A stretch of DNA of 50,687 nucleotides from contig NZ_QGKL01000037.1 of NCBI RefSeq assembly GCF_003172895.1, positions 1 through 50,687 of the forward strand, in the 5' to 3' direction. The number at the start of each line of letters is the position of its first letter. The first letter of the stretch is position 1. The notes under the pieces are model-generated. The model ran no database searches, was not told where the DNA came from, and saw only the letters and a program-made list of their open reading frames with translations. This DNA comes from Leucothrix arctica. GTDB lineage: Bacteria > Pseudomonadota > Gammaproteobacteria > Thiotrichales > Thiotrichaceae. The position numbers were made by a program, and so were the translations under genes. Shown in pieces: positions 1-50,687 of the stretch.

Positions 1-322
<322 letters not shown>

Positions 323-464
323 ATAACCTTGAATGGTTTGTTGAGAGAAAGTGTGACAAACAGACAATAGCGGGTAACCGCTACTAGATTATTACTTATT
401 CGTGAGCCTGTTGTGGGCCGTTGACTGAGGTTAACGTATTGACAACAGGTATCACACACCGGTT

Positions 465-583
465 TTCTTGGTAACCATAGAGACATTGAACCACCTGATC
501 CCATCTCGAACTCAGCAGTGAAAAGTGTCATCGCCGATGATAGTGTGGGGTTTCCCCATGTGAAAGTAGGTCATTGCCAAGAT
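465..583 (+). rRNA. rrf: 5S ribosomal RNA
   Basis: This is about 119 nt with the conserved 5S core (ctcgaactcagcagtgaaa, then cgccgatgatagtgtggggt). The terminal helix pairs cttgg (467-471) with ccaag (577-581). It lies downstream of 23S in the usual 23S-5S order. The exact ends are inferred from the terminal helix. Confidence 0.95.
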
Positions 584-592
584 TTAATAGGA

Positions 593-631
593 AGCCCTGT
601 TTACAGATAATACTGTGACAGGGCTTTTTTT
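593..631 (+). terminator. Rho-independent terminator of the rRNA operon
   Basis: A perfect 8-bp stem (agccctgt 593-600 with acagggct 618-625) is followed directly by seven T. It lies ten bases past 5S and closes the rRNA transcription unit. Confidence 0.92.
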
Positions 632-719
632 ATGCCTGAAATAAGGTGAGTAGTTGTACATCTAGATAATCAAAATAGCGTTAATATACGCTTACTGAAA
701 AGAAAGACTGGAGAGTCAT

Positions 720-2177
720 ATGAAAAGTGAAGTAATAACAACTCATACACTTTTTCATCACTATATTAGAGAGCTAGAGAATGCAAAAGAAGCTATTGCT
801 CAGACTGATAAGTATTTGAAGCCAGATAGCCCTAACTATTTAGTAAGTTATATAGAGAAATTAGAAAGTCTCCAGCTATTAGGACAAGATCAGTTAGAAA
901 AAATAACGAGAGCCAAAGCTAATTTAGGCGCATACAAATTAAGGGCGTCTCAGGCCCAAAATATTTTAGATAATCATCCTAAAAAATTAGCCGAACTCAC
1001 GGGAAGTAATGATGTTTTTTTAGCTCCACCCGAGCGACAACATGAATGCTTATATATTTTAGATCAAGAAACCTGTCATGCAAGCTGTGTAAGTGAGGAA
1101 GCTTCTCCAAGAACAACAGTAAAGTTCTCGGGTAAAAGTAATATACAGCTACTTCATGAAGAACAAACCGATGCTGTAAGAGTGTGGCACCACAATGTTC
1201 AAGTTAGTAACTTGTGTATAACTGATCTACGCCATTACAACGATTCACATCGTGACGCAATACAGCTAATTCCCCCCGTATTACATAAAGAAATTAATGG
1301 TGTTTCGCGTCGTTTAGGTGATCAGTTAGCAGGGACTATATTGAATGATGTATGTATTCGAGATTGCAAAATTGAAGCACCTAATGGTCCACTTCAGGGT
1401 GTTTTTGCTAGTGATGGGATGCACCGTAATCTTCGAATTATAAATAATGACATTAAAACGCTCGGCTCTCATACGATTTCTATAGCAGGACTTTTAACTG
1501 GAGGTGTTATTTCAGGGAACAAGTTACATAAAGTCGAGGGTGGTGAAACGCCTCAAATAAGGCTATATCCAGCTAGAATCGGTGGCAATATGGCTGAAGA
1601 TGGTGTCGTAACAATACTGTCCTTTGCAAAAGAAAAGGGCTGTGATTTAGTTGAATATGCTGAAGTAGATACTGGCTCTGAAGGTAATGTATTAACTCTT
1701 GAGGATGGTAGTTCCAGCCCATTAGAGATTACTGATTTAAGGCATGAAATTCCAACAAATATCGAGCATATGTCTTTAGGATTAACTGATTTTAATTACA
1801 ATGCCTACCTTGAAGAATTTAGTATGACTCAGTATTCGGAGTATGTTGAAAGTGATCCAGTTGGTGCTAATCAGTTACAAGCTTGGTTGAGACTAAGGTC
1901 TGAAGAGTATTCTAAGGGGCGTCCAGAAGGTCATCAGTTGGGGCAGCCTAGTAGTGAACAACAGCATATTGGCCGAAATGATTTAGCTCCTGCGCTTGAA
2001 ATCTTACGTAGCGGTGGGCTGGGTGATATCTATATTAGTGAAATTAGACAGACAGCAATACGTAGTTTCATCATGAAGCGCATAGCAATCAAACATGGAA
2101 AGATAGCTCCTTTAAAAGATCTAGGGAGTAATAATGCTCGTCGTGAATTGATACTACGTTTTCTATTAGCCAAGTAA
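720..2177 (+). CDS. Hypothetical protein, possible right-handed beta-helix
   Basis: This is a 485-residue protein that I do not recognise as a named family. The start ATG has a purine-rich site (tggagag) just upstream. The N-terminal ~100 residues look helical and charged. Residues ~125-280 contain short strand-turn repeats (VSNLCITDL, LNDVCIRDCKI, NLRIINNDIK, GGVISGNKL), the pattern seen in parallel beta-helix proteins such as pectate-lyase-like folds. No signal peptide is seen, so it is probably cytoplasmic or exported by another route. The C-terminal ~100 residues (from about LAPALEILRSGGLGD) look helical. It follows the rRNA terminator, so it has its own promoter, and its last 12 bases overlap the convergent downstream gene. 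Function is unknown. Confidence 0.75.
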   Translation: MKSEVITTHTLFHHYIRELENAKEAIAQTDKYLKPDSPNYLVSYIEKLESLQLLGQDQLEKITRAKANLGAYKLRASQAQNILDNHPKKLAELTGSNDVFLAPPERQHECLYILDQETCHASCVSEEASPRTTVKFSGKSNIQLLHEEQTDAVRVWHHNVQVSNLCITDLRHYNDSHRDAIQLIPPVLHKEINGVSRRLGDQLAGTILNDVCIRDCKIEAPNGPLQGVFASDGMHRNLRIINNDIKTLGSHTISIAGLLTGGVISGNKLHKVEGGETPQIRLYPARIGGNMAEDGVVTILSFAKEKGCDLVEYAEVDTGSEGNVLTLEDGSSSPLEITDLRHEIPTNIEHMSLGLTDFNYNAYLEEFSMTQYSEYVESDPVGANQLQAWLRLRSEEYSKGRPEGHQLGQPSSEQQHIGRNDLAPALEILRSGGLGDIYISEIRQTAIRSFIMKRIAIKHGKIAPLKDLGSNNARRELILRFLLAK

Positions 2178-2999
2178 CAATGCAAGTACTGACAGTGCCA
2201 GCCATGTAACTATGTGCGCGACCATCCAGAATGAATAACGTTTCAGTAATTTATCTGGAGGGATACTAGAAATAATAAAGGGTCTACCATCTGTAGTCTG
2301 TTCTACTATGTGTGAAGCAGACTGTCTGTATTCGTGATCATGGTTATTGTCTACGACTACTTCTGCTGCCTGTCGTGCAACCATTAGTTCATGCTGATCT
2401 ATTTTTCCATTACCATTTTTGTCAAAGCGATGAAGCATTTCAACATGATCTTTTTTCCAATCTGCTAAGAGGTGTAGTGTTGCCTGACGTTTGTCCGTAT
2501 CCGTGTAATGGCGACTAAGTGTTGTTAGCTGTCCTAAAATATAAACTGTTTCGCCGGGGTGTATGGCTCTGTACCAGTGTTGTTGTCGGTTGAATAGTGG
2601 GGCAATGATTTCGGCCTTTTGTGGGTCGACAGTACAACTACCATACTCATCTGTCACAAGAAATCCATCAACACTGCGTTGTTTAGGTGTGCAAAACCAA
2701 ACCGTAGGTGGAAGATAAAAAGGTCCTGGCCCTGTTTCGCCAAGGAAAGTCATTGCCGTCCCTTCTAGCTCCACATACCCTTGCGCAACTGTTCGCAATG
2801 ATGTCCTGCAAGTGTCACTTAGAGTTCTAAACCTTTTAAAAAGAATTAGTGATGCAATTAAACTACTGACAGCAAAAATGGCTAAATAAACAGGCCTTTC
2901 ACTAGATGGAATAATAAATACAATCAACGCTAAAAAGCAGGGATACAACCAGTTGCTGAAAATAGCGACCAATAAGCCTCTTAAGGAAAATAGATACAT
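2166..2999 (-). CDS. GIDE-type membrane protein with EF-hand
   Basis: This 277-residue protein has N-terminal membrane segments (about residues 10-30 and 35-55) and a C-terminal one (about 257-276). The middle has a GIDE-like region (YRAIHPGETVYILGQL), the fold of the MUL1/GIDE ubiquitin-ligase family found without a RING in bacteria. It also has one clear EF-hand loop, DKNGNGKIDQHE, predicted to bind calcium. It follows lemA on the same strand with a 23-bp gap, and the pairing of LemA with a GIDE-domain membrane protein is common in bacteria. The molecular role is not established. Membrane-stress or envelope signalling gated by calcium is an inference. Its 3' end overlaps the convergent neighbour by 12 bases. 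Confidence 0.82.
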   Translation of the reverse strand: MYLFSLRGLLVAIFSNWLYPCFLALIVFIIPSSERPVYLAIFAVSSLIASLILFKRFRTLSDTCRTSLRTVAQGYVELEGTAMTFLGETGPGPFYLPPTVWFCTPKQRSVDGFLVTDEYGSCTVDPQKAEIIAPLFNRQQHWYRAIHPGETVYILGQLTTLSRHYTDTDKRQATLHLLADWKKDHVEMLHRFDKNGNGKIDQHELMVARQAAEVVVDNNHDHEYRQSASHIVEQTTDGRPFIISSIPPDKLLKRYSFWMVAHIVTWLALSVLALLLG

Positions 3000-3022
3000 C
3001 GGGTATCCCTACTTATTGAAAA

Positions 3023-3598
3023 TTAGCTTTTGAAAGCATCGGCAACGGATACATCATTTAGCTCGCTCAACTGAAACTCCATTAACTGGAAAGCTTCAAA
3101 GTTAAAGATGTTAGCAACGATATTGTCTGGGAATTGTTCTCGACGAGTATTCATGGTCGCTGCAGATTCATTATAAAACTCACGACGGTCAGAAATACTA
3201 TCTTCAAGCGAGGTAATACGGGTCTGTAAGCGCAGGAAAGCATCACTTGCTTTAAGTTCTGGGTAGTCCTCTACCACTGAAAATAAGTTAATTAAGCTAT
3301 TTTCTAGAGAGTGCTCGGCACTACTTAGTTGTTGGATATCACCAGATTGAAGCGCTGCTTCAGCATTTTTTCTTGCAGCAATGACGCGAACAAGTGTTTC
3401 TTGTTCGTAGTCCATGTGTTGTTTGCAAGTATCAATAAGTTTTGGCAGCTCACTGTTACGCTGTTTTAGGAGAATATCTATATTACTCCATGACTTCTTG
3501 GCGTTATTTTTTAACGTGACGAGTTGGTTATAGATTGCGATACCCCAAGCAAAGGGGGCAACAATAAGTGAAGTGAAAATGATTAGTCCAATATTCAT
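3023..3598 (-). CDS. lemA: LemA family protein
   Basis: This is 191 residues, the usual length for LemA. One N-terminal membrane segment (about residues 3-22) precedes a long four-helix-bundle region. The sequence carries family hallmarks: YNQLVTLKNNAKKSWSNIDILLKQR, an ENSLINLFSVVEDYPELKASD core, and RREFYNESAATMNTRREQFP followed by FNFEAFQL. LemA is a membrane-anchored helical protein of unclear function. It is the first gene of a two-gene unit with the GIDE/EF-hand protein. Confidence 0.93.
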   Translation of the reverse strand: MNIGLIIFTSLIVAPFAWGIAIYNQLVTLKNNAKKSWSNIDILLKQRNSELPKLIDTCKQHMDYEQETLVRVIAARKNAEAALQSGDIQQLSSAEHSLENSLINLFSVVEDYPELKASDAFLRLQTRITSLEDSISDRREFYNESAATMNTRREQFPDNIVANIFNFEAFQLMEFQLSELNDVSVADAFKS

Positions 3599-3674
3599 GG
3601 CAGCAATATTATTTTTGTTAGTGATGATTTTTAGTCTATCAGTTACTTATGCCATGCTTCTTCGTTATCCGATA

Positions 3675-3704
3675 ATAGGGAAAGCCTTGGCAGGCTTCCC
3701 CTAT
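3675..3704. terminator. Intergenic hairpin, possible terminator
   Basis: A 12-bp stem with one A-C mismatch (3675-3686 with 3693-3704) and a 6-base loop lies between the end of the glutamate dehydrogenase gene and the start of lemA. There is no clear T-run on the minus strand, so it may be an mRNA-stabilising hairpin rather than a terminator. Confidence 0.4.
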
Positions 3705-3727
3705 ATCAACAATAGTTGTTTCTTATC

Positions 3728-6709
3728 TTATTTGATACGTTTTAGCTGTGCATCAATTAAGTCTTCGTACAAACTATTATCATTTCCTGCATACACCATC
3801 GCTGAGGCTAGCTTACTCGCTAAAATAGCGTAGGTAACTTTCTTCGGTAAGCGATCAATACGCTCATGCCATTTCTTGTTATCACGGATGATAGAAGGCA
3901 TGTGATTGAGGATAGCGGAGATATGATTAGGCTGGTTACAGCGTTCAGGGTTCGCTTGGAAGAACTCGAACATGCGTGCGTAATGTGAATTAATCTCACG
4001 ACTGATCTTATTAGAAAGGTCAGTATACGTAATCGCACCTTCTTGTTGCTTGTAGCGTAATAAGATTGCTTCAGCTTCCTGCTCTGCCATACGGTTAAGT
4101 ATTACGATGACATCATCTACATACTCATCTTTGTTAGCCAAAAACTCTTCTTCACTAAGCATTAAGTTAGCAATGATTTCGTAAGAAGAAGAGATAACAC
4201 CACACTTATTGGCAGACGCATCACGCATGATCACAACACCATTTTGTTGCAGCATCGTACGTGCTTTTGGTGTGATGAACGAGTTTGCACCCTCTACGAT
4301 AACCGAAGAGCTTGGCGTGCCATCTTTAAGGAAAAATCGCTCAGCATTACTAGCGTCAATCGTTTCAGGACGCCCGCCTGCAGGGATGAATAAGTCGGTT
4401 TCGACAGTGAAAACTAAGTTGTTAAACAGCTTATAGAACGCATCTGTTGAAATCCATTCTTCTTCAATTCCAGATTCTGTCATGATCAACTTACGATACA
4501 TCACACTCATGTCTTCTTTACGTGTCTGCATGCGATAAATCATGAAGCCACCAACATGCAAAGCAGAGGTATCAAAACCATCAAGATCAGTTTTTAAAAT
4601 GACCTTGCTCATTGCTTCTTTATCGAGACCTTCTGGGTCAAAGAGTGCGCCCGTTCCATCGATAATGAGTTTGATCGCAACATTAGGGCAGCGCTCATAA
4701 AGCAGGCGCATACCATTACCGGCAACATCACCATTCGGGCCACCAGTAAACTTCACACTGAAGCGATCTTGGTGCATATCTATACCCAAAGACTTCATGG
4801 TTACTTCTGCAAAACGAATTACACCGATTGACGTTACACCGTAGTCTTTATGGTTAATACCAACCTGCTTACTCGACATGATGCCGGTACCAAGTACATA
4901 GCCACGCTCTTTTGCGGTCTTTGCAATTAGCTCGATCATGACGTTGTGCATGTTTTCATCTGGGCCAAGTTCGATAGGCTCATCTTGACCATAATAATCG
5001 ACAACACGTAAGTCTTTAGCTAAGCCATTTTCAGTAATATACAAATCCAAGAAGGCATTAATAAAGCCGAATTGAAGCTTATACAGGTACTGTTGACGCT
5101 GCTCAGCGGTCGAACGAGGGTCAATATTAAGGATGGCAACCATCTTAGAGCCACCTTCATAAATATCCTTGTTCTTAAGGTGTTGTGTGTGTGCCAGTAC
5201 ATAGTTCTCTTTAAAGATCGTACTTGCGCTCGTAATATAATCGTCACGACTCTGAGTGATCAAGGTTCTCCAGCCACCACGTGCAATATCAGAGAAACCA
5301 ATGTGATAACCCGAGCCTCGACGACCTGAGAAGTAGGTAATACGGAATGGGCGATCAGTCGGAAGGTCATTAGTAAACGATGCATCCAGAGTTTCTAAGT
5401 ACTTAGGGTCTAAACGGAAGGCTAGTGCATGCTTCTCTGGAACAAAGAAGTTTGTCTTAAGACAGAACCGAATGAATGATGTTGCACAGCTAAAGATTGT
5501 GCGACGGAAACTATCTAACTTACGACGCCCAGAGTTGAATGATTCAACCATTTCAAGCGTCTTTGTTAGTTCCGCTTCGTAATCAGATTTACGGTCTTTT
5601 GTATCAATCTCAGGGTTGAAGCGAGTGTAAAATAGATTTAATAATTGACCACTGATACTTGGATTATTGTGGAACGCAGGCATGATGTTTTCTAGATCGA
5701 AAAGATCCGGATCGCTGTGCGCTAAGTTAGTGTGACAGAAACCAATCATTGCAGTAATTAATGTTGCATCGTTACCCGTCATCAAACCGGTTTCAACGAG
5801 TGCTCTATAACTGCTTGCACCTGTAGACAAAATTTGAGTGTTGTATAGCTCACGTTTTAGCGTTGCGTAGAGTGGACTACCTGCATTAAGAGGCTGCTCA
5901 TCGCGAGGTTTTACATAGAACGTTGCAAGGAAACAAGGTGATAAATCATGATCAATCGTCTGGGCATATGAGCGCTTTACACTGATATTTAATCGTTGGA
6001 ATACTTCCAGTAGCTGCACTACAAAACCAGCATGAGGCGGGTTGGTCACACCAAAGGAGATACGATATTCACCATGGCTTGTTGTTTCACGGCGAAGATA
6101 AATACCACCATTATTTTCGGTATCACTGTAAAGGCGTAATAACCTAGCAATACGCTTAACGGGTGATAGACGCACATACTCTCTATCTGTATTCCAAATT
6201 GTCCCTAGTAAATCTGGAATAGTGCTGACGTCAAAACCATCGTCTAACACTTTCATCGCTTCAGTCGTGTTAGCTATTGTTTCTGCAGGGACTTCTGTTT
6301 GCTGTTGGTCATCATCTGAACGATGGCCAGTGGAGTTGAAGTTACAGCGAACTACCTCTAGATTCATTTCACTGTTTGGCAGCTGACCAAATGATGTCGT
6401 TATTTCTAAGTAAGTAATTTTCTGCAGCGGTATATTATGCAGTGTTCGATACAGCGAACCTTTCTCATCAATCTGAGCAAGCATCAAGCACTCGGGGCGA
6501 TCAACAAGTGTTAAGCGCTTATAGTTCTCTAGTCTATGCAAACTAGTTGCTAGTAATGACAGCGCATCGCTCTCATCTTGATTAAGTCTAAGGAAGTAAG
6601 GGCTCATTTGTTGTTTAAGCCACTCAATGTTCTCATCTAACTTAAGGTGTGCAGAGTTAGCTTTTTCAGCTAGTACCTCAGCAACACTATCTGTACTATT
6701 GTAATTCAT
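3728..6709 (-). CDS. NAD-dependent glutamate dehydrogenase, large (about 115 kDa) class
   Basis: This enzyme deaminates L-glutamate to 2-oxoglutarate and ammonium with NAD, feeding amino-acid carbon to the TCA cycle. At ~993 residues it fits the 115-kDa class, not the 50-kDa or 180-kDa classes. The N-terminal half is regulatory. The core shows FSDIARGGWR, KENYVLAHTQHLKNKDIYEGG with the substrate-site lysines, a GPDENM segment, and the nucleotide-binding part (KFTGGPNGDVAGNG, then IVEGANSFITPKAR). Two starts are possible: TTG at 6733 with AAGG upstream, or ATG at 6709 with AAGAG upstream. I chose the ATG. It is divergent from nadE, which suits a pair linked through NAD, although no shared regulator is visible. 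Confidence 0.93.
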   Translation of the reverse strand: MNYNSTDSVAEVLAEKANSAHLKLDENIEWLKQQMSPYFLRLNQDESDALSLLATSLHRLENYKRLTLVDRPECLMLAQIDEKGSLYRTLHNIPLQKITYLEITTSFGQLPNSEMNLEVVRCNFNSTGHRSDDDQQQTEVPAETIANTTEAMKVLDDGFDVSTIPDLLGTIWNTDREYVRLSPVKRIARLLRLYSDTENNGGIYLRRETTSHGEYRISFGVTNPPHAGFVVQLLEVFQRLNISVKRSYAQTIDHDLSPCFLATFYVKPRDEQPLNAGSPLYATLKRELYNTQILSTGASSYRALVETGLMTGNDATLITAMIGFCHTNLAHSDPDLFDLENIMPAFHNNPSISGQLLNLFYTRFNPEIDTKDRKSDYEAELTKTLEMVESFNSGRRKLDSFRRTIFSCATSFIRFCLKTNFFVPEKHALAFRLDPKYLETLDASFTNDLPTDRPFRITYFSGRRGSGYHIGFSDIARGGWRTLITQSRDDYITSASTIFKENYVLAHTQHLKNKDIYEGGSKMVAILNIDPRSTAEQRQQYLYKLQFGFINAFLDLYITENGLAKDLRVVDYYGQDEPIELGPDENMHNVMIELIAKTAKERGYVLGTGIMSSKQVGINHKDYGVTSIGVIRFAEVTMKSLGIDMHQDRFSVKFTGGPNGDVAGNGMRLLYERCPNVAIKLIIDGTGALFDPEGLDKEAMSKVILKTDLDGFDTSALHVGGFMIYRMQTRKEDMSVMYRKLIMTESGIEEEWISTDAFYKLFNNLVFTVETDLFIPAGGRPETIDASNAERFFLKDGTPSSSVIVEGANSFITPKARTMLQQNGVVIMRDASANKCGVISSSYEIIANLMLSEEEFLANKDEYVDDVIVILNRMAEQEAEAILLRYKQQEGAITYTDLSNKISREINSHYARMFEFFQANPERCNQPNHISAILNHMPSIIRDNKKWHERIDRLPKKVTYAILASKLASAMVYAGNDNSLYEDLIDAQLKRIK

Positions 6710-6964
6710 GATACTACTCTTAAGATTTTTCAATAATGACCTTATGGATATCCTACGCCTTTAATTTTCTACGTAAATAACTATTTTGATATTCTCAGTT
6801 GAATAATTGTCTACCTTTTAACGGTCTTATTAGGTCAAGTAATATGTTTTAGGTGTGAAATGTAGTGTTTTATCTTGTTTGTACTACTTTGATCAGTAAC
6901 AGTGCTTTCTGACGTTTTTTTGCATACCATTAAGTCTTTAGACTCATTAATAGTGGATGCAAAT

Positions 6965-7756
6965 ATGAACAACACAGCAGTTATTGATTATATTGTTGAC
7001 TGGATGAAGGGCTACGTCATTAAATCATCGACTAAAGGATTTGTTGTTGGCGTTTCGGGTGGGATTGATTCCGCACTAACTTCAACGTTGGCCGCTAAAA
7101 CTGGTCTTCCTGTGCTTTGCCTTGAAATGCCAATTCACCAAGCTGACTCTCAAGTGACCCGCGCACGTGAACATATTCAGCAGCTTGAAGCTAAGTATCC
7201 TAACGTCAGCTCTATTGAGACAGACTTAACGCCTGTTTTTGATCAGTTTGTTGACGGCTTACCTGCCGTTGAAAGTGAAGACTTGCGCTTCTTATCACTC
7301 GCTAATGCACGTGCACGTTTACGCATGACTACTTTGTATTACTTTGCTGGCTTGCATAACTATATTGTTGCGGGCACGGGAAATAAGGTTGAAGATTTTG
7401 GTGTTGGCTTTTACACAAAGTACGGTGATGGTGGCGTTGATATAAGCCCGATTGCAGACCTTATGAAAACTGAAGTGTTTAGTTTAGCCAAAACGTTAGG
7501 TGTCATTGATGCTATTCAAGTCGCTAAACCAACAGATGGTTTGTGGGGTGATGACCGTTCCGATGAAGATCAAATCGGTGCAAGTTACCCTGAGTTAGAA
7601 TGGGCTATGAAGTATGACGAAAGCAGTCAGCCAGAAACAACGTTGACTGAGCGCGAGAAAGAAGTCTTAGCAATTTACACACGCTTAAATCGTGCTAACC
7701 AGCATAAAATGAATTCTATCCCTGTTTGCGATATTCCAGCTGAGTTGATGAGTTAA
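6965..7756 (+). CDS. nadE: NAD+ synthetase, ammonia-dependent type
   Basis: NadE adenylates nicotinic acid adenine dinucleotide and amidates it to NAD, the last step of NAD synthesis. The N-type ATP-pyrophosphatase P-loop SGGIDSA is clear, followed by EDFGVGFYTKYGDGGVDI and the end-region motif PTDGLWGDDRSDE. There is no N-terminal glutaminase domain, so ammonia is the expected nitrogen donor. The frame is open back to a GTG at 6902. I chose the ATG at 6965 (263 residues) because the family normally begins about 30 residues before the P-loop and the extra 21 residues look unrelated. The ribosome site is weak for either start. Confidence 0.93.
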   Translation: MNNTAVIDYIVDWMKGYVIKSSTKGFVVGVSGGIDSALTSTLAAKTGLPVLCLEMPIHQADSQVTRAREHIQQLEAKYPNVSSIETDLTPVFDQFVDGLPAVESEDLRFLSLANARARLRMTTLYYFAGLHNYIVAGTGNKVEDFGVGFYTKYGDGGVDISPIADLMKTEVFSLAKTLGVIDAIQVAKPTDGLWGDDRSDEDQIGASYPELEWAMKYDESSQPETTLTEREKEVLAIYTRLNRANQHKMNSIPVCDIPAELMS

Positions 7757-7776
7757 GCTTCACTAATTTCAGTGAG

Positions 7777-7806
7777 TAAAAGGCTGCCCACTGTGGCAGC
7801 CTTTTA
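7777..7806. terminator. Bidirectional rho-independent terminator
   Basis: A perfect 12-bp stem (taaaaggctgcc 7777-7788 with ggcagcctttta 7795-7806) and a 6-base loop lie between nadE and the convergent YHS gene. The A-rich and T-rich flanks let it serve both strands. Confidence 0.85.
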
Positions 7807-7852
7807 CATGTTGGTTCTCTTTCCTAAATAAGATTATAGCGAGTGGCTTCCC

Positions 7853-8311
7853 TTATTTTGCTAATACTGAAGGCCACTGCACATCTGCTTTTTTGATGTT
7901 ACCTGGAATGTCCGCACTCCACTGAGTTTGAACATCTTGGCTATAGTTTAGGTACAGTTTTCCATCTTCTATATGCCACGCATTAGGATCTGTTTTAACG
8001 GCTGCGCCTTGAATGACAGCCCAAGCGCAATATCCACCGTACTGAGGTGCATACTTTTCTGGTGCAGCAACGAAGTCTGTTTTGTTAGCTTCATTTTTGA
8101 AGTACCACTTAGCGCCATTCCATTCGTAGGAATACTTATTCTCACCTTTTACTGGCTTGCTGTCTTTAAAGTAGGCAACAGGGTCATACCCGTCAATAGC
8201 ACTACCAAACAGATTGGTATGAATCGGTTCTACAGCGAATGCATTTCCTGCAACGAAGAGACTAAGAAGTAGGGCAAGTGGCCAGTGAAGAAGTTGTTTG
8301 ATTGAAGGCAT
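7853..8311 (-). CDS. Exported YHS-domain protein
   Basis: This 152-residue protein has a signal peptide (hydrophobic LALLLSLFVAGNAFA, cleavage near residue 26). The rest is one YHS domain, visible as the DGYDPVAYF motif, the YEWNGAKWYF strand pair and APQYGGYCAWAV. YHS domains are small and often found on metal-transport or metal-binding proteins. This one has a single Cys after the signal peptide, in GYCAW. It is convergent to nadE and divergent from the aldose epimerase, so probably monocistronic. A periplasmic metal or redox role is inferred from the domain and from the nearby Cys-rich cytochrome. The real ligand is unknown. Confidence 0.9.
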   Translation of the reverse strand: MPSIKQLLHWPLALLLSLFVAGNAFAVEPIHTNLFGSAIDGYDPVAYFKDSKPVKGENKYSYEWNGAKWYFKNEANKTDFVAAPEKYAPQYGGYCAWAVIQGAAVKTDPNAWHIEDGKLYLNYSQDVQTQWSADIPGNIKKADVQWPSVLAK

Positions 8312-8489
8312 GATTAATAGCTCGTTTAAAGGTTGAAAAAAGTCGAGGCAAAATTAATAATTTCAGGAGTATTTGCCTGCACTTAATGGTTGTACGCTAC
8401 AGTTTATTGATTGGATGAATATAACAACGCTCAGAAACTTGCGAGCGGGGCTATTTAATGGATGTGTTTACTAGGAGGACAGAGTCAAA

Positions 8490-9362
8490 ATGCTTGAGAT
8501 TAGCAATAAGGATGTTGTTTTACAGATAAGAGATGACTTGGGGGCTGCCATTTCACGTTATGACTTTGTTGATGGTCATGCAATCTTTCGTCCAGCGCCT
8601 GGCGACTCTAAGCTGCCTTTTGAAATGGCTTGTAATTTATTGGTTCCTTGGTGTAATCGTATCTCTGATGGCGGCTTTTTTTGTAATGATACATTTTACC
8701 CTTTAGCGCCAAATATTGAAGGTGATGAGAGTCCGTTACATGGTGATGCTTTTCTAAAAGCATGGACTTGCATTGCGACCTCAGACACATCTTTAACACT
8801 TGAATTGGTATCTAAGAATCTTGGACCTTTTGAGTATCGAGCGGAGGTGATTTACACCTTGCAGGGTAAAGATTTGACTATTGATTTGTCAGTAACAAAC
8901 TTGAGCACTCTCGAGTTACCTTACGGTCTGGGCTTACACCCTTGGTTTAAGCAGGATGAAGATACTGAAATTCAGGCGTCTATACAGCATGTAATAACCA
9001 GTAACGAGCATAACTTACCTGAATCTAAAGTGGTTGTTTCTGATAAGCCAGAACTGGACTTTCGAACATCTAATAAGTTACCTGTAACAGGGCTTGATAA
9101 CTGTTTTACTGGCTGGGATCAACGTGCGGTTTTGACTTGGCCGTCACGTAATATGAGTGTTGTTGTAGACGCGGGCAAAAACTTCACAGAATGTCATATT
9201 TACTCAAAAAATAGGCAGGGGAGCTTTTTCTGTTTTGAGCCGGTGACACATCCTGTTAACGCTCATAACTGGCCTGATCAATCACTCAAGGGTTTAACGT
9301 TATTACGAGAGGGCGAAACGATAACAACCCACTGTCGTTTTTCACCTGAAATAAATGAATAA
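8490..9362 (+). CDS. Aldose 1-epimerase family protein
   Basis: This is a 290-residue GalM-like beta-sandwich enzyme that interconverts anomers of an aldose or a related hexose phosphate. Conserved family positions are visible: NRISDGGF, SPLHGDAF with the substrate His, GLGLHPWF with the second His, and CFEPVTHPVN with the probable catalytic base Glu. The start is well supported by an AGGAGG site about 12 bases upstream of the ATG. A distant paralogue of galM is likely, and the true sugar cannot be read from sequence. It precedes the DUF6969-like gene by 29 bases and may be co-transcribed with it. Confidence 0.9.
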   Translation: MLEISNKDVVLQIRDDLGAAISRYDFVDGHAIFRPAPGDSKLPFEMACNLLVPWCNRISDGGFFCNDTFYPLAPNIEGDESPLHGDAFLKAWTCIATSDTSLTLELVSKNLGPFEYRAEVIYTLQGKDLTIDLSVTNLSTLELPYGLGLHPWFKQDEDTEIQASIQHVITSNEHNLPESKVVVSDKPELDFRTSNKLPVTGLDNCFTGWDQRAVLTWPSRNMSVVVDAGKNFTECHIYSKNRQGSFFCFEPVTHPVNAHNWPDQSLKGLTLLREGETITTHCRFSPEINE

Positions 9363-9391
9363 AAACCAGACATATTCATAATGCATCTACT

Positions 9392-10144
9392 TTGAGTGAC
9401 GTATCGTATTCATATGAAGATATTTTCAAATACGGTATTCAGATGGATGATTTAAAACACCTTTCAAAAGAGTCACTTAGTGAGTTGCTCGTTATCGGGC
9501 AACAACTTAAAATTGCTGCCTTGTCACTAAAAAAAGGTGGTCTAAACATTGTTGGAGAGTGCCTTAAAGGGCAAGGGGACTTTTATGAGCTCTCTCACTA
9601 TCCGCAAGATGATGTTTACGATGCTGAGTCAAAATCACAATACTATTTCCACGCGCACCGAGGTATCAATGGCGAATATGGCCATTTTCATACCTTCATG
9701 CGAGCGCCTGGTATGCACGCTTCTGCTAAGCCAATTAAAAATACCAGTACAGAGCCATGGCCTTCAGGTAATGATGCGCTGTCGCATTTGGTTTGTATTT
9801 CGATGAATCAAGAGGGTGTGCCTATTGGTTTGTTTACAACTAATCGTTGGGTAACGGGTGAGGCTTGGTATCGAGCTGAAGACGTTGTGCCGATGATTGA
9901 TCAGTTTGAGGTTGACCATGCGTTTCCTAATCTTGCTGTTAATCTTTGGATCTCTGCAATGTTTAGGTTTTATAAGTCAGAAATTGCGGAGCTGATTGTG
10001 AGTCGAGATGAGGTGATTGGGGAGTGGCAGTCCAAATATCTTGAAAGAGATGTATTTGAAGATAGAGACCTTGAGATAGCCAGTTTTAAAACGATCGATG
10101 TAGATCAAAAAATAATAGCCATTCAACGTGCTTTAGATGCATGA
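9392..10144 (+). CDS. DUF6969-like protein of unknown function
   Basis: This 250-residue soluble protein has no signal peptide. From memory it resembles the DUF6969 family, whose mark is a His-rich block; here it is YYFHAHRGINGEYGHFHTF at about residues 84-102. That block holds four His within 17 residues and could bind a metal. The start is TTG because no in-frame ATG lies upstream, and the ribosome site is poor. An internal ATG at 9443 (MDDLKHLSKE) is an alternative. It ends 15 bases before the NPCAAK-repeat cytochrome, so the two are probably one operon. I know of no assigned biochemical function. Confidence 0.7.
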   Translation: MSDVSYSYEDIFKYGIQMDDLKHLSKESLSELLVIGQQLKIAALSLKKGGLNIVGECLKGQGDFYELSHYPQDDVYDAESKSQYYFHAHRGINGEYGHFHTFMRAPGMHASAKPIKNTSTEPWPSGNDALSHLVCISMNQEGVPIGLFTTNRWVTGEAWYRAEDVVPMIDQFEVDHAFPNLAVNLWISAMFRFYKSEIAELIVSRDEVIGEWQSKYLERDVFEDRDLEIASFKTIDVDQKIIAIQRALDA

Positions 10145-10159
10145 ATCAGGAGAGAGAAT

Positions 10160-10990
10160 ATGAAAAAATTTAAAATGACGCCAGTGTCAATGGCGGTTGC
10201 TGCCGCGATCGTTGGTGTAGCGGTGATTGCAGCACCTACGATTTCTGAAAAATTATCTGGTCAAACATCAATAGAGGCAGCAAATCCATGCGCTGCTAAG
10301 AATCCATGCGCTGCTAAGAATCCATGCGCTGCTAAGAATCCATGCGCTGCTAAGAATCCATGCGCTGCTAAGAATCCATGCGCTGCTAAGAATCCATGCG
10401 CTGCTAAGAATCCATGCGCTGCTAAGAATCCATGCGCTGCTAAGAATCCATGCGCTGCTAAGAATCCATGCGCTGCTAAGAATCCATGCGCTGCTAAGAA
10501 TCCATGCGCTGCTAAGAATCCATGCGCTGCTAAGAATCCATGCGCTGCTAGGAATCCATGCGCTGCTAAGAATCCATGCGCTGCTAAGAATCCATGTGCA
10601 GCTAACCCATGTGTTGCAGCTGGAATCACAGTGAAAGATCTTACTCGTCCAGAAGGTGTGAAGGCTTATCAAGGTGAAAAAAACGAATTATTAGCTTATG
10701 GCGCTAAGCTTTGGCAGGACACGTCACTAAGTTCAAGTGGTGGTTTATCTTGTGCAACTTGTCATGCAGGTTACAACACGCTTAGTAATAGTTTTGCACT
10801 GCCTTATCCTCACTCTATCTCAATGGTGAAAGCACAGGTAGGTGTTGATTTAGCAGTAGACGCTGAACAAATTGTCCAGTTCTGCATGATGTCTCCAATG
10901 CAGGCTAAAGCACTTGCTTGGGACTCAAAAGAGTTAGCTGCGTTGACAACGTTTGTGACTGAATTCCAGAAAGGGTATAAGCCTAAATAA
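10160..10990 (+). CDS. c-type cytochrome with NPCAAK hexapeptide repeats
   Basis: This 276-residue exported protein has a strong ribosome site (aggagaga) before the ATG. Residues 7-28 form a hydrophobic signal peptide or membrane anchor. Residues 42-143 are seventeen hexapeptides Asn-Pro-Cys-Ala-Ala-Lys (one ends in Arg), followed by NPCAA and NPCVAA: nineteen NPC motifs and nineteen cysteines. A monohaem cytochrome c domain follows, with CATCH at residues 198-202 and candidate Met axial ligands in FCMMSPMQAKALAW. Haem attachment would need the Ccm system encoded about 6 kb away. The Cys array suggests metal binding, thiol buffering or covalent cross-linking, but its role is unknown. It follows the DUF6969-like gene by 15 bases. 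Confidence 0.88.
   Translation: MKKFKMTPVSMAVAAAIVGVAVIAAPTISEKLSGQTSIEAANPCAAKNPCAAKNPCAAKNPCAAKNPCAAKNPCAAKNPCAAKNPCAAKNPCAAKNPCAAKNPCAAKNPCAAKNPCAAKNPCAAKNPCAARNPCAAKNPCAAKNPCAANPCVAAGITVKDLTRPEGVKAYQGEKNELLAYGAKLWQDTSLSSSGGLSCATCHAGYNTLSNSFALPYPHSISMVKAQVGVDLAVDAEQIVQFCMMSPMQAKALAWDSKELAALTTFVTEFQKGYKPK
10283..10621 (+). repeat. 18-bp coding tandem repeat (about 18 units)
   Basis: The unit aatccatgcgctgctaag is repeated in frame. Seventeen copies lie end to end from 10283 to 10588, with one visible substitution (agg for aag in the unit at 10535). Two diverged units (10589-10603 and 10604-10621) follow. Near identity at synonymous positions points to recent expansion by slippage or unequal recombination, so copy number may vary between strains. 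Confidence 0.97.
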
Positions 10991-11003
10991 AGTAAGACTA
11001 TAT

Positions 11004-11037
11004 AAAGCTAGGCTTATCTTAGTGATGACCTAGCTTT
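11004..11037. terminator. Convergent terminator hairpin
   Basis: A 9-bp stem (aaagctagg 11004-11012 with cctagcttt 11029-11037) is followed by ttttg on the plus strand. It closes the cytochrome operon. The stop codon of the convergent histidine kinase gene (11019-11021) sits in the loop, so the two transcription units share this element. Confidence 0.65.
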
Positions 11038-12917
11038 TGTATAACAGGTATTTCTAAGCGAATAGACATGCCTTTTCCCAAGTGTGTATCAAAGCTAATA
11101 TTAGCGCCGATTAAATCGGACCGTTTCTTCATGTTTAATAAGCCTCGACCTGATGAAGAGTTTAAGTCTGCACCGATACCATCATCTATTATTGTAATGC
11201 ATGCATATTGCAAATTATCTTGAACGAATTCATCCGTATTCACCGTTAAATTCTTAGCGTTACTATGTTTAATGGCGTTAGTAATTGCTTCTTGCACAAT
11301 CCGCATTGTATGTAACACATTGGTTGGACCAAAGTGATCAATGCGAGGCAGATTTTCAACTTTCCAATGCAGCTTGAGAGAGGCATTAGACAGTTGCTCA
11401 GATAATCGCATGCGCAACATACCCAGCAATGTTGGCAGGTCTTCCGCTTCATAGTCTAAGGAGTCAATAACAAGGCGTAGGTCTTGTAAGGCAGCCTTGA
11501 GGCTTGTGCTTAATAACTTAGGGTTTACTTGGCCTGCTTCAATACTTGCAAGAGTAGCAACTAGTTGGCCGCCAATACCGTCGTGTATGTCCCGCATAAT
11601 ACGCTGTCTTTCTTCTGCAACACTGTACTTTTTGGTAAGTTGTTGCAGCATGCCATAGCTATATTCCATTTCTTCAGTTTTTTGTTTTATCTCTAGTTGC
11701 AGTTCTTGGTTGTAGTGCTCAACCACGTTCATGCTTCGTACAAAGCGGTTGATAAGGTTGATAGAGATAACAATAATGACCAAAAGGACAGCGAAGTGGA
11801 TCATGTAGGGAGAGTGTTTTGGGATAACGTGAGTCGCTAAAAATAGATCATGCATACCAAAGATCATGATAGAAATACCACCGATGAATAATGTGACTAA
11901 CTGCTCATCCTTGGTTTTCAAAAACTGTTTGAAGATAAAATGTATTGTATATATGCCTAAGAAAGCTATTGCGGGACTCCAAATCGAATAAGCGTAAAAA
12001 ATCACCCATTCAAGGTCATGATAGAGAAACGGAAGCGATAAAATCAAAACATAGAGTAGAGCCAGCTTTTCAATTTTTCGAGCAACAACACCAGTATAGC
12101 GATGAACAAAATACACCACACAGAGCATTGTATAGCCAAAACTTAAGGGGGCTAATATTTCCCAAGTTATTACGTTTATTGGAATATCCCGTAAAAAGTG
12201 GTTGCTGTCGTGGTAAGTCCAGAGAATAGTGAAGATGGCGTAAAATAAATAATGAGAGTCGTTTTGTCTAAATAACCACAGAATACTAAAGAAAATACTG
12301 GTTAGTAACATGGCAAAAGTTACTGCCGTTACCAAATCTACTCGAAGATGGTCTTGCATGCTGGCATATTGTTTGATTATTTGGCTTGGCCCTACATATA
12401 CATTGCCTAGGTAAGTATTTTTACTTAGATCACCTACAACATGGATTGATAGTATATTTTGTTTGCCTTGATGTGAGGTCTTATCAAAGTCGAATAACAG
12501 CGTGTGGTTGCGGTTTCTGGTCAGGTTACCGCTCATTGAACCACCATTACCAAGCCATTTTTTATTCAAAAAAACTTCCGCATTTTGGGACACATTTTCT
12601 AAGTAAACAGCTAGTTTTCGTTGGGTTTTGTTATCTAGATTAAGAGGTAAAATATACCAAAGGCTGGTACTACTAGTGTCCTGGGCAGAGACCCAGCCGG
12701 GTAAGCTGATATTGATTCTTTTAGCGCTTGATAGTGCATCAGGGTTACTTACTTGCGAAGAAATGAGTTGACCACTTTCCAGTTTGTACTGGGAAGGTGG
12801 GGAGGGCTGCATTAAGTAACTTACGTAAAAAGCGAGAATAACGTACAGGGCAAATAGGCCAAACGATATCATGCCCTTTTTGTTAATTATTGGTCGGTCT
12901 TTAGGTGCTTCTGCCAT
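11019..12917 (-). CDS. Membrane sensor histidine kinase, NarX/DesK-like with 7TM sensor
   Basis: This 632-residue kinase has an N-terminal membrane segment (about 17-36), a periplasmic beta-sandwich (about 60-185, like the 7TMR-DISM extracellular domain), then about seven membrane helices (195-400). A coiled coil leads to a HisKA_3 dimerisation domain with the phospho-acceptor in MRDIHDGIGGQLV, and a HATPase domain with NAIKHS (N box), DDGIGA and GRGLLNMKKR (G boxes). It starts directly after the stop of the response regulator gene, so the two are translationally linked and form a cognate pair. The extracellular domain suggests a small-ligand or carbohydrate-like signal. The signal and targets are unknown. 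Confidence 0.92.
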   Translation of the reverse strand: MAEAPKDRPIINKKGMISFGLFALYVILAFYVSYLMQPSPPSQYKLESGQLISSQVSNPDALSSAKRINISLPGWVSAQDTSSTSLWYILPLNLDNKTQRKLAVYLENVSQNAEVFLNKKWLGNGGSMSGNLTRNRNHTLLFDFDKTSHQGKQNILSIHVVGDLSKNTYLGNVYVGPSQIIKQYASMQDHLRVDLVTAVTFAMLLTSIFFSILWLFRQNDSHYLFYAIFTILWTYHDSNHFLRDIPINVITWEILAPLSFGYTMLCVVYFVHRYTGVVARKIEKLALLYVLILSLPFLYHDLEWVIFYAYSIWSPAIAFLGIYTIHFIFKQFLKTKDEQLVTLFIGGISIMIFGMHDLFLATHVIPKHSPYMIHFAVLLVIIVISINLINRFVRSMNVVEHYNQELQLEIKQKTEEMEYSYGMLQQLTKKYSVAEERQRIMRDIHDGIGGQLVATLASIEAGQVNPKLLSTSLKAALQDLRLVIDSLDYEAEDLPTLLGMLRMRLSEQLSNASLKLHWKVENLPRIDHFGPTNVLHTMRIVQEAITNAIKHSNAKNLTVNTDEFVQDNLQYACITIIDDGIGADLNSSSGRGLLNMKKRSDLIGANISFDTHLGKGMSIRLEIPVIQKLGHH

Positions 12918-13562
12918 TTAAATTAGATTCATTTTAAGTGCTTCAAATACGGCTTCTGCACGTGAGTTAACAGATAGTTTGCGGTAGATGTTTTTAACAT
13001 GCGTGGCGACCGTGTGATAAGACAGTCCTTCCATCTCTGCTATTTCTTGGGAGGTGTAACCTTTAGCTACTTTTTGTAATACTTGTTGTTCGCGTTTGGT
13101 CAGTTTTTCAAGCAGCTGTTCTTCAGGTCTGAAGTGCTTCATAAGGTGTCGAGCGATGCTAGGGCTTATCGGTGCACCGCCTTGCGCTAAGTCAGAAATA
13201 GCCGTCTCAATTTGTATAGATTGATCATCTTTGAGTAAGTAACCGCTGGCACCCGCTGCTATTGCATTCAGAATGTGCCCTTCATCGCCAAAGACACTGA
13301 TCACCATGGTGGCAGTATCAAAGCCTTCATGCTGTACCAGTTCGATTAATTCAATGCCGTTACCATCCGGTAAGTCTAAGTCTACCAAAAGTACATCAGG
13401 TGTTTTTTTTACTAAGACTGATTTTGCATCCGCAACGGTAGAGCAGCCATTAATAAGCTGAAAGTCTGCGGTGTTTTCAATAATAGTCATTAATCTGTTT
13501 AGGATGGTCGGGTCATCCTCCACCACCATAACTGAAATAGTCTTAGCTGCCTTAGCACTCAT
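12918..13562 (-). CDS. NarL/LuxR-type response regulator
   Basis: This is 214 residues. The receiver domain has the acidic pair EDD near residues 15-17, phospho-acceptor Asp61 (VDLDLPDGNG) and Lys in YLLKDD. A GerE-type helix-turn-helix follows (LTKREQQVLQKVAKGYTSQEIAEM). This is the standard partner for a HisKA_3 kinase, encoded immediately downstream. It is divergent from the secreted repeat-protein gene at 13802, which is a candidate target. No binding site can be named from sequence. Confidence 0.93.
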   Translation of the reverse strand: MSAKAAKTISVMVVEDDPTILNRLMTIIENTADFQLINGCSTVADAKSVLVKKTPDVLLVDLDLPDGNGIELIELVQHEGFDTATMVISVFGDEGHILNAIAAGASGYLLKDDQSIQIETAISDLAQGGAPISPSIARHLMKHFRPEEQLLEKLTKREQQVLQKVAKGYTSQEIAEMEGLSYHTVATHVKNIYRKLSVNSRAEAVFEALKMNLI

Positions 13563-13801
13563 ATATTTTGGCTCTCCGCAATAGGGTGAAGTTCACCTGT
13601 CGTATGATCAATCCTAGTCCAGTTATTTTCGCTTTACCAACGCTAACGCTTCTTTATACCTAAGGTTAGGTACGGTGACATTAGAAGTGCTGCGCTAGAC
13701 TTTAGTTGTACGAACAAAAAAATGCCTATTCACGGAAATAACAAAAAGTTATGTGACAGGCCTTAAATATTTATAAACACAGTTGCGAGAGGAATTTATT
13801 C

Positions 13802-14797
13802 ATGGATATGAAATTTAAAATACCGAGGCTCGGATTTTTGGTACCAGCACTCACATTGCTGTTGGCCACATCTGCTTATGCGGATGTTAAACGCGTCGCC
13901 GGTGAGCAATGCCCTTCTGGTTATCGTCATGCTACTTATCAAGAAGTGGCCGGTAATCGTCAATCTTATTGCGGCAAGCTACAGCAATGGGATATCGCAC
14001 GAATAGAGGGTGGCGGTAGTGCTGATGGCCCGGGTTACCAGTGTAAAATTCGCCAAAAAGACACGAGACAGTTGGGGCACTCATTATGTGTAACTGCAGC
14101 AGTTAGTAAGCAGAGCAGTTTAAACCAAGCAGCTTATGTTACTGGTTCAACAGAGTATAGATATGGTCACAACTCTATCTTAAATATGAAAGTATACGGT
14201 GCACCTGCGGATACAGGTTATGGCCGTGTTGCAATGCTTCATGATGGCTCAATGTATCGACTATACCTTTTTAAGAGAGGGAGTCGTGACACGATTTATC
14301 AGTTTGGCTTTAATCGCTCAACGAATCGCTATGAATATGGCTATAACTCCATAAAGGTTTTGAAGATTGTGGGTATGCCGGCTGATGCGAGTAATAAAGG
14401 CTTTGCAATGCTACATGATGGGAAAGATTACCGTTTATACCAGCGCAGTAAAGATGGAAAGAAGTTATACCAAGCTGCTTATAAAGCAGGAAGCAATAGT
14501 TACGTTTATGGGTATAACTCAATTAAGGTGATGAATATCACAGGTGCTCCAGCCACGATTACTAACAATGGCCGTTGGGCGATGTTGCATGATGGAAAGG
14601 ACTACCGACTTTATATCGGTCGTAAAGGTCATGCTAATCAGTTCTATCAGTTTGCTTTCGATGGAAGCGGTTATAAGCATGGATACAAGTCAATCCCTCT
14701 ACTAAAAGTGACTGGGATGCCTAATACAAGTAAGCGTAATAGCTTTGCGATGTTACATGATAGATCAGCGTATCGTTATTACTATAAAACGAAGTAA
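13802..14797 (+). CDS. Secreted protein with four ~58-residue MLHD repeats
   Basis: This 331-residue protein has a signal peptide (cleavage near SAYA, residue 27). A short domain with four cysteines (37, 57, 81, 96), probably two disulfides, comes next. From about residue 108 there are four repeats, each with YGYNSIKV, a GAPAD-like turn and the block AMLHDGKDYRLY. The MLHD positions are 145, 203, 261 and 317. The aromatic-rich alternating pattern suggests a beta-propeller or beta-solenoid that binds a ligand such as a glycan. I do not recognise the family. It is transcribed away from the two-component system, and a strong hairpin lies in the downstream gap. Confidence 0.8.
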   Translation: MDMKFKIPRLGFLVPALTLLLATSAYADVKRVAGEQCPSGYRHATYQEVAGNRQSYCGKLQQWDIARIEGGGSADGPGYQCKIRQKDTRQLGHSLCVTAAVSKQSSLNQAAYVTGSTEYRYGHNSILNMKVYGAPADTGYGRVAMLHDGSMYRLYLFKRGSRDTIYQFGFNRSTNRYEYGYNSIKVLKIVGMPADASNKGFAMLHDGKDYRLYQRSKDGKKLYQAAYKAGSNSYVYGYNSIKVMNITGAPATITNNGRWAMLHDGKDYRLYIGRKGHANQFYQFAFDGSGYKHGYKSIPLLKVTGMPNTSKRNSFAMLHDRSAYRYYYKTK

Positions 14798-15130
14798 TAA
14801 TGATTATTTAATGTTCTTTTTATATTTTATTGTTTGCTTTATTGTCCTGAACTGTTATTTTTGGTTTGTGGCTAGATGTTACACTAACAATGTAGATGAA
14901 GTAGCTATACCCCTGTAAGTTTGGGAGTTGCAATCCTGATAGGGCTTGGCAGTTGGCGTGTTAGTAATACCTAAACGCCTTTACGGTATTACATTAACGA
15001 TACGGCAGTTGATTAGCCACCATAAACCAAAATAATAAGTTGCAAGGGAGTTATCCCTAACAGGCCCTATCACCTGTTGGGGATATTTTGATTTTAGTTG
15101 TGTGACAACTAACTCTTAGGTGTCGCGAGT
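14798..15130. other. Non-coding convergent gap with structured segments
   Basis: No gene is visible in these 333 bases between two convergent genes. They hold an inverted repeat gtaatacc/ggtattac (14964-14971 with 14985-14992), a terminator-like hairpin (15053-15084), and a 9-base segment at 14937-14945 that is perfectly complementary to the loop of that hairpin (15064-15072). It may be just paired terminators or a small structured RNA. Confidence 0.55.
15053..15084 (+). terminator. Terminator-like hairpin
   Basis: A 12-bp stem with one G-T pair (atccctaacagg 15053-15064 with cctgttggggat 15073-15084) and an 8-base loop is followed by an attttgatttt tract on the plus strand. It probably terminates the secreted repeat-protein transcript and may also act on the opposite strand. 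Confidence 0.65.
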
Positions 15131-16312
15131 TTACTCGCTGATGATATGCGGTACGAATGTAGCAGTATCGTTTAAAATCTTTGGTCCGCGTCGGAAGCCC
15201 AAACCACACGCTTCATAAGCGAAGAAAACACCGGCTTGATAGGTCAGACCTTTCGCATCCTGCTCTAGTTCAACATACTCTTGATAAAGCATCGGATGAA
15301 TGCCATATGGCCCGTCCGTAGAACTTTCTACATCACCACTTTCAGTAACGATAGAGACATTGGCACCTTCACGACCAAATAATGGCTTAGACACATGCTT
15401 AACGCCTTCTAGTGGCTCGTAACCAGCGGCAAGCAAGTAAGGTGAATCAGGGAATAAGTCATGTAGAACCTTCAAGATACCCTTGCTCTGGAACAGAATG
15501 GTATAAGCAGGGTTGATGAATACTGCTTTACGCTTACGCGCAGTTTCTGTTAGTAGTTCAATTAGCTCTGGCTCATCTGCCGCCATATCTTCCCAAGGCC
15601 ACAACTTAAACCAGAAGTTAGTCAGGTCTTGGTCCTTGTTGAATACACCTTCATCTGGCAAGAAACCCGCTTCATCGATGTAGCAGAAGTCAGTACTAAA
15701 GCCAGCATCTACCGCAATACGTTGTAACAAACGTGTTGTTTGCTCATCTTCCGGTAGATCACGTGCGCTCGAGAACAAAATACGCTCGCCGTTGTAGTAC
15801 TCGTCAAACTTTTCAAGGCCATCATCGTTCGTAATTAGGCGCTTAAAGTTATCAGCAATCATTTCATAAGCGTTATTGAACTGTGCTTCTTCATCCATGC
15901 CATTACTTTTCAGTAGTGCCCACTGGATGATGCAAGTTTCAAATAAGCTTGTTGGTGTATCCGCGTTAAACTCAAGTAGTTTAATCGGCTCACCATTTAA
16001 ACCACCAGCAAAATCAAAGCGACCATACAAGTGCCAGTCATCATCATCCCAACTTAATTTAACAAGTTGGATAAGGTTTTCTGGGATGCCTAGCTCTGCG
16101 AAAAGGTCATTATCAATAACATGCTGACCTGCTTCGGCAAACATATCGTAAAGCGCGTTGGCTGCTTCGTAATAACCTTCAGCTTCTGCTTCAGTGACTT
16201 TAACTAACTCTGGAGCAACGTAGGAAGATCCATCTGGGTCGGTATGCCAAGTGAAGCCGATTTCTTCCATTAAATCCTGACTAACAGGTTCTACCGATAA
16301 AGTATGAATCAA
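15131..16312 (-). CDS. Glutathionylspermidine synthase-like ATP-grasp amide ligase (YgiC/YjfC type)
   Basis: This 393-residue protein is the C-terminal synthetase half of the GspS family without the amidase domain, like E. coli YgiC and YjfC (about 386 residues). The family forms an amide between a carboxylate and an amine using ATP. The ATP-grasp fold is recognisable by LLEFNADTPTSLFE, KLWPWEDM, VSKPLFGREGANVSI and YQEYVEL. Family members of this type have not been shown to make glutathionylspermidine, so the substrate is open. The gene starts 3 bases after the YgiB-like lipoprotein gene, a tight pairing that mirrors ygiB-ygiC in E. coli and suggests the lipoprotein is partner or substrate. 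Confidence 0.9.
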   Translation of the reverse strand: MIHTLSVEPVSQDLMEEIGFTWHTDPDGSSYVAPELVKVTEAEAEGYYEAANALYDMFAEAGQHVIDNDLFAELGIPENLIQLVKLSWDDDDWHLYGRFDFAGGLNGEPIKLLEFNADTPTSLFETCIIQWALLKSNGMDEEAQFNNAYEMIADNFKRLITNDDGLEKFDEYYNGERILFSSARDLPEDEQTTRLLQRIAVDAGFSTDFCYIDEAGFLPDEGVFNKDQDLTNFWFKLWPWEDMAADEPELIELLTETARKRKAVFINPAYTILFQSKGILKVLHDLFPDSPYLLAAGYEPLEGVKHVSKPLFGREGANVSIVTESGDVESSTDGPYGIHPMLYQEYVELEQDAKGLTYQAGVFFAYEACGLGFRRGPKILNDTATFVPHIISE

Positions 16313-16315
16313 GGG

Positions 16316-16969
16316 TTAGCCTCCAAAAGAGCTAGCGCGTGAAGAAGAGGCAGCGCCTTTGCTTCCACCAAAACCACTTTTTGGCTTAGCAGATGCTTTA
16401 GGTGCAGTACGTGCTCTGTTGTTAGCACTTGAAACAGTTGCGCCAGGACGCGTGCTTGCATTGGTACGTGCACGAGCATTGGCATTGTTTGATAGTCTGT
16501 TTGCAAGCATTCCACCGATTAGCGCACCTGCCGCACTTGCAAGGATCATTTCACCCAAACCAAGTCCACCACCGCCACTCGCTTGTGCTTCACTAGCAGG
16601 CTTTGTAAGTTCAGATGTGCCTGCTTCAACCTTGTCAGCTTCTGCTTGAGCAAGTGTCTTTAGCTCAGCATTGCTAAGTACTTTTTCCTTACCGTCTAAA
16701 GTCTTAAGTACAGCACGAGTATCACCTTCTGTAGGGTAACGTTCTGCTAGCTCATATTTATCTGGGTTAGTAGAGATCTGCTGAATAACTAGGAAGTAGT
16801 TTTGCTGCTTAAGATCGCTTTCAAGCTGGCCAATATTTTCTTTTTGTTCAGCCGGTGCGATAGGCGGTTGTTGCGCTTCTTCTGAACCACAACCCTGCAA
16901 ATTAGCTAGAACAACTAAGCCTAGGCCGCCAACCATTGAATAAGACGCTGCTTTTTTAATATGTTTCAT
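16316..16969 (-). CDS. YgiB-like (UPF0441/DUF1190-like) lipoprotein
   Basis: This 217-residue protein has a lipoprotein signal (lipobox LQGC, Cys27). A helical region with many charged residues follows, then a glycine-rich hydrophobic stretch (GGGGLGLGEMILASAAGALI, about 131-150). It ends in a basic, Ser/Gly/Ala-rich disordered tail finishing SSSRASSFGG. From memory E. coli YgiB also ends in a Ser-rich segment closing with Gly-Gly. The gene is directly upstream of the ATP-grasp ligase gene with a 3-base gap. A free C-terminal glycine is chemically what glutathione offers to GspS, hence the idea that this tail is the ligase substrate. That is inference. Confidence 0.8.
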   Translation of the reverse strand: MKHIKKAASYSMVGGLGLVVLANLQGCGSEEAQQPPIAPAEQKENIGQLESDLKQQNYFLVIQQISTNPDKYELAERYPTEGDTRAVLKTLDGKEKVLSNAELKTLAQAEADKVEAGTSELTKPASEAQASGGGGLGLGEMILASAAGALIGGMLANRLSNNANARARTNASTRPGATVSSANNRARTAPKASAKPKSGFGGSKGAASSSRASSFGG

Positions 16970-17148
16970 TGTCGTGTCCCATGATAATAGTAAATTTGTC
17001 CGTACTATATGGCTGTACCCCTATCCAGTTCAAGTACTGAGAGTATAATCGGGTTACTAAGCGGTCATATACTAGGGTACCGCTTTCATTTCATTCACCG
17101 TGTGCATCTTATATACTGCACCATTTTATTAAGCGCAAAGTATCTATC

Positions 17149-17775
17149 GTGACATTATCTGTTCAAAAACTGCAATGTAGCCGAGGTGATCTGACGGTTT
17201 TTCAGGGGCTTAGCTTCACGCTAAATGCTGGGCAATTATTGTGGGTAGAAGGCAGAAACGGCAGTGGTAAAACGACGTTACTACGGACTGTTTGCGGTCT
17301 GTTTTTAGCAGATGAAGGGAATATAGAATGGAAGGGTGAGCTTACAAAGCGAACCCCCGATGAGTATTATCGTCAACTACTCTATATAGGTCATCAAAAT
17401 GCGTTGAAACTAGACCTAACACCGTTGGAAAATTTACAGTTGTTATGTCGCCTTGCTGGGCAACCTTTGACAGAAGTGCAGATAGAAGATGCTTTGTTAA
17501 AAATGGGATTAGCAGGTTATGAAGACGTGCCTGTGCGACAAATGTCTCAAGGCCAACAACGTCGAGTTGCTTTAAGTCGTTTGTTGTTGACGGATGCTGC
17601 ACTCTGGGTATTAGATGAGCCTTTTGTAGCATTAGATGTTGCAGCCGTTGAATTATTGCAGTCAATCTTAGTCACACATGTTGAAAACGAGGGCATGGTG
17701 ATGTTAACCACGCATCAGGCGGTTCCATTACCTGCTGAAAAAATGCAGCGCATTTCCTTGGATCAATATGCTTAA
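17149..17775 (+). CDS. ccmA: Cytochrome c biogenesis ATP-binding protein CcmA
   Basis: This 208-residue ABC ATPase powers CcmB/C/D-dependent release of holo-CcmE. It shows Walker A GRNGSGKTT, signature MSQGQQRRVALSR and Walker B LWVLDEPF. The start is GTG at 17149. It is the first gene of a contiguous ccmABCDEFGHI operon, and its 3' end overlaps ccmB by 8 bases. A ~180-bp gap upstream should hold the operon promoter, which I could not place. Confidence 0.96.
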   Translation: MTLSVQKLQCSRGDLTVFQGLSFTLNAGQLLWVEGRNGSGKTTLLRTVCGLFLADEGNIEWKGELTKRTPDEYYRQLLYIGHQNALKLDLTPLENLQLLCRLAGQPLTEVQIEDALLKMGLAGYEDVPVRQMSQGQQRRVALSRLLLTDAALWVLDEPFVALDVAAVELLQSILVTHVENEGMVMLTTHQAVPLPAEKMQRISLDQYA

Positions 17776-18439
17776 GTCGTTTTTAGCGGTACTCAAGCGT
17801 GACTTACTGTTGGCGATGCGTCGTCGCAGTGACATATTCACCGTCTTGTTTTTCTTTATTATCGTCGTGAGTATTTTCCCGTTAGGTGTTGGTTTTGAAA
17901 AGGCGATGCTCCAGCAAATTGCGCCTGGCATTATTTGGGTTGCTGCTTTACTTGCATCTACATTGGCGTTAGAGCGTATCTTTGCCAATGACTTTGCGGA
18001 CGGAACATTAGAGCAAATGTTACTGACACCGCAGCCATTAGGGGTATTAGTGTTTGCCAAAATATTGGCACACTGGTTATTGACAGGATTACCGTTGGTG
18101 TTAATTGCGCCACTGGCAGCCTTACAATACCATTTAGATTTTTCCACGACGCTGACGATGATGTCGGTGTTACTGATTGGGACTCCCGTGTTAAGCATGG
18201 TAGGTGCGATTGGTGCAGCATTGACCCTTGGCTTACGCGGTGGTGGTGTTTTGATTTCGTTACTGGTGTTGCCTTTATATATACCCGTGTTGGTGTATGG
18301 GGCAGGCGCAGTAGCAGCAAGTATGCAGGGTGGTATTTCCTTGCAGCCTTATTATTTATTATTGTCAGCGTTTTTACTGTTGGCATTAGTGTTTGCACCG
18401 TGGGCCACGGCAGCATCACTACGTATTTCGGTTGAATAA
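17768..18439 (+). CDS. ccmB: Haem exporter membrane protein CcmB
   Basis: This 223-residue protein has about six membrane helices and is the usual CcmB length. The N-terminal LKRDLLLAMRRRSD, the FANDFADGTLEQMLLTPQPL loop and GTPVLSMVGAIGAALTLGLR are family hallmarks. With CcmA it forms the ABC subcomplex of System I. The ATG lies inside the end of ccmA and is followed by ccmC after 12 bases. Confidence 0.96.
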   Translation: MLKSFLAVLKRDLLLAMRRRSDIFTVLFFFIIVVSIFPLGVGFEKAMLQQIAPGIIWVAALLASTLALERIFANDFADGTLEQMLLTPQPLGVLVFAKILAHWLLTGLPLVLIAPLAALQYHLDFSTTLTMMSVLLIGTPVLSMVGAIGAALTLGLRGGGVLISLLVLPLYIPVLVYGAGAVAASMQGGISLQPYYLLLSAFLLLALVFAPWATAASLRISVE

Positions 18440-18451
18440 GGACCTAACGCA

Positions 18452-19192
18452 ATGACTATTAATTGGTTTAAGTATTCATCACCGGCAAGCTTTTATCCTC
18501 TCGCTGGGAAGCTAATTCCGGTGTTTATGGTATTGGCTATCGTGCTGACATTGGGTGGTTTGTACTGGGGCTTTTTTCAAACACCAGATGTGCTGTCTGA
18601 TCAAAAACAATATTACCGCATTATTTTTGTCCATATCGCAAGCGCTTGGATGGCGATGTGGTTATACGTGGTTATGGTGTTTTGGGCCGTATTAGGACTT
18701 ATATTCAATACCAGACTGTCATATATGTTTGCCTGTGCAACTGCCGTGACCGGCGCAATTATGACTGCATTGTCGTTATGGACGGGAGCATTTTGGGGGC
18801 AAACTAGCTGGGGCACATGGTGGGACTGGGACCCGCGAATGACCACACAGTTGATTCTGTTATTTTTGTATATGGGCTACATAGCACTACACTCAGCGAT
18901 TGACGACAACCGACGTGCCGATAGAGCCTCTGCGGTATTAGCGATGGTAGGTTTAGCGATTGTGCCTGTGATCTATTATTCGATTAATTGCCCTGACCCA
19001 AATGCGTGTGCTTCGTTGCATCAGGAATCATCGATGGAACGTATAGAAACTAATATATTCATTGCCATTATGACGACGGTTGCTGGTTTTTGGATGTATT
19101 GTTTTGCGGTGATTTTGATGCGTACCCGAAACATTATTTTGCAGCGTGAACGTAAGTCGAGTTGGGTTGCACGATTGGAGGCGTTGAAATGA
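18452..19192 (+). CDS. ccmC: Haem handling membrane protein CcmC
   Basis: This 246-residue, six-helix membrane protein loads haem onto CcmE. The tryptophan-rich WWD loop is clear (GQTSWGTWWDWDPRMT). Conserved His residues, in FVHIASAWMAM and in the ALHSAI/LHQESS regions, are the expected haem ligands. Its TGA stop overlaps the ccmD ATG as ATGA, so translation is coupled. Confidence 0.97.
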   Translation: MTINWFKYSSPASFYPLAGKLIPVFMVLAIVLTLGGLYWGFFQTPDVLSDQKQYYRIIFVHIASAWMAMWLYVVMVFWAVLGLIFNTRLSYMFACATAVTGAIMTALSLWTGAFWGQTSWGTWWDWDPRMTTQLILLFLYMGYIALHSAIDDNRRADRASAVLAMVGLAIVPVIYYSINCPDPNACASLHQESSMERIETNIFIAIMTTVAGFWMYCFAVILMRTRNIILQRERKSSWVARLEALK

Positions 19193-19380
19193 GTGAGTTT
19201 TTTGCGATGGGAGGCTATGGCTTCTACGTGTGGTGCTCAATGGGAGCAGTCGCAGTATTAATGATACTTGAGCCGGTACTGTTATCGATCAAGCATCGCC
19301 AACTGATTAAAAATATTAAACGTCAAAATCGACGCCAAGCGAGCCGAGAAAATACGGCAAGCCAAACTGAGAAAAGCTAA
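19189..19380 (+). CDS. ccmD: Haem exporter small protein CcmD
   Basis: This is a 63-residue protein with one membrane helix after MGGYGFYVW, the usual CcmD signature, followed by a basic tail. It stabilises the CcmABC-CcmE complex. I chose the ATG at 19189, which overlaps the ccmC stop, rather than an earlier in-frame GTG-type start, because the family begins just before the FAMGGYGFYVW block. Confidence 0.93.
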   Translation: MSEFFAMGGYGFYVWCSMGAVAVLMILEPVLLSIKHRQLIKNIKRQNRRQASRENTASQTEKS

Positions 19381-19841
19381 TGACTGCCAGACAGAAACGA
19401 ATCGTATTTATTATCTTAGGCTTGTGCGCGGTGGCAGGTTCCTCCGTCATGATTACTAAGGCGATGCAAAGTAACTTAGCGTATTTATATGCCCCTGAAA
19501 CGGTATTGGCTGGTGAAGTGCCAGAAAATAAACTCATTCGAGTAGGTGGTTTGGTTAAGAAGGGCAGTCTAAAGCGTAGTGATACGAGTTTGGATTTGAG
19601 TTTTGTCTTAACAGATAATCGAGGGAATGAAGTGACGGTGACGTATGACCGAATCTTGCCTGACTTATTTAAAGAAGAGCAGAGCGCCGTTGTACGAGGG
19701 AAGTTAAACTCGGACAAAGTCATGATTGCTGAAGAAGTACTAGCAAAACATGATGCTGAATACATGCCAGAAGAGCTGAAGGATGTTTTGAAAAAAGAAC
19801 ATGCTCCAGCACCTGATAAAACGACAGAGGTTACCTATTAA
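19380..19841 (+). CDS. ccmE: Periplasmic haem chaperone CcmE
   Basis: This 153-residue protein has an N-terminal membrane anchor and an OB-fold. The haem-binding motif HDAEYMP contains the covalent-attachment His124 and the nearby Tyr128. VGGLVKKGSLKR is also typical. It accepts haem from CcmC and passes it to CcmF/H. The ATG overlaps the ccmD stop and its own stop overlaps the ccmF ATG. Confidence 0.97.
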   Translation: MTARQKRIVFIILGLCAVAGSSVMITKAMQSNLAYLYAPETVLAGEVPENKLIRVGGLVKKGSLKRSDTSLDLSFVLTDNRGNEVTVTYDRILPDLFKEEQSAVVRGKLNSDKVMIAEEVLAKHDAEYMPEELKDVLKKEHAPAPDKTTEVTY

Positions 19842-21814
19842 TGCTACCTGAGATTGGGCATTTCGCCTTAGTACTCGCGTTGGTGGTTGCCATCGTTCAG
19901 TCGGTCTTTCCTATACTAGGCGCTGCGACAAATAACGCACAATGGATTGCGCTAGCAAAGCCAACGGCACGTGCACAGTTATTGTGTCTGATCGTATCGT
20001 TTGCGTGTTTAACGGCTTCATTTCTAATTAGCGACTTCTCTGTATTGTATGTGGCTAGCAACTCCAACACGTTGATGCCGACTATTTATAAGGTCTCAGC
20101 AGTATGGGGCGCACACGAAGGGTCGTTGTTGTTGTGGGTGTTGATTCTCGCAGTATGGGCATACTTGGTATCTGTCTTTAGTAAAGGTATCTCGGCAGTC
20201 ATGCTGGCACGTGTTCTTAGTGTCATGGGTATGATTGGTGTGGGCTTTTTACTATTCACCTTGATGACATCAAACCCATTTGAACGGTTATTTCCAATAC
20301 CGCTTGAAGGTAAAACACTGAATCCTTTGCTACAAGATCCGGGCTTAGCGATTCACCCGCCGATGTTGTACATGGGATATGTAGGTTTCTCTGTAGCCTT
20401 TGCTTTTGCTATTGCAGCAATGTTGGGCGGCAAGTTAGATGCAGCTTGGGCGCGCTGGGCAAGACCTTGGACGAATATCGCTTGGGTATTCCTAACGATT
20501 GGTATTGCTCTTGGTAGTTGGTGGGCATATTACGAATTGGGTTGGGGCGGTTGGTGGTTCTGGGACCCTGTGGAAAATGCTTCTTTGATGCCTTGGTTGG
20601 TGGGAACAGCACTTATTCATTCTTTAGCAGTAACAGAAAAACGTGCGGCATTTAAGTCGTGGACTGTGTTGCTTGCGATCTTTGCATTCTCGTTAAGTTT
20701 GTTGGGTACATTCCTAGTTCGTTCAGGCGTGCTGACATCGGTTCATGCCTTTGCAAGTGACCCTGAGCGTGGTTTGTTTATCCTTATATTCTTAATATTA
20801 GTGGTTGGTTCTTCACTACTACTTTATGCCTTTAGAGCGCCGAAACTAAAATCAACAGGTACGTTTGATCTGGTTTCACGTGAAATGGGCCTTTTAGTTA
20901 ATAATATCGCACTGATTGCGATGACAGTAACCGTGTTGCTAGGTACTTTATATCCGTTGTTTGTTGATTCACTGGGTGGCGGTAAGATTTCAGTAGGGCC
21001 TCCATACTTTAATACTTTATCCATTCCATTAGGCGCAGTGCTAGCGTCAGCAATGGGGTTTGGACTGTTTTTGCGCTGGAAAAAAGATAAACCAGAGCGA
21101 GTATTTAGTAAGGTTCGTTGGGTGTTATTAGTCGCGCTAGTGACAGCATTTTTAGTGCCAATTTTGCTGATGGATTTCTTTGATATTAAAGCGGTGTTGG
21201 GCGTGTTCCTTGCGTCATGGGTGAGCTTGACTGCATTGCTTTGGGTTCAAGAGCAGGGGCGTTCACCATTTAAACTACCGTTGGCAGTATGGGGCGCATC
21301 AATCGCACACATTGGTTTTGCGGTGATGGTCGCAGGTATTACGTTGACCTCGGTTTACAGTACTGAAAAAGATGTTCGATTAGTTCAAGGTCAAAACTAT
21401 GAAATGAGCGGCTATAGTTTCTTGTTTAATGGTGTGAAAGAAATTCAAGGGCCTAACTATATCGCACAGCGTGGTGAGATTGTGGTAACGCGTGGGAGTG
21501 AGTCGATTGTGACATTGCACCCTGAAAAGCGTAACTATGGCCAAGACACTATGCCTATGACAGAAGCGGGGATTGACGGTGGTTTCTTCCGCGATTTATT
21601 CGTCGCATTGGGTGAGCCTCTGGGTAATGATGCATGGAGCGTACGTATTTATCATAAACCTGTCGTTAACTGGGTTTGGTTGGGTGCAGCGTTGATGTCC
21701 TTGGGTGGTCTATTTGCTGCCTTTGATAAGCGCTATAGACGCGTAAGACGACGGGAAGAAAAGCCAGTCGTTCAGCAGCCTACTAAATCAGATGTAAAAG
21801 AGGCAGTGGCATGA
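19841..21814 (+). CDS. ccmF: Haem lyase CcmF
   Basis: This is 657 residues with about fifteen membrane helices. The WWD domain GWGGWWFWDPVENASLMPWL is intact, with flanking His residues (WGAHEGSLLLW, LAIHPPMLYMGY). With CcmH/I it ligates haem to CXXCH apocytochromes. Overlaps with ccmE and ccmG indicate coupled translation. Confidence 0.97.
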   Translation: MLPEIGHFALVLALVVAIVQSVFPILGAATNNAQWIALAKPTARAQLLCLIVSFACLTASFLISDFSVLYVASNSNTLMPTIYKVSAVWGAHEGSLLLWVLILAVWAYLVSVFSKGISAVMLARVLSVMGMIGVGFLLFTLMTSNPFERLFPIPLEGKTLNPLLQDPGLAIHPPMLYMGYVGFSVAFAFAIAAMLGGKLDAAWARWARPWTNIAWVFLTIGIALGSWWAYYELGWGGWWFWDPVENASLMPWLVGTALIHSLAVTEKRAAFKSWTVLLAIFAFSLSLLGTFLVRSGVLTSVHAFASDPERGLFILIFLILVVGSSLLLYAFRAPKLKSTGTFDLVSREMGLLVNNIALIAMTVTVLLGTLYPLFVDSLGGGKISVGPPYFNTLSIPLGAVLASAMGFGLFLRWKKDKPERVFSKVRWVLLVALVTAFLVPILLMDFFDIKAVLGVFLASWVSLTALLWVQEQGRSPFKLPLAVWGASIAHIGFAVMVAGITLTSVYSTEKDVRLVQGQNYEMSGYSFLFNGVKEIQGPNYIAQRGEIVVTRGSESIVTLHPEKRNYGQDTMPMTEAGIDGGFFRDLFVALGEPLGNDAWSVRIYHKPVVNWVWLGAALMSLGGLFAAFDKRYRRVRRREEKPVVQQPTKSDVKEAVA

Positions 21815-22347
21815 AAAAGAGCGCACTAATTCCTTTAGCTGTTTTTGCAGTGTTGGTAGTGTTTCTAGGGGTCGGTTTGGGTTTAAAACCACGCGAAGTT
21901 CCATCACCGTTTATTGGTAAGCCTGTCCCTCAGTTTGTGTTACCTGAGCTTATGAAGGACGGTAAAACGATTTCGCCCGCTGACCTTAAAGGACAGGTTT
22001 GGATGCTAAATGTATTTGCATCTTGGTGTTTTGCTTGTCGTGCTGAGCATGAAGTACTTAGTGCTTTTATTAACGCTGAGAAAATTCCTGTGGTTGGTTT
22101 GAATTATAAAGATGAGGCGGAAGATGCTAAGAATTGGCTGGCCGCTTTAGGAAATCCTTACCAACATATTGCTTTCGATTATAAGGGTGATGTCGGTATC
22201 GATTACGGTGTTTATGGTGTACCAGAGACATTTGTTATTGATAAAAAAGGCATCATTAGGCATAAGCAAATTGGTCCTGTTTTTGATGAGACGGTCGTTG
22301 ATACACTACTCCCGTTGGTATTAAAACTGCGTGAGGAGAAGATCTAA
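21811..22347 (+). CDS. ccmG: Thiol:disulfide interchange protein CcmG/DsbE
   Basis: This 178-residue membrane-anchored thioredoxin-like protein (anchor about residues 7-25) has active site WCFAC (Cys73, Cys76) and a cis-Pro loop YGVPETF. It keeps apocytochrome or CcmH cysteines reduced. The CFAC dipeptide differs from the CPTC or CVTC/CVSC forms I recall for this family. It overlaps ccmF by four bases and ccmH by one. Confidence 0.95.
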   Translation: MKKSALIPLAVFAVLVVFLGVGLGLKPREVPSPFIGKPVPQFVLPELMKDGKTISPADLKGQVWMLNVFASWCFACRAEHEVLSAFINAEKIPVVGLNYKDEAEDAKNWLAALGNPYQHIAFDYKGDVGIDYGVYGVPETFVIDKKGIIRHKQIGPVFDETVVDTLLPLVLKLREEKI

Positions 22348-22826
22348 TGCGTCGTTTTATGTTGAGTTTACTCTGCTGTATCGCGTTTGCTGGTACGGCG
22401 ACAGTCTTCGCTGAAGATGGTGCTGAAAGGCTGACTTTCTCATCGGTTGAGAGTGAAGAAAACTACAATACCTTGGTTAATGAATTGCGGTGCTTAGTGT
22501 GCCAAAACCAGACAATTGGGGGGTCAGATGCTGGCCTAGCTAAAGACCTGCGGGCAAAAGTGTACGAAATGGTAGAGTCAGGTAAGAGTCGAGATGATGT
22601 CGTCGACTATATGGTCGCTCGTTATGGTGACTTTGTTTTGTATCGACCGAGTTTTCAACTTAAGACAATATTGTTATGGCTAGGGCCAATCATATTTTTA
22701 TTTCTCGCGCTTTGGTTAGTTGTTCGTTGGGTTCGCTCACAAGCAATAACCAAGAAAGCAGAGCCTTCGTTAAGTGATGCGCAGCGACAGCAAGTGCGTG
22801 AAATGTTAGATCAGAATAAAGGATAA
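22347..22826 (+). CDS. ccmH: Cytochrome c maturation protein CcmH
   Basis: This 159-residue protein has a signal peptide (cleavage near VFAED), the redox motif LRCLVCQNQTI and a C-terminal membrane helix (about 105-127). It presents the apocytochrome to CcmF. It is the short form, with the TPR part encoded separately as ccmI 3 bases downstream. Confidence 0.96.
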   Translation: MRRFMLSLLCCIAFAGTATVFAEDGAERLTFSSVESEENYNTLVNELRCLVCQNQTIGGSDAGLAKDLRAKVYEMVESGKSRDDVVDYMVARYGDFVLYRPSFQLKTILLWLGPIIFLFLALWLVVRWVRSQAITKKAEPSLSDAQRQQVREMLDQNKG

Positions 22827-22829
22827 ATC

Positions 22830-24164
22830 ATGCTTTGGTTTTTTATTGCAGGGCTGCTGATCATAGCGGTTGCGTATGTGTTACTTCCTTTGTTTCGTAC
22901 AACGGATGAAGTGGTTGATGACCGTAAACAGCAAAATATATTAATTGTACGTGAGCAAGTTGCTGAGTTGGAGTCGAGCTTTGAGCGAGGCGAAGTGGAT
23001 AGCGACCAATATCGTGAGCGACGTGATGAGTTAGAGCAGTCGTTATTGCAAGATGTTAGTGGTCAATCTGACTCTGCGGTTGCGAATAAAACGAGTACCT
23101 CATCATGGATGAGCGCTGCGTTTTTGGTGTTATTCATACCGATGGCGGCCATCGCACTATATTTGGAGTTGGGTACGCCTAATGCCCAAGTATTAGCAGA
23201 ACAGTCAAAACCTCAAGAGGTACCTTTGACGGCAGACGGTAAGCCTGATATTGAGAAATTGGTATCTAGCCTGCACGACAAGTTACGTAAAAACCCTGCT
23301 AATGCCGAAGGTTGGTACATGTTGGGTCGCTCTTACATGATGATGCAGCGTTTTGATGGTGCAATAGAGGCTTACGGAAATCTTTATAAGCTTCAGCCCG
23401 ATGAGCCGGAAGTTATGTTGATGTTAGCAGATGCTATGTCAATGAAACAGCAGGGTACTATGGCTGGTGAGCCAAAAGAATTAATTGAGAAAGCGTTACT
23501 CAAAGTGCCTAACCACACGACGGGCTTATGGTTGTCTGGTATGGGTTTTGAGCAGGAAGGTAATCATCAGAAGGCTTTAGAGCGTTGGGCAGTCTTACGC
23601 CCACTGCTAAATGATAACCCTCAAGAACAGGTGCAATTAGATGTGTTGATTACTCGTGCTAAAGCGGCGCTAGTGACTCAACAAGCCAACGCAGCATCTT
23701 CAGGTGCAGTTGCTTCTGAAGTTAAGCCGTCTACTACTGAAAGTGCAGAGCCTTCGGCCGCAAAGGAGCTTGTATCAACAGATCAGGCTACTGAAGTATC
23801 AAAGGCTGACAGTGATAAGGTTGTTCAGATTACGCTGAAAGTCAGTTTGAGTGACGAATTTTTAGAGCGAGTCTCTCCTGAGGATAGCGTATTTTTATAT
23901 GCAAAAGCTCAGACAGGACCTCCATTGCCGTTAGCCGCTAAGCGACTGCAGGTGAAGAATCTTCCGATAACGATGATACTGGATGATACGATGGCGATGA
24001 TGCCACAATTTAAGTTGTCATCTTTTTCAACATTGATTGTGGGAGCGAGAGTCTCTAAAAGTGGTGATGCGATTAGTCAAAATGGTGACTTAATTGTGGA
24101 AGTTGAGCAGGTCTCTCATGGTGATGAGGTTACCTTGGTTATTAATCGCATTTTGAAAAAATAA
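22830..24164 (+). CDS. ccmI: Cytochrome c maturation TPR protein CcmI/CycH
   Basis: This is 444 residues: two membrane helices (about 1-20 and 95-112) with a charged cytoplasmic loop, then periplasmic TPR units (about 150-270; NAEGWYMLGRSYMMMQRFDGAIEAY) that hold the C-terminal helix of apocytochromes. A beta-rich C-terminal domain follows (330-444). Last gene of the ccm operon; a mechanosensitive channel gene follows after 21 bases. Confidence 0.93.
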   Translation: MLWFFIAGLLIIAVAYVLLPLFRTTDEVVDDRKQQNILIVREQVAELESSFERGEVDSDQYRERRDELEQSLLQDVSGQSDSAVANKTSTSSWMSAAFLVLFIPMAAIALYLELGTPNAQVLAEQSKPQEVPLTADGKPDIEKLVSSLHDKLRKNPANAEGWYMLGRSYMMMQRFDGAIEAYGNLYKLQPDEPEVMLMLADAMSMKQQGTMAGEPKELIEKALLKVPNHTTGLWLSGMGFEQEGNHQKALERWAVLRPLLNDNPQEQVQLDVLITRAKAALVTQQANAASSGAVASEVKPSTTESAEPSAAKELVSTDQATEVSKADSDKVVQITLKVSLSDEFLERVSPEDSVFLYAKAQTGPPLPLAAKRLQVKNLPITMILDDTMAMMPQFKLSSFSTLIVGARVSKSGDAISQNGDLIVEVEQVSHGDEVTLVINRILKK

Positions 24165-24185
24165 ACGTTAAGCATAGGGGGATTT

Positions 24186-26390
24186 TTGAAGAAAGTTACA
24201 ACGGGTAGCCGTCATCTAATTCTCCTATGCTTAGTTAGTCTATTATTTAGTTTTTCAGCCTTTGCTGCTGATGACGCAGAAGAATCGCCATTGCTCCCTT
24301 GGCCAATGCGTCTCGACATAAATTGGTGGGACTCTTTCAGTAAAGTCGACACTAAAGTCTTAGAAAAACGCATTGAAGAGGCAAAAAGTGACCTTGCCTT
24401 TGTTCAAGAGCCGCCCGAAGCACTCCTTATTTCGGAGCAAATTATTGATTCACTCGATCAATATTATAAAAAGCGAACGACGCCACTTCCGGTAAAGCCA
24501 CTCCCCTCTGAAGAATATAAAGCCCAATACAGTTTGGCTGAGGTACAGCGTTTTGTTAGCGAGCGACGTAAAGGTGAATCTGAGTTAGAGCTTCTAAAGT
24601 CAGATCAAGAGCAGTTCGAAACGCTGTTGAAGGATAAAAAGAAAGCAGTTGCTGAAGCCGTTACGGTTTATAAAGCACGTCAGCAAGCCTCGGAAAGTAA
24701 CTTAATGGAAGGGCTGAGTTGGATTCAGCAGCAGTCTAATCAGGCTTTAGTCAGTTTAAATAGTAGTGTGCTAAGTCAGCGATTGAAAAACCAGCAGAGT
24801 TATTTGTCTCGTCTTGTCAAATTAGAGCAAGAGCAAATAGAGCGGTTGGTAGTGTTGCCTGAGTCGCTTGAGGAGGCGAAGCGTGAGTTCAAGAGGTTGC
24901 AGCAAGTTGCCGAGACGCACCGTGTTGAGCTAGAGGGTATTCGAAGTAAAGAGCTTGCGCTGAGTTCGGATACTGTTGTGTCACAACAGCAGAAAGTCAT
25001 ACTAAGCCAGAAGATTTTATTGCGTGAGGCTCAGTTACGGCTTACTGAGACTCAACAGCTTGCCCAGCTATTGACGGTGGATATAGCATCTTTTGACGGT
25101 GCAATTGCTGATGCTGATCGTGATGAAGTTAGAGCGCGACAAAAACAAGCTGAGGCACGTTTAGATGAAAATACAGAATGGTTAGAGTCCGCTTATAAGA
25201 GAATTAAGCAGGAATCAGACTTGGTTGAGTCCATAAAGGATGTCGTCGAAAAGTCGGATGATGCTCAAGCGGCACAAAGTGCAGGGCAGCGCGCTGTATT
25301 GGTTGATCAGGTAGATGATTCTCTTAACGAGTTATCTCACTTTGGTTATGACTTGTCGTTGCTTGTTGAGGTCATTGATACAAAGTTATCGATGAGCGCA
25401 CGAGGGGCAGAAGTACTTGTCGAGAAGGCTGATGACACTATTCGACAAAGTTGGCAGAAGTTTCAAGATTGGATGGCGGTGCCATTATTCACCATTAATA
25501 ACTCTTCAGTCAGTTCGTTTGGTTTACTCCGTTTTTCCCTGATTTTATTAGCCGGTTGGGTATTAACTCGATTGTTCCGACATGCGGTTAAGCGAGCATC
25601 GGAGCGTTCCAATAAAGGGGTGAAAGACTCTTCTGTCATTACCTTGAGTCGTATATTCAGTTTGTTCTTTATGGGGATTGCGCTGCTATTTGGGTTTTCG
25701 AGTTTAGGTATTGATGTAACGAAGCTTGCCTTAGTTGCTAGTGCGCTGAGTATTGGTATCGGTTTTGGCCTACAAAACATTATCAATAACTTTGTCTCAG
25801 GTATTATTTTGTTGTTTGAACGAAGTATGAAAGTTGGCGATTATATTGAGTTAGCTGACGGTGTTGTGGGTGAGGTTAGGGAGATCAATATCCGTAGTAC
25901 CGTTATCACAACTAACAACAATATCGACATCATCGTTCCAAACTCAGAGTTCGTGAATAGTAGTGTGACTAACTGGACGATGACGGATGGTAACCTGCGT
26001 ATTAAATTACCTTTTACGGTTGCCTACGGATCCAACAAAGAACACCTTCGAGAGGTGATTTTAGAGGCTGTTTTAAAGCAGCCATCAACACTAAATCTGA
26101 TAGATAGGCATTATCCTCAAGTCCGGTTGTCTGGTTTTGGCGATAACGCTTTAGAGTTTGATTTAGTCGTTTGGGTCAAGCCTGGTTGGTCAAAACGACC
26201 AGGTCGGGTAAAGGGTGCCTATAATTGGGTGATTGATGATGTGCTGCGTGAGCACAATTTTGATGTTCCCTTTCCCCAGAGAGATATTCACATCCGTAAT
26301 ACGGCACCAGAATCTGCTGAGCTAATTTTATCAGCAGACTTAACCAAAGCAACTGCAATAACTTCAAGTTCAGTCACTTCTACTACATAG
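24186..26390 (+). CDS. Large MscS-family mechanosensitive channel
   Basis: This 734-residue protein has a signal peptide (cleavage near AFAAD) and a long coiled-coil periplasmic region (about 55-410). Membrane helices follow, and then the MscS pore and beta domain (about 505-690): LVASALSIGIGFGLQNIINNF, GDYIELADGVVGEVREI and NSEFVNSSVTNWT. It resembles MscK/YbdG-type multidomain channels but is shorter than MscK (about 1120). The start is TTG with a good aggggg site upstream. It is 21 bases after ccmI and on the same strand, so it may be read through from the ccm operon, although no functional link to haem is known. Confidence 0.92.
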   Translation: MKKVTTGSRHLILLCLVSLLFSFSAFAADDAEESPLLPWPMRLDINWWDSFSKVDTKVLEKRIEEAKSDLAFVQEPPEALLISEQIIDSLDQYYKKRTTPLPVKPLPSEEYKAQYSLAEVQRFVSERRKGESELELLKSDQEQFETLLKDKKKAVAEAVTVYKARQQASESNLMEGLSWIQQQSNQALVSLNSSVLSQRLKNQQSYLSRLVKLEQEQIERLVVLPESLEEAKREFKRLQQVAETHRVELEGIRSKELALSSDTVVSQQQKVILSQKILLREAQLRLTETQQLAQLLTVDIASFDGAIADADRDEVRARQKQAEARLDENTEWLESAYKRIKQESDLVESIKDVVEKSDDAQAAQSAGQRAVLVDQVDDSLNELSHFGYDLSLLVEVIDTKLSMSARGAEVLVEKADDTIRQSWQKFQDWMAVPLFTINNSSVSSFGLLRFSLILLAGWVLTRLFRHAVKRASERSNKGVKDSSVITLSRIFSLFFMGIALLFGFSSLGIDVTKLALVASALSIGIGFGLQNIINNFVSGIILLFERSMKVGDYIELADGVVGEVREINIRSTVITTNNNIDIIVPNSEFVNSSVTNWTMTDGNLRIKLPFTVAYGSNKEHLREVILEAVLKQPSTLNLIDRHYPQVRLSGFGDNALEFDLVVWVKPGWSKRPGRVKGAYNWVIDDVLREHNFDVPFPQRDIHIRNTAPESAELILSADLTKATAITSSSVTSTT

Positions 26391-26537
26391 CTTAAACCAT
26401 CATTGTCACTATTTTAGGTCAGCTAATCAGCTTGCTAGTACCGAGAAGCGGTTGCTTGAGCATGATAAGTTGCGAAATGTGATAATTGCCAACTAACGAT
26501 TTTAATAATCAAAATAACGATATCAGATGGTGTTCCG

Positions 26538-27620
26538 ATGGCTCTTAAAGACCGTTTTTATGAAATAGACTTGCTGCGATTTTTGGCAGCTCTTGCTGTG
26601 GTGCTATACCACTATACCTTTCGCGGGTTTGCTGAGGGTGGCTACAGCCCAGTTGAGTACCCAGTGATTGGTGACTTTTTTAAATATGGCTTGTATGGAG
26701 TGCAGTTGTTTTTCATTATTAGTGGTTTTGTCATTTTGATGACGGCCACTAAGCGTGGGGCAGCGCATTTCGTTATTTCCCGAATTACCCGGCTGTACCC
26801 CGCCTTTTGGGTCTGTGTAACGATAAGTGCGTTGTTCATTGTCTGGAAGGGCGGTGAGCTGTTTCAAGTCGGATGGCTACAATACCTGCTTAACTTAACA
26901 ATGTTGAGCGGTTTTGTTGGTGTGGAAATGATTGATGGTGTGTACTGGACGCTATTGGTTGAATTGAAGTTTTATGCGTTAATTTTCGTATTACTGGTGT
27001 TAGGTCAAATTCACCGTATTGAGTGGTATTTAGCGGGCTGGTTAGCGCTAACTGTTGCGACAGTCGTTTTGCCATTACCTAAAATAGTAACCTTTTTATT
27101 CTTAACTGAGTGGTCATCTTATTTTATTGCCGGTGCGTTGTTCTATTTGATCAAACAGAATGGCTTGAATGTTTATAGAAGTGTCATGCTCGGTGTGAGT
27201 CTAGGTGTCGCTTTGATTAAGGATATTCCTCAGTTGCAGCATGCTGAACAGCTTTATAGTAGTGACTTTTCATCGTATATCGCGAGTGCATTAATTACTG
27301 CTTTTTTTGTTATGTTTCTACTTATTTCTTTGGGTAAAACACAGTTTTTTAATTCTGAAAAGTTAGTTAAGTTGGGTGTATTAACTTATCCGCTTTACCT
27401 GATTCATCAGAATATTGGTTTCATGATTTACCATGAGCTTGGCGAGCAAGTTAACCGTTATGTATTACTGGTAGCTTTGGTGTTAGTGATGATGTTAGCA
27501 GCATGGCTAATTCATAAGCTAATTGAACAACCGCTTGGGCGATGGATGAATAATGTGCTTAAAGCTTTGTGGGAGCGTATTCAGAGCTCTTTTGGTAAGA
27601 AGCCCATCACTCAAGCGTAG
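26538..27620 (+). CDS. Acyltransferase 3 (OafA/NodX-like) membrane protein
   Basis: This 360-residue protein has about ten membrane helices. Family marks include the N-terminal IDLLRFLAALAVVLYHY with the catalytic His, FFIISGFVI and the TRLYPAFWV block. The family moves acetyl or other acyl groups onto surface glycans, LPS or small molecules. It has no C-terminal SGNH domain. It lies about 3 kb from the capsule locus, so modifying capsule sugar is possible but unproven. It ends just before the ahcY terminator and is convergent to ahcY. Confidence 0.93.
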   Translation: MALKDRFYEIDLLRFLAALAVVLYHYTFRGFAEGGYSPVEYPVIGDFFKYGLYGVQLFFIISGFVILMTATKRGAAHFVISRITRLYPAFWVCVTISALFIVWKGGELFQVGWLQYLLNLTMLSGFVGVEMIDGVYWTLLVELKFYALIFVLLVLGQIHRIEWYLAGWLALTVATVVLPLPKIVTFLFLTEWSSYFIAGALFYLIKQNGLNVYRSVMLGVSLGVALIKDIPQLQHAEQLYSSDFSSYIASALITAFFVMFLLISLGKTQFFNSEKLVKLGVLTYPLYLIHQNIGFMIYHELGEQVNRYVLLVALVLVMMLAAWLIHKLIEQPLGRWMNNVLKALWERIQSSFGKKPITQA

Positions 27621-27651
27621 TAGTAGTCTTTTAGGTGAAAATCATAGGCAC

Positions 27652-27699
27652 AAAAAAGCCCCTGAACCGAGGTGAGTAATCACCAAGGTTCAGGGGCTT
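27652..27699 (-). terminator. Terminator of the metK-ahcY unit
   Basis: A perfect 13-bp stem (27656-27668 with 27687-27699) is followed on the minus strand by a T6 run (complement of 27652-27657). The inner sequence ggtga/tcacc extends it. It closes ahcY and may also stop the opposite gene. Confidence 0.9.
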
Positions 27700-27730
27700 A
27701 GAACATTAAAGCATCAAATGCTTTTCGTTC

Positions 27731-29143
27731 TTAGTAGCGGTAGTGATCTACTTTGTATGGACCTGCAACAGGCACACTAATGTAGTCAGCTTGCTCTTGA
27801 GTTAGCGTCGTTAGTTTTACACCAACACGCTCAAGGTGCAAACGAGCAACTTCTTCGTCTAGGTGCTTTGGAAGCATGTAAACTGCGTTCTCATATCTTT
27901 CAGGGTGCGCAAACAACTCGATCTGAGCCAATGTTTGGTTAGTGAAAGAGTTAGACATAACGAAGCTAGGGTGACCAGTACCACAACCCAAGTTAACCAA
28001 ACGGCCTTGAGCTAGTAGGATGATACGCTTACCGTCAGGGAAGATGATGTGATCTACCTGTGGCTTGATTTCTTCCCACTCATACTGCTCTAGGCTAGCA
28101 ACGTCGATTTCGTTATCGAAGTGACCGATGTTACAAACGATTGCCTGATTCTTCATCTGAGCCATGTGCTCATGAGTGATAACGTGATAGTTACCTGTTG
28201 CAGAAACGAAGATATCAGCTTGAGAAGCAGCTTCATCCAACGTTACAACACGGTAGCCTTCCATTGCCGCTTGAAGTGCATTGATAGGATCAATTTCAGT
28301 AACCCATACAGTAGCACCAAGACCACGTAGAGATTGTGCAGAACCTTTACCAACATCACCGTAACCTGCAACAACTGCAATCTTACCAGCGATCATTACG
28401 TCTGTAGCACGCTTGATAGAATCAACTAGTGACTCACGGCAACCGTATAGATTATCAAACTTAGACTTAGTAACAGAGTCATTTACGTTGATTGCTGGGA
28501 ACGTTAGTTCGCCTGCTTCAGCCATCTTGTAAAGACGGTGAACACCCGTAGTTGTCTCTTCAGTAACACCTTTGATCTCTACACGAATACGTGAGTACCA
28601 AGTTGAATCTTCAGCTAGCTTCTTCTTGATAGAAGCAAACATAACGATTTCTTCTTCAGAACCAGGGTTATCTAGTACAGAAAGATCACTTTCTGCTTTA
28701 GTACCTAGCTCGATCAAACCTGTCGCATCACCACCATCATCAAGGATCATGTTTGGTGTGCCACCGTCATGCCAATCGAAGATCTTGTGACAGAATTCCC
28801 AGTACTCTTCTAGAGTTTCGCCTTTATGAGCGAAAACAGGGATACCTGCTGCTGCGATAGCTGCTGCTGCGTGATCCTGTGTAGAGTAAATGTTGCAAGA
28901 TGCCCAACGAACTTCTGCACCTAGAGCTGCTAGTGTCTCAATCAACACAGCTGTCTGGATAGTCATGTGCAAAGAACCCGCGATGCGAGCGCCTTTAAGT
29001 GGCTGGTCTGCGTACTTAGTACGTAGAGAAACAAGCCCCGGCATTTCTGTTTCGGCAATGTTTAGCTCTTTACGGCCAAATGCTGCTTGAGACATGTCTG
29101 CAACTTGGTAATCAGTAAATGTTGAATCTACTTGTGCGTTCAT
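27731..29143 (-). CDS. ahcY: Adenosylhomocysteinase (SAH hydrolase)
   Basis: AhcY splits S-adenosylhomocysteine into adenosine and homocysteine with NAD as a tightly bound cofactor, removing the product inhibitor of methyltransferases. The 470-residue length and motifs fit: [47 protein letters not shown] (NAD loop) and the C-terminal KVDHYRY. I chose the ATG at 29143, which has GGAAA upstream, over a TTG at 29155. An SAH riboswitch-like element lies between metK and this gene. Confidence 0.97.
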
Positions 29144-29164
29144 AATATTTTCCAATCAAATTGT

Positions 29165-29238
29165 AGTAGCGTGGTTGGATTCATAGTCAACTTCAGCTGA
29201 GCCTAGCCCTAATCAAGAGGGGTGCAACGCTACTCAGC
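29165..29238 (-). promoter_or_regulatory. SAH riboswitch upstream of ahcY
   Basis: Read on the minus strand this matches the SAH riboswitch pattern GAG-N-AGCGYUGC-ACCC, then GGGCUAGGCUC, then CAACC-CGCU. The pairs are AGUAGCG/CGCUACU (29228-29234 with 29165-29171), GCUGAG/CUCAGC (29233-29238 with 29196-29201) and an internal CCC/GGG hairpin. In characterised cases SAH binding raises ahcY expression. It begins 15 bases after the metK stop. Confidence 0.9.
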
Positions 29239-29253
29239 CAAGGTTGTAAAAAA

Positions 29254-30408
29254 TTAAAGTGCCGCTTTTAGCACATCTACTCTATCAGTCTTTTCCCAAG
29301 GCAGATCGATATCCGCACGACCAAAGTGGCCATAGCTCGCTGTCTGGCGATAGATAGGTTGGATCAAGTCCATCATTGTTACGATACCGAACGGGCGTAG
29401 GTCGAAGTTAGAACGTACTAATGCTTCGATTTTCTCGTCAGATAGTTTACCTGTGCCGAATGTTTCAACAGAGATAGATGTTGGCTCTGCAACACCGATT
29501 GCATAAGAAACTTGAATCTCACAACGGTCTGCAAGACCTGCTGCAACGATATTCTTAGCAACATAACGACCAGCATAAGCAGCTGAACGGTCAACCTTTG
29601 ATGGGTCTTTTCCAGAGAATGCTCCACCACCGTGACGTGCCATACCACCGTATGTGTCAACGATGATCTTACGACCAGTCAATCCACAGTCACCAACAGG
29701 TCCACCAATAATGAACTGGCCAGTAGGGTTGATGTGGTATTGAGTGTCAGCGGTAAGCCATTCAGCAGGAAGAACTTCCTTAACAATCATTTCCATCACA
29801 GCTTCTTTAAGATCAGCTTGGCTGATTTCAGGGTTGTGCTGTGTAGAGAGTACGACTGCATCAATTGCAACAGGCTTGTCGCCTTCGTAGCGGAATGTAA
29901 CCTGACTTTTAGCATCTGGACGAAGCCAAGGCAGCGCACCAGATTTCATTAGGTCAGCTTGACGTTTAACTAAACGGTGAGCATAAGTCAGTGGAGCAGG
30001 CATCAATACGTCAGTTTCGTTACTTGCGTAACCGAACATAAGACCTTGATCACCAGCGCCCTGTGACTCTAAATCACCACGGTCTACGCCCATTGCGATA
30101 TCTGGAGACTGTTGACCTAGTGCATTAATAACAGCACAAGTGTCGCCATCAAAACCGATCTCAGAGCTTGTGTAGCCGATATCATTAACGACTTCACGAA
30201 CGATTCCTTCGTAGTCGATAACAGCAGAGGTTGTTACTTCACCTGCTAGAACAACCATTCCTGTTTTAACAAGTGTTTCACATGCAACACGTGCTGTTTT
30301 GTCTTGTGCAAGAATAGCATCAAGGATGGCATCAGAAATCTGATCTGCCATTTTATCTGGATGTCCTGCAGACACGGACTCGGATGTGAACAAGTGGTTC
30401 CCAGCCAT
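29254..30408 (-). CDS. metK: S-adenosylmethionine synthetase
   Basis: MetK makes SAM from methionine and ATP. It is 384 residues, the standard length. Motifs are [30 protein letters not shown] and [19 protein letters not shown]. The ATG has a strong AGGAGA site (complement of 30415-30420). A second SAH riboswitch-like element lies directly upstream of this site. It shares its strand and probably its transcript with ahcY. Confidence 0.98.
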
Positions 30409-30434
30409 AAAAAATCTCCTAAAAGTATATGACT

Positions 30435-30505
30435 GAGTGCCGTTGTATTTTTGATACCTACCTAAGCCTAGCCGACATTGAAAGTCGGTCGCAACACTCC
30501 TTAGG
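30435..30505 (-). promoter_or_regulatory. SAH riboswitch upstream of metK
   Basis: On the minus strand this carries the SAH riboswitch core: AAGGAGUGUUGCGACC, a CCGAC/GUCGG hairpin, GGCUAGGCUUAGG and ACAACGGCACUC. The pairs are CCUAAG/CUUAGG (30500-30505 with 30461-30466) and GAGUG/CACUC (30495-30499 with 30435-30439). Its 3' strand ends about 15 bases before the metK ribosome site, so control of translation is plausible. Confidence 0.9.
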
Positions 30506-30767
30506 GGGTATTTGAATCGTGCAAAATTGATTCAGGATTGGTATGATATACGAGGACAAAAAAAAAATCACTAAATTGGTCTTAATTTCGTTACCTCCGG
30601 TCCATTTGCGAAGTTATCCATGCAGATTTCTTTTTATAAGCTATATTAATAGGGTGTCTCAGTCTGTTTCTTATTATATGAACTATTTGTCGCACTTATG
30701 TAACTTATTACTTATATGCTACTTAAAGATATAGTTATTAGTCTCTTCATTGCCCAAGGTATATTAA
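30506..30767. promoter_or_regulatory. AT-rich divergent promoter region, metK / capsule locus
   Basis: The 262 bases between the metK riboswitch and the first capsule gene are AT-rich and contain no convincing gene. Divergent promoters must lie here. I could not place a confident -35/-10 pair for either side. An AAGGT at 30756-30760 is the ribosome site of the next gene. Confidence 0.4.
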
Positions 30768-32039
30768 GTGAATAAACGCTGCTTTCTCTTTCTTCAAGGT
30801 GTAGCCACACCGTTTTTTGATCGCTTAGCTTCATCTATCCGAGCTTCTGGTCTAGATACTTGTCGTGTGGTGTTTTGTGGTGGTGATGCTCAATATCATA
30901 GTAGTGGCGAAAGTATTTGTTACCGTGGTTCTATTGAAGACTTACCAAGCTTTTATGAGGACTTATTCAAGCGTCTTGGTGTGACAGATTTGGTGTTGTT
31001 TGGAGATACTCGACCTGTCCATATTCCTGCGATTGAGTTGGCAGCTAATTTAGAAAATGTAGAAACGCATGTCTATGAAGAAGGTTACCTAAGACCAGAC
31101 TGGATCACGTTAGATTCTGGTGGCGCTAATGCAAACTCTGCGCTTCTTCCAACATCGCCTATCTATTATAGAAATTCCGCTCAGGAAGTTCCAAGAGGAG
31201 TCCAGAGCAAAAAGACCGGTTACAGTCAGTCTGTACGTTTACTACAAGACGTTTATTACAATAGTGGGCGTGTTTTTGATGAACGAAATTATCCTCATTA
31301 TTCTAGACATAGGCTTCATAGTCCAATTCAGGAGTATCTTGGGTGGGTAAGGCGAGCACCCATAAAGCCTTTGTTATCTCAGTATGCAAAGTTTGTGACG
31401 AAGCGACTATTGAAACGAAATATTCCTTTCTATGTGTATCCGTTACAACTTGATAGTGATTCTCAAATCAGGGTGCATTCGCCGTACTCTAAAGGTTTAA
31501 GTAAAGCGACTGACGATATTATTAAGTCTTTTGCTAATCATGCGCCGAAAAAGTCAGTGTTGATAATTAAAAACCACCCTTTAGATACTGGGATCAATAA
31601 ACATAAGCAATACGTGAAAAAAGTGAGTAAAGATTACGACGTTAGCAATAGGGTCTTGTTTTTTGACGGTGGCCATTTACCAACTATGCTGCACAATACG
31701 GCAGGTACAGTTTTAATTAACAGTACTGTTGGTATGTCGTCGCTGTTTCATAAAAGCCCAACCATTGCCCTCGGTACAGCAATTTACGATATCCCAGGTC
31801 TAACATTTCAAGGGCGTTTAGACTGTTTCTGGCGTAGTAATAAAATACCGAACAAAAAGCTTTTCAAAGACTTCAGAGATGTTGTTATTGATCATACTCA
31901 GATCAATGGAAGTTTTTATTCTAAACGTGGGATTGAAATGGCGATTGCTGGTAGTTTGAAGCGATTTGGTATTCCGCCTGAGCCTGAAACTGAGCAAGAG
32001 CCTCCCAGCTTTAGTGAGCAACCTATTGAGGCGACTTAG
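30768..32039 (+). CDS. KpsS-like capsule polysaccharide protein (beta-Kdo transferase family)
   Basis: This 423-residue protein of the KpsS/Caps_synth family opens with FLFLQGVATPFFDRLA, where KpsS has LLLQGPxGPFF, followed by VVFCGGD. The C-terminal half has VLIIKNHPLDTG and NSTVGMSSLFHKSPTIALG, the usual Kps motifs. In E. coli group 2 capsules KpsS adds the first beta-Kdo to phosphatidylglycerol and KpsC extends the linker. Here the acceptor may be a different lipid, given the PKS operon nearby. The start is GTG with AAGGT upstream. It heads a three-gene plus-strand operon with the SDR and the LTA-synthase-like genes (12- and 14-base gaps). Confidence 0.88.
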   Translation: MNKRCFLFLQGVATPFFDRLASSIRASGLDTCRVVFCGGDAQYHSSGESICYRGSIEDLPSFYEDLFKRLGVTDLVLFGDTRPVHIPAIELAANLENVETHVYEEGYLRPDWITLDSGGANANSALLPTSPIYYRNSAQEVPRGVQSKKTGYSQSVRLLQDVYYNSGRVFDERNYPHYSRHRLHSPIQEYLGWVRRAPIKPLLSQYAKFVTKRLLKRNIPFYVYPLQLDSDSQIRVHSPYSKGLSKATDDIIKSFANHAPKKSVLIIKNHPLDTGINKHKQYVKKVSKDYDVSNRVLFFDGGHLPTMLHNTAGTVLINSTVGMSSLFHKSPTIALGTAIYDIPGLTFQGRLDCFWRSNKIPNKKLFKDFRDVVIDHTQINGSFYSKRGIEMAIAGSLKRFGIPPEPETEQEPPSFSEQPIEAT

Positions 32040-32051
32040 GCTCTAGTAGTA

Positions 32052-32801
32052 ATGAAAACCATTTTGATAACAGGGGCGACTGGTGGTATCGGTCAAGCAC
32101 TATCCCTAGTGTATGCCAATGCAGGTGTTCGTTTAATTCTGTTAGCTCGTCAAGAACAGCAACTTCATCAGTTAAGTGAAGCTTGTAGGACAAAGGGGGC
32201 AGACGTTGTTTTCTTTAGTCTAGACTTTAAAAACACCAATGATGTTTTGATGCTGTCAACTTCCATAGTTGAGCAGTTTGAAATAGATCTGTGTATTTCG
32301 AATGCAGGTTTAACGAGCAGTACTGTTGATAATGTAGTTGAGCCTTGGGGGAATATCGAGCAGTTAATCGATATTAATTTAACCGCAGCTTTGGCAGTTG
32401 TTCACCCCATAGTCTTAGATATGCAAGCTAGAAAAAGCGGGCAGGTGGCTTATGTGAGCTCTCTTGCAGCTTATTATGGTATGTCTTTGACCCCGGCGTA
32501 TTCTGCCAGTAAAGCAGGGCTTAAGGCTTATGCTGAAGCCATGCGAGTTTTGTTAAAGCCTAGTTTGGTTTCTGTAACACTCGTGACTCCCGGTTTTGTA
32601 GAGACAAAAATGAGCGATCAGTTTACCGGCAGTAAACCATTTATGATCTCGCCTGAGCAAGCTGCGATAAAAATTAAGAAAGGTTTAGATCGGCATGCCA
32701 AAGTAATTTCATTCCCGTGGGTTTTGTCACTAGGAATACGAGTATTATCCTGCTTGCCAGCCTCAATAGCTGATAGAATTATGGTACTTCTTCGCTATTA
32801 A
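32052..32801 (+). CDS. Short-chain dehydrogenase/reductase (RkpH-like)
   Basis: This is a 249-residue classical SDR: TGATGGIG NAD(P)-binding motif (8-15), SNAG (83-86), catalytic Ser136/137, Tyr150 and Lys154 (YSASK). The C-terminal hydrophobic segment (about 222-245) resembles membrane-associated keto-reductases such as 3-ketosphinganine reductase. It sits between the KpsS-like and the LTA-synthase-like genes, matching rkpH in the Sinorhizobium rkp-1 region. I infer that it reduces the ketone made by the alpha-oxoamine synthase at 35113-36465. The substrate is not proven. Confidence 0.9.
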   Translation: MKTILITGATGGIGQALSLVYANAGVRLILLARQEQQLHQLSEACRTKGADVVFFSLDFKNTNDVLMLSTSIVEQFEIDLCISNAGLTSSTVDNVVEPWGNIEQLIDINLTAALAVVHPIVLDMQARKSGQVAYVSSLAAYYGMSLTPAYSASKAGLKAYAEAMRVLLKPSLVSVTLVTPGFVETKMSDQFTGSKPFMISPEQAAIKIKKGLDRHAKVISFPWVLSLGIRVLSCLPASIADRIMVLLRY

Positions 32802-32815
32802 GCAGTAAAACTCTC

Positions 32816-34339
32816 ATGGCTTACTTGTTTGCTTTTGGCTCTTGCTTATTTCTTACGTTGGTTTTGGAGTGCTTCTTCAAGCCTCGTCCTTTCCTATTTT
32901 TTAAACGTAGAAAACAACCGCTATTAATATTGCTGTTATTGGTTACCTGCCTATTTTCTTTTGCTCTAGTGTTAACTCAGCGGCCCTACTTCTCAGCTAG
33001 TCTGGCTGTTTTAGGTTTTTTTGTCGTATTAATGGTGAATAATGCGAAGTTCAAAACGTTGCGTGAGCCTCTTGTTTTCTCAGATTTTTTCTTATACCAG
33101 CAAGCAATTAAGCACCCACGGTTATACCTCCCATTTCTAGGTGTTATACCACTAATAATATTGATTCTCTTGGTAGGGCTCATCGCAAGTGCGGGTTTTT
33201 ACTTTGAAGCCGCGGACTACTCAGTATTTTCTGGGATAACTGTAGGTGTGCTACTGGCCTTTATTACTAGTGTTATAAGTTTGAAGAGGCTTTCTGAGAA
33301 AGTTGTGATCACCAATGATGTGATAGAGGATAGCCGCTGTTTAGGTATCTTGGCAGCATTATGTAGCTATGGTGCCCAAGCTGCTGAACAACGGTCAAAA
33401 TTAGAAAGTACGATAAAAGCCAAGTCTCCTTATTCGATAACATCAAAGTCGACTGCGCTGATAAGTCCATTAGGTTTGTCCGATATAGTAATAGTACAAA
33501 GTGAGTCATTTTTTGATGCGCGGATACTAACGGATACAATCAAGACTGATGTCCTAACTGAATATGATAAATGTTTACTTGAAAGTGTCTGCCACGGGCG
33601 TTTAAAGGTTCCGGCATGGGGAGCGAATACTATGAGAACCGAATTCGCTTTTTTAACCGGACTTGAACCTCAGACTTTGGGATTAGCTCAGTTTTATCCT
33701 TATCAACAACTTCTTAATATGATGATCCCTTCTGTGGTCAGTGAGTTGAAGGCAAAAGGGTATTGGTGTGTCTGTATTCATCCAAATGCTGCCAGTTTCT
33801 TTATGCGTGATGAGTTCTTTAAGCAGTTGGGATTTGATGAGTTTGTTGATGCCGATGAATTTGTTGATGCTAAGCGTGAGGGGCCGTATGTGTCTGACTT
33901 GGAAGTGTCTGAAAAAATCAAACTTCTGTTAAATGAAACCGCTCAACCATGTTTCGTTTTTGCAATTACCATGGAAAATCATGGGCCGCTACATCTAGAA
34001 AGTGTGGCATATGACGAGTGGAAAACTTATTTTAGGCAAGAACCTAAGTCTGGTTTAACTGATTTGACGGTTTATTTGCGCCACCTGAAAAATGCGGATG
34101 CAATGATTAAGCACCAACTCGCATTTCATAAGGAGCGGGAGCGGGATACCGTATTTGGTTTTTATGGCGATCATGTGCCGGCGATTTCGCCTGTTTTTGA
34201 AGCTTTCGATTACGACGACCCGAGGTCGAACTATTTCATTTGGTCAAATACTCATACTGGTGGCAAGAAGTCTTCAGAGGTAAGTGTTGAATCGCTTGGA
34301 AAAAAAGTTTTGAGTCTAGCTAATGTACTAGCGAAATAG
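32816..34339 (+). CDS. LTA synthase-like membrane phosphotransferase/sulfatase
   Basis: This 507-residue protein has N-terminal membrane helices (about four, residues 1-155), then an alkaline-phosphatase-fold domain. Visible active-site elements are IVQSESFFD (metal-binding Glu), GANTMRTEFAFLTG with Thr272 as the expected nucleophile, ENHGP and FYGDH. LtaS-type enzymes transfer phosphoglycerol or phosphoethanolamine from phospholipids on the outer face of the inner membrane. It is the last gene of the KpsS-SDR operon, where the Sinorhizobium cluster has rkpI. Its stop region overlaps the convergent formyltransferase gene by 12 bases. The acceptor is unknown; a capsule lipid or sugar is likely by context. 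Confidence 0.87.
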   Translation: MAYLFAFGSCLFLTLVLECFFKPRPFLFFKRRKQPLLILLLLVTCLFSFALVLTQRPYFSASLAVLGFFVVLMVNNAKFKTLREPLVFSDFFLYQQAIKHPRLYLPFLGVIPLIILILLVGLIASAGFYFEAADYSVFSGITVGVLLAFITSVISLKRLSEKVVITNDVIEDSRCLGILAALCSYGAQAAEQRSKLESTIKAKSPYSITSKSTALISPLGLSDIVIVQSESFFDARILTDTIKTDVLTEYDKCLLESVCHGRLKVPAWGANTMRTEFAFLTGLEPQTLGLAQFYPYQQLLNMMIPSVVSELKAKGYWCVCIHPNAASFFMRDEFFKQLGFDEFVDADEFVDAKREGPYVSDLEVSEKIKLLLNETAQPCFVFAITMENHGPLHLESVAYDEWKTYFRQEPKSGLTDLTVYLRHLKNADAMIKHQLAFHKERERDTVFGFYGDHVPAISPVFEAFDYDDPRSNYFIWSNTHTGGKKSSEVSVESLGKKVLSLANVLAK

Positions 34340-35116
34340 GAATCGCAAAAAGCCAAACTTTCTATACTGTTTAAATTGCTTTACCTGTGCTCTTGATGGC
34401 CAAGAATCGTATCGACTTAATTCTTTTTTAACCGTGGTGCTAGGGTGCTCTACTCTATTAGATAACACGCTAACAAATAGCTTAGCACCAACACTAAAAA
34501 GCTTGGTATTCAGTGATAGCAATGTGTCTGTTAATGTTATTTCTTGATATTTTTGAGTAATGACCGCGCCTGTATCAAAGCCTTCTGCTAGGTGGTGAAG
34601 CGTCACGCCTGTTTCATTATAACTCTCTGTTAAAGCATAGAATGCAGGGTCGACCCCTTTTAAGTCTGGAAGGAGTGATGGGTGTAAGTTAATTGCAGCC
34701 TCTTGCGCTAAAGTATAAGTACTTGGGTGCACTAACTGATTAAAGTGTGCACAAAAAATGATGTCAGGATCAATTTTTTTGATTTTATCCTGTACGGTTT
34801 TGGAATTAATATCGGCGGTTAAAATTAGAGGTATATGATTTTTTTTGCTGATTGAAGAGATGCTGCCATGTTTGGATAACGCCGGGAAAAGTCGATAGCC
34901 TTGAGTAACCATTAGGAGATATAAAGCATATTGAACACCACTGATACTAATACGCTTTATATCGGATATCAGTTTGTTTTCTTTTGCTTTAAGATTTCGT
35001 GTTGATACGATAATTGCAGCTACTTCAATATTTGGCGCGCTGAGTATTTCTGTTAGTACGATGCTCGAATACAGAGAAGGGTAGGTACAAAATACAACGC
35101 GCTTTTGTTTATTCAC
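34328..35116 (-). CDS. Formyltransferase family protein
   Basis: This 262-residue protein has a Formyl_trans_N fold. The catalytic triad of the family is intact: Asn143 and His145 (INLHPSLLP) and Asp181 (GFDTG). It is not Fmt (which has a longer C-terminal OB domain) or PurN by context. N-formylation of an amino sugar or amino lipid from formyl-tetrahydrofolate is expected. It overlaps the alpha-oxoamine synthase gene by four bases (ATGA), so the two are translationally coupled. Formylating the amine created by that enzyme is a reasonable inference. An amino sugar of the capsule is the alternative. Confidence 0.85.
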   Translation of the reverse strand: MNKQKRVVFCTYPSLYSSIVLTEILSAPNIEVAAIIVSTRNLKAKENKLISDIKRISISGVQYALYLLMVTQGYRLFPALSKHGSISSISKKNHIPLILTADINSKTVQDKIKKIDPDIIFCAHFNQLVHPSTYTLAQEAAINLHPSLLPDLKGVDPAFYALTESYNETGVTLHHLAEGFDTGAVITQKYQEITLTDTLLSLNTKLFSVGAKLFVSVLSNRVEHPSTTVKKELSRYDSWPSRAQVKQFKQYRKFGFLRFLFR

Positions 35117-36465
35117 TTTAGATCGTTAAGTGCTGTGCTTAAGGTTTGAATCGTCGTAGTAATTTGCACATCGGTATGTTCTGAACTGATGAAAAAACGT
35201 AATCGTGCAGCCTTGTCTTCTACTGCAGGACGCAGTATTGGTTGAACGTTAATACCAGCATCAAACATGATATTTGACAACTCCACCGCCTTTTTAGAGC
35301 TACCAGCCATTGCTGGAATAACAGAGTAACCTTCACTTTTCCCTGTATCGATACCTGCCTCTTTCGCTAATCTAAGAAAAAGCTCACCGCGTGATTGTAA
35401 GCGTTTCACTCGTTCAGGCTGATTATTCATCAACTTGATAGACTTGAGTGATGCTGCTGCAAGAGGTGGAGCGATACCTACACTGTATAAAAAACCAGGT
35501 GCGTAGTGTCGTAAGTGTTTAATCAATGCGTGTTCACCAGCGATGTAACCACCACAGCTAGCAAAGCTTTTACTGAGAGTTCCCATCCAGATGTCGATGC
35601 TTTTAAAGTCTATGTCGAGATGTTCTGCAATTCCGCGTCCTGTATTGCCAAGAACGCCCATTGAGTGTGCTTCATCAACCATTAGAAAAGCGTGGTGACG
35701 TTTTTTGATTTCTACGAACTTTTCGAGATCAGGAATATCGCCATCCATGCTGTATAGACCTTCGATAACAACCAATACACGCTCAAAATTAGAACGATTA
35801 CCACTTAACAAATCCTCAAGGTGCTGCCAGTCATTGTGACGAAACGGGATACGCTTTGCCCCAGAAAGCTGTGCGCCTTGTAGAATACTGTTATGGGCGA
35901 GAGAGTCATGCAGTATTAGATCTTTAGGGCCAAATAGATAACCAATAACGGAGACGTTAGTTGCATGGCCACTGACAAATGTTAATGCATCGTCGACTTG
36001 GTAAAGGTTGGCTATCTCTTTCTCAAGTGACTGTTGTACTGTGCGCTCACCAGATACCATTCTGCTAGCAGAGACGGTTGTACCATATCTCTCAAGTGCA
36101 TCTTGTGAGGCCTTGATAACCTCAGGGTGCCCACCAAAGCCAAGGTAGTTATAGCTAGAGAAGTTAATATAATCTTTGCCATTAATACGCGACGTTGCGG
36201 ATGCGATTCCATCATGAGTTTTAAAGAAGGGGCTATTGATGCCGAGTGTTTTCCCTCCTTTCTCCATAAACTCAATTTCTTTATAGCCATCGAATTGTTC
36301 AAAGCTAGTCCACTTTTTATTAATCGATTTGCTAAAAATCCCTTTCGTTGGATCTGCAGGTTTCTCTTGTTGCTGCTTTTGCTTTTTTTGTTTCGCATTG
36401 AGCGCTTTATTTAAGAGTAATTCCTTCGTCGCATCGCTGAGGCCATTTTTTTTGAATTTACTCAT
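35113..36465 (-). CDS. PLP-dependent alpha-oxoamine synthase (RkpG/BioF-like)
   Basis: This is 450 residues. A charged, Lys/Gln-rich extension (1-60) precedes an alpha-oxoamine synthase core. PLP residues are visible: SGHATN (His167), VDEAHSMGVLG (Asp264, His267) and the Schiff-base Lys299 in GTLSKSFASCGGY. The family joins an acyl thioester to an amino acid with loss of CO2, as in KBL, BioF, serine palmitoyltransferase and fungal Fum8. No biotin genes are nearby. The gene overlaps the PKS stop by 8 bases, so the acyl donor is most likely the chain on the PKS carrier protein, making this the chain-release enzyme. It corresponds to RkpG in Sinorhizobium. Confidence 0.9.
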   Translation of the reverse strand: MSKFKKNGLSDATKELLLNKALNAKQKKQKQQQEKPADPTKGIFSKSINKKWTSFEQFDGYKEIEFMEKGGKTLGINSPFFKTHDGIASATSRINGKDYINFSSYNYLGFGGHPEVIKASQDALERYGTTVSASRMVSGERTVQQSLEKEIANLYQVDDALTFVSGHATNVSVIGYLFGPKDLILHDSLAHNSILQGAQLSGAKRIPFRHNDWQHLEDLLSGNRSNFERVLVVIEGLYSMDGDIPDLEKFVEIKKRHHAFLMVDEAHSMGVLGNTGRGIAEHLDIDFKSIDIWMGTLSKSFASCGGYIAGEHALIKHLRHYAPGFLYSVGIAPPLAAASLKSIKLMNNQPERVKRLQSRGELFLRLAKEAGIDTGKSEGYSVIPAMAGSSKKAVELSNIMFDAGINVQPILRPAVEDKAARLRFFISSEHTDVQITTTIQTLSTALNDLK

Positions 36466-39400
36466 CAGAGTCCGGTGTCCGAGTTATATTGGCTAGATCA
36501 TCTTGTGAAATAGCTGTTCCATGTTTCGATGCTAGATTTACCATTGTTTCATCTACTTCTGGTTTAGCAGCATCATTGATCTTAGAGTAAATTTTCTCCG
36601 AAATTTTGTTGATGCTACCACCTTCCGTCAAGCTCATTAATGGTAACTTGGTTTTAAAGCGTTCTTCAATAGCCAGCAATAACTCCATACCCATCAACGA
36701 ATCCATACCTAAGTCATAGATTGGGCTAGCGGGATTTATTTTATCCATTGGTAGACGTAGAATTTGTGAAATCTCACGAGTCAGCATTGTTGCTATCAAT
36801 GCTTGCACCTCTTCTTCGCTCATGCCTTCAATGTGGGTGAAAAAGTCATCGCCATCATCGTTACTAGTATGACGATCTAGCCAATTGTTTTGTTGAGTGA
36901 ACTTTGGTGACTTGGCACTTGGCATAGTGCGTTTTATAGCTTTCCAGTCGAAATTGATATAAGCATTGCCCGGCTGTTCTGGGTCAAGGATTAACTTTTC
37001 AAGTTCAGCTAACGCTTCTTTAGATATTAGTGCTTCACCCCCAAACCGTGACACCAATGAGTCTTGTGTGTCCTTATTACGGGCAAGGAAGCCAACGTCA
37101 GAGATTGCACCCCAAGCAGCGTAGCATGCAGTAAGGCCGAGTTGACGTCGATACAAGGCAAGGTTTTCTAACATGTAGTTAGCAGCTACATAGTTAGCTT
37201 GTCCAGGATTACCAAACAGCGTTGTTGCTGAGGAATAAAGCACGAAAAAGTCTAGTTGAAGATCTTTTGTCTGTTCGTGTAAGTTCCATGCGCCAGCTGC
37301 TTTTGCACCGATCACATTATCTAGTTGCTCAGTCGTCATGTTTCTAATCAGCGCATCATCAAACACAGTTGCTGCATGAACCACGCCACCGACTCTTATT
37401 TCATTAGTAGTGAGGTTGGTAAATACAGCCTTGAGCTGTGATTCGTTGGTTACATCGCAAGCAGGCGAGTAAACAGTAATACCTGCAGCTTCAAATTTAG
37501 TGATAGCTTCCAAAGACTCTTCTGTTACGGGGCCTTTTCTACCCAGTAGTGTTAAGTGCTTAGCACCTTTGCTGGCTAGCCATTGTGCGGTTGTAAGACC
37601 AAATCCGCTCAACCCACCAGTAACGATATAAGTGGCAGATTCATCAAGCGCCAATGTTTGTGTTGTAAGCCGCGTTTCAACAGGTAATGACTCCGGCAGT
37701 CGTAAAATAACTTTACCGATCTGTCTAGACTGTTGCATATAGCTAAAGGCATCTTGTATGCGGTTAGCATCAAAGACACGGTGCGGCAGTGGATGGATCT
37801 CTTTTTCTTCAAACAACACCATCAGGTCTTTGAACAGTCGCTTAGCTAGGCTAGCTTTTTCAGTTAGTAGTTGGTCAGCATCAATACCAAAGTAGGTGAT
37901 ATTGTTACGGAACGGTCGTAGGCCGATACGAGAGTTTTCATAAAAGTCTCGCTTACCAAGCTCTAAGAAACGTCCGAAGGGCTTTAGTATAGAAAGGTTA
38001 CGATTAACCGCTTCACCATAAACCGAGTTCAAGACAACATCGATGCCTTCGCCTTCGGTGATTTCGAAAATATCATTTTCGAACGATAGGCTTCTAGAGT
38101 CCAGTACATGATGAGCGCCAATATTCTTAACAAATGCACGCTTTTCTGGTGTTCCTGCTGCCGCAAAAACTTCAGCGCCAAGGTGTAGCGCAAGTTGTAC
38201 TGCTGCAATACCAACACCGCCGCTAGCACCATGAATCAAGACTTTTTCACCTTCCTGCAGTTGAGCTAGATGAACAAACGCATAATAAACGGTGAAGAAT
38301 GTTGTTGGAACGGTAGCGGCTTCCTCAAAACTCCAGTCTTTTGGTTTATGGGCCGTTGCTGTTGTTCCTGTGATGACTCTGTTCGAGAAGCAAGCAGGTG
38401 CAAAGCCTAGTACTTCATCGCCAATAGCAAACTCAGTAACAGAAGCACCAATTTTGGTAACAATCCCCGCTGTTTCCATACCAAGTGTTGGACCAGCAAA
38501 ACCGTTCTCTACTGCTTCATCTGATAGTAGCCCCATTGCATACATAATATCTCTGAAGTTTAGGCCAGAGGCAATTGGACGTATTTCGATTTGATCTTCA
38601 CCTAATCGAGACTCGCTTTGTGCTCGCCAGTATAGGTTTTTGAAGGAACCAGGTACTTTAAAATCAAGTGATGCGGGCAGAGTGCTTTCTTTGGTATGTG
38701 CTTCGCTGAAGTCAGTTTGCTGCATACGAAGAACATGACGGCCTTTAGCGGATAGCATGACCTCATCATTACCATCATCATTTAATACTTCCTGAGCAAA
38801 GTTAAGCTCAGGCTCGCTTAAGACATGACGGCCAGTATCAATGAGTCGACAACGTAAATCTGGGTACTCATTCATAATAACGCGTCCGAAGCCCCACATC
38901 GTTGATGATTTCGGTTCAAACATTGGTTCAGCTTTTACACTAATGGCCGTTGCTGCGCCGCTAGTGACAATAACAAGTTGAGGGATATCCTCTAAACTTT
39001 CTAATACACCAAGTAGCGGGTGGATACGGTGCATCGGTGTTAACAAGTCATCCTTACACGCAGTCGCCAGATAAATGACTCGATCATAGTTATTACAAGA
39101 CAAAAGCTGTGAGTAATCTGCTACTGACTCCATATTGCATATGAAGTCAGTACTTGAAATCTCCTCAAATCCAGAACCATGTTTTGCATGGCTTGCTTTA
39201 ATATTTACTGATGATGGTAGTGCTATAGAATTTTTAGCGTCAAACATCTCAACAGGATTGATGACTAGCCAGTGCTCTTGAGTAGCACTGACCTCTTCGA
39301 CAAACTCAGGTTCTTGTTGCTCGCCTTTAGTTGCGAATAATAAGAAAACACCTTGTTGGTTGTCACTAAAGCTATCTTCAAGGCTTGTTGCTTCAATGAA

Positions 39401-42400
39401 GTTGCTATCACTTAATTGTTGTGACCAGTCAGAAGCTGTCATCAGTCGCGAGTGGTCCGTTCCCCACCATTCCGGAGAGGTACCAAAGGTTAAGTCAGTA
39501 AAACGATCAGGTGCTCGTTCAAGAGCAAACAATTGTCCATTGGTATTGAGTAGCGTGCTAACTTTCTTTAAACCAGCACTACGATTATCCAACTTATGTA
39601 GCACGTGTGAGCTAATGATCAAATCAATATCTTGTGGAGCTGTTTCAATATCAATGTCGTTGATATTTAATACCATCGTTTGTGCTGAGTCACTTGTTTC
39701 AAATAGGCGCGTGAGGCTCCCCAGCTTTGACTCATCTGCATAGGCAACCGTTAGTTCAAATGCTTGATTGTTTAATAATGAAAGCAGGTTGTGAGTGAGT
39801 TGGTCAGGATAATCTGAGATAACAAGCACACGACAGAGTTGCTGTGAGTCGAACTGCTCTAGCAATGATTCAACAGATGTTAGTAGTGCTTGATTGAATG
39901 GTGCATAACTTGGAGCGCCTTCAAACAACTGCTCTAATAAACTGCTTTTTTCAGGGGACAATACTGCTTGGCCAGTCAATTCGCCAGTTAGAACTTCAGT
40001 CAGCTGCTCACCGCACTGTGAAAGTACAAGTAACTCAGGCAGGTAGGTCGGTGCTGCCTGGTAGATGTATTGCCAGATATCATTAGCTTCTGCTAACTCT
40101 TCAGCTTGCAGGTTCGCATAGTCACCATTAATCGCAACAAGGTCATTTTCTTCCAAAATAGCGAGAAGACGATTAAATAAAGGGTGTAGTGCATCATCTA
40201 AGGTTTCTTTGGCCTCAGACAGGCTGATGGAACCTTTGTTTGTTACATTGTTAATTGCATCGAAGGCATAAGACGAAGCCATCATGTCGATAAGTAGCGA
40301 ATACTCATTAAAGTGCTTGTTTCTTAGTGTTGCTAGATCGCTTTTATCTAACGCTAGCTGTGTTGATTTTACGAGTGAGTCAACATCAACTGAAGGTGTT
40401 GCTACCGGGTGCTTTTGGTGAGGTAGTAGCTTTGTTTTGTATTGATACTGATTGATCTTCTTCGGTAGTGCAGATTTGAACTGGATTTGCCTAAATCGGC
40501 ACTTTTCTAATATAACAACAGTTTCGCTATTACCGTCTAGTAGATAAAAGTTTGCAACCAATGAGCGCGGGCTTCTGCGGACCACCTCGATAAGTACCTG
40601 CTTAATACTGCCAGCATGAGACTTTAGTAAATGCAGACTGCCAACTTGAATAGGAATCAATGCTTCATTGATGCCGGATAAGATAGCGGAGCGGCAGATG
40701 TCGACTAAAACCTGGAACCCAGAGTCCAATAGCGATGGATGAAGATGGTATGACTCAAGGTCACTTTCTAATGCTTCTGGAAGCGTTAGTTCTGCAAGTG
40801 CCGATAGCGTATTAGCGTTAACCGATGTCACTGCCTGAAAGTTTGGACCGTATTTTAGCCCTACTGTTTCTGCTAGCGTGTAATGTTCTTCACCGAGTAT
40901 TCGATTGCTGTCGCTGAGAAGATCATTGTTAAGAGATACCACTTTTGGTTTCTTAAAAGAGTGCTTTAGTAGGCGACCAGTCGCATTTTGAGTCCACTCA
41001 TCTTTACTTAGTCGATCTCGGCTAGTGACTCTGAAGCTTCCATCGCTTGGGTCAAGGTGGAAGCGTACTTTCTTAGCTGTACCTTCTTCAAGAAGAATAG
41101 GCACAGGTATTTCAACCATTTCGATGTGATGTGTTTCTGATTTGCACCAGAGCGCAGAAGCGGCAATTGCCATTTCAATAAAAGCAGCTGCTGGTAAAAC
41201 GATAGCATCATCAACTACATGATCTGCCAAGTAAGGAAGCTCAGTAGTGTCTAGGTTATTTTCCCAAATAATATCGCTATCTTTTAGACGGTAACCTAGC
41301 AGAGGGTGTTCCCGTTTTCGATTTACCAAGTCGTACCCTTCTGAAGTCAGTGGGTACCAATACCGTTGACGCTGCCAAGGGTAGGGGGGTAATGCAACTG
41401 ATGGAACAGTAACGGGAAATAGCTTCGTACTATCAAGAGTGACACCCGATAATATCAATTTAAGCGTATTTTGATACAGGTGCTCTTCACTATCATGTTT
41501 ACGTTTCAAGCTGCCTATCACAGTGCCTTTTTTACCAGCATTTGTGAGGCAGTCACTAACATAAGCCCGCAAAATTGGGTGCGCACCTATTTCAATGAAC
41601 GTATCAAAACCTTGTTCTGCTAGCTGTGTAATACCTTGATTAAACTGCACGGGCTGTCTGATGTTATCCCACCAGTAGTTTGCAGTAAGTTTTTCGCCGG
41701 ACAACTCCTTACCAGTGACAGTAGATATGTATGGAAGCTTAGTTGGTTCAGGCGTTAGCTCTGAAAGTGATGTCAGAATATTACTTTCAATTTCATCCAT
41801 CGCGGTGCTATGGAAAGCATAATCTAGATCTAATACTCGGTAAAAGCTACCTTGAGCTTCAACAGCAGTTTGAAGCGTCAGCAAGTCTTCTAGCTTTCCA
41901 GAAATCGTTGAGTTATTCGGGCTGTTATCACCTGCAATTTCAATCGACTCATTTAGATCAAGTGTTTGTAGCAACCCAGCGAGCGCAATATTACCTAAGC
42001 CAACTGCAGCCATTCTGCCCGTGCCTTTGGTTAATCCTTGTGCTTGGCTTCGGAAGTGGATGACACGTACCGCTTGTTCAAGGCTCAAAGCTCCTGCTGT
42101 CCACGCAGCCGCAACCTCACCCACACTGTGACCAATCACAGCATCTGCTGAAATTCCGTTATCGCTAAAGAACTCAACGATGCCGACTTGTATGGCGAAA
42201 AGTAGCGGTTGTGCAATTTCAGTCAGGTCTAGTTGACTAGTATCTTTTGCTCGAAGCAGTTCTTCTTCTAAAGAGTAGTCCGCTGAAAGTTCGTTCAGAA
42301 GCACGGATACCTTATCAAATATAGCTTTAAAACTTGTGTTTGATTGGTAAAGTGCTTGTCCCATCCCTTGCCATTGGCAGCCGTTACCGGTGAATACAAA

Positions 42401-44005
42401 AGCTAGCTTTGTGTCACTACTGTAGTTGTTTGTAATGACTTTTTTTGCAGTTCCATTCGTGGTGTATTGCTCTAACTGCTCAATAAGCTGATCAGGGTTT
42501 TCACCATACACTGCCATAGTATGAGTATGCATGCTTCGGTATTTAAACGCAGAGTAGGCAGTAGCGTAGTAGTTGTTTGTGTTGAGTTTTAGGTGTGCTA
42601 AGTATTGCTCTGCTACGTTGCTTAGTGCTTCAGGGGCGCGCGCTGAAAGTATGAGTGGTGGCGTTAAGTTACTGATAGTGTCAGGACTCGCCTGGTCGAT
42701 AGTTTGAGGTTTGTACTCTTCTATGAGTACGTGAGCATTCGCACCACCAAACCCGAACGAGTTGATGCCAACAAGATGAGGTTTTTCCTGTTCTGGGAGT
42801 GGGGTCAGCTCAGTTACTACTCGTAAGTTTAGCGCTGTAAAGTCGATGTTTTCGTTTGGCTTGTTAAAATGAAGTGATGCTGGAATAGCACGGTTCTTAA
42901 GTGTTAAAACAGCTTTCAATAAGCCAGCCATGCCCGATGCTGTTTCAAGGTGGCCTAAGTTAGTTTTAGCCGAACCAATTAATAATGGGTTTTCTGGCTT
43001 TCTATGTACGCCAATACTTTGGCCTAGAGAATTCGCTTCTAATGGGTCACCTACCGCAGTTCCCGTGCCATGCGCTTCAAGGTAGCTTAAATCAGATGCA
43101 GCAACGCCAGCATCAGAATAAATTTTATCTAGTAGCGCGCTTTGGGTTTCCATGCTAGGTACAGTAATACCTGACGTACTACCGTCACAGTTCACGCCTG
43201 AGTTAATAATTACCGCGTGAATGTGATCACCATCAGCTTCAGCTTGCGCTAGTGGTTTTAGTAAGAATATACCTGCACCTTCAGCACGAACATAGCCATT
43301 ACCATCATTATCAAAGGCTTTGCAACGTCCGTCCGGAGAGAGCATTGACGCTTTTGAGAACCCAATAAAAGGAAATGGATGCAACAGCATGTTGATACCG
43401 CCACAAAGTGCGGTAGATGCTTCACCTGTCCAAATGGACTGACAGGCTTGATGAACTGCAACTAATGAAGATGAGCAAGCAGTGTCAACTGATACAGAAG
43501 GACCCTGAAGGTTAAAGTTATAGGAGATTCGGTTAGATGCAACGCTAGCGGTATTACCCGTCATGGTATATGCATCTAGAGATGCTAAGTCATCAGTGCG
43601 TCGGTGAGCGTAATCGTTACTTGCAATTCCCATATAAACCGCGCAATCAGTACCTTTTAGAGTATCAATACTAATACGTGACTCTTCAATTGCTTCCCAT
43701 GCTAGTTCGAGTAGTAGCCGCTGCTGAGGATCCATTTGTTCAGCTTCTCTTGGAGATATACCAAAGAAAGCAGCATCAAATTGGTCAACGGCATCCAATA
43801 CACCCGCTGCAAACGTATAACTTTTCCCGGGTTCTTTTTTGTTACCGTGAGAATAAAACTCTGTTCCCCAACGATCATCACTTATTTCGGTAACAACGTC
43901 CTGTCCTTGACTTAGTACTGACCAGTAGTTCTCTGGTGTTTTTATGCTACCTGGTAGACGGCACGCCATACCAATGATAGCGATCTGCTTATCGTTTTTA
44001 ATCAA
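36458..44005 (-). CDS. Highly reducing type I polyketide synthase (RkpA-like)
   Basis: This 2515-residue megasynthase has, in order: KS (5-430; Cys177, His312, His352), AT (535-830; GHSVGE with Ser627, YAFHS at 729-733 favouring malonyl), DH (897-1175; His929 in HVVDDAIVLP, Asp1094), a degenerate C-methyltransferase region (1360-1560), a KR structural part (1570-1770), ER (1795-2100; GASGGVGIAAVQLA), KR (2120-2310; Ser2258/2259, Tyr2272) and ACP (2400-2465; Ser2436 in LGMDSLMG). There is no thioesterase. Such synthases work iteratively and make reduced, fatty-acid-like chains. The start is TTG with AGAAGG upstream. It heads the PKS-AOS-formyltransferase operon; length and order match RkpA of Sinorhizobium. 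Confidence 0.95.
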   Translation of the reverse strand: MIKNDKQIAIIGMACRLPGSIKTPENYWSVLSQGQDVVTEISDDRWGTEFYSHGNKKEPGKSYTFAAGVLDAVDQFDAAFFGISPREAEQMDPQQRLLLELAWEAIEESRISIDTLKGTDCAVYMGIASNDYAHRRTDDLASLDAYTMTGNTASVASNRISYNFNLQGPSVSVDTACSSSLVAVHQACQSIWTGEASTALCGGINMLLHPFPFIGFSKASMLSPDGRCKAFDNDGNGYVRAEGAGIFLLKPLAQAEADGDHIHAVIINSGVNCDGSTSGITVPSMETQSALLDKIYSDAGVAASDLSYLEAHGTGTAVGDPLEANSLGQSIGVHRKPENPLLIGSAKTNLGHLETASGMAGLLKAVLTLKNRAIPASLHFNKPNENIDFTALNLRVVTELTPLPEQEKPHLVGINSFGFGGANAHVLIEEYKPQTIDQASPDTISNLTPPLILSARAPEALSNVAEQYLAHLKLNTNNYYATAYSAFKYRSMHTHTMAVYGENPDQLIEQLEQYTTNGTAKKVITNNYSSDTKLAFVFTGNGCQWQGMGQALYQSNTSFKAIFDKVSVLLNELSADYSLEEELLRAKDTSQLDLTEIAQPLLFAIQVGIVEFFSDNGISADAVIGHSVGEVAAAWTAGALSLEQAVRVIHFRSQAQGLTKGTGRMAAVGLGNIALAGLLQTLDLNESIEIAGDNSPNNSTISGKLEDLLTLQTAVEAQGSFYRVLDLDYAFHSTAMDEIESNILTSLSELTPEPTKLPYISTVTGKELSGEKLTANYWWDNIRQPVQFNQGITQLAEQGFDTFIEIGAHPILRAYVSDCLTNAGKKGTVIGSLKRKHDSEEHLYQNTLKLILSGVTLDSTKLFPVTVPSVALPPYPWQRQRYWYPLTSEGYDLVNRKREHPLLGYRLKDSDIIWENNLDTTELPYLADHVVDDAIVLPAAAFIEMAIAASALWCKSETHHIEMVEIPVPILLEEGTAKKVRFHLDPSDGSFRVTSRDRLSKDEWTQNATGRLLKHSFKKPKVVSLNNDLLSDSNRILGEEHYTLAETVGLKYGPNFQAVTSVNANTLSALAELTLPEALESDLESYHLHPSLLDSGFQVLVDICRSAILSGINEALIPIQVGSLHLLKSHAGSIKQVLIEVVRRSPRSLVANFYLLDGNSETVVILEKCRFRQIQFKSALPKKINQYQYKTKLLPHQKHPVATPSVDVDSLVKSTQLALDKSDLATLRNKHFNEYSLLIDMMASSYAFDAINNVTNKGSISLSEAKETLDDALHPLFNRLLAILEENDLVAINGDYANLQAEELAEANDIWQYIYQAAPTYLPELLVLSQCGEQLTEVLTGELTGQAVLSPEKSSLLEQLFEGAPSYAPFNQALLTSVESLLEQFDSQQLCRVLVISDYPDQLTHNLLSLLNNQAFELTVAYADESKLGSLTRLFETSDSAQTMVLNINDIDIETAPQDIDLIISSHVLHKLDNRSAGLKKVSTLLNTNGQLFALERAPDRFTDLTFGTSPEWWGTDHSRLMTASDWSQQLSDSNFIEATSLEDSFSDNQQGVFLLFATKGEQQEPEFVEEVSATQEHWLVINPVEMFDAKNSIALPSSVNIKASHAKHGSGFEEISSTDFICNMESVADYSQLLSCNNYDRVIYLATACKDDLLTPMHRIHPLLGVLESLEDIPQLVIVTSGAATAISVKAEPMFEPKSSTMWGFGRVIMNEYPDLRCRLIDTGRHVLSEPELNFAQEVLNDDGNDEVMLSAKGRHVLRMQQTDFSEAHTKESTLPASLDFKVPGSFKNLYWRAQSESRLGEDQIEIRPIASGLNFRDIMYAMGLLSDEAVENGFAGPTLGMETAGIVTKIGASVTEFAIGDEVLGFAPACFSNRVITGTTATAHKPKDWSFEEAATVPTTFFTVYYAFVHLAQLQEGEKVLIHGASGGVGIAAVQLALHLGAEVFAAAGTPEKRAFVKNIGAHHVLDSRSLSFENDIFEITEGEGIDVVLNSVYGEAVNRNLSILKPFGRFLELGKRDFYENSRIGLRPFRNNITYFGIDADQLLTEKASLAKRLFKDLMVLFEEKEIHPLPHRVFDANRIQDAFSYMQQSRQIGKVILRLPESLPVETRLTTQTLALDESATYIVTGGLSGFGLTTAQWLASKGAKHLTLLGRKGPVTEESLEAITKFEAAGITVYSPACDVTNESQLKAVFTNLTTNEIRVGGVVHAATVFDDALIRNMTTEQLDNVIGAKAAGAWNLHEQTKDLQLDFFVLYSSATTLFGNPGQANYVAANYMLENLALYRRQLGLTACYAAWGAISDVGFLARNKDTQDSLVSRFGGEALISKEALAELEKLILDPEQPGNAYINFDWKAIKRTMPSAKSPKFTQQNNWLDRHTSNDDGDDFFTHIEGMSEEEVQALIATMLTREISQILRLPMDKINPASPIYDLGMDSLMGMELLLAIEERFKTKLPLMSLTEGGSINKISEKIYSKINDAAKPEVDETMVNLASKHGTAISQDDLANITRTPDSDE

Positions 44006-44073
44006 GGTTTTACCTTCTCTACGTATTCATGTTGCTTTGGGGCTTAAAGAGGGGGATGTATCTTGCCTGAGCT

Positions 44074-44079
44074 ATTATA
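44074..44079 (-). promoter_or_regulatory. Candidate -10 element for the PKS operon
   Basis: On the minus strand a perfect TATAAT lies about 70 bases before the PKS start, in an AT-rich 212-bp gap after the KpsC-like gene. No good -35 hexamer sits at 17 bases, so this is only a candidate. It suggests that the PKS operon can be transcribed separately from the KpsC-like gene. Confidence 0.35.
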
Positions 44080-44217
44080 TCTTATTGATACATGTTTATA
44101 TAATTTTGCCTTAATGACTCTTTTATTGATTGTTTATTTTATAGGTTAAATGACGGCTGGACAATATAACTCAAAAAAGACGCTCAGTTTTGCTATTTTG
44201 GTACATAGAATTTCAGA

Positions 44218-47200
44218 CTACTTTGTATATGTGGTAAACAAAGCACGAAATAGGTTCAGATATCCTGAGAGTTTTTGCGAGTAGATGCTTTGTTGTTTTT
44301 TATCAGCAAGGGATTTTGATTGTTTGTGGAGTTGACTTACTACTGTTTCAGCGTTGATATAACTCTGTGTTGACCAATCGTAATAGCGAGGGTATAAGAG
44401 CAACGTGCCTGCTACTAGTTCATCAATATTTAGCTGCCTCTGTCTCCGATCTAGAATATGACGATCATGGGTCAATCCCCAATTAGAATAAAAAGGAAGG
44501 CCATAACAGTGAACATCTATCCCCCTAAGAAGTGCTTCAAAGCCGACTAGTGACGTTAAGGTATGTACTTCGTCAGCCATATTCAAGCATATAGGAAGAC
44601 TTAAGTTTTCAATTATTTGATCACAGTGTTGCAAGGCGATTTCCGATGGCATTGAACCCGCACGGTTACCACTGACAACATCAGGGTGCGGTTTGTAAAT
44701 AATATATGCTGCTGGGTTTGCCTTTCTAACCGAAGTTAAGAGTTCCAGATTCGTTGTGATATCAATACACCCTAATTCGATGGATACATCATCAGCTACC
44801 TGGCCTGGTACTAAAATAACAACTTGCTCTGCACTATGCTTTGAAATGACGATGCTATGCTGTAAGCCGAGGTTATATTTACTGACACCTAACGATACGA
44901 TTTGTGTTTTCAGCGTACGTGCTCGCTTCATAAGCACCGCATCAAACACATGACTACTCAAAATTGACTCTAATGTAGACGGCTGTCCAGGGTCAAAATA
45001 GATCCCTTGATCATCGAATACCAATGACGATGGCAACGAATAATTGGAACCTAAATTAACCGAACGAAGAAACCCATCTTCAAGCTTCACAATGCTTGCT
45101 TGATGTTTTTTTGCCAAGCTTTTCGCAATATTGAGGTGAGTATTAGACCATATAAAGAGTTTTGTTTTGTTATCGCATGGGTATTTTCTGGCGTCCGTTT
45201 CGCTTTTTATAAAGTGAAGTGTGTTATCAGGGTTGTGAAGCAAAGTTTTAATGAATCTTTTTTTCCATGGGGTAAAACCAATGCAAAGAAAAAGGCCTGT
45301 ATTTTTTATCGCATATTTATATTGTATTACTATATGCTTCAAAACCACTTCTATCTCACAAGGCTGTTTATTAACTGGGTCTAAATAGCGAGAGTATCGT
45401 ATATAAGCTGCATGGAAAATAGCGTCCAAAGATGGTCTGCTGCTCCGTCTGTTAACGATGGAAAGTGAAGGATCAAAGCGGTCTGAGGTAAGCCCCCAGC
45501 CAGCATAAAACGGTGCGCCAAAACAAATTACCAATTTATTTAGCATCAAAGCCTCGAAACCTGCTTGTGAAGAAACAACATATACTTTGTTTACTTCTTT
45601 CATCAATACTAATGGGTTTGTATTGTCTGTTAATAAATGTAAGTTGTTGGGGAGTGGATTAGGTATAGAAATACAACCACTACGTTTACCGTTAATTACA
45701 TCTGGGTGAACTTTGATTAAAACATCAGACTCTGGATTCTCACTGATTGCTGCATCTAGCATGACCTGAAAAGTTTCCTTCGTAGCCATTGCATAGGGAA
45801 TTGACATGTCTCCATCTACTTGGTCTAGGACTAATACAGGAGTCTTATAAGTTTTTACTTTCTTAGGTAGCACTAAAGACGCATTGTTATACTTCGTAAT
45901 ATGGTGAGTAGTGATTTTTGCAATGCAAGACATTGCTCTGTTCGATTGCTCAGTGTTTAGTGTAGCTGTGTTAATTAGTTGTTCTAAGTCTGATGTGGTA
46001 TTAGCATCATAAAATATACCGCTTTGGTCGATGACTAATGACCATGACGCTGCGCCTAGTCTCCCTTGACTCATTGAGTGAATGAAACCATCCTCTAATG
46101 ATAGATAAGGTAAACCGTGCTTTAGGGAGTAGGCGCGAGCAACTTTTGTGTTTGGTTTTTTGCCCCATGCGATGATTTGATCAACTGATTTAGAGTGTTT
46201 GTCAGAAGGTTTAAAGAGAAGCGTATGGCTACCTAGATGGCGCAATAGGCGTGAGTTCTTTGCAAGACCTTTGCTGAAAGCGCCAAGAGTCTTTTCTGGG
46301 TGCTCCTGGATCTCATTACTTGACACGAGCAAACGGAATAGCTCCTTCTCTTTAGACCATGAGTGTCTTCGTGAAGGTTTGAAGGTGTGGGAAGTTATAT
46401 GGTATCGGCTACCTTTAGTGATTGTGCGGTCAAAACCATAAGTATGTAGGGTAGTACTCAAATGCTTGTGCTGGCATAGGTAGTATAACCAAAGCAAGCC
46501 AGCGCTCGGTGGTGCTCGTAATATTTTTACTAAGTCCGACCACGAGGTGATTGGGAGTGTAATAATTTTACGGTTTTGTTCTAAGTGCTGACTAGCACAA
46601 CTCCAGTCCTGCAAGGTGTAGCGTACATCTCCTCCAGAGAGGACCACCCATTCCACACTGTCAGGAATTGGGTAATTCTCAGTAAATACTTCAGGTGAGG
46701 TTATCCAAATATTAGTCTTAGTTCCAACATCTCGTTGTAGATCATAGCTATTGGCTGGGAATCGATTAAACCGGCAAATGATATCGTGCCCATCAATCTC
46801 TGGTCCTAACCCAGAATTAATTAAAGAAGTGCCATTACCAATAACGGCGAGAGATTTGTCTTCTAATAGTTCAAGTAACTCCTGTCGCCAGGCGTCTTGT
46901 TGATAAAGCACTTTATCGAAATCATCCGATTTTACCTGTTGGTTTATACTTTCAGTGTTATCTATCTCACCTAGTAGTAGGCGCCTTATACGCTGATTTT
47001 GGTTTTTTTCTGCCGAGTGTTTTTTAAGCGCACCTTCTAAGCGACTAACCATTTTAGTACTTACTGCTCCATGGATATCTCGTTGCAATTTTGCATAAGC
47101 GAAATGAATGCGTGAGTTGTCTGATATTGAGCATGCTTTGGCGAGCAGCGACAGTGTTTTTTCATCATAAATGCCTTTTTTACGACGCTGCAGGGCAAGC

Positions 47201-47229
47201 CAATAGTAAGCATAGGTTAAAGGAAACAT
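44218..47229 (-). CDS. GT29 sialyltransferase-like domain fused to KpsC-like dual Kdo transferase
   Basis: This is a 1003-residue protein. Residues 1-110 look helical (TPR-like). Residues 120-305 carry the GT29 sialylmotifs: motif L (SLAVIGNGTSLINSGLGPEI with HDIICRFNRFP, 126-158), motif S (PPSAGLLWLYYL to YGFDR, 240-268) and the HxxxxE of motif VS (His289, Glu294). Residues 335-645 and 680-985 are two KpsC modules, each with EDGF (379-382 and again near 715), a Q/S-G-I-[FY]-[FY]-D segment and IKVHPD/YKPHPD blocks. Standard KpsC is about 670-700 residues, so the N-terminal ~305 are an addition. KpsC builds the poly-beta-Kdo linker of lipid-anchored capsules. The extra domain probably transfers a CMP-activated sugar. 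Confidence 0.88.
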   Translation of the reverse strand: MFPLTYAYYWLALQRRKKGIYDEKTLSLLAKACSISDNSRIHFAYAKLQRDIHGAVSTKMVSRLEGALKKHSAEKNQNQRIRRLLLGEIDNTESINQQVKSDDFDKVLYQQDAWRQELLELLEDKSLAVIGNGTSLINSGLGPEIDGHDIICRFNRFPANSYDLQRDVGTKTNIWITSPEVFTENYPIPDSVEWVVLSGGDVRYTLQDWSCASQHLEQNRKIITLPITSWSDLVKILRAPPSAGLLWLYYLCQHKHLSTTLHTYGFDRTITKGSRYHITSHTFKPSRRHSWSKEKELFRLLVSSNEIQEHPEKTLGAFSKGLAKNSRLLRHLGSHTLLFKPSDKHSKSVDQIIAWGKKPNTKVARAYSLKHGLPYLSLEDGFIHSMSQGRLGAASWSLVIDQSGIFYDANTTSDLEQLINTATLNTEQSNRAMSCIAKITTHHITKYNNASLVLPKKVKTYKTPVLVLDQVDGDMSIPYAMATKETFQVMLDAAISENPESDVLIKVHPDVINGKRSGCISIPNPLPNNLHLLTDNTNPLVLMKEVNKVYVVSSQAGFEALMLNKLVICFGAPFYAGWGLTSDRFDPSLSIVNRRSSRPSLDAIFHAAYIRYSRYLDPVNKQPCEIEVVLKHIVIQYKYAIKNTGLFLCIGFTPWKKRFIKTLLHNPDNTLHFIKSETDARKYPCDNKTKLFIWSNTHLNIAKSLAKKHQASIVKLEDGFLRSVNLGSNYSLPSSLVFDDQGIYFDPGQPSTLESILSSHVFDAVLMKRARTLKTQIVSLGVSKYNLGLQHSIVISKHSAEQVVILVPGQVADDVSIELGCIDITTNLELLTSVRKANPAAYIIYKPHPDVVSGNRAGSMPSEIALQHCDQIIENLSLPICLNMADEVHTLTSLVGFEALLRGIDVHCYGLPFYSNWGLTHDRHILDRRQRQLNIDELVAGTLLLYPRYYDWSTQSYINAETVVSQLHKQSKSLADKKQQSIYSQKLSGYLNLFRALFTTYTK

Positions 47230-47372
47230 AAGTAAGGCTCAGTGTTGGTAATGGTTCATATGCGTGACATAGCGGTCCAGCATAGTCGATCATTAAAAGT
47301 GTATCAATCCAGAGGTTTAAATTTTGAAAATGGTAGTAGGTAGGTTTTTGCGAAACTTGCATTGAAGGTAAT

Positions 47373-48407
47373 TCAATGATCGAGTGAGATGTTGAAAGCT
47401 AGGCAAAAAGCTCGAGCCATCTGGGCATGCTGTAATCCCTTGGCCGAGTGATGTATGTCATGCACAAGTTTTAAATAGTTTTCGGGGTCTAAGCAGTGTG
47501 TTAAATGTTTTAGCCACTCTGTATCATCATGAGCAATGAGTACTCCATGACCTACAAAGCGTTGTGCATCGGGCAAGGGGGAGCAAATAGTAGGGGCAAG
47601 GTTTGTTGCAGCCTCAATCACTTTAAGTGCAGATTTGTTTTGATTAAACGGTGTGGGCTCTAGAGGTAGTAGGTTAACCCAGCTTTTTGCTGCAGCCTGT
47701 GCGAACTGCTCAAATGGTAGTTTGGCGATGTGTTTGATTTGTGGGTGAGGTGTATTGAGTAGTTTAGTTTCTAACGGCCCGATAATAAGCAGTGAAACAT
47801 CAGCGTGTTGCTTGATAAAGGTTGAAAGAACGTCTTCAATTTGCCAGAAATCACGGTCATGGCTTCGTGTACCAGGGAAGTAGGTGAGTACTTTCTTTCG
47901 TTGTTCAGGATGCTGAGGTTGTTTATAAGGCCACTTGTAGTGGGCATAGTTATGAATAATATGCGTCAGACTACCTTTTATAAGGCGCTGTACGTGGCGC
48001 TTAAGGGTGTTGGTAGAGACGATAATACGCTTAAATTGAACTAGGGCATCGTAATGACTTTTATAGTCTTTGGTGACTTGTCTTAGTGGGCGTCTGTTGT
48101 TTAATATGGCTGGGCTGACGGTTGCGTATTCAGGGTCAAATACTAGGTCGTCAAAGTCAGCGATGGTGCGAACTTTGGCGAGCTTTAATTGGCGTATTAA
48201 GCGCTTTAGCCGAGGAGTATTTCTGGGGCGTTGAAACACAACATGTGTTGTAGACGCCTCCAGTTTGAACTCGCTGATATGTTGAAGTTTGGTGTCAATG
48301 TTGAGTTGATTTAGGCCTGCACTAAGGTTCTCGCAACGATAGCGGAAAGAGGCATCTTCCACATATCGCTCTGGACTAGGTTTGCAAGAAACAAAATGGA
48401 TTGTCAT
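47373..48407 (-). CDS. GT4-like glycosyltransferase
   Basis: This 344-residue soluble or peripheral protein has a GT-B shape. The C-terminal half shows KVLTYFPGTRSHDRDF, LLIIGPLE and NQNKSALKVIEAA, where the family has the nucleotide-sugar-binding E-x7-E region. Sugar donor and acceptor cannot be read from sequence. It sits between the rfbC-like and KpsC-like genes on the same strand, 3 bases after rfbC, so it probably makes part of the capsule repeat or linker. Confidence 0.85.
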   Translation of the reverse strand: MTIHFVSCKPSPERYVEDASFRYRCENLSAGLNQLNIDTKLQHISEFKLEASTTHVVFQRPRNTPRLKRLIRQLKLAKVRTIADFDDLVFDPEYATVSPAILNNRRPLRQVTKDYKSHYDALVQFKRIIVSTNTLKRHVQRLIKGSLTHIIHNYAHYKWPYKQPQHPEQRKKVLTYFPGTRSHDRDFWQIEDVLSTFIKQHADVSLLIIGPLETKLLNTPHPQIKHIAKLPFEQFAQAAAKSWVNLLPLEPTPFNQNKSALKVIEAATNLAPTICSPLPDAQRFVGHGVLIAHDDTEWLKHLTHCLDPENYLKLVHDIHHSAKGLQHAQMARAFCLAFNISLDH

Positions 48408-48410
48408 CGG

Positions 48411-48959
48411 CTAGTCAAATTTGTCAGCTAGATCAAAGGAGTCACCCTTTGCGTCTTTATCAGACAGGGTAGGTTGCTCCCTGTTAATCAAAGGCCACTC
48501 TATACCGATACTAGGGTCGTTCCATAATAAGCTGCGTTCGTATTCTGGCGCGTAATAGTCGGTGCATTTGTAGACGAACTCGGCTGTTTCACTCATTACG
48601 TAAAAACCGTGTGCAAAACCAGGTGGAACCCAAAGCATATGTTTGTTTTCTTCAGATAACTCATATCCTACCCATTTGCCGAAAGTGGGTGAGCTTTTTC
48701 GCATATCTACTGCAACGTCAAAGACGGAGCCTTGTACAACACGGACAAGCTTTCCTTGAGGTTGTTTAATTTGGTAGTGAAGACCACGTAGAATACCGTG
48801 AGCAGATTTGCTGTGGTTATCTTGGACAAAACTGTACTTACCAACTTGCTCATTGAAGTCGCGTTGTTGCCATGTTTCCATGAAGAAGCCGCGGTGGTCA
48901 CCGAATACAGCTGGTTCTAGAAGTTTGACATCTGGTATTGTGCTGAAGGTATATTGCAT
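48411..48959 (-). CDS. rfbC: dTDP-4-dehydrorhamnose 3,5-epimerase
   Basis: This 182-residue cupin-fold epimerase of dTDP-rhamnose synthesis is the standard length. Motifs are FMETWQQRDFNE, FVQDNHSKSAHGILRGLHYQ with the catalytic His, and PPGFAHGFYV. RfbA, RfbB and RfbD are not in this window and may lie beyond the right edge or elsewhere. It points to rhamnose or a related 6-deoxysugar in the surface glycan. Confidence 0.96.
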   Translation of the reverse strand: MQYTFSTIPDVKLLEPAVFGDHRGFFMETWQQRDFNEQVGKYSFVQDNHSKSAHGILRGLHYQIKQPQGKLVRVVQGSVFDVAVDMRKSSPTFGKWVGYELSEENKHMLWVPPGFAHGFYVMSETAEFVYKCTDYYAPEYERSLLWNDPSIGIEWPLINREQPTLSDKDAKGDSFDLADKFD

Positions 48960-49145
48960 AAGTATGATACTTTGAATTTAGAAAGAGAGGCTCTATTACA
49001 GCATAAATAAACTTGTGTATTATATTACAAAAACTCCCTAGAACGTAATACTTTGCCAAAAACGTAAGGTTAATTTTGTTTTTAATTCTTAAAGTGCTTC
49101 TTGAATTTCCTGCTTCAGTGCTGAATTGTATTTTCATTTACTCCT

Positions 49146-49798
49146 CTAAAGCTCTTCCGCAAATGTGAAGTCTTCAGGCCAATCAATATCAACAGGTTTA
49201 AATTTTTCTTGTTCAAATAATATTGGGTTAATACCAATGCGATCCCGAAAGAACTTGTAATTTTCCACAGATGGTATGAATGCGCCGCTATCTACTTCAT
49301 ACAAAGCCTCAATGTTCTGGGTCATTGGCCATTTAAGTCCATCACGATTACAACTGAGAGGGCCTTGCTTGTTCCAAATAAACCCTTGTAGTTTCAGTGC
49401 CGTCATAAGATAGTCGTAGCCTTCATTTAAGCCGTTAATGTATGTATCAATCAAGGTATCATAATCTAGGCTATTCATGAATGGAGAGGTGACATGAGTC
49501 CAAAGAATATGACCTTCATAAATCAGGTTAGGTACATAGTTAATTAATGAGTCAGTTGTTGTCGAGTTACTGCCAATATGATTTGGTCGATGACAATTCT
49601 AGTTTCATTAAGGTCTTTAGTTTACTCTAAAATACGCTCATCGTTTGATGAAAGAACTACTTGGTTTGTTTTTTCGCATTTAAGTAGTTGGTTTAGCGTT
49701 ATTTTTAATAAGCCTTCTTCAACACCAGCGAAAGGCTTAGTGTTTTTATCGGGTATACGTTGACTGCCTTTTCGATAGGGCAAAAAAACAGTAATCAT
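49146..49798 (-). pseudogene. CMP-nonulosonate (NeuA-like) cytidylyltransferase, broken
   Basis: The N-terminal frame from an ATG at 49798 reads the family opening LPYRKGSQRIPDKNTKPF (residues 6-23) and runs into a TAA at 49622-49624 after 58 codons. Coding similarity continues past the stop, then shifts frame near 49585-49590. There one copy of a GACC repeat seems to have been lost (expected IVIDRPNHIGSNSTTTDS). The rest (RPNHIGSNS to WPEDFTFAEEL) is an intact C-terminal half, including GHILWTHVTSPF and NIEALYEVDSGAF. Two lesions make a working full-length enzyme unlikely. The start overlaps the HAD gene stop (ATGA), so the original order was HAD then cytidylyltransferase. Acylneuraminate-type activity is the family function. 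Confidence 0.88.
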
Positions 49799-50299
49799 AC
49801 TAGTTCAGTCCATTGATCTATTACAGAGAAACCTTTCATCTGGCTTTCAGTTGCTAACTTGTCAGGTACATTAGAGTAAGGACGGTAAGCGATAAAGTTA
49901 ATTTGATTGTCTAAGGATGCTTCTAAATCTGATATTGCATAGCCAAACATAATTGCGTTTTTTGAGTTTTCTAGGTTTAAAATATGCTTAATATTCTCTG
50001 ATTTAGTTGAAGGGGAGGCATAAATGCCATCAAAGTATTGGTCTAGTTTTCTGATTTTAAATACCTCTCTTAACTCTTCTTGTGCTGAGCCGCTAGCTAT
50101 ATATTTCTTTCTTTGAGGATTTTGAATAAACTCAAGGAAACTAGGTGTAATGTCTGCTTGTAGGTAGAGCTGTTGGCATCGCGATGAGAATAGCTCAAGT
50201 ATTTGCTGCTTGATCAATTCTCTACTACTTGTCTCATCTAAATCTAAAAGCTCTTCAACGAAGTGCTTGATGTGATGATAGCGAGATTTACCAAAGCCG
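49795..50299 (-). pseudogene. HAD-family phosphatase, 5' truncated by IS
   Basis: The C-terminal part of a HAD hydrolase: GKSRYHHIKHFVEELL just inside the junction, FIQNPQRKKYIASGSAQEE (motif II region) and NAIMFGYAISDLEAS, where family motif IV has GD/DS. The N-terminal DxD nucleophile motif is missing because the frame runs into the IS-like end at about 50300. The longest in-frame start left is TTG at 50217 (140 residues). HAD genes often sit beside NeuA-like genes and dephosphorylate nonulosonate or heptose phosphates. Here it is non-functional in all likelihood. Confidence 0.78.
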
Positions 50300-50406
50300 T
50301 GTTACCCACAAACTGTAGACAATCTGTATAGTTAGATTTAACAACTACGGAGGTGCTGAAATGGCACGTAAAAAGTATCAAGCTTATACTGAAGAGTTTC
50401 GCCGCG
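50300..50406 (+). mobile_element. IS3-family left end with start of orfA (remnant)
   Basis: An IS3-like terminus begins about 50300 with TGTTACCCACAAAC. A strong ribosome site and ATG at 50361 follow, starting MARKKYQAYTEEFRR, the usual opening of IS3-family OrfA. The frame is cut after 15 codons by the IS481-type element. The exact left end is inferred from where HAD coding similarity stops. Confidence 0.7.
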
Positions 50407-50687
50407 TGTCGAGAACCGCGTGGTTGTAAACTTTCTTTTTGAATAAATCAGGTTTGTCTAATTGCCACTGCTTCATACTTTGAATAGGGGTCAAATGTCC
50501 AAGGTTTCTTTGAATAACGTGGTGATTATACGTGATTAAGTAACGTTTTAGCGTTGTTTCCATTTCTTCGGCAGAAGCAAAGTAGGTGGACTTAATCACC
50601 TGTGATATTCGACCATTAAAGCGTTCCACCATGCCATTAGTTTGTGGGTGTTTTGCTGGAATTAAACGGTGCTCTATTGTCAATGAG
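50384..50687 (-). CDS. IS481-family transposase, C-terminal part
   Basis: The frame is open at the window edge; the TTG at 50683 is an internal Leu codon, not a start. Visible are RLIPAKHPQTNGMVERFNGR, containing the last part of the DDE catalytic core with the family Glu, then RYLITYNHH and PIQSMKQW. The native C-terminus is likely near YNHAVLDT at the element end (about 50407). The last few codons to 50384 read through into the neighbouring IS3 orfA. Confidence 0.88.
   Translation of the reverse strand, partial: SLTIEHRLIPAKHPQTNGMVERFNGRISQVIKSTYFASAEEMETTLKRYLITYNHHVIQRNLGHLTPIQSMKQWQLDKPDLFKKKVYNHAVLDTRRNSSV
50407..50687 (-). mobile_element. IS481-family element, one end visible, nested in IS3 remnant
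   Basis: The sequence tgtcgagaaccgcgtggttg from 50407 is taken as the terminal inverted repeat because it starts with TGT, coincides with the end of transposase coding similarity and interrupts the IS3-type orfA. The other end, and thus any target duplication, lies beyond the window. Confidence 0.65.

Follow-up and report, generated by a model that had tools for sequence, protein, structure and literature searches.

The gene systems closest to the locus described here have been reported as sources of sphingolipids or as capsule loci. In Pseudomonas fluorescens MYb115 the SgaA-SgaB-SgaC system comprises an iterative polyketide synthase (PKS), an alpha-oxoamine synthase (AOS) with serine palmitoyltransferase activity, and an SDR. 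SgaA is required for the C24-C28 sphinganines of this organism, SgaB was shown with acyl-CoAs to carry out the condensation to 3-ketosphinganine and has a virtually exclusive preference for serine, and SgaC is proposed to catalyze the reduction to sphinganine (PMC12134224, 2025). According to the same report SgaAB gives rise to C24-C28 sphinganines, very probably accompanied by phosphoglycerol-sphinganines; a species at +154 Da was recorded, the lipids are extractable and active on a worm host, and 6,101 homologous clusters were counted. The main text of that report contains no word beginning with capsul, lipoteichoic or glycosyltransferase. Fumonisin and sphingofungin are described there as further PKS-derived, sphingolipid-like products, with a ketosphinganine-reductase homologue (PMC12134224). 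Both are fungal mycotoxins. We know of no capsule genes and no phosphoglycerol transferase in these fungal systems.

As to capsules, the proteins encoded in the Sinorhizobium rkp-1 region (rkpA, G, H, I, J) are said to synthesize and modify a specific lipid carrier that serves K-antigen secretion, and rkp-1 mutants are reported to be capsule-deficient (PMC4881576). The wcb cluster of Burkholderia and relatives, in which a PKS (WcbR) accompanies capsule biosynthesis and export genes, and the rkp clusters of Rhizobium and Nitrosomonas are described as homologous clusters of PKS and capsule genes (PMC3908369). The E. coli group 2 glycolipid depends on KpsS, KpsC and ABC export, with (lyso)phosphatidylglycerol as the acceptor (PMC10148158, PMC7694667). 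The standard view is that KpsS starts on this lipid and KpsC then extends a Kdo linker (PMC10148158, PMC11041684, PMC11666461, PMC7694667), and the phosphatidylglycerol-poly(Kdo) anchor has been termed highly conserved among all species (PMC11666461). In the open-licence literature that we searched we found no sphingolipid acting as a covalent capsule anchor and no link between sphingolipids and capsules, which is weak evidence of absence.

The Leucothrix arctica locus and its relatives

The window analyzed here (50,687 nucleotides of Leucothrix arctica DNA, one entire contig of a 4.75 Mb genome) contains two convergent groups of genes between positions 30768 and 47229. The plus-strand group encodes a KpsS-like putative Kdo transferase of the RkpJ/capsule initiation type (30768..32039; Capsule_synth, 262 bits), an SDR that is presumably a 3-ketosphinganine reductase and occupies the RkpH/SgaC slot (32052..32801; adh_short, 136 bits), and, in the RkpI slot, an LtaS-like membrane protein predicted to be a phosphoglycerol transferase (32816..34339; Sulfatase, 105 bits). 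The minus-strand group encodes a KpsC-like putative dual Kdo transferase that carries a GT29-like extension at its N-terminus (44218..47229; Capsule_synth, 284 bits; Glyco_transf_29, 51 bits), a type I PKS of 2515 residues (36458..44005; KS-AT-DH-ER-KR-ACP by Pfam), an AOS of the RkpG/SgaB type (35113..36465; Aminotran_1_2, 168 bits) and a putative formyltransferase (34328..35116; Formyl_trans_N, 84 bits, cut-off 26). Three of these genes overlap: by 8 bases where the PKS ends and the AOS begins, and by 4 bases between the end of the AOS and the formyltransferase gene. ORFs and Pfam matches confirmed every gene that the first-pass annotation had placed in 30768..44005, the KpsC gene lying just outside that interval, and added the formyltransferase ORF, which its inventory had overlooked.

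The PKS, AOS, SDR, LtaS-like and KpsS genes of an rkp/wcb-type lipid locus are thus found together here, as they are in S. meliloti (L005), and the gene set is that of rkp-1. The arrangement differs: the S. meliloti record has the order PKS-AOS-SDR-LtaS-like-KpsS and rkp-1 is one co-directional run, whereas the window has two convergent groups and a formyltransferase; moreover, the S. meliloti LtaS-like protein is only 26% identical to that of the window. The wcb comparison, which shares with the window a PKS accompanied by capsule genes, used a Paraburkholderia plasmid locus as a stand-in for Burkholderia; there an LpxC-like gene separates PKS from AOS, and a GNAT gene follows. A Pseudomonas plasmid homologue (AOS identity 57.5%) likewise stood in for the MYb115 locus. 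It brings together PKS, AOS, PhyH, GNAT, LtaS-like, SDR and KpsS genes, and also holds KpsC, KpsF, KdsB, KdsA and a further capsule-biosynthesis protein. Its SDR gene is preceded by the LtaS-like gene and followed by KpsS, and its AOS-SDR distance equals the distance between the sgaB and sgaC locus tags (25). Unlike SgaABC, the window has a formyltransferase gene that overlaps the AOS gene.

The KpsS-like protein scored 280 bits against the NCBIfam KpsS model, below the cut-off of 600. In the KpsC-like protein Capsule_synth is matched in two stretches, and the N-terminal extension has sialyltransferase matches in the PDB (E 3e-7). Another contig of the same genome encodes a KpsE-like protein (244 bits, below the cut-off of 437) together with Poly_export (KpsD-like) and ABC2_membrane (KpsM-like) proteins; for a KpsT candidate in the genome there was no Pfam ABC match.

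Enzymes predicted to form the lipid

The PKS has the motifs of KS (C/H/H), AT (GHSVG with AFH, which we take to denote the malonyl type), DH (H and D), ER and KR domains, and the translation contains the ACP motif DLGMDSL; there is no Pfam thioesterase match. A long stretch between DH and ER gave a weak Methyltransf_12 trace below the cut-off, and a search of this region for a SAM-binding pattern found none. The region was therefore read as a degenerate methyltransferase, and active C-methylation by the PKS was rejected; on the same grounds the presence of metK and ahcY nearby is probably incidental. The domain set is the make-up of a predicted iterative, fully reducing synthase, the product of which would be a saturated chain.

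Serine palmitoyltransferases are the nearest solved relatives of the AOS (best, 3a2b). Its scores against the NCBIfam models for these enzymes (299, 279 and 215 bits; cut-offs 640, 500 and 670) nevertheless place it outside the canonical group. Could it be a housekeeping enzyme of the BioF or KBL type with no tie to the PKS? Its top NCBIfam score is indeed for bioF (TIGR00858, 342 bits), but this is below the cut-off of 426, as the KBL score is below its own, and a separate BioF encoded in the same genome scores 490 bits, above the TIGR00858 cut-off. In a 50-row tree, which leaves several deep forks open and has some long rows, the nearest group to the AOS (24 rows, with moderate support of 85/91) contains PKS-linked AOS from Pseudomonas, Paraburkholderia and their relatives; the BioF of its own genome falls outside. 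Gene context points the same way. We mapped 56 AOS loci from 53 genomes, the window counting as one, and in 49 of them the AOS has a same-strand PKS ORF no more than 300 bases away (L085 having a single PKS-AOS fusion ORF), so the pairing is conserved and not due to chance. Among the other seven, one ORF intervenes in L060 and L072, L054 has a PKS fragment at a contig edge, and in four (L039, L040, L067, L070) no PKS was found near the AOS. Given the model cut-offs, the second BioF and the tree position, as well as the conserved partner and the overlap of the AOS gene with the PKS gene, the BioF/KBL assignment was rejected as extremely improbable.

The AOS of one same-class genome pairs in the tree with a Paraburkholderia AOS. 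A scan of genome contigs recovered 11 loci from planctomycetes, Thermoguttaceae and Desulfovibrio, and no near relatives.

A fully reducing PKS without a thioesterase thus adjoins an AOS of the PKS-linked clade, and the AOS is presumed to be a serine palmitoyltransferase-like release enzyme. The first-pass annotation had proposed that the AOS releases the PKS chain and that the SDR reduces the product to an amino alcohol, which agrees with the SgaA/B/C route as published and proposed; of the substrates that it had listed (Ser, Ala or Gly), serine can now be put forward as much the likeliest, in line with the behavior of SgaB (PMC12134224). Among the best 60 of 200 matches, the solved relatives of the SDR are general SDR reductases; its position between KpsS and the LtaS-like gene is kept in many loci.

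In the formyltransferase, residues N143, H145 and D181 are invariant across 13 homologues and make up the N-x-H...D pattern that we take to be the catalytic triad of N10-formyl-THF formyltransferases. The protein matched seven NCBIfam models, in each case below the cut-off. Does it act on the sphingoid amine, or does it formylate an amino sugar in the capsule repeat? Many of its solved relatives are sugar N-formyltransferases, e.g. ArnA, PseJ and WlaRD, which favors the sugar. The distribution of the gene, however, speaks for the lipid. In 20 of 26 same-family AOS loci a formyltransferase gene shares the strand of the AOS at a distance of no more than 80 bases, and these include L036-L038 and L055-L057, where the fetched stretch has no capsule gene. 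Three other genomes (G015, G020, G400) lack it beside the AOS and have it by the LtaS-like gene (L098, L099 and L097, respectively); it adjoins LtaS directly in L098 and L097 and is separated from it by one ORF in L099, and SDR and KpsS come after LtaS in L098 and L099, not in L097. As for the remainder, in L046 and L061 the contig ends no more than 350 bases from the AOS, and at L050 no formyltransferase was found. Two further genomes from the phylum sample (L079, L080) have homologues with 22% identity in the vicinity of SDR and KpsC/KpsS genes. Since the gene follows the lipid genes through three arrangements, the lipid is a likelier substrate than a serotype-specific sugar, and we regard an amino sugar substrate as unlikely.

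We also considered a general slot for amine-capping enzymes, filled elsewhere by GNAT proteins. GNAT genes are present at L006 and L007. At the other loci tested, the gene after the AOS or formyltransferase encodes one of ten unrelated proteins (NusG-like, O6-methylguanine methyltransferase, chorismate-lyase-like, amine oxidase, lipase-like or of no family), and the P. fluorescens products are described as sphinganines, with no mention of amine acylation in the sections of PMC12134224 that were consulted. On these grounds the idea was kept for the formyltransferase only.

At E<=0.001 the LtaS-like protein has five solved relatives, each of which is by name a glycerol-phosphate transferase: one LTA primase, two LTA synthases and two phosphoglycerol transferases (one of them GacH, which was aligned). 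The nearest is a phosphoglycerol transferase. Residues E230, T272, H322, R331, H389, D452 and H453, presumably the nucleophile, metal (catalytic) and head-group sites, are invariant in 10 homologues including that of S. meliloti, and by hydropathy the N-terminus is hydrophobic over about 160 residues (1-159); the protein thus has both the conserved residues and the membrane N-terminus of a phosphoglycerol transferase. Against the NCBIfam LtaS model it scored 35 bits (cut-off 970). On these comparisons it is best described as a predicted family relative and not an LtaS.

Co-occurrence of lipid and capsule genes

A sample of 369 genomes drawn evenly from the class, which are related to one another and include that of the window, was searched for the AOS (E<=1e-100), for KpsS (E<=1e-60) and for the LtaS-like protein (E<=1e-100), the last two cut-offs being chosen after the data had been seen. 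AOS was found in 12 genomes, strong KpsS matches in 16 and both in seven, so that AOS is present in 7/16 KpsS-positive genomes versus 5/353 others (Fisher 4.6e-8). Tight LtaS-like matches, nine in all, occur in 7/7 genomes with both KpsS and AOS, 1/9 with KpsS only, 1/5 with AOS only and 0/348 with neither. The difference between 7/7 and 1/9 gives p=0.0014 (Fisher), with two of the seven genomes (G180, G384) belonging to one genus. At looser cut-offs PF05159 is found in 43/369 genomes (E<=0.001), among them the same seven AOS-positive ones, and the LtaS-like protein in 13/369 (E<=1e-40), the four additional genomes being negative for both AOS and KpsS.

Among the 53 AOS-positive genomes, PF05159 (E<=1e-20) is present in 42 and the LtaS-like protein in 40 (E<=1e-60, again chosen after the data were seen), the latter in 37/42 genomes with Kps matches versus 3/11 without (Fisher 1.7e-4). 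No LtaS-like match was found in five of the 42: G390 and G406 are drafts (85% and 84% complete), and G578, G672 and G675 are rated 100%. The three genomes that have the LtaS-like protein and no Kps match are G327, in which the LtaS gene runs into a contig end, G733 and G461. Conversely, G335 has KpsC-KpsS-SDR-LtaS on a contig of 13 kb and no AOS at the cut-off; a reverse ORF gave a weak match to the PKS profile and belongs to no Pfam family.

These data bear on whether the PKS, AOS and SDR simply make free membrane or secreted sphingolipids, with the capsule genes as separate neighbors and the LtaS-like enzyme adding a head group to the free lipid only. The extractable, worm-active lipids of P. 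fluorescens (PMC12134224) fit such a role, and free sphinganine and phosphoglycerol-sphinganine may indeed be end products there. Physical linkage, moreover, is a minority condition: within the fetched stretches, which were at most 20 kb and often ended at contig ends, KpsC/KpsS lie at 17/56 AOS loci, LtaS-like genes at 18/56 and neither at 33/56, and 11 of the 53 AOS-positive genomes have no Kps match at all. In genus g5 the PKS-AOS-formyltransferase cluster is far from capsule genes, and L037, the single locus examined for this, has a P450 upstream. Against this, AOS is tied to KpsS and the LtaS-like protein genome-wide even when unlinked, and the rkp-1 region, said to make a lipid carrier for secretion, gives capsule-deficient mutants (PMC4881576). 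An intact KpsS-SDR-LtaS trio is found elsewhere in the same genome as the PKS-AOS-formyltransferase cluster in the two g5 genomes inspected, G010 (L036/L093) and G016 (L037/L103). We consider the free-lipid role plausible but on balance rather unlikely. The capsule role suggested in the first-pass annotation is backed both by the co-occurrence and by homology to rkp-1 and wcb (PMC4881576, PMC3908369).

A candidate capsule anchor lipid

We accordingly favor, with a probability of roughly 55%, a dedicated capsule anchor lipid that the locus would both make and use, in steps running from the PKS to KpsS and KpsC. The PKS would assemble a long saturated acyl chain and keep it on its own ACP. By analogy with SgaB, the AOS would release the chain by decarboxylative condensation with L-serine to give 3-ketosphinganine; the SDR would reduce this to sphinganine, as proposed for SgaC. 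In this lineage the coupled formyltransferase may cap the amine with an N-formyl group, which would yield a single-chain analogue of ceramide. The LtaS-like enzyme would then transfer glycerol-phosphate from phosphatidylglycerol to the 1-hydroxyl, yielding a phosphoglycerol-sphingoid with the shape of lyso-PG. To the glycerol of this lipid KpsS would add the first Kdo, KpsC would extend the Kdo linker, and the capsule would be grown and exported on a sphingoid foot instead of (lyso)PG. Chain length, amino acid, formyl acceptor, order of steps and topology are those that we infer from sequence.

This scheme offers a role for the LtaS-like enzyme. The ordinary (lyso)PG acceptor of Kps systems already has its phosphoglycerol and would need no such enzyme, whereas an acceptor based on sphinganine would need one; head-group transfer to sphinganine also fits the +154 Da lipid reported in P. 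fluorescens (PMC12134224). The weakest step is topological. KpsS acts on the cytoplasmic side. The active sites of LtaS-type enzymes face the periplasm, so an inward flip, or another order or topology, would be needed.

The LtaS-like enzyme might instead decorate the exported polymer. The lipid would still be the anchor, the enzyme would place glycerol-phosphate (or phosphoethanolamine) on the polymer or its Kdo linker, and KpsS would use sphinganine directly or a lipid made otherwise. A periplasmic active site would suit this, and so would the kinship with GacH, one of the closest solved relatives, whose role is to decorate the side chain of a polysaccharide. The LtaS-like gene, however, tracks PKS-AOS and not capsule alone (the 7/7 versus 1/9 above), and phosphoglycerol-sphinganine is a probable SgaAB co-product (PMC12134224). 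We judge polymer decoration decidedly unlikely and prefer the transfer of phosphoglycerol to the sphingoid. Relative to the E. coli group 2 system, the difference proposed here is a PKS-derived lipid with its own phosphoglycerol transferase.

That a PKS-made sphingolipid would be new in a gammaproteobacterium, as was first supposed, no longer holds, since such lipids were published from P. fluorescens in 2025 (PMC12134224). The sphingolipid half and the capsule half of the scheme have each been published; the new element is their proposed union, together with the predicted N-formyl variant of this lineage.

More broadly, and tentatively, since we give it somewhat less than an even chance, a large share of ABC-exported (Kps) capsules may be built not on phosphatidylglycerol but on a PKS-made phosphoglycerol-sphinganine (N-formylated in this lineage) that mimics lyso-PG, and the 'secondary metabolite' sphingolipids of Pseudomonas may be unglycosylated anchor precursors. 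If so, the lipid foot of capsules would not always be phosphatidylglycerol, contrary to the general assumption; and if the seven PKS-AOS genomes among 16 of Kps type use a sphingolipid foot, the view of a 'highly conserved' anchor (PMC11666461) would need revision. Known for decades only as a 'lipid carrier' gene, the PKS of rkp and wcb would be assigned a defined product, the sphingolipids of Pseudomonas would have a cellular purpose, and a candidate would be named for the phosphoglycerol transferase.

Capsule genes of Leucothrix arctica

The KpsC-like protein of the window (1003 aa) carries an additional domain in its N-terminal third (window 46210-47229, minus strand) that resembles the eukaryotic-type GT29 sialyltransferases, both in Pfam (51 bits) and in PDB, where sialyltransferases are matched with an E value of 3e-7. 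In two genus mates the open frame in the KpsC position likewise exceeds 1000 aa; in others it is about 700 aa. The fusion of a Kdo transferase to a GT29-like domain looks unusual.

On another contig of the same genome (C2), the protein in the KpsT position (31219-31881, minus strand; 11220-11882 of locus L091) is flanked by KpsM- and KpsE-like genes. It matched no family in a Pfam search, and its translation has no clear Walker A motif. It may be a degenerate transporter ATPase, or a functional copy may be encoded elsewhere.

The SAM-recycling genes ahcY and metK (window 27731-30408) directly adjoin the capsule genes. Because the methyltransferase region of the window PKS looks dead, this proximity is probably incidental.

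Neighbors of PKS-AOS genes in other genomes

In L037, a locus of genus g5, a cytochrome P450 gene (157-1527, plus strand) lies immediately upstream of a PKS-AOS-formyltransferase cluster that is located away from capsule genes. Might this P450 hydroxylate the sphingoid chain? An LpxC-like deacetylase gene occurs near PKS-AOS in five loci (L006, L034, L056, L062, and L072), the assignment being confirmed by Pfam LpxC in L034 only; PKS and AOS lie on either side of it in L006 and L072, and in L062 it adjoins the LtaS-like gene.

In the phylum sample, proteins of 367-383 aa that directly follow AOS (L075 11371-12519, L082 7586-8737, and L076 1080-2183) matched no Pfam family. In L063 this slot is taken by a 380-aa lipase-like protein. 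In planctomycetes and Thermoguttaceae (L019-L025, L029) the AOS open frames are about 1,160-1,230 aa, with a longer N-terminal part, and in Desulfovibrio (L026-L028) AOS lies opposite a 1,070-1,103 aa ORF whose match to the PKS profile is weak.

A second PKS-AOS in L. arctica

The L. arctica genome encodes a second PKS, distinct from that of the window, with an AOS domain fused at its C-terminus (contig C42 21148-28884, plus strand; 3149-10885 of locus L095). Downstream are an E1-E2 ATPase-like protein and then an SDR. The fusion and its neighbors probably constitute a separate amino-polyketide pathway.
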